Of a stretch of DNA of 42,979 nucleotides, positions 1 through 42,979 are shown piece by piece. The stretch lies in the IMG/VR virus record IMGVR_UViG_3300050015_000439, positions 1-42,979 of that record; one strand, 5' to 3'. Made by a program: the position numbers and the translations under genes. Numbering within the stretch: the first letter of the stretch is position 1; every line of letters starts with the position of its first letter. This stretch comes from a virus. The notes beneath the pieces are model-generated. The model did no database searches. It worked only from the letters and a program-made list of their open reading frames with translations, and was not told the origin of the DNA.

Positions 1-79
1 TTTGAAGTGCGCGGAGTCCAGCTTCGGAAGTTTCTCTTGCGGCTAAATCTCATGTGATTCAGATAATGCGTTGTTAGGC
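1..79 (+). repeat. Degenerate, partial attC-like site (attC0)
   Basis: The right core GTTAGGC at 73-79 fits the integron core consensus GTTRRRY. The left part (AAGTGCGCGGAGTCCA) resembles the left arm of the next site (AAGTGCGTGGAGCCA). The outer RYYYAAC core is not present where expected and the two arms no longer pair. The site is therefore either decayed or cut by the window edge. Called only because five better copies follow. Confidence 0.35.
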
Positions 80-288
80 AGCAGTTCCGAGTTTGTCGCG
101 TTTTTCAGTGCGGCTGCCAAGTCTTTCGCATTGACCGATAATTTTTCTCCAATGATGCACAGGACTGCCATTGGAGCATCGCTAGGATGCGAGCATACCT
201 GCATTTGTGCTACCATATCCATTTCTTGTCCAGTTTCGGTTTCTTTTACTTTTTTATAGATATTGAGCGTATTTGTTACTGTTATCAT
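43..288 (-). CDS. Cassette ORF 1, hypothetical protein (81 aa)
   Basis: Not recognised. The 81-residue protein is mostly hydrophilic, with a short hydrophobic stretch in the middle (MAVLCIIG) and a Lys/Ala-rich C-terminal helix. It lies between the attC-like sites ending at 79 and beginning at 308. It starts about 20 nt inside its cassette and its last codons run through the GCCTAAC core into the neighbouring attC remnant, as do the other ORFs in this array. There is no Shine-Dalgarno site. The minus frame has more protein-like composition than the plus-strand ORFs here. Function unknown. Confidence 0.55.
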   Translation of the reverse strand: MITVTNTLNIYKKVKETETGQEMDMVAQMQVCSHPSDAPMAVLCIIGEKLSVNAKDLAAALKNATNSELLPNNALSESHEI

Positions 289-307
289 AGTGTCTTTCGT
301 GGCTGCT

Positions 308-416
308 GCCTAACAAGTGCGTGGAGCCAATCCCGGTTGGCCGCTGCACTTTATTCGTTTAGGTTTCTGGTTGTTTTACGTCGTGAGTCCGGGATGGCTC
401 ACGCACGGCGTTAGGC
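308..416 (+). repeat. attC-like site 1
   Basis: GCCTAAC at 308-314 and GTTAGGC at 410-416 match the RYYYAAC and GTTRRRY cores. The arms are imperfect inverted repeats: the left GTGCGTGGAGCCAATCCCGG pairs with the right arm except for two extra left-arm bases (a G and an A). Unpaired bases in one arm are a hallmark of attC sites, where they set strand choice. Length is 109 bp. By these extra bases and the leading AACAA, the canonical R''-L'' side is on the left of the plus strand. Confidence 0.75.
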
Positions 417-526
417 TGCCTCGGCTTCCGTGGTTTCAGCGGGCAGTTCTTTGGTGTTGTTCTGTTGTGCATATCAAGTTCCACGCTGGTTCCTGTCTTT
501 TTGCACTCCTCGACGGTGTGATACAT
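359..526 (-). CDS. Cassette ORF 2, hypothetical basic protein (55 aa)
   Basis: Not recognised. The frame is open further upstream into attC site 2 (to 649), but that part would be a translation of the attC sequence, so the ATG at 526 inside the cassette is preferred. The product is rich in Lys, Arg, Pro and Thr. Its C-terminal end reads through attC site 1. There is no Shine-Dalgarno site. A competing short frame starts at the ATG near 552 (27 codons). Weak call; the cassette may instead carry no protein. Confidence 0.3.
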   Translation of the reverse strand: MYHTVEECKKTGTSVELDMHNRTTPKNCPLKPRKPRQPNAVREPSRTHDVKQPET

Positions 527-571
527 TCCGGCGCTTACGGTTGTTCGGTGCGGGCATCGCTTACACCGGCA

Positions 572-682
572 GCCTAACAAGTCGCCGGAGCCAACCGCCG
601 TTGGCGCGGTCAGTGCGTTCGCTACGGGTTTCAGTAGTTCGTTTGTCATAGTTCGGCGGTGGCTCAGCTTTTTTCGTTAGGC
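572..682 (+). repeat. attC-like site 2
   Basis: Cores GCCTAAC (572-578) and GTTAGGC (676-682). The left arm carries GGAGCCAACCGCC and the right arm GGCGGTGGCTC, which pair with one extra left-arm A. The right arm also has the AGCTTTTTTCG spacer seen in sites 3, 4 and 5. The first 36 bp are identical to those of site 5. Length 111 bp. Confidence 0.8.
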
Positions 683-855
683 ATCGCGGCCATGCTTTCA
701 TTCCATGCTTCCCAAGCCAACTGGACAGCGATGTCTTTATATTGTCCCGGCCATGCGGCTTTCGCGCTGTCAGAAAAGCGGTCGGTTGGTTTTGAGTATG
801 GTTCGTCAGAAATCCATTCCTCGAACCTTTTACGATTTTCAGATTCTTGATTCAT
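664..855 (-). CDS. Cassette ORF 3, phage-type small acidic protein (63 aa)
   Basis: The pattern RFEEW near the start, then Y-D-VQLAWEAWNE near the end, resembles a family of short uncharacterised phage proteins with a C-terminal aWeAW signature. The role of that family is not known to me. The last residues (PNEKS) and the stop codon are encoded by the attC-like site. Just upstream, the attC sequence gives TTGTTA, and 17 nt later CATATA, 5 nt before the ATG, so the attC may supply a -35 element. This is the best supported cassette gene. Confidence 0.65.
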   Translation of the reverse strand: MNQESENRKRFEEWISDEPYSKPTDRFSDSAKAAWPGQYKDIAVQLAWEAWNESMAAMPNEKS

Positions 856-880
856 GTTTTTATATGTCGTTAATCGCTAT

Positions 881-988
881 GCCTAACAAGTCGCCGGAGC
901 CAACGCGGTTGGGCGCTTTCAGTTGTTCGTTTAGGCTCCAGATTGTTCAAAGTCTTCATTCCGCGTGGCTCAGCTTTTTTCGTTAGGC
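881..988 (+). repeat. attC-like site 3
   Basis: Cores GCCTAAC (881-887) and GTTAGGC (982-988). The left arm GGAGCCAACGCGG pairs with the right arm CCGCGTGGCTC with an extra left-arm A. It has the same AGCTTTTTTCG right spacer as sites 2, 4 and 5. Length 108 bp. Confidence 0.8.
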
Positions 989-1257
989 CAAATGAGTGCG
1001 CTTATTTCTTTTTTGCGTTTTGGCGTCCAATCTTCCGGCATGAGTTGCATTGCCAGAAGCAGACTGTCTGGTGTTTTGATTTGTCCGCACCGCACTCGTT
1101 TTACGATGTCGGTCTTTTCACTTGGACACCATGAATGTTGCGGCTCGTCTGGATTTACGGCGTCATATATTTGTCGGAATGTCGCGGTTGGCCTAACAAA
1201 GCGCCGGAGCCAATGCGGGGTGTTCCTCGCGTTTTCGATGTCGGTTTCGGTTTGCAT
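970..1257 (-). CDS. Cassette ORF 4, hypothetical protein (up to 95 aa)
   Basis: Not recognised. The frame is open from an ATG inside attC site 4 (1257), so the first 25 or so residues translate attC sequence. The cassette-internal part, from about TFRQIYDAV onward, is the protein-like part and ends in WPNEKS with its stop inside attC site 3. No ATG lies in this frame between the attC and the conserved part, so either translation starts in the attC or the native start was lost when the cassette was acquired. It has two Cys residues and a basic C-terminal helix. Function unknown. Confidence 0.45.
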   Translation of the reverse strand: MQTETDIENARNTPHWLRRFVRPTATFRQIYDAVNPDEPQHSWCPSEKTDIVKRVRCGQIKTPDSLLLAMQLMPEDWTPKRKKEISALIWPNEKS

Positions 1258-1317
1258 ATTGTTAATGTTGGCGATGCCGGGTTTCCGCCCCGCATGGCTC
1301 AGCTTTTTTCGTTAGGC
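1191..1317 (+). repeat. attC-like site 4
   Basis: Cores GCCTAAC (1191-1197) and GTTAGGC (1311-1317). The left arm GGAGCCAATGCGGGG pairs with the right arm CCCCGCATGGCTC with an extra left-arm base. The central variable part is longer than in the others; total length is 127 bp. Same AGCTTTTTTCG right spacer. Confidence 0.8.
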
Positions 1318-1590
1318 CACTACCACATCATGCAAACCCAGGCGCATTATTTGTTTCGAGATTTCAGCCTCGGCTTGCTGGTGTTGTTTTCGGTAGCGAG
1401 TTGCCATTTCAGGTTTCATGGTTATCAGTTTTTCAAGCGCGGCGTCTATTTCGTGCAGAGCTTGCTTGAGTTCCGCAAGCGCGGTTTCATCGGCGTCATC
1501 GCCGGTAAAGTTTCCGGCATCGCATTGGCGCAGCGCGTCAAGGAAGTCCACCTCGTCGTCGTAGCATTCATGGATTCTGTATTTCAGCAT
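1312..1590 (-). CDS. Cassette ORF 5, acidic coiled-coil protein (92 aa)
   Basis: Not recognised. It has an acidic N-terminal half (YDDEVDFLDALRQC) followed by long Ala/Glu/Lys/Gln helices likely to form a coiled coil. The stop codon TAA is part of the attC core GCCTAAC of site 4. The ATG lies about 18 nt inside the cassette, after attC site 5. No Shine-Dalgarno site. The compact fit between two attC-like sites supports a cassette gene; function unknown. Confidence 0.55.
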   Translation of the reverse strand: MLKYRIHECYDDEVDFLDALRQCDAGNFTGDDADETALAELKQALHEIDAALEKLITMKPEMATRYRKQHQQAEAEISKQIMRLGLHDVVVA

Positions 1591-1607
1591 ATAGTTTTAT
1601 CACCGTG

Positions 1608-1706
1608 GCCTAACAAGTCGCCGGAGCCAACCGCCGTTGGCGCTTGCCGTTCCGCTGTCGCGGTTCACGCCGCGAGTCGGCGGTGGCTCAGCTTTTTTCG
1701 TTAGCA
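1608..1706 (+). repeat. attC-like site 5 (right core decayed)
   Basis: GCCTAAC at 1608-1614. The first 36 bp are identical to site 2, the arm pairing CCGCCGTTGGC with CGGCGGTGGCTC is preserved, and the AGCTTTTTTCG spacer is present. The right core reads GTTAGCA (1700-1706) instead of GTTAGGC, so this outermost site may be inactive. It marks the junction between the cassette array and the phage early operon. Confidence 0.7.
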
Positions 1707-1800
1707 GGCTCGGCGAGCACCTTTTGAAGTTCGCGCAGTTCTTTGGCCGTTAACCAGAATCGAGTTTGAATAGTTTGGATTTTACTTTTTTATTTTTCAT
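1688..1800 (-). pseudogene. Frameshifted remnant of a small cassette-type gene
   Basis: From ATG 1800 the frame gives 16 codons and stops at 1750. A second frame, open from about 1790, reads a protein-like helix (TAKELRELQKVLAEPANEKS) and ends with the same NEKS plus stop inside attC site 5 that closes cassette ORFs 3 and 4. The two frames differ by a non-multiple of three (113 nt in total), which suggests one indel broke a roughly 37-residue gene. It could also be two unrelated short frames. Confidence 0.35.
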
Positions 1801-1812
1801 ATTTGTATGTTG

Positions 1813-2184
1813 TTAATCGCTAATCCCCGCTTCCTTCATTGCGGTTGCGCGGGTTATGTAGTTGGCTTGCGTCTTCCTGCGTGCTATCTGGATTCCACTC
1901 AAATTAGCCGGAGCTAACATCGTCAAATTAAAATCAAAACAGTCCCACTGCTCATACGCCATATTCTCCTCAACCCAAAGGGCGATTTGTTGCCATTCGG
2001 TTTCGAGGATTTCAGGACGCACAGGCCAGTTACCTTTATCTAGCCATCGAAAATTATACTCGGAATAGGCTTCATGCTTTGTGCCGTCAAGGTTGGTTTG
2101 TGCTGGACGTGTTAAATGCTCAGTAATAATCCTCTCCGGCAACTTCCCTGCGAGGTAGAGTTGGGCTTCGTGTTGGGTTAGCAT
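1813..2184 (-). CDS. Hypothetical phage early protein (123 aa)
   Basis: Not recognised. Soluble, rich in Trp and aromatic residues, with no membrane segment. It starts 5 nt after the YqaJ-type exonuclease gene stop, so it belongs to the early recombination operon. The start is preceded by TTGAATTT directly before the ATG, an AT-rich context repeated at several starts in this genome, not a Shine-Dalgarno site. It is the last operon gene before the attC-like array. Function unknown. Confidence 0.65.
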   Translation of the reverse strand: MLTQHEAQLYLAGKLPERIITEHLTRPAQTNLDGTKHEAYSEYNFRWLDKGNWPVRPEILETEWQQIALWVEENMAYEQWDCFDFNLTMLAPANLSGIQIARRKTQANYITRATAMKEAGISD

Positions 2185-2188
2185 AAAT

Positions 2189-2878
2189 TCAAGGTGTCAA
2201 ATCGTGATTTTCTTCCGTCTCGGACAAGGATTCGGCGGTTTGTGCCGTGAACCGTCTCGGCTCGCCACCATTCTTTTCAACCAGCTTTTTATATCCAGCG
2301 TCCAGCATAGGCAAAAATTCATTCAACGTCTCGCCGATGAAATCACAAATTTTTTCGTCTCTGAAAATCGTCGTGACGAACGGCGGAAACTTCGGGTGAA
2401 ACGACATGAATTTCCAAAACTTGCGGCCTGTGACGTAAAGGCTTCCGTGAACCTGCAAAACGTATTCATCCGGCAATTCTTCCGCCAAAAGATACTTTGT
2501 GTGCGTCTGGGCGCGGGGACACTTAATTTCAATCCCGCCATCATCGCCGATCAAACCGTCCGGCGAGCAGCCGATTGTTGCCGCGTCGTTCGTTATCAGG
2601 GCGACTTGCTGAATCGGCTCGTCAAACGAGACTTCGTAAAACGGGATTGCCATTTCCTCTTTGATTTTTCCAAACTCCATGTCGAGCGTGTTGAACGACG
2701 GCAGCGGCCCCATCCAACGCTCGGCCAGCTTTTGGGCGAGATAGCTGTCCACCATCTTGCCCTCACGCGCCTTGAACTTTGGGGTCATAAGTTCGTCGAA
2801 CTCCGACGCTGTGCAAACCCCGGCGCGGGCGGCAAGCCACTCTAAAGAGTTTTGGGCAAATTCTGTGTGGATTTTCAT
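2189..2878 (-). CDS. YqaJ-type phage recombination exonuclease
   Basis: This 229-residue protein fits the YqaJ/lambda-exonuclease nuclease family, which resects double-stranded DNA ends to give 3' overhangs for a single-strand annealing protein. Visible landmarks are W14 and R18 in the first helix, an upstream Glu pair (about 74-75), the catalytic SPDGLI (D107) and IEIK (E117, K119), and the following Q-HGSLYVTG segment. Length is normal for the family. Its ATG overlaps the stop of the preceding coiled-coil gene, so translation is probably coupled. An ERF-type protein is encoded two genes upstream, the usual partner. Family assignment is firm; substrate polarity is from the family. Confidence 0.9.
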   Translation of the reverse strand: MKIHTEFAQNSLEWLAARAGVCTASEFDELMTPKFKAREGKMVDSYLAQKLAERWMGPLPSFNTLDMEFGKIKEEMAIPFYEVSFDEPIQQVALITNDAATIGCSPDGLIGDDGGIEIKCPRAQTHTKYLLAEELPDEYVLQVHGSLYVTGRKFWKFMSFHPKFPPFVTTIFRDEKICDFIGETLNEFLPMLDAGYKKLVEKNGGEPRRFTAQTAESLSETEENHDLTP

Positions 2879-3831
2879 AGGCGTTCGGCTTGCGCTTCAA
2901 TCCAATCCGCCAATACATTCACCTTTTCCCAAACAGCATCCGATAAGGCATCGTCCGCCAATTTGAGCCGCGCCTTGTCTTTCAGTTCGCCAGCAAACAG
3001 GTTAAGTTTTGCTTTGTCCGGCGCGGCAGCGGCTTTCTTGGCGGCAGCGGCAGCGGCAGCGGCCTTTGCGGCTTCGGCGTCGCGTAGCGCCTTTGCGACA
3101 GCCTCTGCGGCGGCGCGTTCGTCAGCCAGTTTCTTTTCAGCCGCTTCACGCTCCGCTTTCGCCGCCGCTTCGCGGGCGATGGCTTCGGTTTTCAGCCGTG
3201 CATTTTCGGCGGCGATGCGTTCGCGCTCGATACGCTCGGATTCCGCCTTGGCCTTGGCTTCCGCCTCCGCTTTCGCGGCAGCATCAATCTTTGCCTGTTT
3301 CAAAAGCTTTGCGTCAGCCAGCATTTTGCCATAGTCGGCTTCCGAAAGTTCGGACAGATTGCCCATGATTGGAGTCTCCAAAAACGGTTTCAATTCCTTT
3401 TCGCGTGTCGCCTTTAATTCGGCCAGCCGCGCCGCCTCGGCTCGCTCGGCGATGTCCTCTGCGGCTTGAAGCGCGGTTTCCACCGGAGACAGATCGGCGA
3501 GCAAAATGTTATGAAACCCGTCCACGGCGCGGCCATAAAGCAGGGCGTGTTCCTTCTGTTTCTTGCGGACTCCATCGCTTTCCAGACGCACGGCGCGAAG
3601 CGCAAGGCGGCAGGCGCGGGACTTTTTGATTTCCTTAACACAGGTTGCGTCCTTCACAGAAGCAGCCACGCCGCGAGCGTCATCAATCGCAGCGCGAGCC
3701 TTGACGAAGATTGGCTTGAAAGCATCTGCCAAAGAAATGGCGGCGGTTTTTTCAAGCCCTGTTTCGTTGGCATACTTCACCAGTTTTTCGTCTGGATTTA
3801 CAATTTCGAGTTCGATGGTTTCAGTTTTCAT
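2875..3831 (-). CDS. Ala/Glu-rich coiled-coil protein of the recombination module
   Basis: 318 residues. An N-terminal globular part (about 1-130) is followed by a long charged coiled coil (about 130-270, almost all Ala, Glu, Lys and Arg) and a compact C-terminal part. Proteins of this shape, comparable to the DUF1351 type, often sit between phage annealing proteins and their nucleases; their exact role is not established. The start follows AGAAGAAAACCAAA, a weak Shine-Dalgarno match. The gene overlaps the exonuclease by 4 nt. The long plus-strand ORFs over this region are shadows of the repetitive GCX codons. Confidence 0.75.
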   Translation of the reverse strand: MKTETIELEIVNPDEKLVKYANETGLEKTAAISLADAFKPIFVKARAAIDDARGVAASVKDATCVKEIKKSRACRLALRAVRLESDGVRKKQKEHALLYGRAVDGFHNILLADLSPVETALQAAEDIAERAEAARLAELKATREKELKPFLETPIMGNLSELSEADYGKMLADAKLLKQAKIDAAAKAEAEAKAKAESERIERERIAAENARLKTEAIAREAAAKAEREAAEKKLADERAAAEAVAKALRDAEAAKAAAAAAAAKKAAAAPDKAKLNLFAGELKDKARLKLADDALSDAVWEKVNVLADWIEAQAERL

Positions 3832-3919
3832 TTTGGTTTTCTTCTAGGTGTTTAATTTGTTTCTCTAAATCTGCTACAACTTCTTTAGCTTGCTCGATTT
3901 CGGCGGTTTGTGAGAGCAA
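3821..3919 (-). CDS. Small coiled-coil ORF (32 aa, TTG start)
   Basis: The frame runs from a TTG at 3919, just after the ERF gene stop, to a TGA overlapping the start of the next gene. The product is a single Glu/Lys/Gln-rich amphipathic helix. An AGGA motif lies about 10 nt upstream, inside the end of the ERF gene. It fills an otherwise empty 92-nt gap in a packed operon, which is the main reason to call it. An alternative 17-codon ATG frame exists. Confidence 0.35.
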   Translation of the reverse strand: MLSQTAEIEQAKEVVADLEKQIKHLEENQNEN

Positions 3920-3923
3920 AGAT

Positions 3924-4673
3924 TCATTTTCCTTTTTGCTCCTTCATTCTCAACAATTGGTCAAGCACTTCATATTTCAACGTCGGGATTGCGGCGAACG
4001 AATCCACGCCAGCCATTTTCAGGAACGTCGCTCGGTTGCTGTTGGTAATCGCGACACGCTGTTCCAATTCTTCGGCTTGTTCCTTCGTTACCTTGCCGCC
4101 GAGATTGCGCGGGTCTGCGTCCTCTCTGATGCGAGACTTGATACCCAACATCTTTATGACCAAGTGACGCCACGCGCTTGTTGTCGCCCCTGTGTCGGCG
4201 GCGGTGGCGTCTTTCAAGGCGTTAGTATTTCCAGACCTGACCGAATACTCACGGGTTTCTTCGTGTCCTTCTTCGTGAATGAGGGTGATTATTGCGACAA
4301 TTTTTCCTTCGTCTGAACGCTGACCAAACATCATTGTGAAACCATGCTTTAATAAAACAGGCTCAAGCATTGATGAAAGTTCCGTTTCGCTGCAATAAGA
4401 ATATGCCACCTTGCCGTTGTTCATGGCGGCTTTGTCGGCGTAAAAGTCCATGCCGCTGATTTCTTGTCTCAATTTGAAAAAAGACTTGTTAAACTTGGCT
4501 TTGTTTGCGGCTGAAACCTCCTCACGGCGCATGGCAATGATGCGCTCCACCACGCCGACGCTCTCGGAAGTGATTCCACCACTGACAGCCGCGTTAAGGA
4601 TGTCCAAAGAAGTCAGCGCGGGTCGGACAACTGCTAATTCCTGCGATTCAATTTTAGCTAATTTCTCACTCAT
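3924..4673 (-). CDS. ERF-family single-strand annealing protein
   Basis: 249 residues with the ERF superfamily pattern: FxKLRxEI, MDFYADKAAMNNGKVAYSY, a central LEPVLLKHGFTMMF and IxTLIHEEGHEETREYS. The family's GxxTSAWRHLVIKMLGI stretch comes near residue 165. ERF proteins form rings on single-stranded DNA and anneal complementary strands during phage recombination or genome circularisation. Start: AAGGAAATT before the ATG is one of the clearer Shine-Dalgarno sites here. It is paired with the YqaJ-type exonuclease downstream in the same operon. Assignment is confident. Confidence 0.88.
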   Translation of the reverse strand: MSEKLAKIESQELAVVRPALTSLDILNAAVSGGITSESVGVVERIIAMRREEVSAANKAKFNKSFFKLRQEISGMDFYADKAAMNNGKVAYSYCSETELSSMLEPVLLKHGFTMMFGQRSDEGKIVAIITLIHEEGHEETREYSVRSGNTNALKDATAADTGATTSAWRHLVIKMLGIKSRIREDADPRNLGGKVTKEQAEELEQRVAITNSNRATFLKMAGVDSFAAIPTLKYEVLDQLLRMKEQKGK

Positions 4674-4685
4674 AATTTCCTTCGT

Positions 4686-4886
4686 TTATTTATTTGTTGG
4701 CTGCAAATCATTCGGGCTGTCGAGATTTTTTGCCTGTTCCGGCGTTAAAGATTTTGCCACGGATACCAAGGCGCGAGCGCGAATTTTCGCCTCATTGCGG
4801 GTTTCCGTTGACGGGTTGAGCAGCATATCCGCAATGGATTTTCCGTATTGTTCGGCTGCGTCTAAATAGCAATCAGTCATTTTCAT
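4686..4886 (-). CDS. Hypothetical early protein (66 aa)
   Basis: Not recognised. A small, mixed-charge, mainly helical protein with no motif. It sits 12 nt upstream of the ERF gene in the same operon and has protein-like codon use, so it is likely expressed with the recombination genes. Function unknown. Confidence 0.55.
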   Translation of the reverse strand: MKMTDCYLDAAEQYGKSIADMLLNPSTETRNEAKIRARALVSVAKSLTPEQAKNLDSPNDLQPTNK

Positions 4887-4908
4887 TTTTTAAGTTTCCT
4901 ATAATTTT

Positions 4909-5103
4909 TCAGTCGTTAAATTCCGCCGCTGGATGTTTGTCTAAAAACTTGTCAATGTCAGAGCCGGTCTTGGTGTCCTGCTCGCGCTCAATCTGACTCT
5001 CCCGCGCACGTTCCGCCCGATATTCCGCCAGACGCTCGTTAAATTCCGCGCGCTCCTCGTCGCTGCGGTCGTCGCAAGGTTTGGAAAATCTTGACCAGTT
5101 CAT
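4909..5103 (-). CDS. Hypothetical highly charged early protein (64 aa)
   Basis: Not recognised. About half of the residues are Glu, Asp, Arg or Lys, consistent with one long helix in the middle (ERAEFNERLAEYRAERARE). Its ATG is preceded directly by TTGAATTT, the recurrent AT-rich start context of this genome. Part of the early operon. Confidence 0.55.
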   Translation of the reverse strand: MNWSRFSKPCDDRSDEERAEFNERLAEYRAERARESQIEREQDTKTGSDIDKFLDKHPAAEFND

Positions 5104-5107
5104 AAAT

Positions 5108-5188
5108 TCAATCCGTCGTCAGCCATGCGAAATAGCCAATGGCGATCAAAAAGGCCGCCGTCAGGAAGGTTGTGGCGAAGGTTTTCAT
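5108..5188 (-). CDS. Small single-span membrane peptide (26 aa)
   Basis: The frame MKTFATTFLTAAFLIAIGYF continues for 6 more residues to the stop. It is one hydrophobic segment with a Lys at the N-terminus, so a one-pass inner-membrane peptide is likely. It fills the gap between the 61-aa and 64-aa early genes. It is too short for homology-based naming; an early phage peptide acting on the membrane is possible but not shown. Confidence 0.45.
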   Translation of the reverse strand: MKTFATTFLTAAFLIAIGYFAWLTTD

Positions 5189-5194
5189 GGTTTT

Positions 5195-5380
5195 TTAATT
5201 GAGAAAAACGACATTAAACGAGTCGCAGCCTTGGATTGACCGCGTTACGATTTTGATGCCAAGGAACCGTGCGCCGTTTAACACTTTCTGGCGGTCGGCT
5301 GGCGAGTGGACAAGAAATGATTTACCAGCCTTTAGTAGCGCGGCGGCTTGCAGTTCGGACAATGCTTTTTTGTTTCGCAT
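5195..5380 (-). CDS. First gene of the early operon, hypothetical (61 aa)
   Basis: Not recognised. A basic N-terminus (MRNKKALSELQAAALLKAGK) is followed by a mixed alpha/beta pattern; a small nucleic-acid-binding protein is possible. It has a promoter-like arrangement directly upstream (TTGAAA, 17 nt, TAGAGT, 7 nt, ATG), so its mRNA could be leaderless. It is the first gene after the non-coding segment and probably leads the early recombination operon running down to the attC-like array. Confidence 0.6.
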   Translation of the reverse strand: MRNKKALSELQAAALLKAGKSFLVHSPADRQKVLNGARFLGIKIVTRSIQGCDSFNVVFLN

Positions 5381-5387
5381 GAAACAA

Positions 5388-5416
5388 ACTCTATAATAAT
5401 CCTATTTTAATTTCAA
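5388..5416 (-). promoter_or_regulatory. Predicted early promoter, leaderless type
   Basis: On the minus strand TTGAAA (5416-5411), a 17-nt AT-rich spacer, TAGAGT (5393-5388), and the ATG 7 nt later. The TTGAAA-to-ATG distance is 30 nt, the same as at other starts in this genome. A TATTAT just upstream is an alternative -10. Confidence 0.5.
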
Positions 5417-5478
5417 CAAAAATCGTAAATTATTTTAACCCGATAAACATTGGACGAAACCTCCATAAAAGATTTCAG

Positions 5479-5506
5479 TTGCAAAATTCCGGCGAGCGTG
5501 TAGAGT
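5479..5506 (+). promoter_or_regulatory. Predicted promoter of the plus-strand small RNA
   Basis: TTGCAA (5479-5484), a 16-nt spacer, TAGAGT (5501-5506). The -10 hexamer is identical to the one predicted for the early operon on the opposite strand. A transcript would start near 5513, just ahead of the closing stem of the structured segment. Confidence 0.4.
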
Positions 5507-5512
5507 TTTGGT

Positions 5513-5677
5513 GTTCAGCCGTTCGTTGCGGCATGAGTAATGCAAAGAACCAAATCACAATTTGATTCCCTGTTAGGCGCAAGGCCAATAAGCCAAGCAC
5601 CGCAGTTACTCGCGGCAACGAACTATCAGGGCATCGTCACTCCAATTCTCAGCAATGAGGGTTGGAGTTTTCTTTTG
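5513..5677 (+). ncRNA. Predicted structured small RNA, about 165 nt
   Basis: This segment carries no credible ORF but shows nested pairing. GTTCGTTGC (5521-5529) pairs with GCAACGAAC (5615-5623), and inside it GAGTAA (5535-5540) pairs with TTACTC (5606-5611). Smaller stems are enclosed (AATCA/TGATT and GGC/GCC). It ends at a terminator hairpin with a U-rich tail, and a promoter-like pair lies just upstream, so start, fold and end fit one transcription unit antisense to the surrounding genes. It matches no RNA family I can name; a 6S-like or antisense regulatory RNA is conceivable. Confidence 0.45.
5639..5677 (+). terminator. Rho-independent terminator, plus strand
   Basis: ACTCCAA (5639-5645) pairs with TTGGAGT (5662-5668). 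An inner CTCA-GCAA-TGAG hairpin has a GNRA-type loop. A T-rich tail (TTTTCTTTT) follows. All annotated neighbours are on the other strand, so it implies a plus-strand transcript. Confidence 0.65.
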
Positions 5678-5956
5678 TCCGCCACTGAACCGTTCGCGGT
5701 CAACCGATAATGCTTCGGCTCGCCGTTGAAAACACGCTCACTGTGATTAAAAACCGGGTGAGTTAAAAACGCCGTGAAGCTCCTTTTGCTTAACTTTCAC
5801 GGCTGCTGTGACGCACCACGCGCAAGTGGTAACGGCTTTGATTTGTTGTCTGTGTGCCTATCGCGTCCAAAAGCTCCGAGCGATTCCCATTTGGGCAGAG
5901 TTCAAAAGCGACAGTGAATCCGACTTGGGTTTGCTGTTGCAACCGGCTCAAACCCT
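5678..5956. other. Non-coding remainder between lysis and early genes
   Basis: No credible ORF on either strand. It contains an ACCG-TTCG-CGGT tetraloop hairpin near 5688-5700, a CCAC-GTGG hairpin near 5817, and a minus-strand terminator (separate entry). The segment may hold a second, minus-strand structured RNA ending at that terminator, or simply the 3' UTR of the lysis operon. Confidence 0.5.
5763..5803 (-). terminator. Rho-independent terminator of the late or lysis operon
   Basis: On the minus strand GCCGTGAAAG pairs with CTTCACGGC (5803-5794 with 5779-5771) and is followed by GTTTTTAA (5770-5763). It lies about 150 nt after the last lysis-region gene and separates the late operon from the early one. 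Confidence 0.65.
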
Positions 5957-6304
5957 TTAGGCATGGTTCAAAGACAATTTCCTAAACCACCAAGAAACAT
6001 TCCTCGCCCAATTATTTGAATCCAGCGGGCAATAAATCCGGCTCATAAACGGAATAAAATCATTCGTTCGACCACTTGCAATCCATCTGGCGTAGTTTTT
6101 TCTCACGGAATTTTCGCAGATTCGTTTTGCATCGGCAGCGTCTTTGTATTTCACCGAGCGGATTCCGTAAAGCCATTGTGCGTTTGTGCCGCCCTCGCTG
6201 ATGTAGATGGCTCTGGTGATTGTCTCGACTTGATTCGAGGAAAGAATTTGCGCGTGAACGGAGAAGGCTAGAATGCAAAGCGCAAGGATTGTGGCTTTGG
6301 TCAT
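5957..6304 (-). CDS. Secreted lysozyme-like endolysin candidate (115 aa)
   Basis: The N-terminus (MTKATILALCILAFSVHAQ) is a signal peptide or signal anchor. The rest follows a pattern I associate with small phage lysozyme-like proteins: an early Glu in ISEGG, then YGI, a DAxxICxxSVxxN segment, RW, a GRTNDFIPFMSRIY stretch and a closing NW-NV. E38 of SEGG is the natural catalytic candidate. A role in degrading host peptidoglycan at lysis fits its place next to small membrane proteins. It overlaps the preceding gene by 4 nt. Enzyme class is inferred from pattern and context only. Confidence 0.5.
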   Translation of the reverse strand: MTKATILALCILAFSVHAQILSSNQVETITRAIYISEGGTNAQWLYGIRSVKYKDAADAKRICENSVRKNYARWIASGRTNDFIPFMSRIYCPLDSNNWARNVSWWFRKLSLNHA

Positions 6305-6756
6305 GCCCCAACTTGATAAGACCTTTTGCCAAATTTGTCAACAGCCCAAAACAAAGTGTCTGCCATTTCCTGCGTGTCACCACAAACAAGAGCGCACTCG
6401 AAAATAAAAGCATCGCTGGCGGCTTTGGATCGGCCTTGTGATGAATCCCATTTAGTCCATGCGATGCCGTCCCAAACTTGAAGTGAGAATCGGTAGCAGC
6501 AATCGTGAAACCATCCTGCCGCCCAATCGTTACCACCAGGCGTCCGGCCAAACAATGCCGCGAAATTCGGAACGCTCAACCCGTCGCTCTGCGCTCCAAC
6601 TGGCATTTGATACAGCCGACCATCCTTTGCCAGATAAAAAACCGGCTTCGTGAGGATGAATAATTGACCGCCATTGGAAATAGTTGAGAAATCCTGCGTT
6701 GAAAATTCACCCAATTGAGTCAGGTGAAATCCGCAGATTGAGAATGTGTCGAGCAT
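6301..6756 (-). CDS. DUF1353-type phage protein
   Basis: 151 residues. The segment YQMPVGAQSDGLSVPNF followed by GWFHDCCYR matches the DUF1353 family, small phage proteins typically found beside lysis genes, with a T/SDGaSVP motif and a later HD pair. Biochemical function is unestablished; the conserved His-Asp suggests a metal or catalytic site. It overlaps the endolysin candidate downstream by an ATGA, so the two are probably co-translated. Confidence 0.7.
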   Translation of the reverse strand: MLDTFSICGFHLTQLGEFSTQDFSTISNGGQLFILTKPVFYLAKDGRLYQMPVGAQSDGLSVPNFAALFGRTPGGNDWAAGWFHDCCYRFSLQVWDGIAWTKWDSSQGRSKAASDAFIFECALVCGDTQEMADTLFWAVDKFGKRSYQVGA

Positions 6757-6860
6757 AATAAAAATGCGCCTTTGTTTCTATGGGCAAGAATTGTCTCCGT
6801 TCGCCCTTCCACGCTTCTCACGTAGCACCATCCGGCGCAATCCCCGCCCCAGCCGCGCAC
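6720..6860 (-). CDS. Possible small Cys-containing ORF (46 aa, GTG start)
   Basis: The gap between the outer-membrane-type gene and the DUF1353 gene contains one open minus frame with protein-like content (GWGGDCAGWCYVRSVEGR). It starts at GTG 6860 and overlaps the DUF1353 start by 37 nt. No Shine-Dalgarno site is visible. It may be a real small gene or the remnant of one; otherwise the 155-nt gap holds nothing else that I see. Confidence 0.25.
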   Translation of the reverse strand: MRGWGGDCAGWCYVRSVEGRTETILAHRNKGAFLLCSTHSQSADFT

Positions 6861-6911
6861 CGTCGCCCCATTAAAAACGGCGATGCGCTTCCGGCTGGTG
6901 CGAGAAATCGG

Positions 6912-7445
6912 TTAAAAAGTGATGCCAAATCCGGCTTCGATGGACGGATTCCGGCTGAACTGGCTTCCAGCGTAATATGGCAATGCCACGCGCAAAAAGC
7001 TGAACGTGTTGTCCGTCATTTTCTTTTTCAATGTCAGGTTCGGCTCGAATTTGAACGCCTTCAAATTGAAATCGTAACCCGCGCCAAGCCGCGCATCTAC
7101 CACGGTGTCGAAATCCTCGAAAATGGCGTATCCGATTTCTGGCGTGATTGAATTGACCGAGCTTCCAACTCCGTCGAACTCCAAGTCCGCCGACGCATTT
7201 ATCCGAATGGCGAAGTTGTATTGAACGTCCAGAGCGTCCGCCGCCGGTTCATTGATGACTTGCTTGTAGCCCGTGTCAATCTGCCAGCTTGAATTTGTCG
7301 TCCAGTTGAACGCCGGATTGAACGAAGTGAAGTAGGCTTCGGCGGACACGAAGATGCTGTTGGTCGAGTTCTGCGCCTGCGTTGTTATCGTCGCCAGCCC
7401 GAAAGCCGCGACGCCGATGAGTATTTTCAGTGTTTTATTTTTCAT
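6912..7445 (-). CDS. Exported beta-barrel-like outer membrane protein (177 aa)
   Basis: The start is placed at ATG 7445 because it begins a typical signal peptide (basic MKNKTLK, hydrophobic core, TQAQ cleavage end). The longer frame upstream lies over another small gene. The mature part alternates polar and aromatic residues in short strands, repeats G-Y/F patterns and ends in a strand closing with FGITF, typical of outer membrane beta-barrels with a C-terminal Phe. A phage-encoded outer membrane protein could block receptors (superinfection exclusion) or assist lysis. No specific family is recognised. Confidence 0.55.
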   Translation of the reverse strand: MKNKTLKILIGVAAFGLATITTQAQNSTNSIFVSAEAYFTSFNPAFNWTTNSSWQIDTGYKQVINEPAADALDVQYNFAIRINASADLEFDGVGSSVNSITPEIGYAIFEDFDTVVDARLGAGYDFNLKAFKFEPNLTLKKKMTDNTFSFLRVALPYYAGSQFSRNPSIEAGFGITF

Positions 7446-7476
7446 GGGTTTGATTGGTGGTTTGGTTTGTTTGTCG

Positions 7477-7584
7477 TCAAAAACTTTTGTAAAGCAGCCA
7501 CAGGCACGCGCCAATGATGCCGAGAGTCACAAGACCCATCAGCCCGGTGGACATCAGCCGCAAAATTTGAGTTGAAGTTTTCAC
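7477..7584 (-). CDS. Small one-span membrane protein of the lysis region (35 aa)
   Basis: A GTG start at 7584 gives a short basic leader and then one transmembrane helix (about residues 12-32, LMGLVTLGIIGACLWLLY), ending KSF. It sits between the outer-membrane-type gene and a two-span membrane gene. Tiny membrane proteins at this position can be holin or lysis accessory proteins. The size prevents a firm name. Confidence 0.45.
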   Translation of the reverse strand: MKTSTQILRLMSTGLMGLVTLGIIGACLWLLYKSF

Positions 7585-7590
7585 GCGTTT

Positions 7591-7869
7591 TTAATTGTCA
7601 GGTTTCGGCAAACCCTGCGAAAGGAAGATTGCCATTTTTCCGACTGCGCCGCCAACGAAAATAATCAGCATCATGTGCCAGCCAACGGCGGGAATATCGG
7701 CAACTCCCGCGCCGTGAGCAATGGCAAGCCCACCGCTTGATGTCACTGAAGTTGCTCCGCCAATAATCCCTGCATTGAGCAAATTGTAGCCCCACTTTTC
7801 CATAATGGATAACTGCCGCTGTGCGGCTGGCGCTATGGCTTTTTGAATAAAGGTTGTTTCGTCTGGCAT
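7591..7869 (-). CDS. Two-span holin-like membrane protein (92 aa)
   Basis: A hydrophilic N-terminus is followed by two hydrophobic segments (about residues 30-50 and 62-84, the second starting at VGWHMMLIIF) and a short tail ending LSQGLPKPDN. Two membrane spans, small size and its place beside an endolysin candidate and other small membrane genes fit a class II-like holin, which forms the inner-membrane lesion at lysis. The Ser/Thr/Gly-rich first segment and the final SQGLP resemble small uncharacterised phage membrane proteins. No catalytic feature. Confidence 0.5.
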   Translation of the reverse strand: MPDETTFIQKAIAPAAQRQLSIMEKWGYNLLNAGIIGGATSVTSSGGLAIAHGAGVADIPAVGWHMMLIIFVGGAVGKMAIFLSQGLPKPDN

Positions 7870-7873
7870 AAAA

Positions 7874-7957
7874 TCATTTCTCGTTGCGCTCCCATTGCGC
7901 CGCCAGACAGATTAAAAATCCGACGGCGAACACGGCGAGATATACAAAGGCAATCAT
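7874..7957 (-). CDS. Small one-span membrane peptide (27 aa)
   Basis: The frame MIAFVYLAVFAVGFLICLAA continues with QWERNEK and stops. One transmembrane helix with a charged C-terminal end. It fills the gap between two lysis-region membrane genes, 4 nt from the gene upstream and 4 nt from the one downstream. A spanin-type or holin-accessory role is possible but not shown. Confidence 0.45.
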   Translation of the reverse strand: MIAFVYLAVFAVGFLICLAAQWERNEK

Positions 7958-7961
7958 TTTA

Positions 7962-8336
7962 TTATTTTTCCTTGAGTTGAAATTCAATTATGGCAATGCG
8001 CTTGTCCATGTCGTCCTGTTCTTTTAACCGGCTGTATTTTTCCTCATTAAACTTTTCATCCTGCGTCACCACGGCCTGCGCCAGTGTTGCGGAGGATTGC
8101 GATGTCCGTTCAACATCCAGGTTGATAGGATGAATGGCCGCGCCCCAGACGAAACCAAACAGCGCTCCGACGACCACCAGCCCGGCAAAGATGGTCTGCC
8201 AGTCCGTCTTGTAGGACTTGTTGAGGGAGTCCTGAATCTGGTTCAACAATTTCCAGATGCCAGAAAGCTCGGTCGAGATGTTTTTTACCTGCGTCTCAAC
8301 CGTTGCAAGTCTTTCTTTTTCGATGGTCGTATCCAT
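7962..8336 (-). CDS. Coiled-coil membrane protein of the lysis region (124 aa)
   Basis: The start is placed at ATG 8336, preceded by the recurrent TGAATTT context; TTG and GTG codons upstream are possible alternatives. An N-terminal coiled coil (about 1-45), one membrane segment (about 50-70, FAGLVVVGALFGFVWG) and a second charged coiled coil follow. This coil-TM-coil form resembles XhlA-type or spanin-like lysis proteins. Function inferred from topology and position. Confidence 0.5.
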   Translation of the reverse strand: MDTTIEKERLATVETQVKNISTELSGIWKLLNQIQDSLNKSYKTDWQTIFAGLVVVGALFGFVWGAAIHPINLDVERTSQSSATLAQAVVTQDEKFNEEKYSRLKEQDDMDKRIAIIEFQLKEK

Positions 8337-8398
8337 AAATTCATTCACCAAAGACCGTGGTTAAAGTCGTGGGCGCAGCCGGAGCAAAACAGCGCGCT

Positions 8399-8785
8399 TT
8401 ACTTCACAAGTTTCAACTGGAAAAAGTCTGACTTGTTTGTCATCGAACCGATCTGCCCATACAGCACAACCAGCGTGGCCATGGCCGACGGTGGATTCGG
8501 CTTCTTGAGCAATATCACATTGCTGAAATCGGAAATGCCGCCCAGCGTGTTCTCGCAATTTGCGGCAAAGGAATAAGTCACGCCCGGGACAATGCCGCTC
8601 ACGTCCAACTGCAAATTTGTCCCCACCGGGATCACAAAAAGATTTGTGGAAGGCCAGCCGTTCGTTGACCAACACACGTTGTAATTCGTCACGTCCGAGT
8701 CCGGCGACGGCGACCATGCCACGGATGCCGACTGCGCCACGGCAGCTTGAGCCAGCAGGCAGCAGCAAAAGATAATGGTTTTCAT
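8399..8785 (-). CDS. Exported fibronectin type III domain protein (128 aa)
   Basis: The start at 8785 overlaps the stop of the SGNH tail gene (TGATG). A signal peptide (MKTIIFCCCLLAQAAVAQS) is followed by one fibronectin III-like domain: VAWSPSPDSDVTNYNV, then GTNLQLDVSGIVPGVTYSFAA, the usual W, Y-V and L-P-G-T-Y landmarks. FN3 domains on phage proteins often bind carbohydrates or cell surfaces. Translational coupling to the tail protein suggests a virion-surface or periplasmic partner of it. A signal peptide on a virion protein is unusual and may mean it acts in the host envelope. Confidence 0.65.
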   Translation of the reverse strand: MKTIIFCCCLLAQAAVAQSASVAWSPSPDSDVTNYNVCWSTNGWPSTNLFVIPVGTNLQLDVSGIVPGVTYSFAANCENTLGGISDFSNVILLKKPNPPSAMATLVVLYGQIGSMTNKSDFFQLKLVK

Positions 8786-10884
8786 CAATAGTTTGTGGCC
8801 GTGAACCACACGCGAAAGTTGACGTTGCTAACTGCAATGTTGTAATAGCCCACAATGGTGTTCGTGAACACGGTGTTTGTCGTGATGACGAGGTTGCCGA
8901 AATTAACTTGGGCAACCGGCAGTCCAGTCGCATTGGCAAGGCTGATTGACGGCGCGTTCGTCCAGCCGTTTTTACCGCTCGCATCAAGGGTCTGCGGCAC
9001 TTGATGTGCCGCGCTGACGCCGTTCGTAACGACTGCACTGTTCGTGAACTGCACGTCACCGGAGAGCCGCGCATCCGCCACTGTTCCGCTTGTAAGGTTG
9101 CTTGCGTTGGCGGCGTAGGTTATCGTGGCAATGTTGGTTGAAGCAGGCAGTAACCCGTATTGGTCATTGAAATTAGTGAAGTAGGCTGTTCCTCCTCGAT
9201 AGCCAGATGCTCCTATGTCTTTTCCGTTGACATAGATTATGCCACTGGCAGTCATGGTGTTTATGGTAATGTTTCCATCACCTGCAATGGTAATGATGCC
9301 ATTTGTTCCGATGAAGTATGTTTTGGAATATACACCATTTAATAAATTTGCCCCGGCCCCACCCAGATTTAATCCGCTTGCATAGACAGTTCCACCAGTT
9401 CCTGACTGAATTTGCACATTTCCATCCCCCGAGATGTTAAATCCATGTGTGGAGTTGCCCATTTGAATCTGACTGTTTGCCGACATTTGCAGTGGGCCGG
9501 TCATATATATTCCTCCAAGGGCTGACCCGCTTGCACCGAGACTAATACCGTGCATATAAATTTGCGGTTCACCTGAAATGATTTGAAGCGAACCGTCAAA
9601 CGACTGCTGCAAATAAGTGTTCGCTCCAAAATAAAGTGGAGCGGTTCCCATGTTGACATTATTTGATATGTTCAAACTGTAAGCCGACAATGGTATGCCG
9701 ACACCCAATGCCGGAGGTGCAGATAAAACATCTCTCAACCTTGCTTCGGTTACAACATTTGAAGGCGATGCCATCGTCATTTGATTCACGTAATCCGCAA
9801 CCAGCGAATAGCCGATGGTGTTAAAATGTATCACGTCGTAACGCAACGAGGCAGGGGCAAACCCTTGATACACTGCATTTGAATCCACTAAAGATGTCGG
9901 GTCAGGGTGGCCTTGAATCCAGCTTCGCACGTCAATGACGTGGTTCGTGAAGGTTGTTTTCAGCCAAGCGTTGCAAGTCAGTAATGCCGTCTCGGTTGGT
10001 GGCGTCTGGTTGGTATTGTTAATCAGTGTGAGAAACCAGTAATTCGTGTTACCGACGCTTTGCAAATCTAACGCCATCGTCAAAAGATTGGTTTCGACGG
10101 CAGCCGCACCGTTGCCAACGTCGTTATTTCCAGACCATATAAAAGTAGGTTGCGACCAGAGGTTTGTATGGAAGGTGCTTGTAAAGTTGGTCAAAATGGT
10201 GTATGAACCCGCCCCACCAATTCCAAAATTCAAGTTTTGCACGCCAGAATAAAGGGTCAAGAAAAGTGGATAGCTGTCTCCAAGGCCATCTTCGTCTCCC
10301 GCTGTGAGGGAATCCCCCCAAAACACATTGGTTTTAGTATATGCTTGCCAATAAACACGGTTGGTTGAAGCATAACCATTGGTCGCCGTCGTCGCCGTCG
10401 CCGCGTTGCCATTGAACGTGCCGGTGAACTGGTTTGCCGGGTTCGGCGCCGTGTAGGCATGGCCTGTGGAATTGTCAATGTTGTCCGCTATCACATTCGT
10501 CGCGCTTGCGGATGGAGCGTTCGTTCCGATGCCAACCGTTGCGGCATTTGTGACTAAAAAACCGGCAGGCAGGTTTGTGTTGTAAAATGAGTAAGTGGCC
10601 CCATTCGTCGCGCTTGCGGATGGAGCGTTCGTTCCGATGCCAACCGTTGCGGCATTTGTGACTAAAAAACCGGCAGGCAGGTTTGTGTTGTAAAATGAGT
10701 AAGTGGCCCCACCACTCCCACCATTTTTAACAGAAATGATCGGAACTGCGACATAGGGGATTCCGTTTGTGACCCCTGAAATTAAGAATGAATTGGTGTC
10801 GAAATTATTGTAGGACGGCGATGCTGCTTTAATGCAAATCGCAAAAAATACCGTTAAGAACAGTAAAATAAGGCTTTTCATCAT
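8785..10884 (-). CDS. Tail/host-interaction protein with SGNH hydrolase domain
   Basis: 699 residues. A hydrophobic N-terminus (residues 3-20) looks like a signal peptide. Then come a 36-residue segment present twice in identical form (about 59-130), an SGNH/GDSL-type esterase domain (about 185-375) and a long Gly/Ser/Asn/Thr-rich beta-repeat region. The SGNH blocks are visible: GDSL (190-193, nucleophile S192), the block II Gly in GIGGAGS, GNND (252-255) and DVIH (350-353). The domain probably removes acetyl or other esters from host surface glycans during adsorption. A chaperone domain is not seen at the C-terminus. Confidence 0.75.
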   Translation of the reverse strand: MMKSLILLFLTVFFAICIKAASPSYNNFDTNSFLISGVTNGIPYVAVPIISVKNGGSGGATYSFYNTNLPAGFLVTNAATVGIGTNAPSASATNGATYSFYNTNLPAGFLVTNAATVGIGTNAPSASATNVIADNIDNSTGHAYTAPNPANQFTGTFNGNAATATTATNGYASTNRVYWQAYTKTNVFWGDSLTAGDEDGLGDSYPLFLTLYSGVQNLNFGIGGAGSYTILTNFTSTFHTNLWSQPTFIWSGNNDVGNGAAAVETNLLTMALDLQSVGNTNYWFLTLINNTNQTPPTETALLTCNAWLKTTFTNHVIDVRSWIQGHPDPTSLVDSNAVYQGFAPASLRYDVIHFNTIGYSLVADYVNQMTMASPSNVVTEARLRDVLSAPPALGVGIPLSAYSLNISNNVNMGTAPLYFGANTYLQQSFDGSLQIISGEPQIYMHGISLGASGSALGGIYMTGPLQMSANSQIQMGNSTHGFNISGDGNVQIQSGTGGTVYASGLNLGGAGANLLNGVYSKTYFIGTNGIITIAGDGNITINTMTASGIIYVNGKDIGASGYRGGTAYFTNFNDQYGLLPASTNIATITYAANASNLTSGTVADARLSGDVQFTNSAVVTNGVSAAHQVPQTLDASGKNGWTNAPSISLANATGLPVAQVNFGNLVITTNTVFTNTIVGYYNIAVSNVNFRVWFTATNY
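10495..10710. repeat. Perfect 108-bp tandem duplication
   Basis: Bases 10495-10602 and 10603-10710 are identical as far as I can read. 108 bp equals 36 codons, so the frame of the tail protein is kept and residues from GATYSFYNTN to APSASATN occur twice. The absence of any synonymous difference indicates a recent event or ongoing copy-number change. Confidence 0.9.
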
Positions 10885-10893
10885 TTTTAGTTT

Positions 10894-11226
10894 TCACTGG
10901 TTCAGGAGATATACCACAGCCCCCATCTGGTCGCCTTCAGGAAAACCCCCAACGGAAGTGAAGCATTTTGAATCCGCCCGCAATTGTTCCGGTGTCAGGT
11001 TCGTTCCTGCGATGGAGTTCAAAAGAAAAATCGCACAGCCAAGCTGATCGCCAGACGGGATGCTTTTAATGAAGCATTTGGCGTTTGCCTGCAATTGCTC
11101 CGGTGTGAGATTTAGCCCAGACATATAATTCCAAAGGTAGATGGCGCAACCAAGCCGTTCGCCGGTCGGTATGCTCCTGATGTAACATTTTGCCGCCAGC
11201 GCAATTTGATTTGGAGTGTATGCCAT
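10894..11226 (-). CDS. Protein of three tandem Cys-containing repeats (110 aa)
   Basis: Three repeats of about 36 residues make up the whole protein. Each has LTPEQLxAxAKCF-SIPxGxxLGCAIxLLN or a close form, so each helical unit carries one or two Cys. The pattern is of a small all-helical repeat protein. I have seen comparable Cys/Ile-Pro repeats only as unnamed phage structural-region proteins. It lies between the tail protein and another Cys-containing small protein. An AAGGGGG motif about 12 nt upstream may be its ribosome binding site. Confidence 0.6.
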   Translation of the reverse strand: MAYTPNQIALAAKCYIRSIPTGERLGCAIYLWNYMSGLNLTPEQLQANAKCFIKSIPSGDQLGCAIFLLNSIAGTNLTPEQLRADSKCFTSVGGFPEGDQMGAVVYLLNQ

Positions 11227-11244
11227 AGCATCACAACCCCCTTA

Positions 11245-11679
11245 TCACTCGCCGCCTTCCGCCACGTTATAGAATCCAACGGCGCAGCGCAAAAATGAAA
11301 GCAGATTTTTTTTGTCATTCTCGCCGATGGCGAGATAGCAGGCCGAATTCTTTTTCAAAGAATTTATGTCTCTGGAAAAAACAGCATTGTTTCTAAGCGA
11401 ATCCTCCACCGTAAAATATGTGGATATGGCTTCCCTTTGATTTGCCGAAAGCAGCCTCCATTTACCGGCTGCGGTGAAAAGTCCGGCGATGCTGAGGCTA
11501 TAATCTATTGTCGGCAAAGGGAAACCCTCTAAATTCCTAAGAGCCTGCAATTCTTGAACACGGGCAAAAATTTCAATCGCCCTGCGCTGTTCAACGCCGA
11601 TGTTCGGGTCTAAAAAGCAATTTGACGCGATTAAAAAAGAGTTTGGATCGCAGAGGTAGTATTGTAAAATATCTGGCAT
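11245..11679 (-). CDS. Hypothetical structural-region protein (144 aa)
   Basis: The start is set at ATG 11679, after the 105-aa gene; the longer upstream frame is antisense noise over that gene. Mainly helical, with four Cys in hydrophobic contexts (YYLCDPN, SNCFLD, SACYLAIG, LRCAVG). The SACYLAIGENDK segment resembles the repeats of the next gene. Function unknown; position suggests a virion-associated or tail-assembly role. Confidence 0.55.
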   Translation of the reverse strand: MPDILQYYLCDPNSFLIASNCFLDPNIGVEQRRAIEIFARVQELQALRNLEGFPLPTIDYSLSIAGLFTAAGKWRLLSANQREAISTYFTVEDSLRNNAVFSRDINSLKKNSACYLAIGENDKKNLLSFLRCAVGFYNVAEGGE

Positions 11680-11683
11680 AAAA

Positions 11684-12001
11684 TTAACTTGGTTCACCCA
11701 TCGGCGATTCCGCCGCTTCGGGTGCTGGCGTTGCCGCCGGTTGTTCGGGTGCTGTCTCGTCAACGATGACAAATTCCGCTTCACGGCTGTCAGGGTCAAC
11801 GTCCTTGATTTCGATGGTGAATTTCTGACCGACTTGCGGAGTCTGGCCGCCGAATACATCCACGGCTGCAAAGCCGCTTGTTTTTTCATCCGATGACGCC
11901 GCAGCTTCCGCCGGTTTTTCCATCGGATTTTCGTCCGGGGAAGAGCGCGCCGCCCGCGCCCGCATATCCGGGCTTTTGTATCGCGTATCGAAAGTTTCCA
12001 T
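11684..12001 (-). CDS. Acidic low-complexity structural-region protein (105 aa)
   Basis: A disordered, Ala/Glu/Pro/Ser-rich protein with one ordered strand-rich segment in the middle (KFTIEIKDVDPDSREAEFVIV). It directly follows the capsid-protein gene in the transcription direction. Decoration or head-stabilising proteins often sit there, but sequence alone does not show it. Confidence 0.5.
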   Translation of the reverse strand: METFDTRYKSPDMRARAARSSPDENPMEKPAEAAASSDEKTSGFAAVDVFGGQTPQVGQKFTIEIKDVDPDSREAEFVIVDETAPEQPAATPAPEAAESPMGEPS

Positions 12002-12071
12002 AATTCAATTTCAGTCCGAGCGGCGGCTGGCAACCACCCCGCAGTTAAGTCACCAGCCGCCCCCGAATTGT

Positions 12072-13400
12072 TTAGCTGCTCAACGCCGTGCAGACCGGGT
12101 TTCCACTGGCGTAGTTTTGCGTCACATACGATGGCGCAACCGAGCAAGGCGGGCTGTCCGTCACCGCGCCGGGATCGCGCAGGTGTAAGATGCACTCTTT
12201 CCAGATCGGATATTCGTAGCGATACCCGGTTTCAAAGTCAGACCAGAAAAGACCTTGATTGCGCCGCTTGTTGTCAATGACGCAGGTTGTCCCCGTAACC
12301 GGATCGGTAACGACGAAAGAATCGCTTTCAGGCCCCGTGAATTTCCATTTGCCGCCCAAGTCGCGGGTGAGGAACGGCATTTCTGGGTTCACTGGCGTAA
12401 GCGACGGAACTGCGCGCCGCATGGCCTCTGGATGCCAGATGCAAGAATACTGAATCGGGGCAAGCTGCCATTGCGAAGACGGAATAGGCTTGCTGCCAAT
12501 CGTGGTCGGCACGTTGACATAAGGCCAGACGCGCTTCAAAGTCCCCTTGCCGTCATTCAACGGATAGAAACGCGCAGGAAATAAATCGTAGCTGATGCCG
12601 AAGTTGCCGATGCCCTTGCTCATGCCGTATTTGAACAACTCGCCGCCACGGACAAAATCCGTGAATTTGAAATTGCTCACGAGAGCCGGATTCTGCTCGA
12701 CAAGCTGGCTTGCCGAAATCGGGTCGGTGATGAGCTTCATAATTCCAGCAGGGACGTATTTCGACTTGAAGTAGCCGCCGGACTGCAACTGCTCATAAAA
12801 CCGCTGCAAATACTGGATGGTCAACATCGAGGTAGGCAGCAATGAATCGCTGCCAAGCACAATGGTCGTCAGATTGCCGGTGAACATCGAAGGCGACAAA
12901 CTGACAGCCGCCATTGCCGAGCCGCAGATTTGAACTTGGTCGGCCAGCATGAGCGAGTTGACGCGGTTGTAATCAGACCAGACCCATTTCGTCACATTCT
13001 TGATGCCCTTGACAATTTCCGCCAATTGCGCTTTCGCCTTGGCGCGGGTGTTGATCTGGTCGAAGCACAAGATGTTCGTGCTGTAAGAAGTCCGCACGCG
13101 GCCATAATTCTTGATTTCCGCGCCCCAGCCAACGGTGATGCTGGCGGGTGTGCAGGCGTTGTTGACGCACTGCGAGTCCTGCGTGTCGAAACTCTGCCAC
13201 GACTGGCTCAAGTCAGGAAATTGAACGTGAGTCTGCTCGTAGGTATGGCTTGTGCCAGTGAAGGAATCCCACGGCATTGTCGCCACATGGCCTATCCATG
13301 CGTCGTCGGTGGGAAACCAGTCCTTGAGCAAATCCTTGTCGAAATGGGGAGCCTCATCGAAGAGGAAATCGAAATATGACGAACAACTCCAAGCTGCCAT
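12072..13400 (-). CDS. Probable major capsid protein (442 aa)
   Basis: The start is placed at ATG 13400 (MAAWSCSSYF); the frame is open 22 codons further but that part overlies a 5' hairpin. The protein has an extended N-terminal arm, a long central helix-rich part (about 125-190) and strand-rich C-terminal domains, with size and Trp/Tyr/Pro content usual for a phage capsid protein. It is first in its operon, has a structured leader, and the scaffold-like gene is the nearest structural gene upstream. I do not see a decisive motif. A tail or other abundant structural protein remains possible. Confidence 0.55.
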   Translation of the reverse strand: MAAWSCSSYFDFLFDEAPHFDKDLLKDWFPTDDAWIGHVATMPWDSFTGTSHTYEQTHVQFPDLSQSWQSFDTQDSQCVNNACTPASITVGWGAEIKNYGRVRTSYSTNILCFDQINTRAKAKAQLAEIVKGIKNVTKWVWSDYNRVNSLMLADQVQICGSAMAAVSLSPSMFTGNLTTIVLGSDSLLPTSMLTIQYLQRFYEQLQSGGYFKSKYVPAGIMKLITDPISASQLVEQNPALVSNFKFTDFVRGGELFKYGMSKGIGNFGISYDLFPARFYPLNDGKGTLKRVWPYVNVPTTIGSKPIPSSQWQLAPIQYSCIWHPEAMRRAVPSLTPVNPEMPFLTRDLGGKWKFTGPESDSFVVTDPVTGTTCVIDNKRRNQGLFWSDFETGYRYEYPIWKECILHLRDPGAVTDSPPCSVAPSYVTQNYASGNPVCTALSS

Positions 13401-13418
13401 AAAAATTGTCTTTCTGTC

Positions 13419-13433
13419 GGCGCATTTTGCGCC
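13419..13433 (-). promoter_or_regulatory. Hairpin in the capsid mRNA leader
   Basis: Perfect inverted repeat GGCGCA-TTT-TGCGCC (plus-strand reading) about 20 nt before the capsid start. A stable 5' hairpin can protect an abundant late mRNA or be a processing site. No U-tract follows, so it is not a terminator. Confidence 0.5.
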
Positions 13434-13562
13434 TGTTTGTTTCAACGCGGGGTATTCGTTAAACAAGACCGATTTTTATGCCGCCGTCCGTCGCGGATTT
13501 CCTGCCTGACGCTGGCCGGAAGCTGCTTACGTCAATGACACGGATAACCGATGAAAAAGATT

Positions 13563-13603
13563 TGTCAAATTTTATTGACAGATTGATGTTCCCGTTGGAA
13601 TAT
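13563..13603. promoter_or_regulatory. Divergent promoter/operator region
   Basis: TGTCAA-ATTTTA-TTGACA (13563-13580) is a perfect inverted repeat whose halves are each a TTGACA -35 box, one per strand. On the plus strand TTGACA, 17 nt, GAATAT, 7 nt, then ATG 13611. On the minus strand TTGACA with TATCCG 16 nt on points toward the capsid gene. The palindrome would suit an operator for the RHH-like protein encoded right next to it. Confidence 0.5.
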
Positions 13604-13610
13604 GTTCTAT

Positions 13611-13769
13611 ATGGTTGAAACCAGACCGTTCAAATATATCCGCTTCAAATTGACTGTTCCAGAATGGCAGTCTGCACGCCGCGCCGCAATTGCCGCAAAC
13701 GAAAGATGGTTTTTGAGGTGGGTAAGAAAAACCATTGTGAAAGCTGCTTCTGAATCGGAACAAAAATGA
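13611..13769 (+). CDS. Ribbon-helix-helix-like small regulator (52 aa)
   Basis: A strand (KYIRFKLTV) followed by two amphipathic helices (PEWQSARRAAIAANERW and FLRWVRKTIVKAA) is the order of an Arc/MetJ-like RHH DNA-binding protein, which acts as a dimer on palindromes. It lies beside a perfect palindrome at 13563-13580. ATG 13611 is chosen over ATG 13602 because it puts TTGACA exactly 30 nt upstream as at other starts here. It overlaps the next gene by ATGA. It could repress the divergent capsid operon and its own. Confidence 0.5.
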   Translation: MVETRPFKYIRFKLTVPEWQSARRAAIAANERWFLRWVRKTIVKAASESEQK

Positions 13770-14068
13770 AAACCCTCTCTGAATCTTTGGCCGAATATCT
13801 GTCCAGGGTTTATCCATCCGGCGTCCACCCGTCCATTCTCGCCGAATCTCGAAAGGCGTTCTTCGCGGGCGGACTGACAATGTTCAAACTCGCCGCCGAA
13901 GCGGATTCAGCCGATGCCCGGCTTGCTCTTTACGAAGAAGCCAAGAAGGTTTGCGAGGAGGAAATCAAAGTCCAGAAATCAAACGTAGTGCCGATGGTTG
14001 AGCCTTACGCGCCGTGTCCATGCGGCTCTGGAAATAAATTCAAATTCTGCTGTGGGAAAAAAGTATGA
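13766..14068 (+). CDS. SEC-C motif protein (100 aa)
   Basis: The N-terminal two thirds are helical (AFFAGGLTMFKLAAEADS, then Glu/Lys-rich). The C-terminus carries a SEC-C zinc-binding motif, PCPCGSGNKFKFCCGKK, like the C-terminal tail of SecA. SEC-C motifs bind zinc and mediate contact with ribosome or protein partners. Similar small phage proteins with SEC-C tails are common but of unknown role. Overlaps its upstream and downstream neighbours by 4 nt. Confidence 0.75.
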   Translation: MKTLSESLAEYLSRVYPSGVHPSILAESRKAFFAGGLTMFKLAAEADSADARLALYEEAKKVCEEEIKVQKSNVVPMVEPYAPCPCGSGNKFKFCCGKKV

Positions 14069-14370
14069 ATATCAACGACGGAATAAAAAATCTGCCGGGC
14101 ATGGTTTGCCCGCGCTGCCAAACTGTTTTGTCACACGGGGCGGTCATTCAGAACGACAAGCCGATGCACAGAAAAAACGATTTGATTGTCTGCTCTGTGT
14201 GTGCGGTCGTAAGCCGGGTTGACGACGGCGGACTGGTCATCATGTCCCGCGCCGAAATTGAGCGGCTAGACAAACAGAGTCAAGTCATGCTCATGGCTTC
14301 AATCGCCTCGATTATGAAAAAGCAGCAGGGACAAAAAGAAATCGTAAGTCCAAACGGCGTGCGCGGATGA
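14065..14370 (+). CDS. Zinc-ribbon-like protein (101 aa)
   Basis: CPRC (near residue 15) and CSVC (near residue 43) form a likely four-Cys zinc ribbon, followed by a helical tail with Met, Gln and Lys. It could bind nucleic acid or protein; nothing more specific can be said. It starts 4 nt before the end of the SEC-C gene and overlaps the glycosyltransferase gene by 4 nt, so the four genes from 13611 on are translationally coupled. Confidence 0.6.
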   Translation: MNINDGIKNLPGMVCPRCQTVLSHGAVIQNDKPMHRKNDLIVCSVCAVVSRVDDGGLVIMSRAEIERLDKQSQVMLMASIASIMKKQQGQKEIVSPNGVRG

Positions 14371-15479
14371 AAGTCCGCCTTAAATCTCATTCGTCAGTCC
14401 CGCCTGGCTATTTCCAGTTCACCATTCCACAACTCGGCAAAAAAGTCTGGCGGTCGCCAGTGTTTTCCATGCTCGTTCGTCAGTTTCAAGACATCGCCGC
14501 AGCCAATCCTCATCTTGGACTTCCGACCGACCGGCAGGAAATTTCAAACCGGCTGGATGGGGAAAACGCCATGCGAATTTCCGAGATTGACGGATGCTTC
14601 TTGGCTCTTACGATTCAAGACCCGCCAGAACACACGCACCGTTTCCAGACGTGCTACATGGCGGCTGGCGGGCGGTTTGGAGACTTGATGATAATTCTGT
14701 CCGGCCTCAAGCATGAATTTGATTCGACTGGAATCAAGCCGGTGGTTTTGGTAGGTGGAAAATTTTCAGGTCTTTTCGACGGGATCAGCTATGCGGATTG
14801 CTGGCCTCTGTTCGGGCTTGACCATGTGGACAATTCGCATCTTGAAGTCGCATACGCCGCGGCACGTCAGAAATTTGACCGGGTGATTGTTCCAAAATGG
14901 TGGGAAGTCAGCGGAGTTGAAAAGCCAACATTCAAGGCTGAACCCGATTTATGGCTGGAAAAAGTTTCCCCGCACGAGCGCGACACCTACATGACAAAAC
15001 AGTGGCAGTCGTGCGGGTGGACGATGGGCGAGTTGTTAAAATGGCCGCTGGTGTTTGACCGGCGCGACACGGAGAGAGAAAATGCCCTGATTGAAAAATT
15101 CACAGGCAAAAATCCGTTCGTGATTTTTAATTTCAACGGCATTTCCAGCCCGTTCAGGGATGGCTGGAAAATCCTCGGCGCGCTGGCTGATTCAATTCCC
15201 GGCATTGACTTCGTGGACTTGGGCGGCATAACGGCGGAACGAATTTACGATCTGCTTGGGCTGTTTGACCGCGCTGTTTGCCTAATCACGATTGACACTT
15301 CCACGTTCCATCTTTCCGCCGCGTCAGAAGTCCCGACAATCCATTTGCAGCGAAGCGGACATGGAGGTTCGCTGCCACGCGGAAACTCAATTCTTCGCGT
15401 CAGGTATGACGAGATAGAAAACCGAATCCACGAAATAAAGGACGCCGTTGAAAATCAATTTTATCATCACGGCCTTTGA
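14367..15479 (+). CDS. GT9-like (heptosyltransferase-type) glycosyltransferase
   Basis: 370 residues. An N-terminal module of about 75 residues (PPGYFQFTIPQLGKKVW and a later NRLDGENAMR) is followed by a GT-B-like part. GGRFGDLMIILSGLKHEF resembles the nucleotide-loop start of GT9 enzymes (normally GD-Lh-t-ah). The C-terminal IYDLLGLFDRAVCLITIDTSTFHLSAASEVPTIHL region matches their donor-binding domain. GT9 enzymes move sugars from ADP- or UDP-type donors onto glycans. In a phage this may glycosylate virion proteins, host surface or DNA. Part of a glycan or modification island. Confidence 0.65.
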   Translation: MKVRLKSHSSVPPGYFQFTIPQLGKKVWRSPVFSMLVRQFQDIAAANPHLGLPTDRQEISNRLDGENAMRISEIDGCFLALTIQDPPEHTHRFQTCYMAAGGRFGDLMIILSGLKHEFDSTGIKPVVLVGGKFSGLFDGISYADCWPLFGLDHVDNSHLEVAYAAARQKFDRVIVPKWWEVSGVEKPTFKAEPDLWLEKVSPHERDTYMTKQWQSCGWTMGELLKWPLVFDRRDTERENALIEKFTGKNPFVIFNFNGISSPFRDGWKILGALADSIPGIDFVDLGGITAERIYDLLGLFDRAVCLITIDTSTFHLSAASEVPTIHLQRSGHGGSLPRGNSILRVRYDEIENRIHEIKDAVENQFYHHGL

Positions 15480-16062
15480 TAAGGAGATTTACCTGCCGCA
15501 TTTGCTGCGGGTGATTCAGTCCTATGTCAGCGTCGAGCCTGAAATTGTGACTACCTATAACGGAGCAGACCTTAATTTTCCATGCACACTGCGCCGTCCA
15601 AACATGGGGCATCAGCACGGCGACCATGATTTGACGATGACTGGCTACAACCATTTCCGAACTCTGAATGATGGATTCAGATTCATCAAAATCGGCATTG
15701 ATTCTTTCCTGCTTGATGAAAATGTCCTGATTCACATATTCGAGACGATGGAACGCGAACAATGCTGCTACGCCGGAAACCGATGGCACAATGAATCCTC
15801 ACCAAGCCTTGCGACGGACATCATGTTTCTCGACACGCGGTTTGGAAACCCTCTTAACCCCCCGCACGGCATGGAAAAGGACGCGGACGATTTTGAACAA
15901 TGGATGTGGAAATCCGTCCATCGTAGAAATTTGAAATGGCTGGAAATACAGCAGCGAAAGCCAGTCCATCCAGACAACCGCATGGAGTGCGAGAAATTGA
16001 AATGGACGATGCAACATCAGCTTGACAAGAACCTTGAGAATATACGCAGGTGGGGATTTTAG
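15448..16062 (+). CDS. Glycosyltransferase-like protein, GT-A type (204 aa)
   Basis: It begins MKINFIITAFDKEIYLPHLL, a GT2-like nucleotide-sugar-binding start, and carries FIKIGIDSFLLDE in the place of the metal-binding acidic motif. It is shorter than a usual GT2 enzyme and lacks a clear second half, so acceptor and even activity are uncertain. The start lies 32 nt inside the end of the GT9-like gene. Its 3' end overlaps the convergent radical SAM gene by 4 nt, so no terminator fits between them. Confidence 0.5.
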   Translation: MKINFIITAFDKEIYLPHLLRVIQSYVSVEPEIVTTYNGADLNFPCTLRRPNMGHQHGDHDLTMTGYNHFRTLNDGFRFIKIGIDSFLLDENVLIHIFETMEREQCCYAGNRWHNESSPSLATDIMFLDTRFGNPLNPPHGMEKDADDFEQWMWKSVHRRNLKWLEIQQRKPVHPDNRMECEKLKWTMQHQLDKNLENIRRWGF

Positions 16063-17138
16063 GCATCCCAAGCCGGACGGTTGTTGATCATATAATAAAG
16101 GTTCAAACGATACTTGATGCACTGTTTGCAGATGGCGTGGCCGACCCGTTTTTCCATCCAAAACTCCGGCGTTGCATCAAGATAATTTCCCAGCGTGATT
16201 CTCCGGTCTGCGGTGCAGGCGCATAGCTGGATTTTTCCGTCGTGGCGGATGAATGTAAAAAGTGAACCTGCTCCAACCGGGCAGACCTCGGACGGGGGTA
16301 TGTCGGCATACATTTCGCGCGCCTTGTCCGGCGGAATATGCACATGATTCATTGTTTCCAGATATGTCTGTGAAACCGGCGGCAACAAATGATTCCAGTC
16401 CGGGCTGTTTTTTTGAACTTCAAACGGAGTCGCTTCCGGGTCTTTGCTGCGGCAATACTGGATGGAATTTTCCATGCTGATTGCCCGCGCCTTCGTCGAG
16501 AAAAATCCTATGTTGGCTCGTTTGGCGTAATCCTCCATCAAGGCAATTTCGTGGTGATTGTAGTCATAAACGTGATAACAGACCGACACAGGAAACGGAT
16601 TTCCGGCCTTGTAAAGCGCATCACCAAGCACGGCCATGTTGTGTTTCACTTTTTCGATGTTGCCGCCAGCATGACCCCGCACATAAACATCCTGCGTGAA
16701 ACCCGAAAGGCTGATGATGACAAAATCAGGCTTGGCCGCGACAAATTCATCAAGATTTCGCAGCAGGTTGAGGTTGGTCGAAAGCTGGCAATTTAGCCCG
16801 CGCGCCTTGACGGAACGGATGCAATGAGCCAGACGTGGATGCAGGAATGGCTCTGAATTGCCGTAGAGAAAAACAATGGCTTTCGGATTTTCCAGCGCGA
16901 TTTTGTCAATGCACTTTTGCATCAAATCGTCGTCCATGATGCCGTTCTGATGCTCGTATTTCAATCCTTCCGTTTCGTCCATGTTGCCCTTTGTGCAGGT
17001 GGGGCAGGCGAGATTGCAGGCCGAATTTACCTCCAAAAAATACCTCCAACTGTGCATCTTCGTCTCGTCAACACCGATTGCACCGTCAATAAATGGGATT
17101 GCGGACTCCCTGTATGCTTTTTGTAATTCAGGTGTCAT
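16059..17138 (-). CDS. Radical SAM/SPASM protein (359 aa)
   Basis: The radical SAM motif CNLACPTC (C41, C45, C48) should bind the SAM-cleaving 4Fe-4S cluster. Further typical landmarks are LYGNSEPFLHP (the G-EP-lhp strand) and LSTNLNLL. The C-terminal CPVG (C286), LCAC (C306, C308) and CKQC (C337, C340) give a SPASM-like auxiliary cluster domain, found in peptide- and glycan-modifying radical SAM enzymes. No precursor peptide is evident nearby. Its neighbours are glycosyltransferase-like genes, so a glycan or virion-protein modification is most plausible. The start has the TGAATTT context. Confidence 0.85.
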   Translation of the reverse strand: MTPELQKAYRESAIPFIDGAIGVDETKMHSWRYFLEVNSACNLACPTCTKGNMDETEGLKYEHQNGIMDDDLMQKCIDKIALENPKAIVFLYGNSEPFLHPRLAHCIRSVKARGLNCQLSTNLNLLRNLDEFVAAKPDFVIISLSGFTQDVYVRGHAGGNIEKVKHNMAVLGDALYKAGNPFPVSVCYHVYDYNHHEIALMEDYAKRANIGFFSTKARAISMENSIQYCRSKDPEATPFEVQKNSPDWNHLLPPVSQTYLETMNHVHIPPDKAREMYADIPPSEVCPVGAGSLFTFIRHDGKIQLCACTADRRITLGNYLDATPEFWMEKRVGHAICKQCIKYRLNLYYMINNRPAWDA

Positions 17139-17147
17139 AAATTCATA

Positions 17148-17801
17148 TTACGCATGGTTGCATCCAAATAAAACATTGCTTCCGTCTCCGCACCGATACC
17201 CATTTGGAATGTCCATGCACTGATGAAGGTGATGCTCCCCCGTCCACGAGACCACCCAAGGCGTCATGCCGTGATTCTTGAACCAATTTGTCATGCAGGT
17301 TTGTCCATGCTCAAATTCGTAACGAAGCTCATTGCCAATAATCGTCGGGCAGTATTCCGTAAGCAGCTTTGGCCGCATCCAAAATCCCGTAGTTCGGATA
17401 TGTGGATGAATGTGATTTCCCTCGCCGGGATGCGCCGTTGCACCATAAAGCGTGTCGCCTTTTCGGAAATAAGAGCGCATGACGGGAACCATCCAGTCAG
17501 GGCGGCTGAACCAAGTATTGCCTCCAAAAAATATCATCAGGTCGGCCTCAACTGTTTTTGCGGCCACGAGATAACCGCCGATGTCCTTGCCACGGTCGTC
17601 GTATTCGATCAGTTGCACGTTTGGCAGGAACGAAAATCTTTGACCCGTTTTATCGTCAGCCTTTCCGCCGTTGCAAACGATTACAGTATCATGCGCCATG
17701 CCGGGAGGATTGCGGCGATAACTGTCCAAAAAACGGGCGGCTTTGACGCCATGTTCACCTTCACCGTCAAGCGGGTAGATATAGACGACTACGACTTTCA
17801 T
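17148..17801 (-). CDS. Glycosyltransferase-like protein (217 aa)
   Basis: It begins MKVVVVYIYP, later DTVIVCNGG, LIEYDDRGKDIGGYL and DLMIFFGGNTWFSRPDW, which give the order of a GT-A fold: first strand, a second strand with a nucleotide contact, and a late acidic or hydrophobic strand before an RPDW acceptor loop. The canonical DxD is replaced by FGGNTW, so catalysis is uncertain. The gene lies 9 nt upstream of the radical SAM gene and 3 nt downstream of the scaffold-like gene, so it is expressed with structural genes. Confidence 0.5.
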   Translation of the reverse strand: MKVVVVYIYPLDGEGEHGVKAARFLDSYRRNPPGMAHDTVIVCNGGKADDKTGQRFSFLPNVQLIEYDDRGKDIGGYLVAAKTVEADLMIFFGGNTWFSRPDWMVPVMRSYFRKGDTLYGATAHPGEGNHIHPHIRTTGFWMRPKLLTEYCPTIIGNELRYEFEHGQTCMTNWFKNHGMTPWVVSWTGEHHLHQCMDIPNGYRCGDGSNVLFGCNHA

Positions 17802-17804
17802 TCA

Positions 17805-19115
17805 TCAGAATTTCTTGTCGAATGAGCTTACCGCGCCTTCGGATTCTTCACCGCCCTTGGATTCACCACCGACAGCCTTTGGTGCGCCCGGTGTCGAGCC
17901 GCGTAGTTCAGCAATCGTCGCGTTCAACTCGGCAATCGTCGCGTCCTTCGCCGCAACGTCGCGCACGAGCCTCTTGTGGGCGGCAAAACGGTTACGCATC
18001 GTGGCGTCCAGAATCACGCGGTCTTTCACTGAAAGTTTCTGGCGAGCATCGGTGAAAAACAGGTCGGCTGTTTTGAGTTCGGATTCGAGCAGCTTGTTTC
18101 CTTCCGCGTCTCCGTCTCGCGGAGAAAATTCAGGATGTTTTTCCGCCAAGTCTTTGTTGACGGCAGACCATGCCTCTTGAATCTGCGTGGTTTCCGTGGC
18201 GCGTTTCGTGGCGTTTTCCTGTTCGATTGTTTTCCAATTTGCCTTGTAGTTCGCTTCTGATTCGATGGAGGCTTCTCGCAATGGCACAACCTTGTCGTAA
18301 TGCGCCATAATGTCCTGCCAATCTTCGGGGAAATGTTTCTGTGCCTCGACACGGGCGGCGCGGCGTTCGAGGTTGAGCAGGTAGCCTAAATCGCTGCTTG
18401 TCCCCTGCCGTGTCTGGTCATTGTTCTCGGCGTCCTTATATGTCAGAGGGCATTTTTCAATGTCAGCAACGGCTTTTTGAAATGCTTTTACATAAGGCTT
18501 TTCAAACTCCGTCTTGTATTTTTCGGACTGCTTGAAGTCCGTCAGACGAATCCGTTCCTCATAGGATTCAACCTGTTTTTGGAACGTCTCGACCTTCTTG
18601 GCGAGGGCGGCTCGTTCGGCCTCTGTCTTGGGAACTGTCGCGCTGATTTCATCGAACTTGGTTTGGAGTGCGGCCTTTTCAGCCTCCAACGCTTTCGCCC
18701 GCTTGTTCTGTCCGTAGGCGAACTCACGCACTTGTTTCAGGTCTTTTGACTCGGCAACCTCTTTGGGAAGCGCGTATGGGTCGGCGGCGGGCGGCGCGGC
18801 AGGTGCTAGTTTTGCTCCGGCGGCTGGCTTGGCTGGCGCGGCGGCAGGGGCTGGCTTTGCGGGTGCTGGCTTGCGCTCCGGCGGCGGGGCTGGCGTGTTG
18901 TCCTCACCGTCCTCGACTGGAAACGCAGAATCAAATCCGGCCTCAAGCTGCGGTGATTCGAGCGGGTTTGCGCCACGGTCGCCAGATGGCGCGGGCGCGG
19001 CGGGGGCTGGTGCTGCCGGTGCTGCGGCTGGTTTGGACGGCGGTTCGGCAACTGCTCCTTCCTGCTGTTGCTGCTCCTGCTGTGAGAATCTTCCTGTGAT
19101 GAATTTGCGCAACAT
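17805..19115 (-). CDS. Scaffold-like protein (436 aa)
   Basis: The first 130 residues are Pro/Ala/Gln-rich and disordered. The middle is a long charged coiled coil (AEKAALQTKFDEI and on), then a helical part and a second short coil, ending in FDKKF. Disordered N-terminus, helical rods and a basic C-terminal end are typical of phage scaffolding proteins, whose C-terminus contacts the capsid protein. It is encoded upstream of the probable capsid gene in the transcription direction, though the two are separated by the glycan island. No recognised catalytic motif. Confidence 0.55.
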   Translation of the reverse strand: MLRKFITGRFSQQEQQQQEGAVAEPPSKPAAAPAAPAPAAPAPSGDRGANPLESPQLEAGFDSAFPVEDGEDNTPAPPPERKPAPAKPAPAAAPAKPAAGAKLAPAAPPAADPYALPKEVAESKDLKQVREFAYGQNKRAKALEAEKAALQTKFDEISATVPKTEAERAALAKKVETFQKQVESYEERIRLTDFKQSEKYKTEFEKPYVKAFQKAVADIEKCPLTYKDAENNDQTRQGTSSDLGYLLNLERRAARVEAQKHFPEDWQDIMAHYDKVVPLREASIESEANYKANWKTIEQENATKRATETTQIQEAWSAVNKDLAEKHPEFSPRDGDAEGNKLLESELKTADLFFTDARQKLSVKDRVILDATMRNRFAAHKRLVRDVAAKDATIAELNATIAELRGSTPGAPKAVGGESKGGEESEGAVSSFDKKF

Positions 19116-19118
19116 AAA

Positions 19119-19406
19119 TTATTTCTTTGAAATTTCCCTCGGCTTGGCGGGAACATCAGAGGGATGCGTGAGGCTTCCATGATTCGGCCAAGTTTTGATC
19201 GGCGCGGGCGTTTCGGAGAACTGGACAAGACGCTCCAAAACATAATTCGCGCCCTTCATGGCTTCCGATGACGGATTGGTTTTGGCAAATTCAATCAGGA
19301 CGGCTTGGACGCTGGATTGCACTATCGGGTCGTCAACAAATTCCCGGTAGCGTTTGACGGCTACTGGATTTTTCAGGAAGTTTTCGCGGGGGTTAAGGAT
19401 GCTCAT
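19119..19406 (-). CDS. Hypothetical structural-region protein (95 aa)
   Basis: Not recognised. A soluble helical protein with a flexible Pro/Lys-rich C-terminal tail. It lies 3 nt upstream of the scaffold-like gene and overlaps the end of the RHH-like gene by 14 nt, so these are co-transcribed. It may be a head accessory protein. Confidence 0.55.
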   Translation of the reverse strand: MSILNPRENFLKNPVAVKRYREFVDDPIVQSSVQAVLIEFAKTNPSSEAMKGANYVLERLVQFSETPAPIKTWPNHGSLTHPSDVPAKPREISKK

Positions 19407-19563
19407 TTTTTAATTTGGATTTTTTTATTTTCTTTCCTGCAATATATTCCGCAATCGCCCAATTAGCCATTTTGGAAACTGAAACCAGCTTTGCCGCTCC
19501 CGATGTTTCGGCAATCATCTTTTTAAGGCCGGATTCGTTTTCTTCCCATAGCTTGACTTGCAT
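19393..19563 (-). CDS. Ribbon-helix-helix-like small regulator (56 aa)
   Basis: The protein starts MQVKLWEENESGLKKMIAE and continues with VSVSKMANWAIAEYIAGKK, then a basic tail. A strand, a helix, the turn-helix pattern vSvSkxxNxAI and a Lys-rich tail are typical of RHH antitoxin or regulator proteins. It leads an operon (95 aa, scaffold, GT, radical SAM). A promoter-like pair precedes it by 30 nt, and a GACAA-TCAT-TTGTC palindrome overlaps that promoter, so autoregulation is plausible. Confidence 0.55.
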   Translation of the reverse strand: MQVKLWEENESGLKKMIAETSGAAKLVSVSKMANWAIAEYIAGKKIKKSKLKNEHP

Positions 19564-19571
19564 TTGCCACA

Positions 19572-19599
19572 ACTATCCACAAAGACAATCATTTGTCAA
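19572..19599 (-). promoter_or_regulatory. Predicted promoter with overlapping palindrome
   Basis: On the minus strand TTGACA (19599-19594), 16 nt, GATAGT (19577-19572), 8 nt, ATG 19563. GACAATCATTTGTC around 19584-19597 is palindromic and shares the TTGACAAAT string with the 13563 operator, hinting at one regulator or paralogous RHH proteins acting at both. Confidence 0.55.
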
Positions 19600-19604
19600 C
19601 AGAA

Positions 19605-22600
19605 TTATCGTGACAGTGGGCTTAATGGGGAAAGGGCGCGTGTTGATTTATCCTTTTTTGCTGGCACATTCTCGCGCAGATAGGGCACGCCGGTTTCGAT
19701 GTGTTGACCAACGGTTGATGGCTGGCGTTTTATCGGGTTTCCTTTTGCATCTTTGTCCTGCCATTGCGCGGCCTCGTTCACAAGTTGAGGGACGAGCAGG
19801 TTTTTCATCCACTCGCCCGCTCCGTAGCTGATTGACGATGGCTGTCCAAGCTGCGTGATGGTTTCCGAAGTGCGGCCAAGAGGTGAGTCATTCAAAAGCC
19901 CTGACGCACCAGCAATCGCACCGATGACAAGACCTTTGTTATCCTTGCTGCCTTTTTTTAGCTTGGACGCTGCAACCACTCCGATGGTGTGGAAAAGCTG
20001 TCCATCGGCAAGAATCGGGTTGATCAGCCAAAGCCCGCTCAATTTCGTGTCTCCAATCTTGATGCCACCGACACCGGCTTGGTCGGGTTTCCGTTTCTCG
20101 CCGGGTTGATAATATCCTCCGAAAGTGCCGTTCGCTCCGTTGTGCCAGCCGTCATAAAGCCCGTAAAGAGCCATGGCCGCGCCGATGCTGCCGACTTTCA
20201 AATGCTTCAAAATGTTGTCGCGCTCGCGGTCGCTCAATTTGTCAATTCCAACTTTGAAAGCGTTGTGTAATTTGTAGCTTCCGCTGGCAAGCCCGAAAGC
20301 CGCCGTCATCTGCTGCTTGATGTAATTCAGCGGCACGGTCAAAATTGGAAGTTCGATGCGTCCAGCCGTTGCCGCAATCTTTCCGCCCAGCGGCACTTGT
20401 GGTTCTCGGTTTGGAAGTTTTTTGGGGCGTTCCCAATTCTTAAACATTGATCGGATACCGCTGGCGATTTTGTTTTGCTCCAAAAGCAACCCCTCGTCCG
20501 AGTCCATGAAAGCCTCGCCTTGCGCGGCAAGCTGTGTCAATGGGTCTGTCGGGTCGCCTCCGTTCTTGGCGATGAAATCAAGGCGACGAGCGAGCGAGTT
20601 TTCATAAACAACACGGCGCAATGGCGACTTGATGACTTCGTGAAGAAGCTGCGGAATTTTCCACCATTCAAACCCGTCGTCAATGCGTGTTGAAAAAGCG
20701 CGCTTCAATTCCGATTCGCCCGTCGTTGCAACCTTGTATGCGTCAAACATTCCTTGCGTCAGCCCCCTTGCGATTGAACGGGTGAGCATTGGGATATTGC
20801 TGCCGCCCTCGACCGGGGCATTTTCCGCTACGTCCCTCACTTTCGGAAGTTTTGAAATGACACCACCGATGACATCTTGGGCAATCATCATCGGGACTTT
20901 GGTGATGGAATAACCGGCCAATTTTCCAAGCACGTTCACGCCGGACAAGACGGAGAAGCGGCGTGCGTTCGCAAGGAAATCCCAAAAGCGTTCAGTTCTC
21001 GGAAGATTCGCCTTCTGATATTTGAACTGCTCGCGCTTGAACTTTGTGGCGATTGCGTTTTTATTCCCCTGCAATTCCATCGCCTTGCGGTCAACCTGTA
21101 ACACACGGCGCGGCTTCTTGTCATAATCCTTTTCATCCAGACGCCGCTGATATTCGTCAATCTGGTTTTGCAACCGCGTCTTGAAAGTGTCGAGAGCGGA
21201 TTTTAATTGCGTGTGTGGGTCGGTAATCGGCACTTGAAATTTCAGCTTGGCCTCGTTCACCAGTTTTATGAGCGCGGATTGCGCCTTTGTGACTTCGGCA
21301 CGTTCAACGCCTGTTTTGAGCGGCGGCTGACCAGCGGCCATGTCCTCAAGTTTTGCCACTTCCTGCATCTGCCGTTTCAGATCGCGCAATGTCACGCTGA
21401 CTTCATCTTTGGAAAGCTGTTTGAAATCGCCGTAGCCGCTGATTGCGTCCATCGTGTCGCGCCGCTCAATGGTCGGGTCAATCTCCTGCAATGCGCCATG
21501 CACGGCGTCAATCAGGGCGTCACGGTCTTTGACGCCGCTTTCGACAAACAGGCGGGCAAGTTTTTGGATTGCGTTGGATGCGCCGTCTTTTTTTCCGGCC
21601 TTGAACTTTTTGGTGATTGCATCCTTCGTGCGGGCGATTTGCTCCGGCACAGTCATATCCTTGACGGCTTTTTGAACTTTTCTAACCTTCTCTGCCTTGG
21701 ATTCATTTCCGCCAAGTATGCCTGCTGTATGATTTTCCAACGCCTCGTTTGCGCGGCGAAAAAAGTCATCAAAATTTGGTTTGTATTTTTCGATGAAATC
21801 TTTTCCTAATTTAGCGGTCATTTCGGCTGTCCACTCACCTAAATCAACCGTTTTTTGTCCGGCTTCGATTGAAAGTTTAAGGATTGTCGAAACCCCCACG
21901 TCAGTGACATCCGCTATCAAACCCGGACTGACGGAATAAAGACGGCTGTTCAACCGTTTTAACGCAGCATCGGCGCGGGCATCAAAATAGTTTTTGATTT
22001 TGTCCGCGATGATTCTGACGTGAGGCTCGACCGGCTGCGGCTTTGGCTGCTTGAGAATTTCGTCAAGCTGGCGTTTTGCCTCGGCTTCCGATTGCTGCGA
22101 GCGGTCAAGATGTTGCTGCAATTCGTCGTTGGCCTTTTTGTAGTCATCAGCGGTCTTGACCAGTTCGGCGCGTTCCGAGTCTGTCAACGGCTCGCCACCT
22201 TTAACGGCGCGGCGTTGCAATTCCAGTGAGGCGAGTGAATAATCCTCGTTCGCCATGATTTGAAGCGAGCGCAACGCACGACCCGTTTCAGAACCGGACA
22301 CGCGGGAAGCGTGTTCAAGCTGCGTCAATTCATCAGACAGCCGGGCTGTCTCAATGTTGTGACCAACCATGTCGGAAAGGCGGTCTGGATATTCCTTTGA
22401 ATCGTCAAAAGCCTGAATCGCGGCGCGGGCAGATTTTTCATAGGCATCGCGCAAATCAATCTTGCGGAGCAGCAGCATCATGCGTTCCCATCCTTCGATT
22501 GTGCGCGGCTTGGAATTTAGATCGGCTATAAGCGTATCCGGCGCGGTAGGATTTTTGTCAATCTCTGCCATCGCCCTGTCCATCAAGGCTTGATCGGAAA

Positions 22601-25346
22601 CACCTTCCGGCTTTGTCAACGGCGGGAGTCCACGCTTCTGACGCTCTTGGTCAATCAGCTTGTATTTCATCGCGGTAGGATTTCCACCGCCACGAGCAAA
22701 CTCACTCGGCACAGCCGCACCGAGGCCCATATGCTCTGCGGGGGGTTGTTCGGAACGTTGACGCAACAAACTCAAAACGTCCTGCAATCGTTTTCTTTGA
22801 ACCTTGTCGAATGATTTGTAATTCTTGGCATCGCTGGCCATGATGGAAAGCTGCTTCTCAATCGTCTTGGCTGCTTTTGCCGCACCACTATACATTTTCT
22901 CCGCTGCGGTGGCGGACTTTTCAGGGTCAACATCCTTCACGATTTCCTGAATCTTGAACAAATCATTTTGCGTCAAGGTTTCGTTGCCGTAGGCTGTTGT
23001 CTCGGATGTCGGCTCGACAAACTTTTCACCGGCAAGATTAAACGGCATTTCGGATTCGGCGAACAAAGCCTCTTTCGGTTTTGAAACCAGACTGCCCTTG
23101 TCCATCTTCAAAGCCGTCTCGCCGTCAATCTCCTGTGTGCCGTAAGTGTTTCCATCGTCTAGCGTCAAGCCAGTCACACGCCCGTCCTCGTCATAATCCA
23201 AGCGGGTGACTTTTAATTTTGCACCCTTCAATGTGAAATGGTCGCCCTCGTTCAAATCATCCGGCACAAGGGTTTCAACGCCTTTGGATTTGCTCTTGAT
23301 GTCAGACTGAAATTTAACCGTCTGCGCTGCGGCTTGGTCGTGCAACGCATTTTTTTTTCGTTCGGCCTCTCTGCTTGCAATGCGCCCTTTTGCGGCTTGG
23401 TTCAAATGTTCGCCTAACTGGTCGGGTTGATTCGGGTCGCCTTTGAAGTGGCCTGATTTTGAAAGTTCGGATGCCGCAACATCGGCGGGAACACCACCCT
23501 TGCGGAAGATTGAACGCGCCGCTCCAATCGGTTTCCAATTCGAATTTGCCTCTTTGATTAACGTCGGGTCAATCTTTCCAGTGACACCTTCAATTTCATC
23601 AATCAAATCCGCGCCACGTTTGCCGGATGCAAGTTCAATGATACGCTTTGACGGCTTCCCCTGTTCTGTCGGCCTAGCGGACTCTTGGGGAGAAGGCTGT
23701 GATTCCGACCTATCACGCCAATCAGTGTAAGCCTTTGTGTATTTTGAAAGGGATTTGGTATCTGGTGGATTGATGCTTTCGATTTGATTCGCGTAAATTG
23801 ATTCCGGCTCGGTTTCGCCGGGATGCAAAACTTCAACCTTATCGTAGCCTGCGCGAGTGGCCTTTGGCTTTACGGAAATTATTTTACCAAGCCATGCACC
23901 TTCCGTTCCCGCTTCTTTCGGAGCGTTAAAAGCCGCGTTCCATTTCACCCACTGTCCGGGCTTTACCCAATCAGCAAGCTTCTCTTTATCGCCTTCGTAA
24001 ATAATTCCTTTCTGCCCCGTATCAAATGGCGGTGTTGGCTGCATCTTTGCTTTAGCCGCCTTCTCAATCGCCGCCGCTTCTGGCGGAAGTTCAGCCGATG
24101 GAACACCCTGATTGATGGATGATGCTGGCGGTCTTGATTTCGCTTTTAAGGCAAGCAACTCCGGCGACAAATCAGGCTCTACCGTCCCGGCTTTTGGTAG
24201 TTCCGATGCTTGACCTTGTGGTGCTTCGGCAGGTTTTTCTGGTTCGGGTATTCCCGCGCCCACCGCTTCGCTATCTCCGGGTGATGGATTAACAGGAACG
24301 CCCGCTGTGCTTGGCTCTTGAATGGCATTTGGTTTTTCCTCCGTCAGTTTTTCCGGCAAGGTGACAATCTTGCCGTCTTGTTGAATGATTTGCGCGTTGC
24401 CGTCAACGTCCGCGCCGATGACGTGGCCGCTGACAACTTTTCCGTCCGGCATCGTGGCTTTTACTTCGTCGCCGTGGGTCAATGGTTCTTCTTGAGCCTG
24501 TGGCGAAACTTTCTTTGCAACTGTCGGAATAACTGGCGCAGTTCTCAACTGCTCTGCCAATTTCCGTATAAGGTAATCCTTCGGTCGTGCGCGGGATTCG
24601 ATTGCGTCCGTCGCTCCAAACTTCGCCGCTAGAGGTGCAAATAATGCCGACTGCGCCAAGTCCGAAACTGCTGATGTGATTTTATCCTTGTCCCTGTCTT
24701 CTGGATTTTTGCCAAGCTCCGTCCCCAAAACCGTCGCAGCATCGCCGCCGCTTTTAATCATCTGTGCGGAGAAACCGAGTGAGGCGAGTTTAGCCGCGCC
24801 TTCGGGCAATCCGGCAATGGCGAGCATCGGCGCGCTTCCGGCCAATCCCTGACCAAACTTTGCCAATGTAGCAACGGCGGGTGCATCAGGCGCGACACCG
24901 GCGATCTCGCCTGTAATCTGCGGTTCTTCGCCCAAAGCCGCGCCAGCCAGATTTTTCAGTTCGTAATACTTTTCGTTTCCTGCAACGGTTTCAGCAACGT
25001 CAGCCGGGATTGCCTTTGCGATGTTCCCAGCATATCCAACGGCCTTGTTGAGTTGCGCTGGGATTCCGGTTCCTGGCGCGGTGGTTGCCGCGAGAAAATC
25101 AGAAGAATTTTGTCCTGCTTCGTAGGCTTTGCTGGTGGCGTCCTCTTGCGCTATTTTATTCAGGTCGAGTTTTGAAAAATCAGCCGGTGGAATCGCGGCA
25201 GTGGAATCAAGCGGTGACGAGTCAGGCGCGGCTGTCTTTTTCCCAACCTTGTCGAAAATATCGTCCAACGCCTGCTTGTTCGGCGGCGAATCGCCCGTCA
25301 GCCGCAGTTTGCGTCCGTCCGGTGCTGTGACGAGATACGTTGGCAT
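19605..25346 (-). CDS. Giant internal-virion-type protein (1913 aa)
   Basis: 1913 residues. It begins with a small domain (MPTYLVTAPDGRKLRLTGDS, then PPNKQALDDIF) common at the start of giant phage virion proteins. Hydrophobic helices follow near residues 150-230, then two SH3-like beta domains (PDGKVVSGHVIGADVDGN and DDLNEGDHFTLKGAKLKV), a very long helical and coiled-coil middle, and a C-terminal part with several membrane-like helices. In podoviruses the large genes after the nozzle encode proteins ejected into the cell with the DNA, as T7 gp16. Size, order and membrane-like helices fit that. A polyvalent multi-enzyme protein is an alternative, but no enzyme motif is clear. Confidence 0.65.
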   Translation of the reverse strand: MPTYLVTAPDGRKLRLTGDSPPNKQALDDIFDKVGKKTAAPDSSPLDSTAAIPPADFSKLDLNKIAQEDATSKAYEAGQNSSDFLAATTAPGTGIPAQLNKAVGYAGNIAKAIPADVAETVAGNEKYYELKNLAGAALGEEPQITGEIAGVAPDAPAVATLAKFGQGLAGSAPMLAIAGLPEGAAKLASLGFSAQMIKSGGDAATVLGTELGKNPEDRDKDKITSAVSDLAQSALFAPLAAKFGATDAIESRARPKDYLIRKLAEQLRTAPVIPTVAKKVSPQAQEEPLTHGDEVKATMPDGKVVSGHVIGADVDGNAQIIQQDGKIVTLPEKLTEEKPNAIQEPSTAGVPVNPSPGDSEAVGAGIPEPEKPAEAPQGQASELPKAGTVEPDLSPELLALKAKSRPPASSINQGVPSAELPPEAAAIEKAAKAKMQPTPPFDTGQKGIIYEGDKEKLADWVKPGQWVKWNAAFNAPKEAGTEGAWLGKIISVKPKATRAGYDKVEVLHPGETEPESIYANQIESINPPDTKSLSKYTKAYTDWRDRSESQPSPQESARPTEQGKPSKRIIELASGKRGADLIDEIEGVTGKIDPTLIKEANSNWKPIGAARSIFRKGGVPADVAASELSKSGHFKGDPNQPDQLGEHLNQAAKGRIASREAERKKNALHDQAAAQTVKFQSDIKSKSKGVETLVPDDLNEGDHFTLKGAKLKVTRLDYDEDGRVTGLTLDDGNTYGTQEIDGETALKMDKGSLVSKPKEALFAESEMPFNLAGEKFVEPTSETTAYGNETLTQNDLFKIQEIVKDVDPEKSATAAEKMYSGAAKAAKTIEKQLSIMASDAKNYKSFDKVQRKRLQDVLSLLRQRSEQPPAEHMGLGAAVPSEFARGGGNPTAMKYKLIDQERQKRGLPPLTKPEGVSDQALMDRAMAEIDKNPTAPDTLIADLNSKPRTIEGWERMMLLLRKIDLRDAYEKSARAAIQAFDDSKEYPDRLSDMVGHNIETARLSDELTQLEHASRVSGSETGRALRSLQIMANEDYSLASLELQRRAVKGGEPLTDSERAELVKTADDYKKANDELQQHLDRSQQSEAEAKRQLDEILKQPKPQPVEPHVRIIADKIKNYFDARADAALKRLNSRLYSVSPGLIADVTDVGVSTILKLSIEAGQKTVDLGEWTAEMTAKLGKDFIEKYKPNFDDFFRRANEALENHTAGILGGNESKAEKVRKVQKAVKDMTVPEQIARTKDAITKKFKAGKKDGASNAIQKLARLFVESGVKDRDALIDAVHGALQEIDPTIERRDTMDAISGYGDFKQLSKDEVSVTLRDLKRQMQEVAKLEDMAAGQPPLKTGVERAEVTKAQSALIKLVNEAKLKFQVPITDPHTQLKSALDTFKTRLQNQIDEYQRRLDEKDYDKKPRRVLQVDRKAMELQGNKNAIATKFKREQFKYQKANLPRTERFWDFLANARRFSVLSGVNVLGKLAGYSITKVPMMIAQDVIGGVISKLPKVRDVAENAPVEGGSNIPMLTRSIARGLTQGMFDAYKVATTGESELKRAFSTRIDDGFEWWKIPQLLHEVIKSPLRRVVYENSLARRLDFIAKNGGDPTDPLTQLAAQGEAFMDSDEGLLLEQNKIASGIRSMFKNWERPKKLPNREPQVPLGGKIAATAGRIELPILTVPLNYIKQQMTAAFGLASGSYKLHNAFKVGIDKLSDRERDNILKHLKVGSIGAAMALYGLYDGWHNGANGTFGGYYQPGEKRKPDQAGVGGIKIGDTKLSGLWLINPILADGQLFHTIGVVAASKLKKGSKDNKGLVIGAIAGASGLLNDSPLGRTSETITQLGQPSSISYGAGEWMKNLLVPQLVNEAAQWQDKDAKGNPIKRQPSTVGQHIETGVPYLRENVPAKKDKSTRALSPLSPLSR

Positions 25347-25347
25347 T

Positions 25348-26187
25348 TCATTGAACCACTTCGATTTGATACCCGTCCACGTTTATCGGCGCGGTGCTTG
25401 ACGCCGGAGAGGGAGAATCCAACGGGCTTCCGCCGTTCAATCCATTTGGATTCGCCGCGAGATAAGCCTTCAAATCAGATGTCACCTTTTGGGCGGCTGT
25501 CAGGTTGCCAGCTTGAATCGCGTCCTGATATTGTTTTTTGAACGATGCAACCGTCTGGTCGGGTGTCCCTGATGTCAGCGGTGAGGGTGGGTTTTCAATG
25601 GCCGCAATCTGGTTGTTCAAATCGTCAATTTGTGATTTGTATTGCGGCTGTAATGCCGGATCAACTCGCGGCAATTCCGCCATAAGCCTGTTTCTTTGGT
25701 CAATCAAAGATTTGTATTTAACCATCGTCATCGGGTTGGGCGGTGTCGGCTTGACTGCCGGTGTCGGATAAGGCTGGCTCGGCTCGTCTTGTGTAAATTG
25801 ACTGTTCAACGGGTTAAATGTCCCGACGCCGCCGCGTCCCGTGGAAATCACCTGCGGTTGCGCGAGCTTCAATGCGTCAATCGCAGCCGCGCTTTGATCC
25901 TTGCTGGCATTGTTGGCAAGCACACCATTTTGATATTGCGACTGGTTTTGCAACTGTTCGGCTTCCAGTTTCGCCCGCATTGCGGCCTCCTGCATCTGCT
26001 GCTGACGTTCGGCGGACTGCTGCTGTGTCGCCAGATTCAACCGAGAGTTTTCCAAAAGCATCTGCGCCTGCTGCTGCGCCTCCTCGTCGGACAACTGGCG
26101 GCTTCGCTGCCCGATGCCCGCACCGGCTTCGGCGGCGGAAACGAAGTCGCTTGGCGATACCGATGTCCAGCTTGGGATTACTGGCAC
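25348..26187 (-). CDS. Gln-rich helical internal virion candidate (279 aa, GTG start)
   Basis: It starts at GTG with AAAGGAG 4 nt upstream, the strongest ribosome binding site in the window. A coiled-coil first half is full of Gln and Ala (EEAQQQAQMLLENSRLNLAT), then a Pro-rich link and a second short helical part. It sits just upstream of the giant protein and after two tail-adaptor-type genes, the place of small ejected or internal virion proteins in podoviruses. No named family recognised. Confidence 0.6.
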   Translation of the reverse strand: MPVIPSWTSVSPSDFVSAAEAGAGIGQRSRQLSDEEAQQQAQMLLENSRLNLATQQQSAERQQQMQEAAMRAKLEAEQLQNQSQYQNGVLANNASKDQSAAAIDALKLAQPQVISTGRGGVGTFNPLNSQFTQDEPSQPYPTPAVKPTPPNPMTMVKYKSLIDQRNRLMAELPRVDPALQPQYKSQIDDLNNQIAAIENPPSPLTSGTPDQTVASFKKQYQDAIQAGNLTAAQKVTSDLKAYLAANPNGLNGGSPLDSPSPASSTAPINVDGYQIEVVQ

Positions 26188-26273
26188 AACACTCCTTTGG
26201 CTATGGTGGTTGACTTTGACATATCAGCCGCATTGTCAACGGAAAGCGCAGGACAAAATTTGAGTGATGCCAT
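26178..26273 (-). CDS. Possible small ORF (31 aa)
   Basis: An ATG at 26273, 6 nt after the preceding gene, gives 31 codons and ends overlapping the GTG start of the Gln-rich protein by 10 nt. The ribosome binding site of that next gene lies inside this ORF, an arrangement suited to coupling. Composition is unremarkable. It may just be the intergenic leader. Confidence 0.3.
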   Translation of the reverse strand: MASLKFCPALSVDNAADMSKSTTIAKGVLCQ

Positions 26274-26278
26274 AAATT

Positions 26279-26959
26279 TTATTCAAATGTCACGGGTTGA
26301 CTCGGCGAATTTCCGTATGTGCTGAAAACTGAATATGGGTCGTAAGACCCAACACTAGAGCCGTCGTATCCCCCGCCGGTTCCGGTGGATGTTCCAAAAG
26401 TATTCAGGGGTTGAAGTTGAGACGATTGAGGATAAGGCGTTGATGAAAACGACCTCGTGCCTCCTGCCGGATTCTGCAATTCAGCCATGTATTGATTGAG
26501 CAAAGAAAGCTCCTGATTGGCCGCGTCTGTCGGATTCGGCGCGGCTGCGGACACCGCATTTTGCGTGTTCACTTCGGTTTGAAGCGCGGGGCTTACTGTT
26601 TGCGTCCCGCTCACCGTTGGAATTGTCGAGTTGTAATTATTCACTCCGGCCTGCTGCTGCGCTTCGCTGGTCGTCCCCAAAAGGTTCAATCCAATCTGGC
26701 CTGAAATCGGGCTGTTAGGCTGCCCAAGCGACACGCCGCGAGCCGCCGCCGCGTTGTTCAACAATCCCATCGTCCCCGGAGAAATAGAACCGCTCAATTC
26801 AGAGCCGATGACGCCGGAAAGCTGGCTGTTCAGGCCGGACAAGCCGGGCAACTGCGCCGAAAGGTCGGCGGACGGATTCGGCATATTTATCGGACTCACA
26901 TTTGAGCCATAGGCATTGTTCGCGTAGGTGAAGGTTTGTTGTGGATTGTAAGTTGCCAT
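26279..26959 (-). CDS. Ser/Asn/Gly-rich structural protein (226 aa)
   Basis: The start at ATG 26959 (MATYNPQQTF) is preferred to the upstream ATG inside the adaptor gene. It is low complexity, rich in Ser, Asn, Gly, Thr and Gln, with short helices, and without charged enzyme motifs, as in podoviral internal or tail-tip accessory proteins. It lies between the adaptor-like gene and the Gln-rich protein gene. Confidence 0.55.
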   Translation of the reverse strand: MATYNPQQTFTYANNAYGSNVSPINMPNPSADLSAQLPGLSGLNSQLSGVIGSELSGSISPGTMGLLNNAAAARGVSLGQPNSPISGQIGLNLLGTTSEAQQQAGVNNYNSTIPTVSGTQTVSPALQTEVNTQNAVSAAAPNPTDAANQELSLLNQYMAELQNPAGGTRSFSSTPYPQSSQLQPLNTFGTSTGTGGGYDGSSVGSYDPYSVFSTYGNSPSQPVTFE

Positions 26960-26963
26960 AGCG

Positions 26964-27983
26964 TTAAATAATTCTTCCAATTCCGTAATGTCTGGCGTGG
27001 GACGAACCGAAAGCCCTTAAATTTATCGGAGTGAGTTGATAGGGAAATCTTTTCTGCAATTCCGCGTTCAACCGTCTTACTGCTGTCAGTTCAAGCGCAT
27101 CCGCATCGCCGCCATCGTTTCCTTCGCGGGCGCGTATGCTTTGAACCATCATTTTAATGGCGTCCAGACAGTCCAGTTGAATCAGGTCTGACGGCTGCGC
27201 GACCGGCGTAGGGGAAATGCTGACCAACGCCTCGATGCAATGCGGAACTGGCTGGCCGTTGAAACAATGATTTCCACCGCCCCGTAAATCACTGAAAAGA
27301 TATTGAGGTGATGTTTCCCACCCTTGATACACCGCGACTGGAATCTGCTGCGGCGCGGACGGCGAATAAACCCAAAGCGAAACCGGCGCGGTTGTCAAAT
27401 CCTTGATGACGGCATCAATGTTCGAGAACGCCATTGACGTGACGGACAATCCTCCAAGCGTCATCAGAAACCCGCGCTGCGTCGAACCGTCTGGACGCAG
27501 GGAATAAACTTCAACTCCGTTTGAGTCCTGTCCGTAAATTGTGATTGTTTTTCCGTAGTCGCTGGAAAGCCCTGCCGTCGCCTGAACCTGAAACGGGTTT
27601 GCCATTGTCGCATTGTTGAAAACCGGGACTGTGCCTGAAAATCTTATGACGGAATTTGGACGACGACCGCCCAATGGCCGGACAACATTTTCAAAATCGT
27701 GATGATGCTGGCCGTTCCACTCGACAAATTCATACCAGTAGTTTGCCGCCGGAACATGACGCCCGCCGGAGTTGACGGCATAGACGGAAGTGACGCCCGA
27801 AGGCCATATCATGCAGCCTTTGTAAGTCGTGCCAACCATCGCCTTGACCGTGCCGAACCATTCACCCTTGTCCATCAGGATTTTTACGGCTTGATTGACG
27901 TAATCAATAAACTGCTGGCTCGTCGGCGCAACACCGGCAATGTTGGCGACCGGAGAATTTTGGACTTGGGCTAAAGTCAGCAT
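26964..27983 (-). CDS. Tail adaptor-like protein (339 aa)
   Basis: An N-terminal helical hairpin (SQQFIDYVNQAVKILMDKGEW) is followed by a beta-rich centre and a closing helix (ALELTAVRRLNAELQKRF). This helix, beta-barrel, helix order and the Q-x-x-V-NQA-ILMDKGEW opening are seen in gatekeeper or tubular A-type proteins that join portal and nozzle in short-tailed phages. It is encoded directly after the nozzle-like gene. A promoter-like TTGACA-N17-GATAAA lies 5 nt before its ATG, so it can be transcribed apart from the nozzle gene. Confidence 0.6.
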   Translation of the reverse strand: MLTLAQVQNSPVANIAGVAPTSQQFIDYVNQAVKILMDKGEWFGTVKAMVGTTYKGCMIWPSGVTSVYAVNSGGRHVPAANYWYEFVEWNGQHHHDFENVVRPLGGRRPNSVIRFSGTVPVFNNATMANPFQVQATAGLSSDYGKTITIYGQDSNGVEVYSLRPDGSTQRGFLMTLGGLSVTSMAFSNIDAVIKDLTTAPVSLWVYSPSAPQQIPVAVYQGWETSPQYLFSDLRGGGNHCFNGQPVPHCIEALVSISPTPVAQPSDLIQLDCLDAIKMMVQSIRAREGNDGGDADALELTAVRRLNAELQKRFPYQLTPINLRAFGSSHARHYGIGRII

Positions 27984-27988
27984 GATTC

Positions 27989-28017
27989 TTTATCGTTTAA
28001 GCGGGATTGTTTGTCAA
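27989..28017 (-). promoter_or_regulatory. Predicted promoter of the adaptor gene, leaderless type
   Basis: TTGACA (28017-28012), 17 nt, GATAAA (27994-27989), 5 nt, ATG 27983. Same -35 and -10 sequences as before the 42358 start. Confidence 0.55.
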
Positions 28018-28020
28018 TCT

Positions 28021-31000
28021 TCATGTCGGCTTTGCAAATTCAGGTTCGGGAATCACATCGGCGGCAATCCGCACGTTTGTCAGCGTGCATGAGCCTGTGA
28101 AAACAAATTTCAACTGGAAATTGTAACCCTCTCGCATGGGCTGGTTGTTCGTCAAATCAAATACTTTCGGGTCTGGCATACCGATTGGAATACGGCGGCG
28201 ATAACCGGGGTCTGACGCGCCCTGAAAAACCACCGTGGACGAATACCACGGCGTCCAGTTCGGATTCTGGTCGGAACGGTAGAACACCTGATAGCCGACA
28301 TTCGCCGTGATGTCCCTGATTGAAAATTCACCGTTGACGAGCCGCTTGTAAAGGCGCGGGTCGGTCGGTTTTTCAGGTTCTTTGAACAGCATTGGGCTTT
28401 CAAATGACCATGTGACCGGCTGCACGTTGTTATCGAGCGTGGCCGCGCCGTCAAGTTCGATCTGGACAAGCCCAATGGTTGCCGTCGCGCCGCTTCCGTT
28501 AAGGCAAAGCGCAAAGCATTGTTTCACGCCATTGAAAACACCCGTAATCAGTTTTAATACTCGAAGTCCGTTCCACTCGCCGTCCCACACCGATGAAGCC
28601 TTGCCCTGCAAAGAGCTTATCGGGTCGAAATTGAGCGCGACTAACGCCGCGCCATAAACACCGCGAACGTCTTGAACCAACTGGCACGTCATCAGCATAC
28701 GATTATTGAAAACCGTCATGCTTGTAAATGAAAGCAATGCCTGATTGTCGCCGCCGATGCTCCGAATGACTTCGTTGCTGATCGGCGTGTTGCCCCACTG
28801 GTTGAAATCCTGCGATGCCATCAGCATTGACTGGACGCCACCATCGGAAAGACGAAAAATCAAATCGTTGTTCGATTGAACCACGGCGTCCTGACCCGCC
28901 GCGCCAGAGCCTATCAATCCCTCAACCTGAATCGGGCTTGTCAGCGTTGACCATGTGGTTAAATCCGGCGGCGCGTCATTCGAGAACACCGTGTCGTCCG
29001 TAAAGATTTGCAATGCGCCCTGTCCAAGCGATGCGTCTATCTGCGCGACAAACTGCATGGCCGTTATTGTTTCACCCGCGCCTGAAATCTGGAATGTCCC
29101 GCCGCCCGCAAGAAAATAATTCTGCGAAACGGTAAGGACTGAATCGCGGTATTTGTATTGCTGCGTGCCTGTGTCCGAACCAACAATATCACTTGCGACG
29201 TAGGAAACTCCATCTGGCAAAGCAATCCAATTCCTGCCCATTCCATAGACGCCCATGATGCAGGTTGGAATTTCAGGCAGTGAATAAATGAATGTTCCCG
29301 CAGGGACAAAATTTTGGATTGACTCGGCGGATGGTGCTGCCGCCGTCCCGACGTTTTGCAGCCCCGGCGTGTCATTGATGTTTTGCAGGAGCAGGCTGTT
29401 GTTGCCGCCAGTTGATCCTCCGGTGACGGAAATGACCCAAAACGGATACGCAGTTGAACCGATGGTGACTTGGATTATCTGGCTCTGGTTTGCAAGATTG
29501 TTCAGGTCAATCAACTCGAAATTTGCAGGCGTGTTTATCGTGATGAAACTGCCGGTGCTTCCTGCTGAATTTGTTGTGCCAGTTCCGCCAGCCGTGATGA
29601 CGCCCACACCTGTCAAAATGCCCGCGCCTACGGTTGTGTCAACGACGACATTGCTCACCGATGAAGGGGTGCTGCCGGATATGGGTATCACATCACCGAC
29701 CGCCGCCGCCGTGTTCATCTGGCATTGAATCATGTTGGCCGAGCCTCCGACATTTTTTGCCGTCACGACAAACGAGGCGACATTGGCAGCCGCCGTTGTG
29801 ATTACCAACGTGTCGCCCACGATGTTGGTGAAAGCCGAAGAAAGATTGAGTTGAAAATAGTTGGTGTTGCCGCCAAACGTCCCGCCGGAAGGAGACACCA
29901 CGCTTGCGACAACCTTTGCCGTTCCGCCCGCATTAAGATTTGCTGTCAAAAAAACGACCTGTCCCGGCACTGGAATGTTTGCCGCCGTTATGTCAATCGT
30001 CACGTTGTTTCCTGCCGCTGGAATGACGACACCGCCGATAATCGCAGTCCCATAAGTGACAAGCGCAGCCTGTGAATGGCTTGTGTTAATCACCAAAGCC
30101 CCGTTTGGAATTGGAGTCCCGTTTGCCACATAACCCGCTGGCATCTGGCACGTCAACGAAGTGCCGCTAAAGTTAGCAACCTCGAAGGCAATCCCGTTGA
30201 CGTTCAATGTGTCCCCGATTGAACCTGAATAATTCTGCGATTGCGTGATGTAAAAATAATTCGGAATTGCGGGGCTTCCGGGGGTTGCTCCAGCCGGATA
30301 GGTTGGCGGGGAGGCAAAGTATTGTGCAGAGCCGAGTGTGTTGCCACCTGGAAAAAAGACCTCGCCTGCAATGGATGATCCGTAGGGTGAATTTGTTCCA
30401 GTCTGACGGACGGAACAGGTGATTGAAGTGGAGAATCCGCCGCTGGTTGTCTGGCTTACCATTGTGACTTGAGTGGCTCCGATGGTCAAGGTTCCACCAC
30501 TAACAAAAGATGATGCGAGAACCGCGTATGGATAAGAAGGCCAAGAAAGAACAAAAGTTCCCGCTAATGTTGGCGGAACAGCCGGAACTGGCGCATTTGG
30601 ATATGTCGAGGGGCTAACTGAAGAAGCAATCGTCCCCGCGTAATACTTTGATGACGCCACGGCGTTGCCCATTGGAACGGTGTTCGCCGCGATGCTGGCC
30701 GGGGATAAAATCGTGAGAACCAACTGGTCGCCCGGTGTCCCGGCAACCGGCTCTAGCGGGAATTCAGTTATCGGGGTGATTCCGTCCGCTGCATAGGCGT
30801 CGAGAATCACGCCGCAATACTTTGAGTTGAGATACGCCTCGGTGTTGACTGGAATTTCAAGACCGCCCGCGCTCGTGAGTGCCGCGAGGCCAAGCGTGGC
30901 GTTTGCCGTCGTGACGCCGCCGCTCCATCCGGCGACATAATAAAGCGCGCTGCCAATCAGGACGACCCGCTGGCCGGATGTCCATGGCGCATTGATGTCC

Positions 31001-31551
31001 ACATTCCCGGCTGGAAGCATTTCCGAGCCGATGACAAACTGGTTCTGTGCCGGGATGTTGAAGTCGGTTGCGGTTGAGCCAAGCGGCGTTGGTGTTGCGC
31101 CAAGCGAAAGCCGCGAGGTCGAACCATCAAAGAATGTCGGCAAACTTATTCCATCGCACCACACCAGAAATTGCTCCGTCTGCCACAGCGCGTTCTTCAC
31201 CGCCGTCGTGGAATTTTGCTGCGGTATCGGAACCTCAATCACCGTGGCAACCGTCGAGGCCGCATTGATGGAAATTTGAAACAGCTTTCCGTTGACGGCG
31301 CACATGATGTAGCCGTTGGTCGTGTTCCTGAAATATGTCGCCCCTTGAAAAATTCCAGATTGAAAATCTCCGCCTGTTTTGTCAACGAGCGTCAGGTTGA
31401 AAAAGTTTGGACGCTGCGTGATGAAGTTTCCGCGCACAGTCGCATTGGTCGCAAACGAAAGCTGATTTTGGGGAAGCAAAAGCGCGTCCACATAGCTATT
31501 GATCCCAAGCGGAAAACTTTTCAGGACGGCATAAATTGTCTTGTCTGACAT
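28021..31551 (-). CDS. Tail nozzle-like protein (1176 aa)
   Basis: It begins with an N-terminal part typical of podoviral nozzle (T7 gp12-like) proteins: SFPLGINSYVDALLLPQNQL, then NATVRGNFITQRPNF, FQSGIFQGATYF, IMCAVNGKLFQI, a beta-propeller-like start. A long stretch of Thr/Gly/Ala/Val-rich beta repeats (about 200-760) looks like an inserted or expanded domain; C-terminal sequences return to propeller-like strands (NRMLMTCQL, SSVWDGEWNGLRVLKL). Function: the tail tube tip through which DNA and internal proteins leave. The expansion to 1176 residues exceeds T7 gp12 (about 800). Confidence 0.65.
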   Translation of the reverse strand: MSDKTIYAVLKSFPLGINSYVDALLLPQNQLSFATNATVRGNFITQRPNFFNLTLVDKTGGDFQSGIFQGATYFRNTTNGYIMCAVNGKLFQISINAASTVATVIEVPIPQQNSTTAVKNALWQTEQFLVWCDGISLPTFFDGSTSRLSLGATPTPLGSTATDFNIPAQNQFVIGSEMLPAGNVDINAPWTSGQRVVLIGSALYYVAGWSGGVTTANATLGLAALTSAGGLEIPVNTEAYLNSKYCGVILDAYAADGITPITEFPLEPVAGTPGDQLVLTILSPASIAANTVPMGNAVASSKYYAGTIASSVSPSTYPNAPVPAVPPTLAGTFVLSWPSYPYAVLASSFVSGGTLTIGATQVTMVSQTTSGGFSTSITCSVRQTGTNSPYGSSIAGEVFFPGGNTLGSAQYFASPPTYPAGATPGSPAIPNYFYITQSQNYSGSIGDTLNVNGIAFEVANFSGTSLTCQMPAGYVANGTPIPNGALVINTSHSQAALVTYGTAIIGGVVIPAAGNNVTIDITAANIPVPGQVVFLTANLNAGGTAKVVASVVSPSGGTFGGNTNYFQLNLSSAFTNIVGDTLVITTAAANVASFVVTAKNVGGSANMIQCQMNTAAAVGDVIPISGSTPSSVSNVVVDTTVGAGILTGVGVITAGGTGTTNSAGSTGSFITINTPANFELIDLNNLANQSQIIQVTIGSTAYPFWVISVTGGSTGGNNSLLLQNINDTPGLQNVGTAAAPSAESIQNFVPAGTFIYSLPEIPTCIMGVYGMGRNWIALPDGVSYVASDIVGSDTGTQQYKYRDSVLTVSQNYFLAGGGTFQISGAGETITAMQFVAQIDASLGQGALQIFTDDTVFSNDAPPDLTTWSTLTSPIQVEGLIGSGAAGQDAVVQSNNDLIFRLSDGGVQSMLMASQDFNQWGNTPISNEVIRSIGGDNQALLSFTSMTVFNNRMLMTCQLVQDVRGVYGAALVALNFDPISSLQGKASSVWDGEWNGLRVLKLITGVFNGVKQCFALCLNGSGATATIGLVQIELDGAATLDNNVQPVTWSFESPMLFKEPEKPTDPRLYKRLVNGEFSIRDITANVGYQVFYRSDQNPNWTPWYSSTVVFQGASDPGYRRRIPIGMPDPKVFDLTNNQPMREGYNFQLKFVFTGSCTLTNVRIAADVIPEPEFAKPT

Positions 31552-31554
31552 ACA

Positions 31555-31791
31555 TCACAACCATTGCCCGGTGTTTTTATTCCAACCATACGAAGAGCTT
31601 GCCCCGTTAATTTCGTAAATTTCCGCGTCGTGGTGGGGGAACGGAGGCACAATTCCCTGTGCGCCAGGAGTGCCAAGCGTCGAGTCATACGACATCACTG
31701 GATTCATGGTGATTGCAACCGCCACGGATGATGCGGAAACCGGGGGGCAGCAAAGCCGGGACACTGGAAATAATGCCAACACGCTTGTCAT
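31555..31791 (-). CDS. Hypothetical small protein upstream of the nozzle gene (78 aa)
   Basis: Not recognised. The N-terminal half is hydrophobic (LALFPVSRLCCPPVSASSVAVAITM) and could be a signal or membrane segment; the C-terminal half ends EINGASSSYGWNKNTGQWL, a small beta-type, surface-like tail. It starts the minus operon that diverges from the terminase gene. Confidence 0.45.
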   Translation of the reverse strand: MTSVLALFPVSRLCCPPVSASSVAVAITMNPVMSYDSTLGTPGAQGIVPPFPHHDAEIYEINGASSSYGWNKNTGQWL

Positions 31792-31862
31792 AGGATTTTT
31801 ACAGCCATCGGGGTGTTGGCTTGTTGCATTATCCGCATATTCCGTCTAAAGTCAAATACTAC

Positions 31863-31891
31863 TTGCGAAACCATTAAAAATCCGTGATAGA
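31863..31891 (+). promoter_or_regulatory. Predicted promoter of the terminase gene
   Basis: TTGCGA (31863-31868), 17 nt, GATAGA (31886-31891). Here a 20-nt leader containing GGAAA precedes ATG 31912, so this gene could use a conventional ribosome binding site, unlike the leaderless-type starts. Confidence 0.4.
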
Positions 31892-31911
31892 AAAAGCTGG
31901 AAACACATCTG

Positions 31912-34575
31912 ATGCCAAAAATAATTGACAAATACGGTTCACAATGGAACGCGCCGCCCCTTCCGATTCAGGTGGAATTTCTGATGATGATGCAGCCGGA
32001 CGAAGTGCTTAAAAAGGCCGGAGTTTCAAAACCGGATATTTACAAAAATGCCGCAAAGACTATCTGGCCTCATCTTGACTGGCATCGCTGGATGGAGCTT
32101 TGCAACAATGAAATTAGAAGGCCGGAGGCAAAAGTAACCGTCATCATGGGCGCGGGATGCGTGGCCGGGCACACAAGGATTTTGAACCCCCTCACAGGCG
32201 AACAGCCAACCATCAAAGAACTTTACGAAAGCCAAACCGCCCCAATCGTAATGACGCTTCATGGGGCAGCACAAGCCGGAATCCCATTCATCAAGGGAGT
32301 CGAAGATTTGTATGAAGTGGTTTTGGAAAACGGTTCAAAATTTACAGTGACCCAAGAACACAGGATTTTAACCGCTCGCGGTTTTTTGCACGTTGCCGAC
32401 TTGCTTGCAAACGACTGCCTTTTCTCATACGAAGTCCAATCTCGTGGGCAAGATGCGATAAGCCATCTTGAAACAATCGAAGATTTGACGGATTGTTGTT
32501 GCTTTTCGTTCCATCCAAATGGTGAACTACTTCGCTATGCGAGAGAAGCCTGCCAAGTTTCTCCTCCATCACAAGACGATGCTCTAAAACATAACCTGAA
32601 ACATTCCGGTTCGGGTGATTTGGACTGTAAATTAAAACATAACCTTTCTTTGTCACAAGCCTTCCCCCCTTCCATCGGTGGGAGCGCCCCCCCTTGTGAT
32701 TTCTTGGGAAATCGCGAGTCACGCCATTTGCCCGAAGAAATCTTTTTATGTGCCGCGCCTTCGATCCGATGCGGCGTCCAATCTCATTTAGAGACGCGCC
32801 GGAATTATTCATTTGAAAAACAAGTTCCTGATTTCTCCGACAAGCACTATCAGGACGAATTCTTTTGTAATCAAAAATTGATTTCATTGCGATTCAATAT
32901 AACCCAAAGCAAAATAGTGTCAATAACTGAAACCCATAAAGATATTTTTTACGACATCAGCGTTCCGGGCGTTGAGCATTATTTCGCGGAAGGCGCGATT
33001 CATCACAATTCAACGGGCAAAACCTGCGTCTCTGGATGGGAATATCTTCTCGAATACTATGCCTCGCCAGACGACACCCTTGTTTTGATTTCTTCAACAG
33101 ATTTAAGCTCTCTGGAAGGCCGTGTCTGGGGCGAACTTAAAATGCTTCACGAAATGGCGGTTCAAAAATTTCCGTGGCTGCCCGGATATTTGCTGGATTC
33201 CAAACACTGCATTACAACCGACCGGCTTGAGAAAGACGAATACGAGGAAGAATCTAAAACCAGAGATTTAAGAAAAGGCGTAATGTGTGTTCCCACAATT
33301 CAAGGCAATAAAAACGTGGGTCTTGGAAAGTGGATTGGTCGAAAACAAAAACACATGAGGCTGATAGCGGACGACTGCACGGCCATGTCCGCTACTTTTC
33401 TTTCAGCGTTTGCAAACCTCAATAACAACATTGATTTTCAGGCGATTATTTTGGGAAATCCAAGCGATATTCTTGATCCGCTTGGAATCGCAAGCGAGCC
33501 GCTTGATGGATGGTCTGGGCATCTTGAGCCGACAAAAACAACCGTTTGGGACACTAGGTTTTTCAACGGAAGATGTATAAATCTGGTTGGAACCGACAGC
33601 CCTAATTTTGATTTCCCCGAAAACCAGCCGGAAAAATATCCTTATCTGGTGAGCCGAAAAAAAATCAATGAAACGATGTCTGCGTTTGCAAAAGACAGTT
33701 ACGAGTATTTCAGCCAATGCGTCGGCGTGATGAAAATATCACAACTGGCCAGAAGGGTAATCACAAAGGATTTATGCAGACAGTTTCATGTCAAAGACAA
33801 GGCGATTTGGAGTGGTGAAAAAAGAACAGTGATCGCCGCTCTGGATGCCAGCTATGGCGGCGACAGATGCGTTGGTGGTCATGCAGAATACGGAAAGTGC
33901 ATTGACGATGTAATCAGGCTTCAATTCTATCCACACCATATCGTCCCGGTAGCCACCCAAAGCGGAGAACCAATGGTTTCCGAAGATTCTATTTCAAAAT
34001 TCGAGAAAAAGTATTGCGAGTCAAATCAGATTCCTCCAGAAAACTTCTTCCATGACAGCACTGGCAGAGGCTCTCTTGGGACTTCCCTGTCGAGAACTTG
34101 GTCGTCATTGTGCAATCCAGTTGAGTTTGGTGGTGCGGCAACCAAAAGGCCGGTCACAATGGATACATTTGTCATAGACAAAGAAACTGGAAGAAAAAGA
34201 CTCAAGCGGTGTGAAGAAGCATATTCAAAATTTGTCACGGAACTTTATTGGAGTTTGAGGCTGGCGATTGAAGCCGACCAGATACGAGGGTTGCCGGAAG
34301 ATGTAATCGAAGAAATGTGCATGAGGGAATGGGACAGGGTTTCCGGGGACAGAATTGAAGTAGAATCTAAAATTTTAATGAAGGTCAGAACTCGAAAATC
34401 TCCCGACTTGGCGGATTGGGCTGTGATTATTTTGGAAGGCGCGAGACGAAGGGGATTTCAAATCTCGAAAATGTCGAACAAAGACGAGTCTCAATCCGAC
34501 TCAAACCGCTGGCTCTCCGACCTGTCCAAGAAACGGTTTGAATGGCATAAAAGCAAGATGATTTCAGTTCGTTAA
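31912..34575 (+). CDS. terL: Terminase large subunit interrupted by an intein
   Basis: 887 residues as encoded. Without the intein (residues 83-366) the product is about 603 residues, normal for a terminase large subunit, the ATP-driven packaging motor and headful or cos nuclease. Landmarks are the Walker A GAG/STGKT split exactly by the intein, Walker B MRLIADD (about D487-D488), then a RuvC-like nuclease with AALDASYGG (D645), FFHDSTG (D715) and SPDLADW (D832/D835). Unless the intein splices, the P-loop is broken. The gene is on the plus strand whereas portal and tail genes on both sides are minus. Confidence 0.93.
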   Translation: MPKIIDKYGSQWNAPPLPIQVEFLMMMQPDEVLKKAGVSKPDIYKNAAKTIWPHLDWHRWMELCNNEIRRPEAKVTVIMGAGCVAGHTRILNPLTGEQPTIKELYESQTAPIVMTLHGAAQAGIPFIKGVEDLYEVVLENGSKFTVTQEHRILTARGFLHVADLLANDCLFSYEVQSRGQDAISHLETIEDLTDCCCFSFHPNGELLRYAREACQVSPPSQDDALKHNLKHSGSGDLDCKLKHNLSLSQAFPPSIGGSAPPCDFLGNRESRHLPEEIFLCAAPSIRCGVQSHLETRRNYSFEKQVPDFSDKHYQDEFFCNQKLISLRFNITQSKIVSITETHKDIFYDISVPGVEHYFAEGAIHHNSTGKTCVSGWEYLLEYYASPDDTLVLISSTDLSSLEGRVWGELKMLHEMAVQKFPWLPGYLLDSKHCITTDRLEKDEYEEESKTRDLRKGVMCVPTIQGNKNVGLGKWIGRKQKHMRLIADDCTAMSATFLSAFANLNNNIDFQAIILGNPSDILDPLGIASEPLDGWSGHLEPTKTTVWDTRFFNGRCINLVGTDSPNFDFPENQPEKYPYLVSRKKINETMSAFAKDSYEYFSQCVGVMKISQLARRVITKDLCRQFHVKDKAIWSGEKRTVIAALDASYGGDRCVGGHAEYGKCIDDVIRLQFYPHHIVPVATQSGEPMVSEDSISKFEKKYCESNQIPPENFFHDSTGRGSLGTSLSRTWSSLCNPVEFGGAATKRPVTMDTFVIDKETGRKRLKRCEEAYSKFVTELYWSLRLAIEADQIRGLPEDVIEEMCMREWDRVSGDRIEVESKILMKVRTRKSPDLADWAVIILEGARRRGFQISKMSNKDESQSDSNRWLSDLSKKRFEWHKSKMISVR
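32342..32887 (-). CDS. HNH endonuclease encoded antisense inside the intein
   Basis: 181 residues. Residues about 15-55 look like a helix-turn-helix (LNEIGRRIGSKARHIKRFL). The nuclease follows: GYVLIYSPNHPN, EHRLVMEEKLGR (H103), the catalytic VVHHLDG (H122-H123, D125), NNNPSNLRLF (N132, N135) and SHLAHEIG (H145, H148), the usual HNH_3-type order in phage mobile endonucleases. It lies wholly within intein codons on the other strand; its last codons overlap intein block B. Likely role: homing of the intein by cutting intein-less terL. Target specificity is inferred, not shown. Confidence 0.88.
   Translation of the reverse strand: MKSIFDYKRIRPDSACRRNQELVFQMNNSGASLNEIGRRIGSKARHIKRFLRANGVTRDFPRNHKGGRSHRWKGGRLVTKKGYVLIYSPNHPNRNVSGYVLEHRLVMEEKLGRLLSHSEVVHHLDGTKSNNNPSNLRLFQDGLSHLAHEIGLRMRKGSRLQASRQRAKNRERLKSCVLGSL
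32896..32923 (-). promoter_or_regulatory. Predicted promoter for the antisense HNH gene
   Basis: On the minus strand a perfect TTGACA (32923-32918), a 16-nt spacer and TATATT (32901-32896, five of six to TATAAT), then 8 nt to ATG 32887. The 30-nt TTGACA-to-ATG distance equals that at several phage genes. It lies within plus-strand codons just before intein block F, so one sequence serves both strands. Confidence 0.6.
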
Positions 34576-34989
34576 TTATTCAATACCGCTCATTAAGTTG
34601 TAGTATTCATGGTCGTATTTCTTCCAACTGGAAAAAGTTGCATAAATGACAATGTATTCCATGCAGATTCCAGCCATATGTCCCCAGTAATAAGGACAAC
34701 GTCTATCACAGCCAGCATCATTCGTAATGGGAATCGAGCCATTTTTGTAACCATCTTCGTAAATCTGGTCAAATCTGTCTGCTTCTTCGGTTGTAATTCC
34801 AAAAATCCAGCAATACAAAACCTCGACGAGTTCATGGCACCAAACCGCCGCTTCAAACCGCCAATTGGACGCTTTTACCACGGCAACGTGAAGCGTTCCT
34901 TTATTTTCAGGTTTATCCCACCACCAATACCCCCCTGTGGAAAAAGGCATTTGATTTACAGAATCATAACGATGGAATTTTATTTTCAA
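34576..34989 (-). CDS. HELVE-type metallopeptidase-like phage protein (137 aa)
   Basis: WCHELVEVLYC (H52, E53, E56), then a RFDQIYEDG segment, PYYWGHMAG (H104) and CMEYIV (E111) reproduce the spaced His/Glu pattern of a family of small uncharacterised phage proteins. That family looks like minimal zinc metallopeptidases with the third ligand supplied late. Activity is not shown. It overlaps the ATP-grasp gene by ATGA. It ends one nt after the terminase stop, convergently. Confidence 0.6.
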   Translation of the reverse strand: MKIKFHRYDSVNQMPFSTGGYWWWDKPENKGTLHVAVVKASNWRFEAAVWCHELVEVLYCWIFGITTEEADRFDQIYEDGYKNGSIPITNDAGCDRRCPYYWGHMAGICMEYIVIYATFSSWKKYDHEYYNLMSGIE

Positions 34990-36368
34990 AGCAGTTCTGA
35001 ATTTATCAACCAGTCGTAACGGTTCATTATCGAGGTGAAATATGCGCGCGAAAGAAAGTCGAATTTTGGCCGGTAATAAGCCCCTGTCATGACAAATCCT
35101 TCGAGAGCTTGATACGCCATCCTAACGGCGGCTTCGATGTTGTCGGCAGCTCCTGTTGCGCAGCCAACATCCTTGTCATAACCGACGCTGACAAATCTTT
35201 CTTCTTCATCGCCTTCTGATTTCACTTTTTTAAGGCAATAGAAAAATAACTGATCTGAAACTTCATCCAGCCAGTCCATCGTGTATTCACCTTCATACAT
35301 ATCTGGCTCTTTACCATTTGGTTCAGTTTGAAACAGGCGAACCGAAACTCCAAATTTCCAATTCAACGGATTTTTACCTTTGGAAATCAGGTCGAAATGT
35401 CGGACAACCGAACCGCGTCCTTTTTTGTCGCCGCACATGGCTATTTCAGAAAATAACCCGTCAAAACCCCATCGCGTAGCGCAAAACTCCGTGAAATAAA
35501 AATCGTTTCCGTCAAACAGAAGTCCGGCATCGAAAATTGAGATTCCTGGCTGTTTTTTTGCCATGTCGTAAATAATCGGCGGAAAGGCTATTTTATTAAG
35601 TTCGCAATCCAGTCTAGTTTGGATGCATAAATCCTGACATCCGCCCGTCAATCTACCAATGTTTCCAGAACCAATCGGTTTGTTCTCAAGCTCGACAAGG
35701 CTAAACAATGGGACACCATCCCAGAAAACCATCACAGGAGTTATCTCAATCGGTTTCTTTATTTTTTCCTCAAGCGTGAATCCTCCGCGTTCATATCCTT
35801 TGGCCTCCGTTTTTAATGCGCCGGAAATCTGCCTTCGAGCAAGTTCTGGGTCGGTTGTTTCTGGGACAACGGTTTCAGCATTGCTTCCCTCGCTTTTAAG
35901 GACGAAAATCTTGTCTGGGTTTTCCTCAAGAAATTTCAGGGCGTCGTCCACCCTGTGAAATTCAGCGACTTCCGCCACTTTCAAATCGGGATAATTTTTC
36001 TTGGCAAAATCCTTTCCGGCCTGACGGTCTTTTTCAAGATTATAACTCTCTTCGGTTGGGAAAACCCCTTTTCGGAAACCCATCTTCAATGCTTTTTCGG
36101 AGTATTCCCAAAGATCTCCATAATCAAACATGACAAACCACTCATCTTTATTTTTTATGGTTTTCATCCACTCAATCACATCATCGGCGGATTTTATGTC
36201 CAAAATTCCTTCGTAAAGAGAAAGGCGTGAATCGCTTTTTCCTTTTGGTGTGTTCTCGTCCTCTTCCTTTTGAACCATTCCAATGATAACTTTCTTGCCG
36301 TCGTCCAGCAGGCGGTCGGCGATTGGCAGAGGGTGGAAATCCCTTGTTATGAAAATATAATTATCCAT
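34986..36368 (-). CDS. ATP-grasp enzyme, PurD-like (460 aa)
   Basis: The protein follows the ATP-grasp layout: an N-terminal Rossmann-like part (YIFITRDFHPLPIADRLL), then DKIFVLKSEGSNAETVVPE (ATP-lid strand with Lys), GFTLEEKIKKPIEITP, GSGNIGRLTGG (in the position of the PurD GPNTGG loop) and FYFTEFCATRWGFDGL (metal-binding Glu and Arg strand). ATP-grasp enzymes join a carboxylate to an amine via an acylphosphate. Best overall resemblance is to phosphoribosylamine-glycine ligase, but the divergent loops make another amino-acid ligase as likely. It is paired with an amino-acid racemase gene that it overlaps by 8 nt. Confidence 0.65.
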   Translation of the reverse strand: MDNYIFITRDFHPLPIADRLLDDGKKVIIGMVQKEEDENTPKGKSDSRLSLYEGILDIKSADDVIEWMKTIKNKDEWFVMFDYGDLWEYSEKALKMGFRKGVFPTEESYNLEKDRQAGKDFAKKNYPDLKVAEVAEFHRVDDALKFLEENPDKIFVLKSEGSNAETVVPETTDPELARRQISGALKTEAKGYERGGFTLEEKIKKPIEITPVMVFWDGVPLFSLVELENKPIGSGNIGRLTGGCQDLCIQTRLDCELNKIAFPPIIYDMAKKQPGISIFDAGLLFDGNDFYFTEFCATRWGFDGLFSEIAMCGDKKGRGSVVRHFDLISKGKNPLNWKFGVSVRLFQTEPNGKEPDMYEGEYTMDWLDEVSDQLFFYCLKKVKSEGDEEERFVSVGYDKDVGCATGAADNIEAAVRMAYQALEGFVMTGAYYRPKFDFLSRAYFTSIMNRYDWLINSELL

Positions 36369-37032
36369 TTTTCATCGCCTCTTTTATAGCCTCCTGACCG
36401 GCATCAATCAATGTCATGGCCATTCGGCTTTCTAAAATCAATGGAATTTCCGTGCATCCAATGATTATTTGATCCGCACCGGAGCGAGACATCCGAATTA
36501 TGATGGATTCGGTGTCAGTGAGATTTCCACGAATCGAACGGCCAGAAATTGCCGCCTTGACAGCTTGGTTTAGAGCAGCCTGCTCTGCATCCGTTGTTGA
36601 AATTGGTTCAATCCCAAGGCTTCTTAAGTGTCTTTCATAAAGTTTTGATTTTTTAGTGGAGTCGGAGCATAAAACACCAACCTTATCGGCAGTTGCGCTC
36701 TGGCAGGCCGCATCAATCATATTTATTATTTGACCATCGAAATAAGTTTGGAGTTCATCAAGAAAAACGTGGGCAGAATTGCAGGCTATGATTATCTGTT
36801 TGCACTCCCAGACTTCCATTTTGGAAATCGCCTTTTTTAGTTGGGATTTTACCAATCCTTCGTCAACTATTCCGGTCTCATCCATCCCTTTCACCGGAAG
36901 ATTATAGAGCAGAAATTCAGGAAAATCCGAATCCTGCATTATTTTACTATCCTGTGCTTGGTCGAGAAGAAAATTTGCCAGTCTAATTCCAGCAAATGCC
37001 CCCATCCCAGAAATGATTCCAAGATTTTTCAT
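36361..37032 (-). CDS. Aspartate/glutamate racemase family protein (223 aa)
   Basis: A complete Asp/Glu racemase fold by motif: LGIISGMGAFAG start, IIACNSAHVF (C84) and IIIGCTEIPLIL (C193), the two cysteines that abstract the alpha proton from opposite sides without cofactor, and VGVLCSDSTKKSKLY between. Length is typical. Substrate is probably aspartate, glutamate or a related amino acid, converted to the D form. The gene sits in the portal operon (ATGA overlap with the portal stop region) and overlaps the ATP-grasp gene, so the pair likely acts in one pathway. Confidence 0.8.
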   Translation of the reverse strand: MKNLGIISGMGAFAGIRLANFLLDQAQDSKIMQDSDFPEFLLYNLPVKGMDETGIVDEGLVKSQLKKAISKMEVWECKQIIIACNSAHVFLDELQTYFDGQIINMIDAACQSATADKVGVLCSDSTKKSKLYERHLRSLGIEPISTTDAEQAALNQAVKAAISGRSIRGNLTDTESIIIRMSRSGADQIIIGCTEIPLILESRMAMTLIDAGQEAIKEAMKNG

Positions 37033-39317
37033 TCCTTTGAACTTGCATTCAATTTTTCATAGGCCTTTCTGCTTCCCTCAAGCCCGCTGCGAAACGATTC
37101 CGCGACAGCCTGCGCGTTCTGACGGCGGATTTCAGCCTTCGTCGCCACATCCTTGCGTTTCTGCTCATGGGCGAAGGACACGTTTTTATGCTGCATCTTC
37201 TGGCGGGCAGTCGCCTCGCTGATTTTGGACTTGGTTTTCGCGGCAATCAAATCCTTCGCCAGTTCCCCGTTCTCACCGCCGCCGTTCTGTTGCTGCGCCT
37301 TTTTCGCGGCCTCCTGCTGACGCTGCTGGAACGCCTTCACAAAATTCATCAGCTTGCCAAGCAGGTCTGAAAATTTCTTCACGTTCTGTTTTTCTTCCGG
37401 GTCTTGGCCTAGAATCTGGATATGCTGCTCCGTTACAGCCGCCGCAAGCTGCAAGCCTTGAACCTGTGCGGGTGTTCCGACGCCACCTGATTTCTGTATG
37501 TTGCCTATGACTGCGCCCATTGATTTTAGCAGCCGCGTTATTTGTTCGATGTGGTTCAAGCCCTCGCGCATTTCGGGCGGCACTCCATTCATGCAGGTAT
37601 TGAAATCCACCTCTGCCTGCTTCGTGGCATCGCTGACATTCGGCAAGGCGTCCGGCGGGGCAATGCGGCGGGCTTTCTTCGCGTTGTTAGTCACCGCCAA
37701 TGCCCAATCGTGTTTGATTTCCGCTTGTGCGTGCGGGTCAAACAGGTTGACCTTGCCCATGAGCGTGTCAGCCTGCGCGACTTCCATTGCCCGGTTGCCT
37801 CCGCCAAGTGTCTGCTCTATTTCAATGTCCCATCTTTCGATGTCCAGCCACTTGCGCGGAATTTTCGCCTCCATGCACTTTGCCTGAAATTTTTTAACTT
37901 CAAAATCTGTGCTTTTTTCGAGGGTGAACCGTCTCGCTATCTCTCGATATGAAAATGTTTCAAGCCGGTAAGCGCGCGACAAAAGGGACTGCATCAACTG
38001 CGACACCTGCATCATCAACGCCTGCATTTCAAACTTGGTCTGGCGTTCGTTTTTCATCACGTTTGCCGGGGACTGCGTATAGGCCGACGTGGAATTTCCG
38101 ATAAGCGTGGCGTATTCATCCTTTAACCCGGCCACAAGGTTTGCGTCAACGCCATACCGCTCCGCAGCGGTCACAAAGTTCAATCCCTCTGGAATTATGC
38201 CCCACGGCGCATCAAACACGACCTGTTCAAGCCTTGAACGGTCTGCCGGGTCTGTCACGCGAAAGATCGTTAGCATCTGTTCAAAGACGTGCTGCGTCCA
38301 CTGGCAGCGCAGGCGGTTCATCGTCCATAAAAGTTCGTAAGTAAGGAACGCCAGCGAGCGGATTGAATGATACATGAATGGCGGGACATTGTTTCCATCG
38401 CCAAACTGAAAATGGATGATGCTGCCCAAGTCCGCCGAAAAAGGCTTCTTTCCGTTGTAAATAATCTGCGCGGTGTCTCCACTGTCGTTGACGCCGGGTA
38501 TCACCGTGTCGCGGTCGAGCATCATTTTCCGATACCAGCCGGGGTTTTTGGATTCTTCCTCGCGGTAATAAAAATCCCAAAACCATATCACGGGCGCGGA
38601 ATCACTGTCGTAGAAAGTCATGTTCTGCTTGTAAAGCTCGGCCATCTGCTCCGGCGTGTCCGACCAGTCATAATTCTCCGGGTTCTGGTTTAATTCCTGG
38701 TAATTGTCCAGAATTTTCCTGACCGCTGGCAGATTCCAGCCCTTGTCAATGTTCTCCGGCTTGCGGAAAAATGTGTATTTGAAAAGTTCGCCCGGCCTCA
38801 TCTTCCGGCACACGGCGAAGTATTGCAAATTCTCCATCGTTATTTCCGTGTCGGTCGGAATCAAAAAATCCTGAACAAATTTTCCGACCGGCTTCCATGA
38901 AAATTCATCGCCCCACATCTTTGCGCCCATGCCGTGCAGGCATACACCGCCAAACACAGAGTCTTGCGTGTGGAAAAATGAATTGCTGTTGACGATTGGC
39001 TTGTTGATGAGGCGGGTGATTGTGGTTTCCCAATCGCGCTGATTCTTTTCAGGCGCATCAGGGATGGACACCTTGAAAAACTGCGCCTGCTTCATAAATG
39101 CGTTCTCGTATTGCGCTCTGGCGTTGTGCAACAAGACGCTGCCTTGTTTGTCATTGAAGCGGACAAGAATATGATTTGCTTCCGCTTCCTCATCCGTCCA
39201 AAGAACCTTGCCATTGAAAAACTCATTGAGCATGGCGCGGGTCGAGGAGCGCGTCAACTCGCCTTGCTTCATCGAGTCAATCACCGAATCAATTTTTTCC
39301 GCCGTCGAGAAGTTCAT
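37029..39317 (-). CDS. Portal protein (762 aa)
   Basis: A long portal of podovirus type. Landmarks are the central NPGWYRKMMLDRDTVIPG, the wing-type region SIIHFQFGDGNNVPPFMYHSI, a stem stretch with QALMMQVSQLMQSLLSRAY, and a Gln/Lys-rich C-terminal coiled coil (AFQQRQQEAAKKAQQQN) likely forming the barrel inside the head. Portal dodecamers are the DNA entry channel and dock the terminase. Gene order (portal then tail adaptor genes, with terminase near) supports the call. Overlaps neighbours by ATGA on both sides. Confidence 0.8.
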   Translation of the reverse strand: MNFSTAEKIDSVIDSMKQGELTRSSTRAMLNEFFNGKVLWTDEEAEANHILVRFNDKQGSVLLHNARAQYENAFMKQAQFFKVSIPDAPEKNQRDWETTITRLINKPIVNSNSFFHTQDSVFGGVCLHGMGAKMWGDEFSWKPVGKFVQDFLIPTDTEITMENLQYFAVCRKMRPGELFKYTFFRKPENIDKGWNLPAVRKILDNYQELNQNPENYDWSDTPEQMAELYKQNMTFYDSDSAPVIWFWDFYYREEESKNPGWYRKMMLDRDTVIPGVNDSGDTAQIIYNGKKPFSADLGSIIHFQFGDGNNVPPFMYHSIRSLAFLTYELLWTMNRLRCQWTQHVFEQMLTIFRVTDPADRSRLEQVVFDAPWGIIPEGLNFVTAAERYGVDANLVAGLKDEYATLIGNSTSAYTQSPANVMKNERQTKFEMQALMMQVSQLMQSLLSRAYRLETFSYREIARRFTLEKSTDFEVKKFQAKCMEAKIPRKWLDIERWDIEIEQTLGGGNRAMEVAQADTLMGKVNLFDPHAQAEIKHDWALAVTNNAKKARRIAPPDALPNVSDATKQAEVDFNTCMNGVPPEMREGLNHIEQITRLLKSMGAVIGNIQKSGGVGTPAQVQGLQLAAAVTEQHIQILGQDPEEKQNVKKFSDLLGKLMNFVKAFQQRQQEAAKKAQQQNGGGENGELAKDLIAAKTKSKISEATARQKMQHKNVSFAHEQKRKDVATKAEIRRQNAQAVAESFRSGLEGSRKAYEKLNASSKE

Positions 39318-40171
39318 TCAAGGGTTTTCGTTTCAGCGGGTGGATTCGGGGATGTCAATTTTTCGAGTTCAGCGTCAGAAACTTCTTCCGGCTTTCCATC
39401 GCCCGCGCCGTTCGGTGCAGGCGGCGTCCCCGTTGGTTTTAACTTCCGCAGCAACGGAATCAAGCCGCCGTCCTTGCAGCGATGAAATAAAACGGCGTCT
39501 GGCTTCACAAAATCCAGAGTGACGTGGTTCTCCGGCGAGTCCGGCAGCCTGGCCTCCACAAAAATCGGCGGCTTGTCCGGCTGCCCCCAAAAATGGTGTA
39601 TCAAATTCGTGTGCTGTGACGCTGTGACAATCCTTTCGCCGCCACCGATGTCCCATGCCTGACGACCGCCGTTCACGTCGGGTATTCTGGAAAAATCCAA
39701 ATACGCATCCGGCGGATAAACCGAGCATCCCGTCAGGTGCTTTGCCGGAAGATTCTTCTGCCCTGTCTGTTCGATGACAGCCCCCATATAGCGTAGCGGG
39801 CTTTCCTGATATGCCTCACTGATGTCGGCCAGCCAGTTCGGTTTCATAGGCACGCAGTCCGGCTCAAGCCACAGGAACGGGCATCCGTAGTTTTCCTTCA
39901 CATACTTCGCCGCCTGCAAGAACATCGAATTAGGCTTATGCCCCGTGGCGGGTATGGCGGCGGAGACGGCTCGCGCATGGGAAAAGATTGTTTTCGCCTT
40001 TTCAAAAAGAGGGACGACGCGGTTCATGTCAACCTCGCGGTCAACCCAGAACAGGACGGGGAACGGCATCAGACCGTCCAGTTCTCCAATCCATTCGACA
40101 AGTTTTTCAGTGAGGTTAAAGTCGCCATTGTGCGTGGCGATGACGACGAGCAGGTTTGTGTTTTTGTTCAT
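39314..40171 (-). CDS. Glycosyltransferase-like protein, GT-A type (285 aa)
   Basis: ATG 40171 (MNKNTNLLVVIATHNGD) is the natural start; the longer frame upstream overlaps the preceding gene. A GT-A-like opening (LLVVIATHNGDF) is followed by PVLFWVDREVDMNRV, and WLEPDCVPMKPNWLADISEAY holds an acidic motif in the DxD position (EPDC). The C-terminus is a disordered Pro/Gly/Glu tail. It is the fourth glycosyltransferase-like protein in the window and is translationally coupled to the portal, so virion glycosylation is a reasonable idea. Confidence 0.6.
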   Translation of the reverse strand: MNKNTNLLVVIATHNGDFNLTEKLVEWIGELDGLMPFPVLFWVDREVDMNRVVPLFEKAKTIFSHARAVSAAIPATGHKPNSMFLQAAKYVKENYGCPFLWLEPDCVPMKPNWLADISEAYQESPLRYMGAVIEQTGQKNLPAKHLTGCSVYPPDAYLDFSRIPDVNGGRQAWDIGGGERIVTASQHTNLIHHFWGQPDKPPIFVEARLPDSPENHVTLDFVKPDAVLFHRCKDGGLIPLLRKLKPTGTPPAPNGAGDGKPEEVSDAELEKLTSPNPPAETKTLE

Positions 40172-40572
40172 GGTGCAGGGGTTTGTGTTTGTTGTTTCAT
40201 CCAGCAAAATGCCGGGAATTTTGAAAGTGTTTCGGAATCCATGCAGCCAAGCAGCGTATCCATCGGGGTGTGAATTTTCAGCGGAAGATGGCAGCGGCAA
40301 ACCATGCACACACCCAGCCCCGGCTCATTTTCAATGGAGAGATTCATGCCGTTCTTGCGTTCGATGTGCGCCTTGACGATTTTTCCCACAATGGAATTAA
40401 AATCAATGTCCCTGCGCTGGTTATGCGGACAGGGATTTCCAGACAATCTTCCGGTGCAAATGTCACCGCGAGCCTGCGCCTCTTCCTGTGCGACAGGAAT
40501 AAACCCGTCGTCGCCCCAGTCAAGCAATGTTTTGATCCCGCGCATTTCATTTGAAATAAATTTCGAAATCAT
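40168..40572 (-). CDS. Cys-rich putative zinc protein (134 aa)
   Basis: The start is at ATG 40572, overlapping the stop of the upstream gene. Two Cys clusters (CTGRLSGNPCPHN and CMVCRCHLPLKIH) plus later Cys (LLGCMD, AFCWMK) indicate zinc binding. Proteins of this type, with NPCPHN and C-x2-C-x-C before a Lys, are frequent near phage glycosyltransferase genes; role unknown. The stop overlaps the GT-A-type gene start. Confidence 0.55.
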   Translation of the reverse strand: MISKFISNEMRGIKTLLDWGDDGFIPVAQEEAQARGDICTGRLSGNPCPHNQRRDIDFNSIVGKIVKAHIERKNGMNLSIENEPGLGVCMVCRCHLPLKIHTPMDTLLGCMDSETLSKFPAFCWMKQQTQTPAP

Positions 40573-40967
40573 GCCGTCGCCCCATTCAGTAGCGGAACAC
40601 CGCAGGAAGCGCAACCTCTTTTCTGCGAATCCTGCCGCGGCACAAAATTAAAATTTCCACCCCTGCACCATGCCGGGTCGTTGTTCAACCGCACGCATTG
40701 CGCCTCGTCAACGTCCGTCATCACCATAACCATGTCAGCCCGTTCAAGTCCGTTCGCCTTTCTTAACGCCAGTATCGGGGCGCAAAACTGCTTGAACGGC
40801 ATCGTCGTCGTGGAAAACTTCTTGATGACGCCGCCATTCCCGTCCAGTTGTGAATAGACATATCCACCTGCCGGGATTGACGTGTAATTGATGAGGGGCA
40901 TTTGATTATGAGCGAGCCTGTCTGCCAGGCTGATGTAACCTGCAATTGATTGTTTATCCACCATCAT
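40569..40967 (-). CDS. Hypothetical protein with a C-terminal Cys motif (132 aa)
   Basis: Not recognised as a family. Mixed alpha/beta with IKKFSTTTMPFKQFCAPILALR and a VMVMTDVDEAQC strand carrying acidic residues. The C-terminus WCRGGNFNFVP, then GCASCGVPLL gives a likely zinc site. It lies 44 nt after the 51-aa gene and overlaps the next gene by ATGA. Confidence 0.5.
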   Translation of the reverse strand: MMVDKQSIAGYISLADRLAHNQMPLINYTSIPAGGYVYSQLDGNGGVIKKFSTTTMPFKQFCAPILALRKANGLERADMVMVMTDVDEAQCVRLNNDPAWCRGGNFNFVPRQDSQKRGCASCGVPLLNGATA

Positions 40968-41011
40968 TCAGAAAATTGCAAGAAATTTATTCTCCGTCTT
41001 TCCACTGATGA

Positions 41012-41167
41012 TTAGTTTTTCTTTGTCCTTATCCGCTTCATGCTTGGCGGATATTCACCCCATCTAGCCTTAAAATTCTCCGCATCCCTGATTGTCGTCG
41101 TGTCTCTATCAATAAACCATTTTACACGTTCCCGGATGCCATAATGTTTTGGTGGTTGCTCCGTCAT
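41012..41167 (-). CDS. Small basic hypothetical protein (51 aa)
   Basis: From ATG 41167, overlapping the stop of the winged-helix gene by ATGA, the frame gives MTEQPPKHYGIRERVKWFID, then RWGEYPPSMKRIRTKKN. Very basic C-terminus; nucleic-acid contact possible. It fills the gap to the 132-aa gene. Called by coupling, composition and lack of any other ORF. Confidence 0.55.
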   Translation of the reverse strand: MTEQPPKHYGIRERVKWFIDRDTTTIRDAENFKARWGEYPPSMKRIRTKKN

Positions 41168-41589
41168 ATTCGTTCTCCATTCTCCTTGATCTGATGTTGC
41201 GGAGGCTCGCTCGGAGACGCGCCGTGCCTCGCCCGATATTCAGACTGTTTCGCAGCCTTGTAAATCCGCCTGTTTGTTTTCGTCATCAATTCCTGATAGT
41301 GACGACCATTTAGCAGTAGCCAGCCGTCTTCAACCTTTTCAATCCTTCGCCCTTCAAACGGCTGCTTCTCAATCCTCTGCGTGTCAGGCGCGGCCAGAAT
41401 TTTCAAAGCTTTAATCGTCTCCTCCTCTGTCTTCTTCGCCCACTGACTAATGTTGTATGCGTTACCGCGCACCACAAAATCCTTGTCCTTCTTCGCAAGC
41501 ATTGTCAGAAACACCTTCACCACATAATCAGGCTCACTCCAAAGTGACGAGTCCACAATTTTTGAAAAGATTGGCGTATAAAAATCCAT
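41164..41589 (-). CDS. Winged-helix phage replication-type protein (141 aa)
   Basis: The pattern FYTPIFSKIVDSSLWSEP, VFLTMLAKKDKDFVV, a short helix-turn-helix (NISQWAKKTEEETIKALKIL), APD, EGRRIEKVEDGWLLLNGRHY matches small phage proteins with a DnaD- or replisome-organiser-like winged helix. These often precede or replace a phage replication initiator. The C-terminal basic tail (YKAAKQSEYRARHG) may bind DNA. It leads the portal operon and has a promoter-like pair directly upstream (TTGACA 29 nt before the ATG). Repeats that could be its binding site lie at 41633-41668. Confidence 0.65.
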   Translation of the reverse strand: MDFYTPIFSKIVDSSLWSEPDYVVKVFLTMLAKKDKDFVVRGNAYNISQWAKKTEEETIKALKILAAPDTQRIEKQPFEGRRIEKVEDGWLLLNGRHYQELMTKTNRRIYKAAKQSEYRARHGASPSEPPQHQIKENGERI

Positions 41590-41595
41590 GCGAAA

Positions 41596-41624
41596 ACTCT
41601 CTCAAATTACCAATTCCATGTCAA
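41596..41624 (-). promoter_or_regulatory. Predicted promoter of the portal operon, leaderless type
   Basis: On the minus strand TTGACA (41624-41619), 17 nt, GAGAGT (41601-41596), 6 nt, ATG 41589. The -10 is weak alone; the fixed spacing shared with other genes is the main support. Confidence 0.45.
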
Positions 41625-41632
41625 CAATAATA

Positions 41633-41668
41633 GTGGACAAAATGGACAGCGTGGATAATCAGTGGACA
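41633..41668. repeat. Four short direct repeats, iteron- or operator-like
   Basis: GTGGACA at 41633, ATGGACA at 41642, GTGGATA at 41651 and GTGGACA at 41662, spaced 9, 9 and 11 nt. They lie just upstream of the predicted promoter of the winged-helix gene, so the encoded protein may bind them for replication start or autoregulation. Confidence 0.5.
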
Positions 41669-41971
41669 GTTTGAAGACACCTAAAGGCTAAATGCTAGAA
41701 GAATCGAAATCTCCAAAAATTTAAGGCTCGTTTCAAAGGGTTAAAGGCGTAACCCGCTCGCCCGATTCCTGATTCCCCCTGCCGGGTGGGTGGTGCGGGG
41801 ACGGTCGGGCAGTCGGGAAAGAATTACCTGGAAGGTGGAACACTACACAAGACAAACCGAATAAAGATATGTGACATTGTGTAACTATAATTGTTTTGCT
41901 CAATGTTATCAATGGTTTGAATAAAGAGCAGTAGATACGACGAAGAATTCAAATTAATCTTTGATTTGACG
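41669..41971. other. Non-coding gap with a GC-rich inverted repeat
   Basis: No credible ORF. GCCCGA (41760-41765) and TCGGGC (41805-41810) flank a G/C-rich core with strong C/G strand skew (CCCCC then GGGTGGGTGG). Very AT-rich sequence follows to 41970. Together with the repeats on its left this is the best candidate for a replication origin or a control region; no terminator tail is evident on either strand. Confidence 0.4.
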
Positions 41972-42358
41972 CTATGTTTTTGGCTGATTTGGCTGATTTT
42001 CTTGTGGTATCACCGGCTGCGCGGATGGTTGTTGGCGATCTACTCGGCGTGGCCTGACGACTCCGGCAGTTGGTTGGACGAGTTTCCAAAGCTCGGCAAC
42101 GGCTTTTCCAATCATCAGGCGAGTCTTTAGCGGCTTGCCCTTCATGTCGTCAAGATACTCGTCTATTTGATTCAACACCTTTTGTTTTCGCGCTTCATCT
42201 GGCAAAGGTTTCTCGGTGATTCGGGCTTGCTCGGTAAGCATTGCGAGAAGTGCTTTTTCACGTTCTTTGTTCTGCTTGCGTGATTCTTGGGCTTTGAGCG
42301 CATAGAATCTAGCGGTTTCCGGCGTGAAATTTGGGGCTTTAGTTGCGAGATTTGCCAT
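41972..42358 (-). CDS. Hypothetical helical protein (128 aa)
   Basis: The start is set at ATG 42358, not at the upstream ATG 42376, because TTGACA-N17-GATAAA lies 6 nt before 42358, the same arrangement as at other starts. A basic N-terminus and helices (FTPETARFYALKAQESRKQN) end in a Pro/Gln-rich tail. Similar FTPETAR-like openings occur in small phage proteins of unknown role; a small terminase subunit is possible by size and helical content but not supported by a motif. Confidence 0.6.
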   Translation of the reverse strand: MANLATKAPNFTPETARFYALKAQESRKQNKEREKALLAMLTEQARITEKPLPDEARKQKVLNQIDEYLDDMKGKPLKTRLMIGKAVAELWKLVQPTAGVVRPRRVDRQQPSAQPVIPQENQPNQPKT

Positions 42359-42364
42359 GTCGGA

Positions 42365-42393
42365 TTTATCGTTCATTTGGGCTCGTTTGTCAA
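42365..42393 (-). promoter_or_regulatory. Predicted promoter of the 128-aa gene, leaderless type
   Basis: TTGACA (42393-42388), 17 nt, GATAAA (42370-42365), 6 nt, ATG 42358. Identical hexamers to those before the adaptor gene (27989-28017), the clearest pair in the set. Confidence 0.6.
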
Positions 42394-42438
42394 CCTGCCA
42401 ATTGGCCAGGCCGGTTTGAAAATAAATGAAAATAGTTC

Positions 42439-42467
42439 TTGCTAACCGAACCGCTTGGGTTTAATCT
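42439..42467 (+). promoter_or_regulatory. Predicted promoter of the 62-aa gene, leaderless type
   Basis: TTGCTA (42439-42444), 17 nt, TAATCT (42462-42467), 6 nt, ATG 42474. It diverges from the minus-strand promoter at 42365-42393. Confidence 0.45.
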
Positions 42468-42473
42468 TTAGAC

Positions 42474-42662
42474 ATGAAAACGAACATGACCACCGAACTG
42501 CAAAACAGAATCAACAAAAACAGCGTGAACTACTTTCGCGGCACTCACCCGGAAGTAATCGCCGAGTGCGAACACCGCGCCATGATGTTCGAGCAAAAGC
42601 AAGCTGCCGCCGAACTGCAATGGGCTACCATCCAAGCCAAAGCAACAAACTTTCTTGACTGA
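42474..42662 (+). CDS. Hypothetical small helical protein (62 aa)
   Basis: Not recognised. MKTNMTTELQNRINKNSVNY, then EVIAECEHRAMMFEQKQ: a short helical, Gln/Glu/Ala-rich protein. It starts just after a promoter-like pair and precedes another small plus-strand gene by 19 nt, so the two may be co-transcribed. Confidence 0.55.
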   Translation: MKTNMTTELQNRINKNSVNYFRGTHPEVIAECEHRAMMFEQKQAAAELQWATIQAKATNFLD

Positions 42663-42681
42663 TCCCGACAATCATCATCAA

Positions 42682-42876
42682 ATGAAAAATCCCGCCGCTC
42701 AATCTCTTGGACGCCTCGGCGGTCTGGCGAAGTCGAAAGCCAAAACCGCCGCTGCGCGCCGGAACGCAAAACTCGGTGGTCGCCCGAAGAAAAAAGTGCG
42801 GCCAAACTGGAAGGCGTATGCCAAACAGCGCGCAATAAACGAACGCTTCGGCGACTCTGACGTGGAAATGATATGA
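42682..42876 (+). CDS. Small basic AT-hook-like protein (64 aa)
   Basis: The start is set at ATG 42682 (MKNPAAQSLGRLGGLAKSKA). The NPAAQSLGRLGG, KSKAKTAAARRNA, LGGRPKKK pattern is common in small phage and plasmid proteins with an N-terminal LGrLGG repeat and an AT-hook-like GRPKKK core that contacts the DNA minor groove. A nucleoid or regulatory role is likely. The C-terminus is acidic (FGDSDVEMI). Confidence 0.6.
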   Translation: MKNPAAQSLGRLGGLAKSKAKTAAARRNAKLGGRPKKKVRPNWKAYAKQRAINERFGDSDVEMI

Positions 42877-42934
42877 AACCCAAACGCGCCGCCAGTCCCG
42901 CCGGCGCCGCTGAAGCGCGCCGGATTAATAGCCG

Positions 42935-42964
42935 TTGACAAACCGCCTTAAACCGTTTTAAGAT
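42935..42964 (+). promoter_or_regulatory. Predicted promoter at the right edge, leaderless type
   Basis: TTGACA (42935-42940) with TAAGAT 18 nt on (42959-42964) and ATG 42971, giving the 30-nt spacing again. Confidence 0.5.
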
Positions 42965-42970
42965 TATCGC

Positions 42971-42979
42971 ATGACAAAT
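42971..42979 (+). CDS. Start of a plus-strand gene cut by the window edge
   Basis: Only ATG ACA AAT (MTN) is visible. The call rests on the promoter-like pair 30 nt upstream. Nothing can be said of the product. Confidence 0.35.

Follow-up and report, generated by a model that had tools for sequence, protein, structure and literature searches.

Gene cassettes in a phage and its relatives run against the direction of their integron attC sites

One end of the virus record IMGVR_UViG_3300050015_000439 (IMG/VR; all 42,979 nucleotides, positions 1 to 42,979, were analysed and are called the window here) carries a row of small genes separated by repeats that resemble the recombination sites of bacterial integrons. 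This raises the question of whether these repeats are true attC sites and, if so, what an integron cassette array is doing in a phage. The original prediction, made from sequence alone, was of five attC-like sites and a remnant, with one small open reading frame between each pair, forming an array without an integrase (a CALIN) that would let accessory phage genes be shuffled by host or co-resident integrases; it added that phages were not known to carry such arrays as a normal part, and that a chimeric join near position 1700 would refute it. The features are as follows, with codon scores given for the reverse strand against the forward strand.

73..79 (+): right core (R' GTTAGGC) of an attC whose other half is cut off by the contig end; neither of our two covariance models gives a match here.
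43..288 (-): cassette gene, 81 aa, ATG 20 nt from its own attC (308-416), ending in the remnant attC; codon score of 80-307, 9.2 against 2.7; no Pfam or PHROG match.
308..416 (+): attC site 1; E 9.6e-14 with model R2 (described below); bottom-strand fold z -4.74.
359..649 (-): candidate cassette gene, 96 aa, ATG inside its own attC (572-682), which encodes the leader MTNELLKPVANALTAPTAVGSGDLLG; Cys-rich, with CxxC directly after the attC; no Pfam match; the codon score favours the reverse strand (6.8 against 3.6) but in another frame, so the frame is unsure.
572..682 (+): attC site 2; R2 E 7.1e-23; bottom-strand ATG open to the gene side.
664..855 (-): cassette gene, 63 aa, ATG 25 nt from its own attC (881-988), reading MPNEKS-stop through the right core of site 2; phrog_343, E 5.1e-6, unknown function; codon score 10.0 against 2.9.
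881..988 (+): attC site 3; R2 E 2.7e-21.
970..1257 (-): candidate cassette gene, 95 aa, ATG inside its own attC (1191-1317); codon score undecided.
1191..1317 (+): attC site 4; R2 E 1.4e-18.
1312..1590 (-): cassette gene, 92 aa, ATG 17 nt from its own attC (1608-1706), stopping at the TAA of the right core of site 4; codon score 19.1 against 9.6; only sub-threshold Pfam matches.
1608..1706 (+): attC site 5, outermost, with right core GTTAGCA; junction with the phage operon; R2 E 7.6e-28.
2189..2878 (-): YqaJ-type exonuclease gene upstream of the array, same strand as the cassette genes; PF09588 E 1.3e-21, phrog_149 E 8e-33.
3924..4673 (-): Erf-like ssDNA annealing protein gene, same strand; phrog_155 E 5.8e-11.
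31912..34575 (+): terminase large subunit, which marks the record as a tailed phage; phrog_17415 E 5.9e-7.

The observation holds: all five sites are present where they were predicted. A covariance model that included these sites (R1) finds them but is not independent, and we therefore built a second model (R2) from 34 sites found by motif in bacterial metagenome-assembled genomes, with no viral site. R2 returns five matches in the window at E<=10, and they are these five, all on the + strand. Across 38 sites the consensus structure comprises 19 pairs, of which 9 show at least one double change, and one VTS-stem pair reads C-G 19 times and G-C 18 times, so that structure is conserved while sequence varies; two positions are unpaired in the left arm (columns 15-16) against one on the right (120), consistent with imperfect L arms carrying an extra left-arm base. 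The bottom strands of the five sites fold into the R/L-box cruciform with z from -4.7 to -1.6. The RYYYAAC and GTTRRRY core boxes are present in four of the five sites, which have GTTAGGC as right core; the GTTAGCA of site 5 departs from GTTRRRY. Each spacer holds one small gene on the minus strand; of four complete spacers, three are called reversed by codon usage and one (989-1190) is undecided. No integron integrase was found in the record (no TIGR02249 match at E<=0.01), hence the array is a CALIN and not a complete integron. Rfam has no match in the window, no tRNA was found, no phage in the annotated collection matches window positions 1-8000, and a search for close relatives of the window's exonuclease gave none.

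The interpretation offered in the original prediction was only partly supported. The sites are of attC type, the array lacks an integrase, and it lies in a phage genome beside recombination genes, but the suggestion that phages are not known to carry such arrays is not supported: 17 CALINs, 3 complete integrons and one In0 have been reported in 21 phages, with methyltransferase cassettes, and IntI1 recombined 5 of 6 tested phage attC sites (PMC9892861). The presence of the array is thus not in itself new. The prediction also missed that the cassette genes are inverted relative to attC polarity, that the sites carry start codons, and that such arrays recur in many phages, some encoding IntI.

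A chimeric assembly or misfiled bacterial contig might be suspected, since the array lies at a cut contig end, IMG/VR holds fragments, virus-calling programs favour contigs with few strand switches, which could enrich co-directional IntI contigs, and only 14 of 50 IntI-bearing virus records showed a terminase or portal match with the three families tried. This can be answered indirectly. Three other array-bearing virus records, which we label G028 (58,746 bp), G031 (71,632 bp) and G034 (44,650 bp), have direct terminal repeats of 127, 127 and 99 bp and contain phage genes, so such arrays are parts of closed phage genomes. Phage hallmark genes occur in several array-bearing records, and arrays lie beside exonuclease or annealing genes in the window and in records G026, G028 and G031. 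Moreover, inverted cassettes are rare in bacteria (see below), so misfiled bacteria could not give the virus pattern. We consider an assembly or filing artefact very unlikely.

A gapped pattern of the site occurs in 14 stretches of the virus collection and in 35 stretches of bacterial contigs, of which 30 bear Verrucomicrobia-group titles, three are titled only 'bacterium', one is a Proteobacteria bin and one a Phycisphaerales bin. Of 24 such genomes, 17 have an integron integrase over the NCBIfam cut-off. R2 matches 43 of 58 genomes sampled from the order of one of them (G001), and a terminase relative of the window occurs in 2 of 146 genomes of that order. We infer a Limisphaerales-type host.

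In which direction do the cassette genes run? Of 18 bacterial IntI loci read, all 13 that contain an attC match have it on the 5' side of IntI and on the opposite strand, which is the usual geometry, so the strand called + is the usual top strand. All matches within a bacterial locus lie on one strand, save one weak mirror match; in the virus records a few scattered sites lie on the other strand, and record G029 has two arrays of opposite polarity. In ten virus records including the window, 57 of 74 cassettes are reversed relative to their attC, 2 are forward and 15 undecided by codon usage, whereas in Verrucomicrobia integrons with the same attC family 34 of 64 are forward, 3 reversed and 27 undecided (Fisher p 4e-20 on decided cassettes). 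Counting units, 10 of 10 virus records and 1 of 17 bacterial loci with decided cassettes have a reversed majority. Excluded before counting were spacers under 60 or over 1600 nt, records L015, L016, L072 and L073 as repeats of others, five of the 95 matches of one scan (three cut off at an end, one weak, one on the wrong strand), and bacterial matches cut off or seen twice. The result was the same with a host-trained codon model (virus 43 reversed, 2 forward, 29 undecided; bacteria 3, 34 and 27), with a pooled model (56, 2 and 16 against 4, 41 and 19), and by plain ORF cover (31 reversed, 4 forward, 19 tied against 8, 48 and 8).

The one bacterial locus with a reversed majority, L018, belongs to genome G002, whose contig C225 is itself phage-like, with terminase, head morphogenesis, major head protein, IntI and three attC. 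Its two cassettes are undecided by codon usage and longer on the reverse strand by ORF cover, and the genes before IntI run with IntI.

These directions bear on the possibility of ordinary capture, in which the phage simply picked up a piece of the host's chromosomal integron, as described for Vibrio and Shewanella prophages. Such captures are published, and attC of the same family are common in Verrucomicrobia. However, a captured piece would keep the host's gene direction, as Shewanella prophage M16-3 does, where IntI diverges from genes that run with its two weak attC matches. Here 57 of 59 decided virus cassettes run the other way, spacers are shorter (median 243.5 against 387), and no cassette of 180 bp or more was shared between a phage and a bacterial locus. 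We therefore think ordinary capture unlikely. R1 gave no convincing attC in Tetrasphaera phage TJE1 or Pseudoalteromonas phage H101, in which attC activity was measured previously (one match at E 0.0069, without proper core boxes), and none in phage Rctr41k, although the latter has an IntI-like gene running with its neighbours, and these were not used for polarity.

In a canonical cassette the attC follows the gene, whereas here the unit reads attC then gene. The bottom strand of 77 of 95 virus sites has an ATG in a frame open to the gene side, against 28 of 99 bacterial sites; shuffled interiors give a mean of 36.9 and a maximum of 50 over 500 shuffles. Of the 57 reversed cassettes, the first ATG lies inside the attC in 26, within 45 nt of it in 18 and later in 10, and none was found in 3. 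Frames entering the next attC end at its TAA (+3) or TGA (+16) in 24 of 57. We considered that these stops had been selected, but rejected this because frames entering the consensus stop there anyway; they show that reading frames run into the site. It could be argued from these start and stop codons, and from the position of the array in an operon, that the repeats are phage-specific expression elements (terminator, processing hairpin or translational leader) that only resemble attC. Against this, they match a model of bacterial integron sites next to IntI, keep both core boxes and the extra left-arm base, covary as a stem, sit beside IntI in one phage record (G027), and one unit has been exchanged with breaks at the core. 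We regard this alternative as very unlikely.

The exchange involves records G031 and G029, which share one 879-bp stretch at 98% and no other DNA match of 180 bp or more. The cassette, with the same 87-residue gene, is nearly identical from the GTTAGAC core of one attC to the CGTTAG of the next, and the flanks are unrelated, which is what site-specific cassette exchange would leave. This was the only clear exchange found, and as the left attC is also similar, with mismatches next to its core, the event may have involved more than one unit.

Of 14 virus records with these sites, only G027 has an integron-type integrase (263.6 bits, cut-off 265); G032 has a weak general match. G027 has portal, terminase and protease genes, and its IntI, beside three attC, has the IntI-specific stretch and the catalytic residues in the alignment. 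The IntI start lies some 34 nt after a GCCTAAC core that we take for attI, and the cassette genes run towards it. More widely, 155 stretches of the virus collection encode an IntI relative, of which 80 were kept. Of 50 of their records, 49 exceed the IntI cut-off and 14 show a terminase or portal match with the three families tried. Genes 5' of IntI run with IntI in 62 of 63 loci (17 of the 80 had too short a flank), although this is weaker than it looks given the preference of virus-calling programs for few strand switches. Bacterial flanks of IntI are mixed in direction (101 same, 74 opposite windows in 14 flanks), so that co-direction alone is weak and we rely on the attC-based test. By that test, in IntI-bearing virus records of other lineages, 17 of 20 cassettes between R1 matches are reversed, 1 forward and 2 undecided (one pair is the same cassette; 44 of 62 matches used, repeats and weak ones left out). 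In an IntI tree, virus and bacterial rows separate with 6 changes, but bacteria other than Verrucomicrobia are missing from it and we draw no claim of a phage clade.

We propose, with good confidence, that the window carries a phage-borne integron array made of inverted cassettes, each mobile unit being one attC plus one small gene that runs away from its own attC, against attC polarity and with the phage's recombination-gene operon. In this view the attC does two jobs: as folded single-stranded DNA (bottom strand) it should be the recombination site for an integron integrase, while in the message it would end the previous reading frame and often give the next gene its start codon and first residues, so that a unit dropped in at any position could be read without a promoter of its own. 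As phages like this one lack intI, the enzyme would come from the Verrucomicrobia host (most related host genomes examined carry one) or from a co-infecting phage, and the result would be a cassette pool exchanged between phages, with methyltransferases and other accessory genes; some phages carry their own intI. Our computations establish the identity of the attC sites, their polarity, the anatomy of starts and stops, recurrence in closed phage genomes and one cassette exchange with attC borders; the host, supply of IntI in trans, recombination itself (insertion and excision at the bottom-strand fold), transcription from the operon, translation from the attC start and any counter-defence or other benefit to the phage are inferred. 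In the window, one of the four complete cassettes is undecided, another is scored in a frame other than the one we favour, and the left end of the record is cut. The inversion makes sense if a phage operon must be read one way, with transcription entering from the phage side of the array and each new unit bringing its own start, although this does not explain why selection turned the genes rather than the whole array.

A broader reading, which we judge only slightly more likely than not, is that phages own a class of integron of their own, in which IntI-bearing and IntI-less phages share a pool of inverted cassettes whose attC is at once recombination site, stop for the preceding gene and translation start for its own gene, so that cassettes plug in frame into a one-way phage operon. 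This would be a phage counterpart of bacterial integrons, exchanged between unrelated phages; the reversed cassettes in IntI-bearing records of other lineages, and the genes 5' of IntI that run with it in 62 of 63 loci, extend the support beyond the Verrucomicrobia phages. Integrons are the best known gene-shuffling device of bacteria and were recently linked to phage defence, and a phage version with its genes turned round would mean that phages run their own cassette exchange, plausibly for counter-defence. It also makes an old question testable, since a folded attC in the message slows ribosomes on the next gene (PMC8876359), and these phages seem to put the start codon inside the attC instead.

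Phage CALINs are known, but inversion with attC-borne starts looks new: our literature searches, which did not extend to subscription journals or preprints, found no paper on inverted phage cassettes or attC-borne start codons in phages. In the parts of PMC9892861 that we consulted, where the hosts differ from ours, cassette genes are described as in one direction and typical, without mention of inversion or of start codons inside attC. The chromosomal integrons of Verrucomicrobia subdivision 3 / Limisphaerales share the attC family, but their genes run with attC, their spacers are longer and their attC contain far fewer start codons. Spirochaete integrons with intI in reverse orientation (PMC9668308) are another departure from the usual direction relation. 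There the integrase gene is turned, whereas in G027 IntI keeps the usual place, with its 5' end next to the array, and the cassette genes are turned. In Vibrio chromosomal integrons single genes lie against attC polarity, but these are a minority there, whereas nearly all decided cassettes are reversed here.

The larger phage cassettes include N6/N4 and Dam methyltransferases, plausibly for counter-defence. Cassette proteins with Pfam matches are N6/N4 methylases (G029, G034), Dam (G034), a PAPS reductase domain (G026), ATP-grasp R2K (G031), and a sigma-region/AP2 protein and a weak radical SAM match (G029), whereas Pfam found nothing in ten smaller proteins, nine of them cassette proteins. 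In G027 a methyltransferase-like gene, so read from its motifs as Pfam gave no match, starts in one attC and ends in the next.

A 21-base stretch (TTTATATGTCGTTAATCGCTA, with a 90% identical copy) is found at 856-880 and 1802-1822, where it lies just upstream of the ATG of a cassette gene and near the start of the non-cassette gene 1813-2184. Similar leaders follow attC in two further virus records with these sites (G026 and G027), and this may be a phage ribosome-binding or promoter element. Some sites, including that ending at 1700-1706 in the window and the bacterial sites L019, L030, L047 and L051, have a right core GTTAGC(A/C/T), which breaks GTTRRRY; in the window this core is the junction with phage DNA, and it may mark insertion at a secondary site.

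A contig binned with a Verrucomicrobia subdivision 3 genome (G002:C225, loci L218 and L219) is phage-like, with terminase and head genes, and carries IntI and three attC, providing a possible phage-host link. In phage Rctr41k (KX853513; locus L216, 4680-5678) a gene annotated xerD, which is integrase-like, matches a virus IntI at 45% identity and all listed neighbours run the same way, although no attC was seen there with model R1, the covariance model whose building set included the window sites.

The phage record G029 has two attC arrays of opposite polarity, one near each end, both with inverted cassettes. One cassette of this record has a weak radical SAM match, while the phage in the window encodes a radical SAM protein at 16059-17138 (phrog_21308, E 2e-12).

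Follow-up and report, generated by a model that had tools for sequence, protein, structure and literature searches.

An HNH endonuclease gene antisense within an intein of a probable phage terminase, and a probable class of such mobile inteins

The window, a 42,979-nt stretch of viral DNA (IMG/VR record IMGVR_UViG_3300050015_000439), carries an intein in the Walker A motif of a probable TerL protein, and the opposite strand of this intein encodes a full HNH endonuclease. This arrangement, first proposed in a preliminary description, was confirmed. In the textbook account, an intein is either a splicing domain fused in frame to an endonuclease or a mini-intein believed to have shed it. Judging from sequence comparison, the insert is very probably a composite mobile element with its splicing and homing functions on opposite strands. 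We also hold with high confidence that it represents a widespread, undescribed class of mobile intein, located for the most part in the P-loops of phage terminases, and one in which opposite strands encode splicing and homing in a single codon phase, the endonuclease promoter lies in splicing-block codons, the element has spread to terminases, an SMC/Rad50-like ATPase and an SNF2 helicase, and loss of the endonuclease leaves a mini-intein. Two points go beyond the preliminary description: the element belongs to a widespread family instead of being a single case, and the HNH gene appears to have its own antisense promoter. The observations behind this reading are two intact frames, selection, a fixed phase, predicted domain folds, sporadic occupancy and precise in-frame insertion, from which we infer splicing, HNH expression, cleavage and homing. 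The features of the element are as follows, with the evidence in brackets.

31912–34575, plus strand: host gene, probable TerL, an 887-aa precursor including the intein (ORF; P-loop GAGSTGKT once the intein is removed; inteinless homologues)
31912–32157, plus strand: N-extein, 82 aa, ending ...VIMGAG (comparison with inteinless homologues L083 and L084)
32158–33009, plus strand: intein, 284 aa, Cys1 to Asn284, then Ser+1 (PF14890, TIGR01445, TIGR01443, AF2 model)
32158–32442, plus strand: N-terminal splicing half, blocks A and B, intein residues 1–95 (pLDDT ~97)
32359–32361, plus strand: block B His68 (C1 and H68 invariant in 55–56 aligned inteins)
32443–32880, plus strand: antisense-coded linker, intein residues 96–241, predicted disordered (pLDDT 40–60; neutral in the host frame)
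32881–33009, plus strand: C-terminal splicing half, blocks F and G, residues 242–284 (invariant D266, V269 and N284; pLDDT ~97)
33010–34572, plus strand: C-extein, 521 aa (68–75% identity to inteinless homologues L083–L086)
32342–32887, minus strand: HNH endonuclease gene, 181 aa, antisense to the intein (HNH_3 and PHROG matches; AF2 pLDDT 88.6)
32450–32584, minus strand: HNH catalytic region, EHRLVMEE ... EVVHHxDG ... N131, N135 ... H145 (invariant columns in 33–34 nested homologues)
32729–32845, minus strand: helix-turn-helix-like, putatively DNA-binding N-terminal part of the HNH protein (model helices 15–53; weak Tc3-like HTH matches)
32896–32923, minus strand: predicted sigma70-like promoter of the HNH gene, TTGACA at 32923–32918, 16 nt, TATATT at 32901–32896 (11 of 12 matches)

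The intein, its host protein and the antisense gene

The intein interrupts the Walker A motif of its host (GAG/STGKT, with the slash at the insertion point), and its borders are exact, because the inteinless L083 and L084 read straight through this point (VIAGAG/STGKT, against VIMGAG-intein-STGKT in the window; C-extein identity 75%). The preliminary description had the intein run from Cys83 to HHN366, followed by Ser, and these borders stand, with Cys at 32158, HHN ending at 33009 and Ser next. Two other metagenome assemblies, L001 and L002, contain the same phage and carry the element at 99.9% identity to the window, which rules out misassembly at the intein borders. The host protein is probably TerL. 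The profile of its C-extein family matches terminases weakly, with one member reaching the phrog_2 terminase at E 1.7e-6, and the Sf6 gp2 nuclease also weakly (E 0.028), while the C-terminal acidic motifs look like those of terminase nucleases. Among relatives of the window intein, Pfam recognised the host as a terminase in 16 of the 39 scanned. The long ORFs flanking the TerL gene (28021–31551 and 34576–40967) all lie on the minus strand, TerL being on the plus strand. Nine of ten other long ORFs tested had no PHROG match at E 0.001, which places the phage in a poorly described group.

On the 887-aa ORF, Pfam Intein_splicing scored 36.8 bits (cut-off 35.8), and the NCBIfam intein N- and C-terminal domains matched residues 83–154 and 347–367. 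The class 1 intein residues C1, block B H68, block F D266 and N284 are invariant in 55–56 aligned inteins, and with the profile matches they bear out the splicing blocks A, B, F and G read earlier from the sequence. With Cys1, the block B His and HN followed by Ser+1, the window intein is class-1-like. Its AF2 model has the Hint fold and matches the Mtu RecA and Npu DnaB mini-inteins (TM 0.84–0.88 by target length; Foldseek E 6e-8). The linker, almost without secondary structure in the model, occupies the spot where other inteins have an in-frame endonuclease. Family searches of the host frame found no endonuclease domain in it, as had been stated, the HNH lying on the opposite strand. The intein probably removes itself from the precursor by protein splicing.

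The complete 181-residue HNH protein that had been read from the minus strand at 32342–32887 is recognised by Pfam HNH_3 (37.4 bits) and by PHROG HNH endonuclease families (E 8e-28). The nearest PDB fold to its model is I-HmuI (Foldseek probability 0.98). The catalytic residues first listed held in large part: H103, H123, N135 and H145 are invariant and H122 nearly so, whereas N132 is not conserved and N131 is invariant instead. The HNH stop codon lies opposite intein residue 62, so the C-terminal tail of the protein overprints block B, an overlap already seen in the preliminary description. Across the family the stop falls at intein residue 55 (median), so that the tail is encoded antisense to blocks A–B. 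The product is a putative homing enzyme that would cut the unoccupied allele.

Selection, open frame and a predicted promoter

Selection was measured on 25 independent pairs of nested loci, that is, loci with one antisense phase open for at least 300 aa opposite the HNH gene. Differences at HNH codon positions 1, 2 and 3 numbered 290, 244 and 869. When omega was estimated for each frame conditional on the change being non-synonymous in the other, it was 0.25 (0.20–0.30) for the HNH gene and 1.05 (0.87–1.22) for the host frame opposite, in which changes creating stops were under-represented. The ratio of host position 2 to position 3 differences was 0.25 in the N-block, 0.60 in the stretch of that block whose other strand encodes the HNH tail, 4.07 opposite the HNH core and 0.17 in blocks F/G, and no selection on the linker amino acids opposite the core was detected in these pairs. 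The omega values and this profile indicate that the HNH gene is under purifying selection and that the linker is merely kept open, with both strands constrained where the HNH tail meets block B. By the codon-position rates, which had been proposed as a check, the HNH strand is the one under selection within the segment, and the intein strand the one under selection beyond it.

The preliminary description also had one frame kept open through the HNH gene, and the stop statistics agree. In the window, synonymous codon shuffling of the HNH gene predicts 7.6 stops in the intein frame; none was observed, and 0 of 20,000 shuffles reached zero, while the two remaining antisense phases contain 9 and 10 stops. 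Across the nested family the intein phase has 0 stops against 730.5 expected over 25,255 codons (synonymous shuffling within each gene), and 809 and 1277 stops were observed in the other two antisense phases. In 62 distinct non-nested HNH relatives the same phase holds 313 stops, with 326.6 expected. In our reading, the intein frame is kept free of stops along the HNH gene for the sole reason that a stop would cut TerL short. Six HNH relatives with no intein assigned (L069, L074, L080, L255, L261 and L263) are stop-free over the core in antisense phase 0, which is likely due to chance or composition.

The HNH gene appears to have its own antisense promoter inside the codons of block F. The top promoter-like site of the 3-kb region is the sequence TTGACA-16-TATATT-8-ATG, spanning 32923–32888 on the minus strand, in which the HNH start codon follows TATATT by 8 nt and the -35 box is antisense to the V-S-I codons with which block F begins. 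At L001 its score beats synonymous recodings of the host codons (p ~0.005). Scored with an E. coli matrix, the antisense promoter does better than synonymous recodings of the host codons at p<0.05 in 32 of the 92 representatives, where 4.6 would be expected (mean z 1.59); the other 60 are individually non-significant. Two layouts recur, one with the -10 box 6–11 nt before the ATG, which suggests a leaderless mRNA, and one with TATAAT ~30 nt upstream together with a Shine-Dalgarno sequence. As a general start signal, the Shine-Dalgarno sequence gave a mixed picture, many HNH starts having a -10 box instead. The HNH gene is co-oriented with its flanking genes in the window but not in Pectobacterium phages, so read-through is not a general route of its expression.

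Distribution, alleles and cultured carriers

IMG/VR and GTDB contigs were scanned with the window HNH and profiles of HNH relatives, and some cultured-phage loci were included. The scans used degenerate peptide patterns, and the locus counts are for this reason lower bounds, not frequencies. At least 317 loci had an HNH match and at least 199 were nested, all in one fixed codon phase (phase 1), in which HNH codon positions 1, 2 and 3 lie opposite host positions 1, 3 and 2. An intein N-block or C-block was present in all of these 199 nested loci, and both in 193. The nested loci comprise at least 144 distinct sequences in at least 82 clusters at 70% amino acid identity. Their inteins, of which at least 141 of the at least 144 could be delimited, measure 262–372 aa (median 296). 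In the 141 delimited inteins the first residue is Cys in 137, the C-terminal Asn is followed by S, T or C in every case, 18 end in KN instead of HN, and the site is nearly always in the Walker A motif (GGNR/SGKT or RxGK/T). In L016, L024, L027, L029 and L038 the intein end reads QKN/S instead of HN/S, a less usual penultimate residue.

Since this first set had been picked through the HNH gene and the open frame, the scan was repeated with the intein N-block only, using a narrower profile, as that of all members was too variable. Among the 80 matches listed, 75 carry an antisense HNH, again in phase 1 (L397 as a remnant only), and five are mini-inteins of 131–140 aa without an HNH; related inteins with and without the insert, which the preliminary description had asked for, therefore both occur. 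A tblastn search of INPHARED with one intein N-block returned no match. The nested element is also found in other P-loop proteins, namely an SMC/Rad50-like ATPase (L025) and an SNF2 helicase (L013). The latter (L013:3388–9363, minus strand) is a phage protein of 1992 aa that combines InPase and SNF2-helicase parts. Its HNH reads VVPH, without the first of the two paired His residues, and clusters with non-nested HNHs in a quick tree; it may for these reasons be a separate acquisition or a decayed copy. That tree has five label changes and low support; the fixed phase suggests a single origin of the nested HNH, which the tree leaves unproven.

At one terL site, the 80 terminases listed (82–100% identical to one host protein) comprise 63 empty, 12 nested and 3 mini-intein alleles, with 2 cut by the contig end, and the closest empty/occupied pair among them is 94.6% identical in C-extein DNA. 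Comparison with the inteinless homologues L083/L084, phage KLB22 and the 63 empty alleles shows that insertion is in frame and at a conserved site. Where they share a terminase site, allelic mini-inteins measure 131–140 aa and nested versions ~295–316 aa; L336 (mini, 133 aa) and L333 (nested, 316 aa) differ cleanly and in frame by ~183 codons. These allelic forms support the proposal that a mini-intein took in an antisense HNH gene. In the mini-intein L397, ~40 codons of the HNH tail survive as a remnant that reads as a deletion scar. No long intein with a decayed HNH occurs among the loci found, the L397 deletion having shortened its intein to mini size. Related intein and HNH pairs are also found in exteins of much lower identity. 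Such pairing in divergent exteins, together with sporadic occupancy among near-identical terminases, is what homing would predict.

The element is carried by at least nine cultured phages, in none of which it is annotated as an intein. Eight isolates form one group (HNH identity 93–100%): the Pectobacterium phages Taid, Pappous, Amona, Koroua, Ymer, Abuela and Sabo, and Dickeya phage Setonix. In Taid and Sabo the HNH lies in phase 1 and the intein-bearing TerLs are annotated as hypothetical protein; the related Klebsiella phage KLB22, compared with these two, has the empty site VAGFG/TGKS. The paper on the Ymer genus mentions neither an intein nor an HNH (PMC11445585). The ninth carrier is Pseudoalteromonas phage PHS3 (L409, KX912252.1 16116–21811), whose record annotates the HNH and a truncated TerL, while the TerL frame is actually open through the HNH gene (708 aa, intein in the P-loop). 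Gene callers thus keep one of the two genes, either as a hypothetical protein (Pectobacterium phages) or as the HNH with a truncated TerL (PHS3). Because the carriers propagate in culture, they presumably have a working TerL and hence a splicing intein, and splicing, expression and homing are directly testable in them.

Mechanism, alternative readings and known systems

In the mechanism we propose, the intein in the TerL P-loop would excise itself from the protein, and the antisense-coded linker would, on the structural model, serve as an unstructured tether joining the two Hint halves. The HNH gene, encoded separately on the strand opposite the intein middle, would be transcribed from the antisense promoter in block F; its product would cut intein-free P-loop alleles, and repair would copy the whole element in. 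One stretch of DNA thus appears to make both the protein that hides the mobile element and the enzyme that spreads it. As one piece of DNA serves both functions, each from its own strand, a mini-intein can turn mobile without protein fusion, and the endonuclease can be controlled apart from an essential host gene. The family also offers a large collection of natural antisense gene overlaps in which selection is clear on one strand, while the other is just kept open.

A reading in which the antisense frame is decayed or fortuitous, with the HNH a relic or the open frame a coincidence and only one strand functional, is very improbable. The linker does look like junk, being neutral in the host frame and predicted to be disordered, but a relic is rejected by the HNH omega of 0.25 and the third-position bias in the 25 pairs and is at odds with the invariant catalytic residues, and a chance open frame is rejected by synonymous shuffling, with no host-phase stop where some 730 were expected. 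Against both, only a single remnant, itself shortened, occurs among the 80 N-block matches listed. We also consider it unlikely, if less so, that a dual-coding element persists without homing, the HNH excluding co-infecting phages or regulating terL and the intein serving mainly as a refuge. Phage HNH homing enzymes can confer a competitive advantage (PMC7468147), and cutting a rival terL would do both; this reading is set against the sporadic occupancy among near-identical terminases and the joint occurrence of intein and HNH in divergent exteins.

Hardly credible, finally, is an element acting at the RNA level, in which the insert would be an intron or otherwise removed from RNA and its likeness to an intein incidental. 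HNH genes are common in group I introns, where endonuclease genes can be antisense, but an Rfam search of 31800–34700 gave no family at threshold and only a chance-level snoRNA match, leaving an RNA intron without support there, and the insert has invariant intein catalytic residues and a Hint fold modelled at pLDDT ~97. A composite element that both splices and homes remains our preferred reading.

Inteins and HNH homing endonucleases are both known kinds of element; for the opposite-strand architecture, no description was found in open-access papers. The window HNH shares its motif and fold with I-HmuI and phage HNH homing endonucleases; I-HmuI, however, is encoded in a group I intron, whereas the window HNH is nested antisense in an intein. 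The Mtu RecA, Npu DnaB and Ssp DnaB mini-inteins are the closest solved structures and share the Hint fold, but they are splicing domains alone, whereas here ~150 antisense-coded residues separate the halves. The preliminary description knew of no homing endonuclease nested antisense in an intein, and none was found described in the open-access literature, although a subscription journal may hold one; the nearest case is ShiLan. There too an insertion that does not close the host frame encodes an HNH homing endonuclease in another frame and is sporadically distributed, but the ShiLan HNH is on the same strand (third frame), its insertion has no splicing domain and is described as neither intein nor intron, and its translation is attributed to leaderless initiation. 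The window HNH is instead antisense, in phase 1, within a Hint intein and with its own predicted promoter, and the same-strand, splicing-free ShiLan arrangement does not describe it.

TerL P-loop inteins are known in mycobacteriophages (TerL1-a and TerL1-b), with the same host protein class and Walker A region, including Lys/Thr insertion; the passages found on them report no antisense endonuclease (PMC5050341). An insert in the mitochondrial cox2 gene of Campsomeris likewise interrupts a gene and combines an HNH-like QNU gene with antiparallel overlapping ORFs, but it is animal mitochondrial, splits its gene into two polypeptides and has no detected intein splicing (PMC5374615). Neither these nor the remaining papers considered amount to prior art (PMC5374615, PMC7468147, PMC2988022, PMC1508164, PMC1635734, PMC3322345, PMC5050341, PMC11445585).

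A TerL relative of the window protein (L087:3–1790, plus strand) carries an intein at a second site (HN/C-IPTVQGNKN), its start lying off the contig. A shifted frame on the same strand (10–489, plus) encodes a 160-aa DUF559/Vsr-like nuclease (PF04480, E 1.7e-16), and a scan for relatives of this nuclease returned only itself and two weak matches. By its sequence, L087 appears to encode another endonuclease out of frame in an intein, here on the sense strand.
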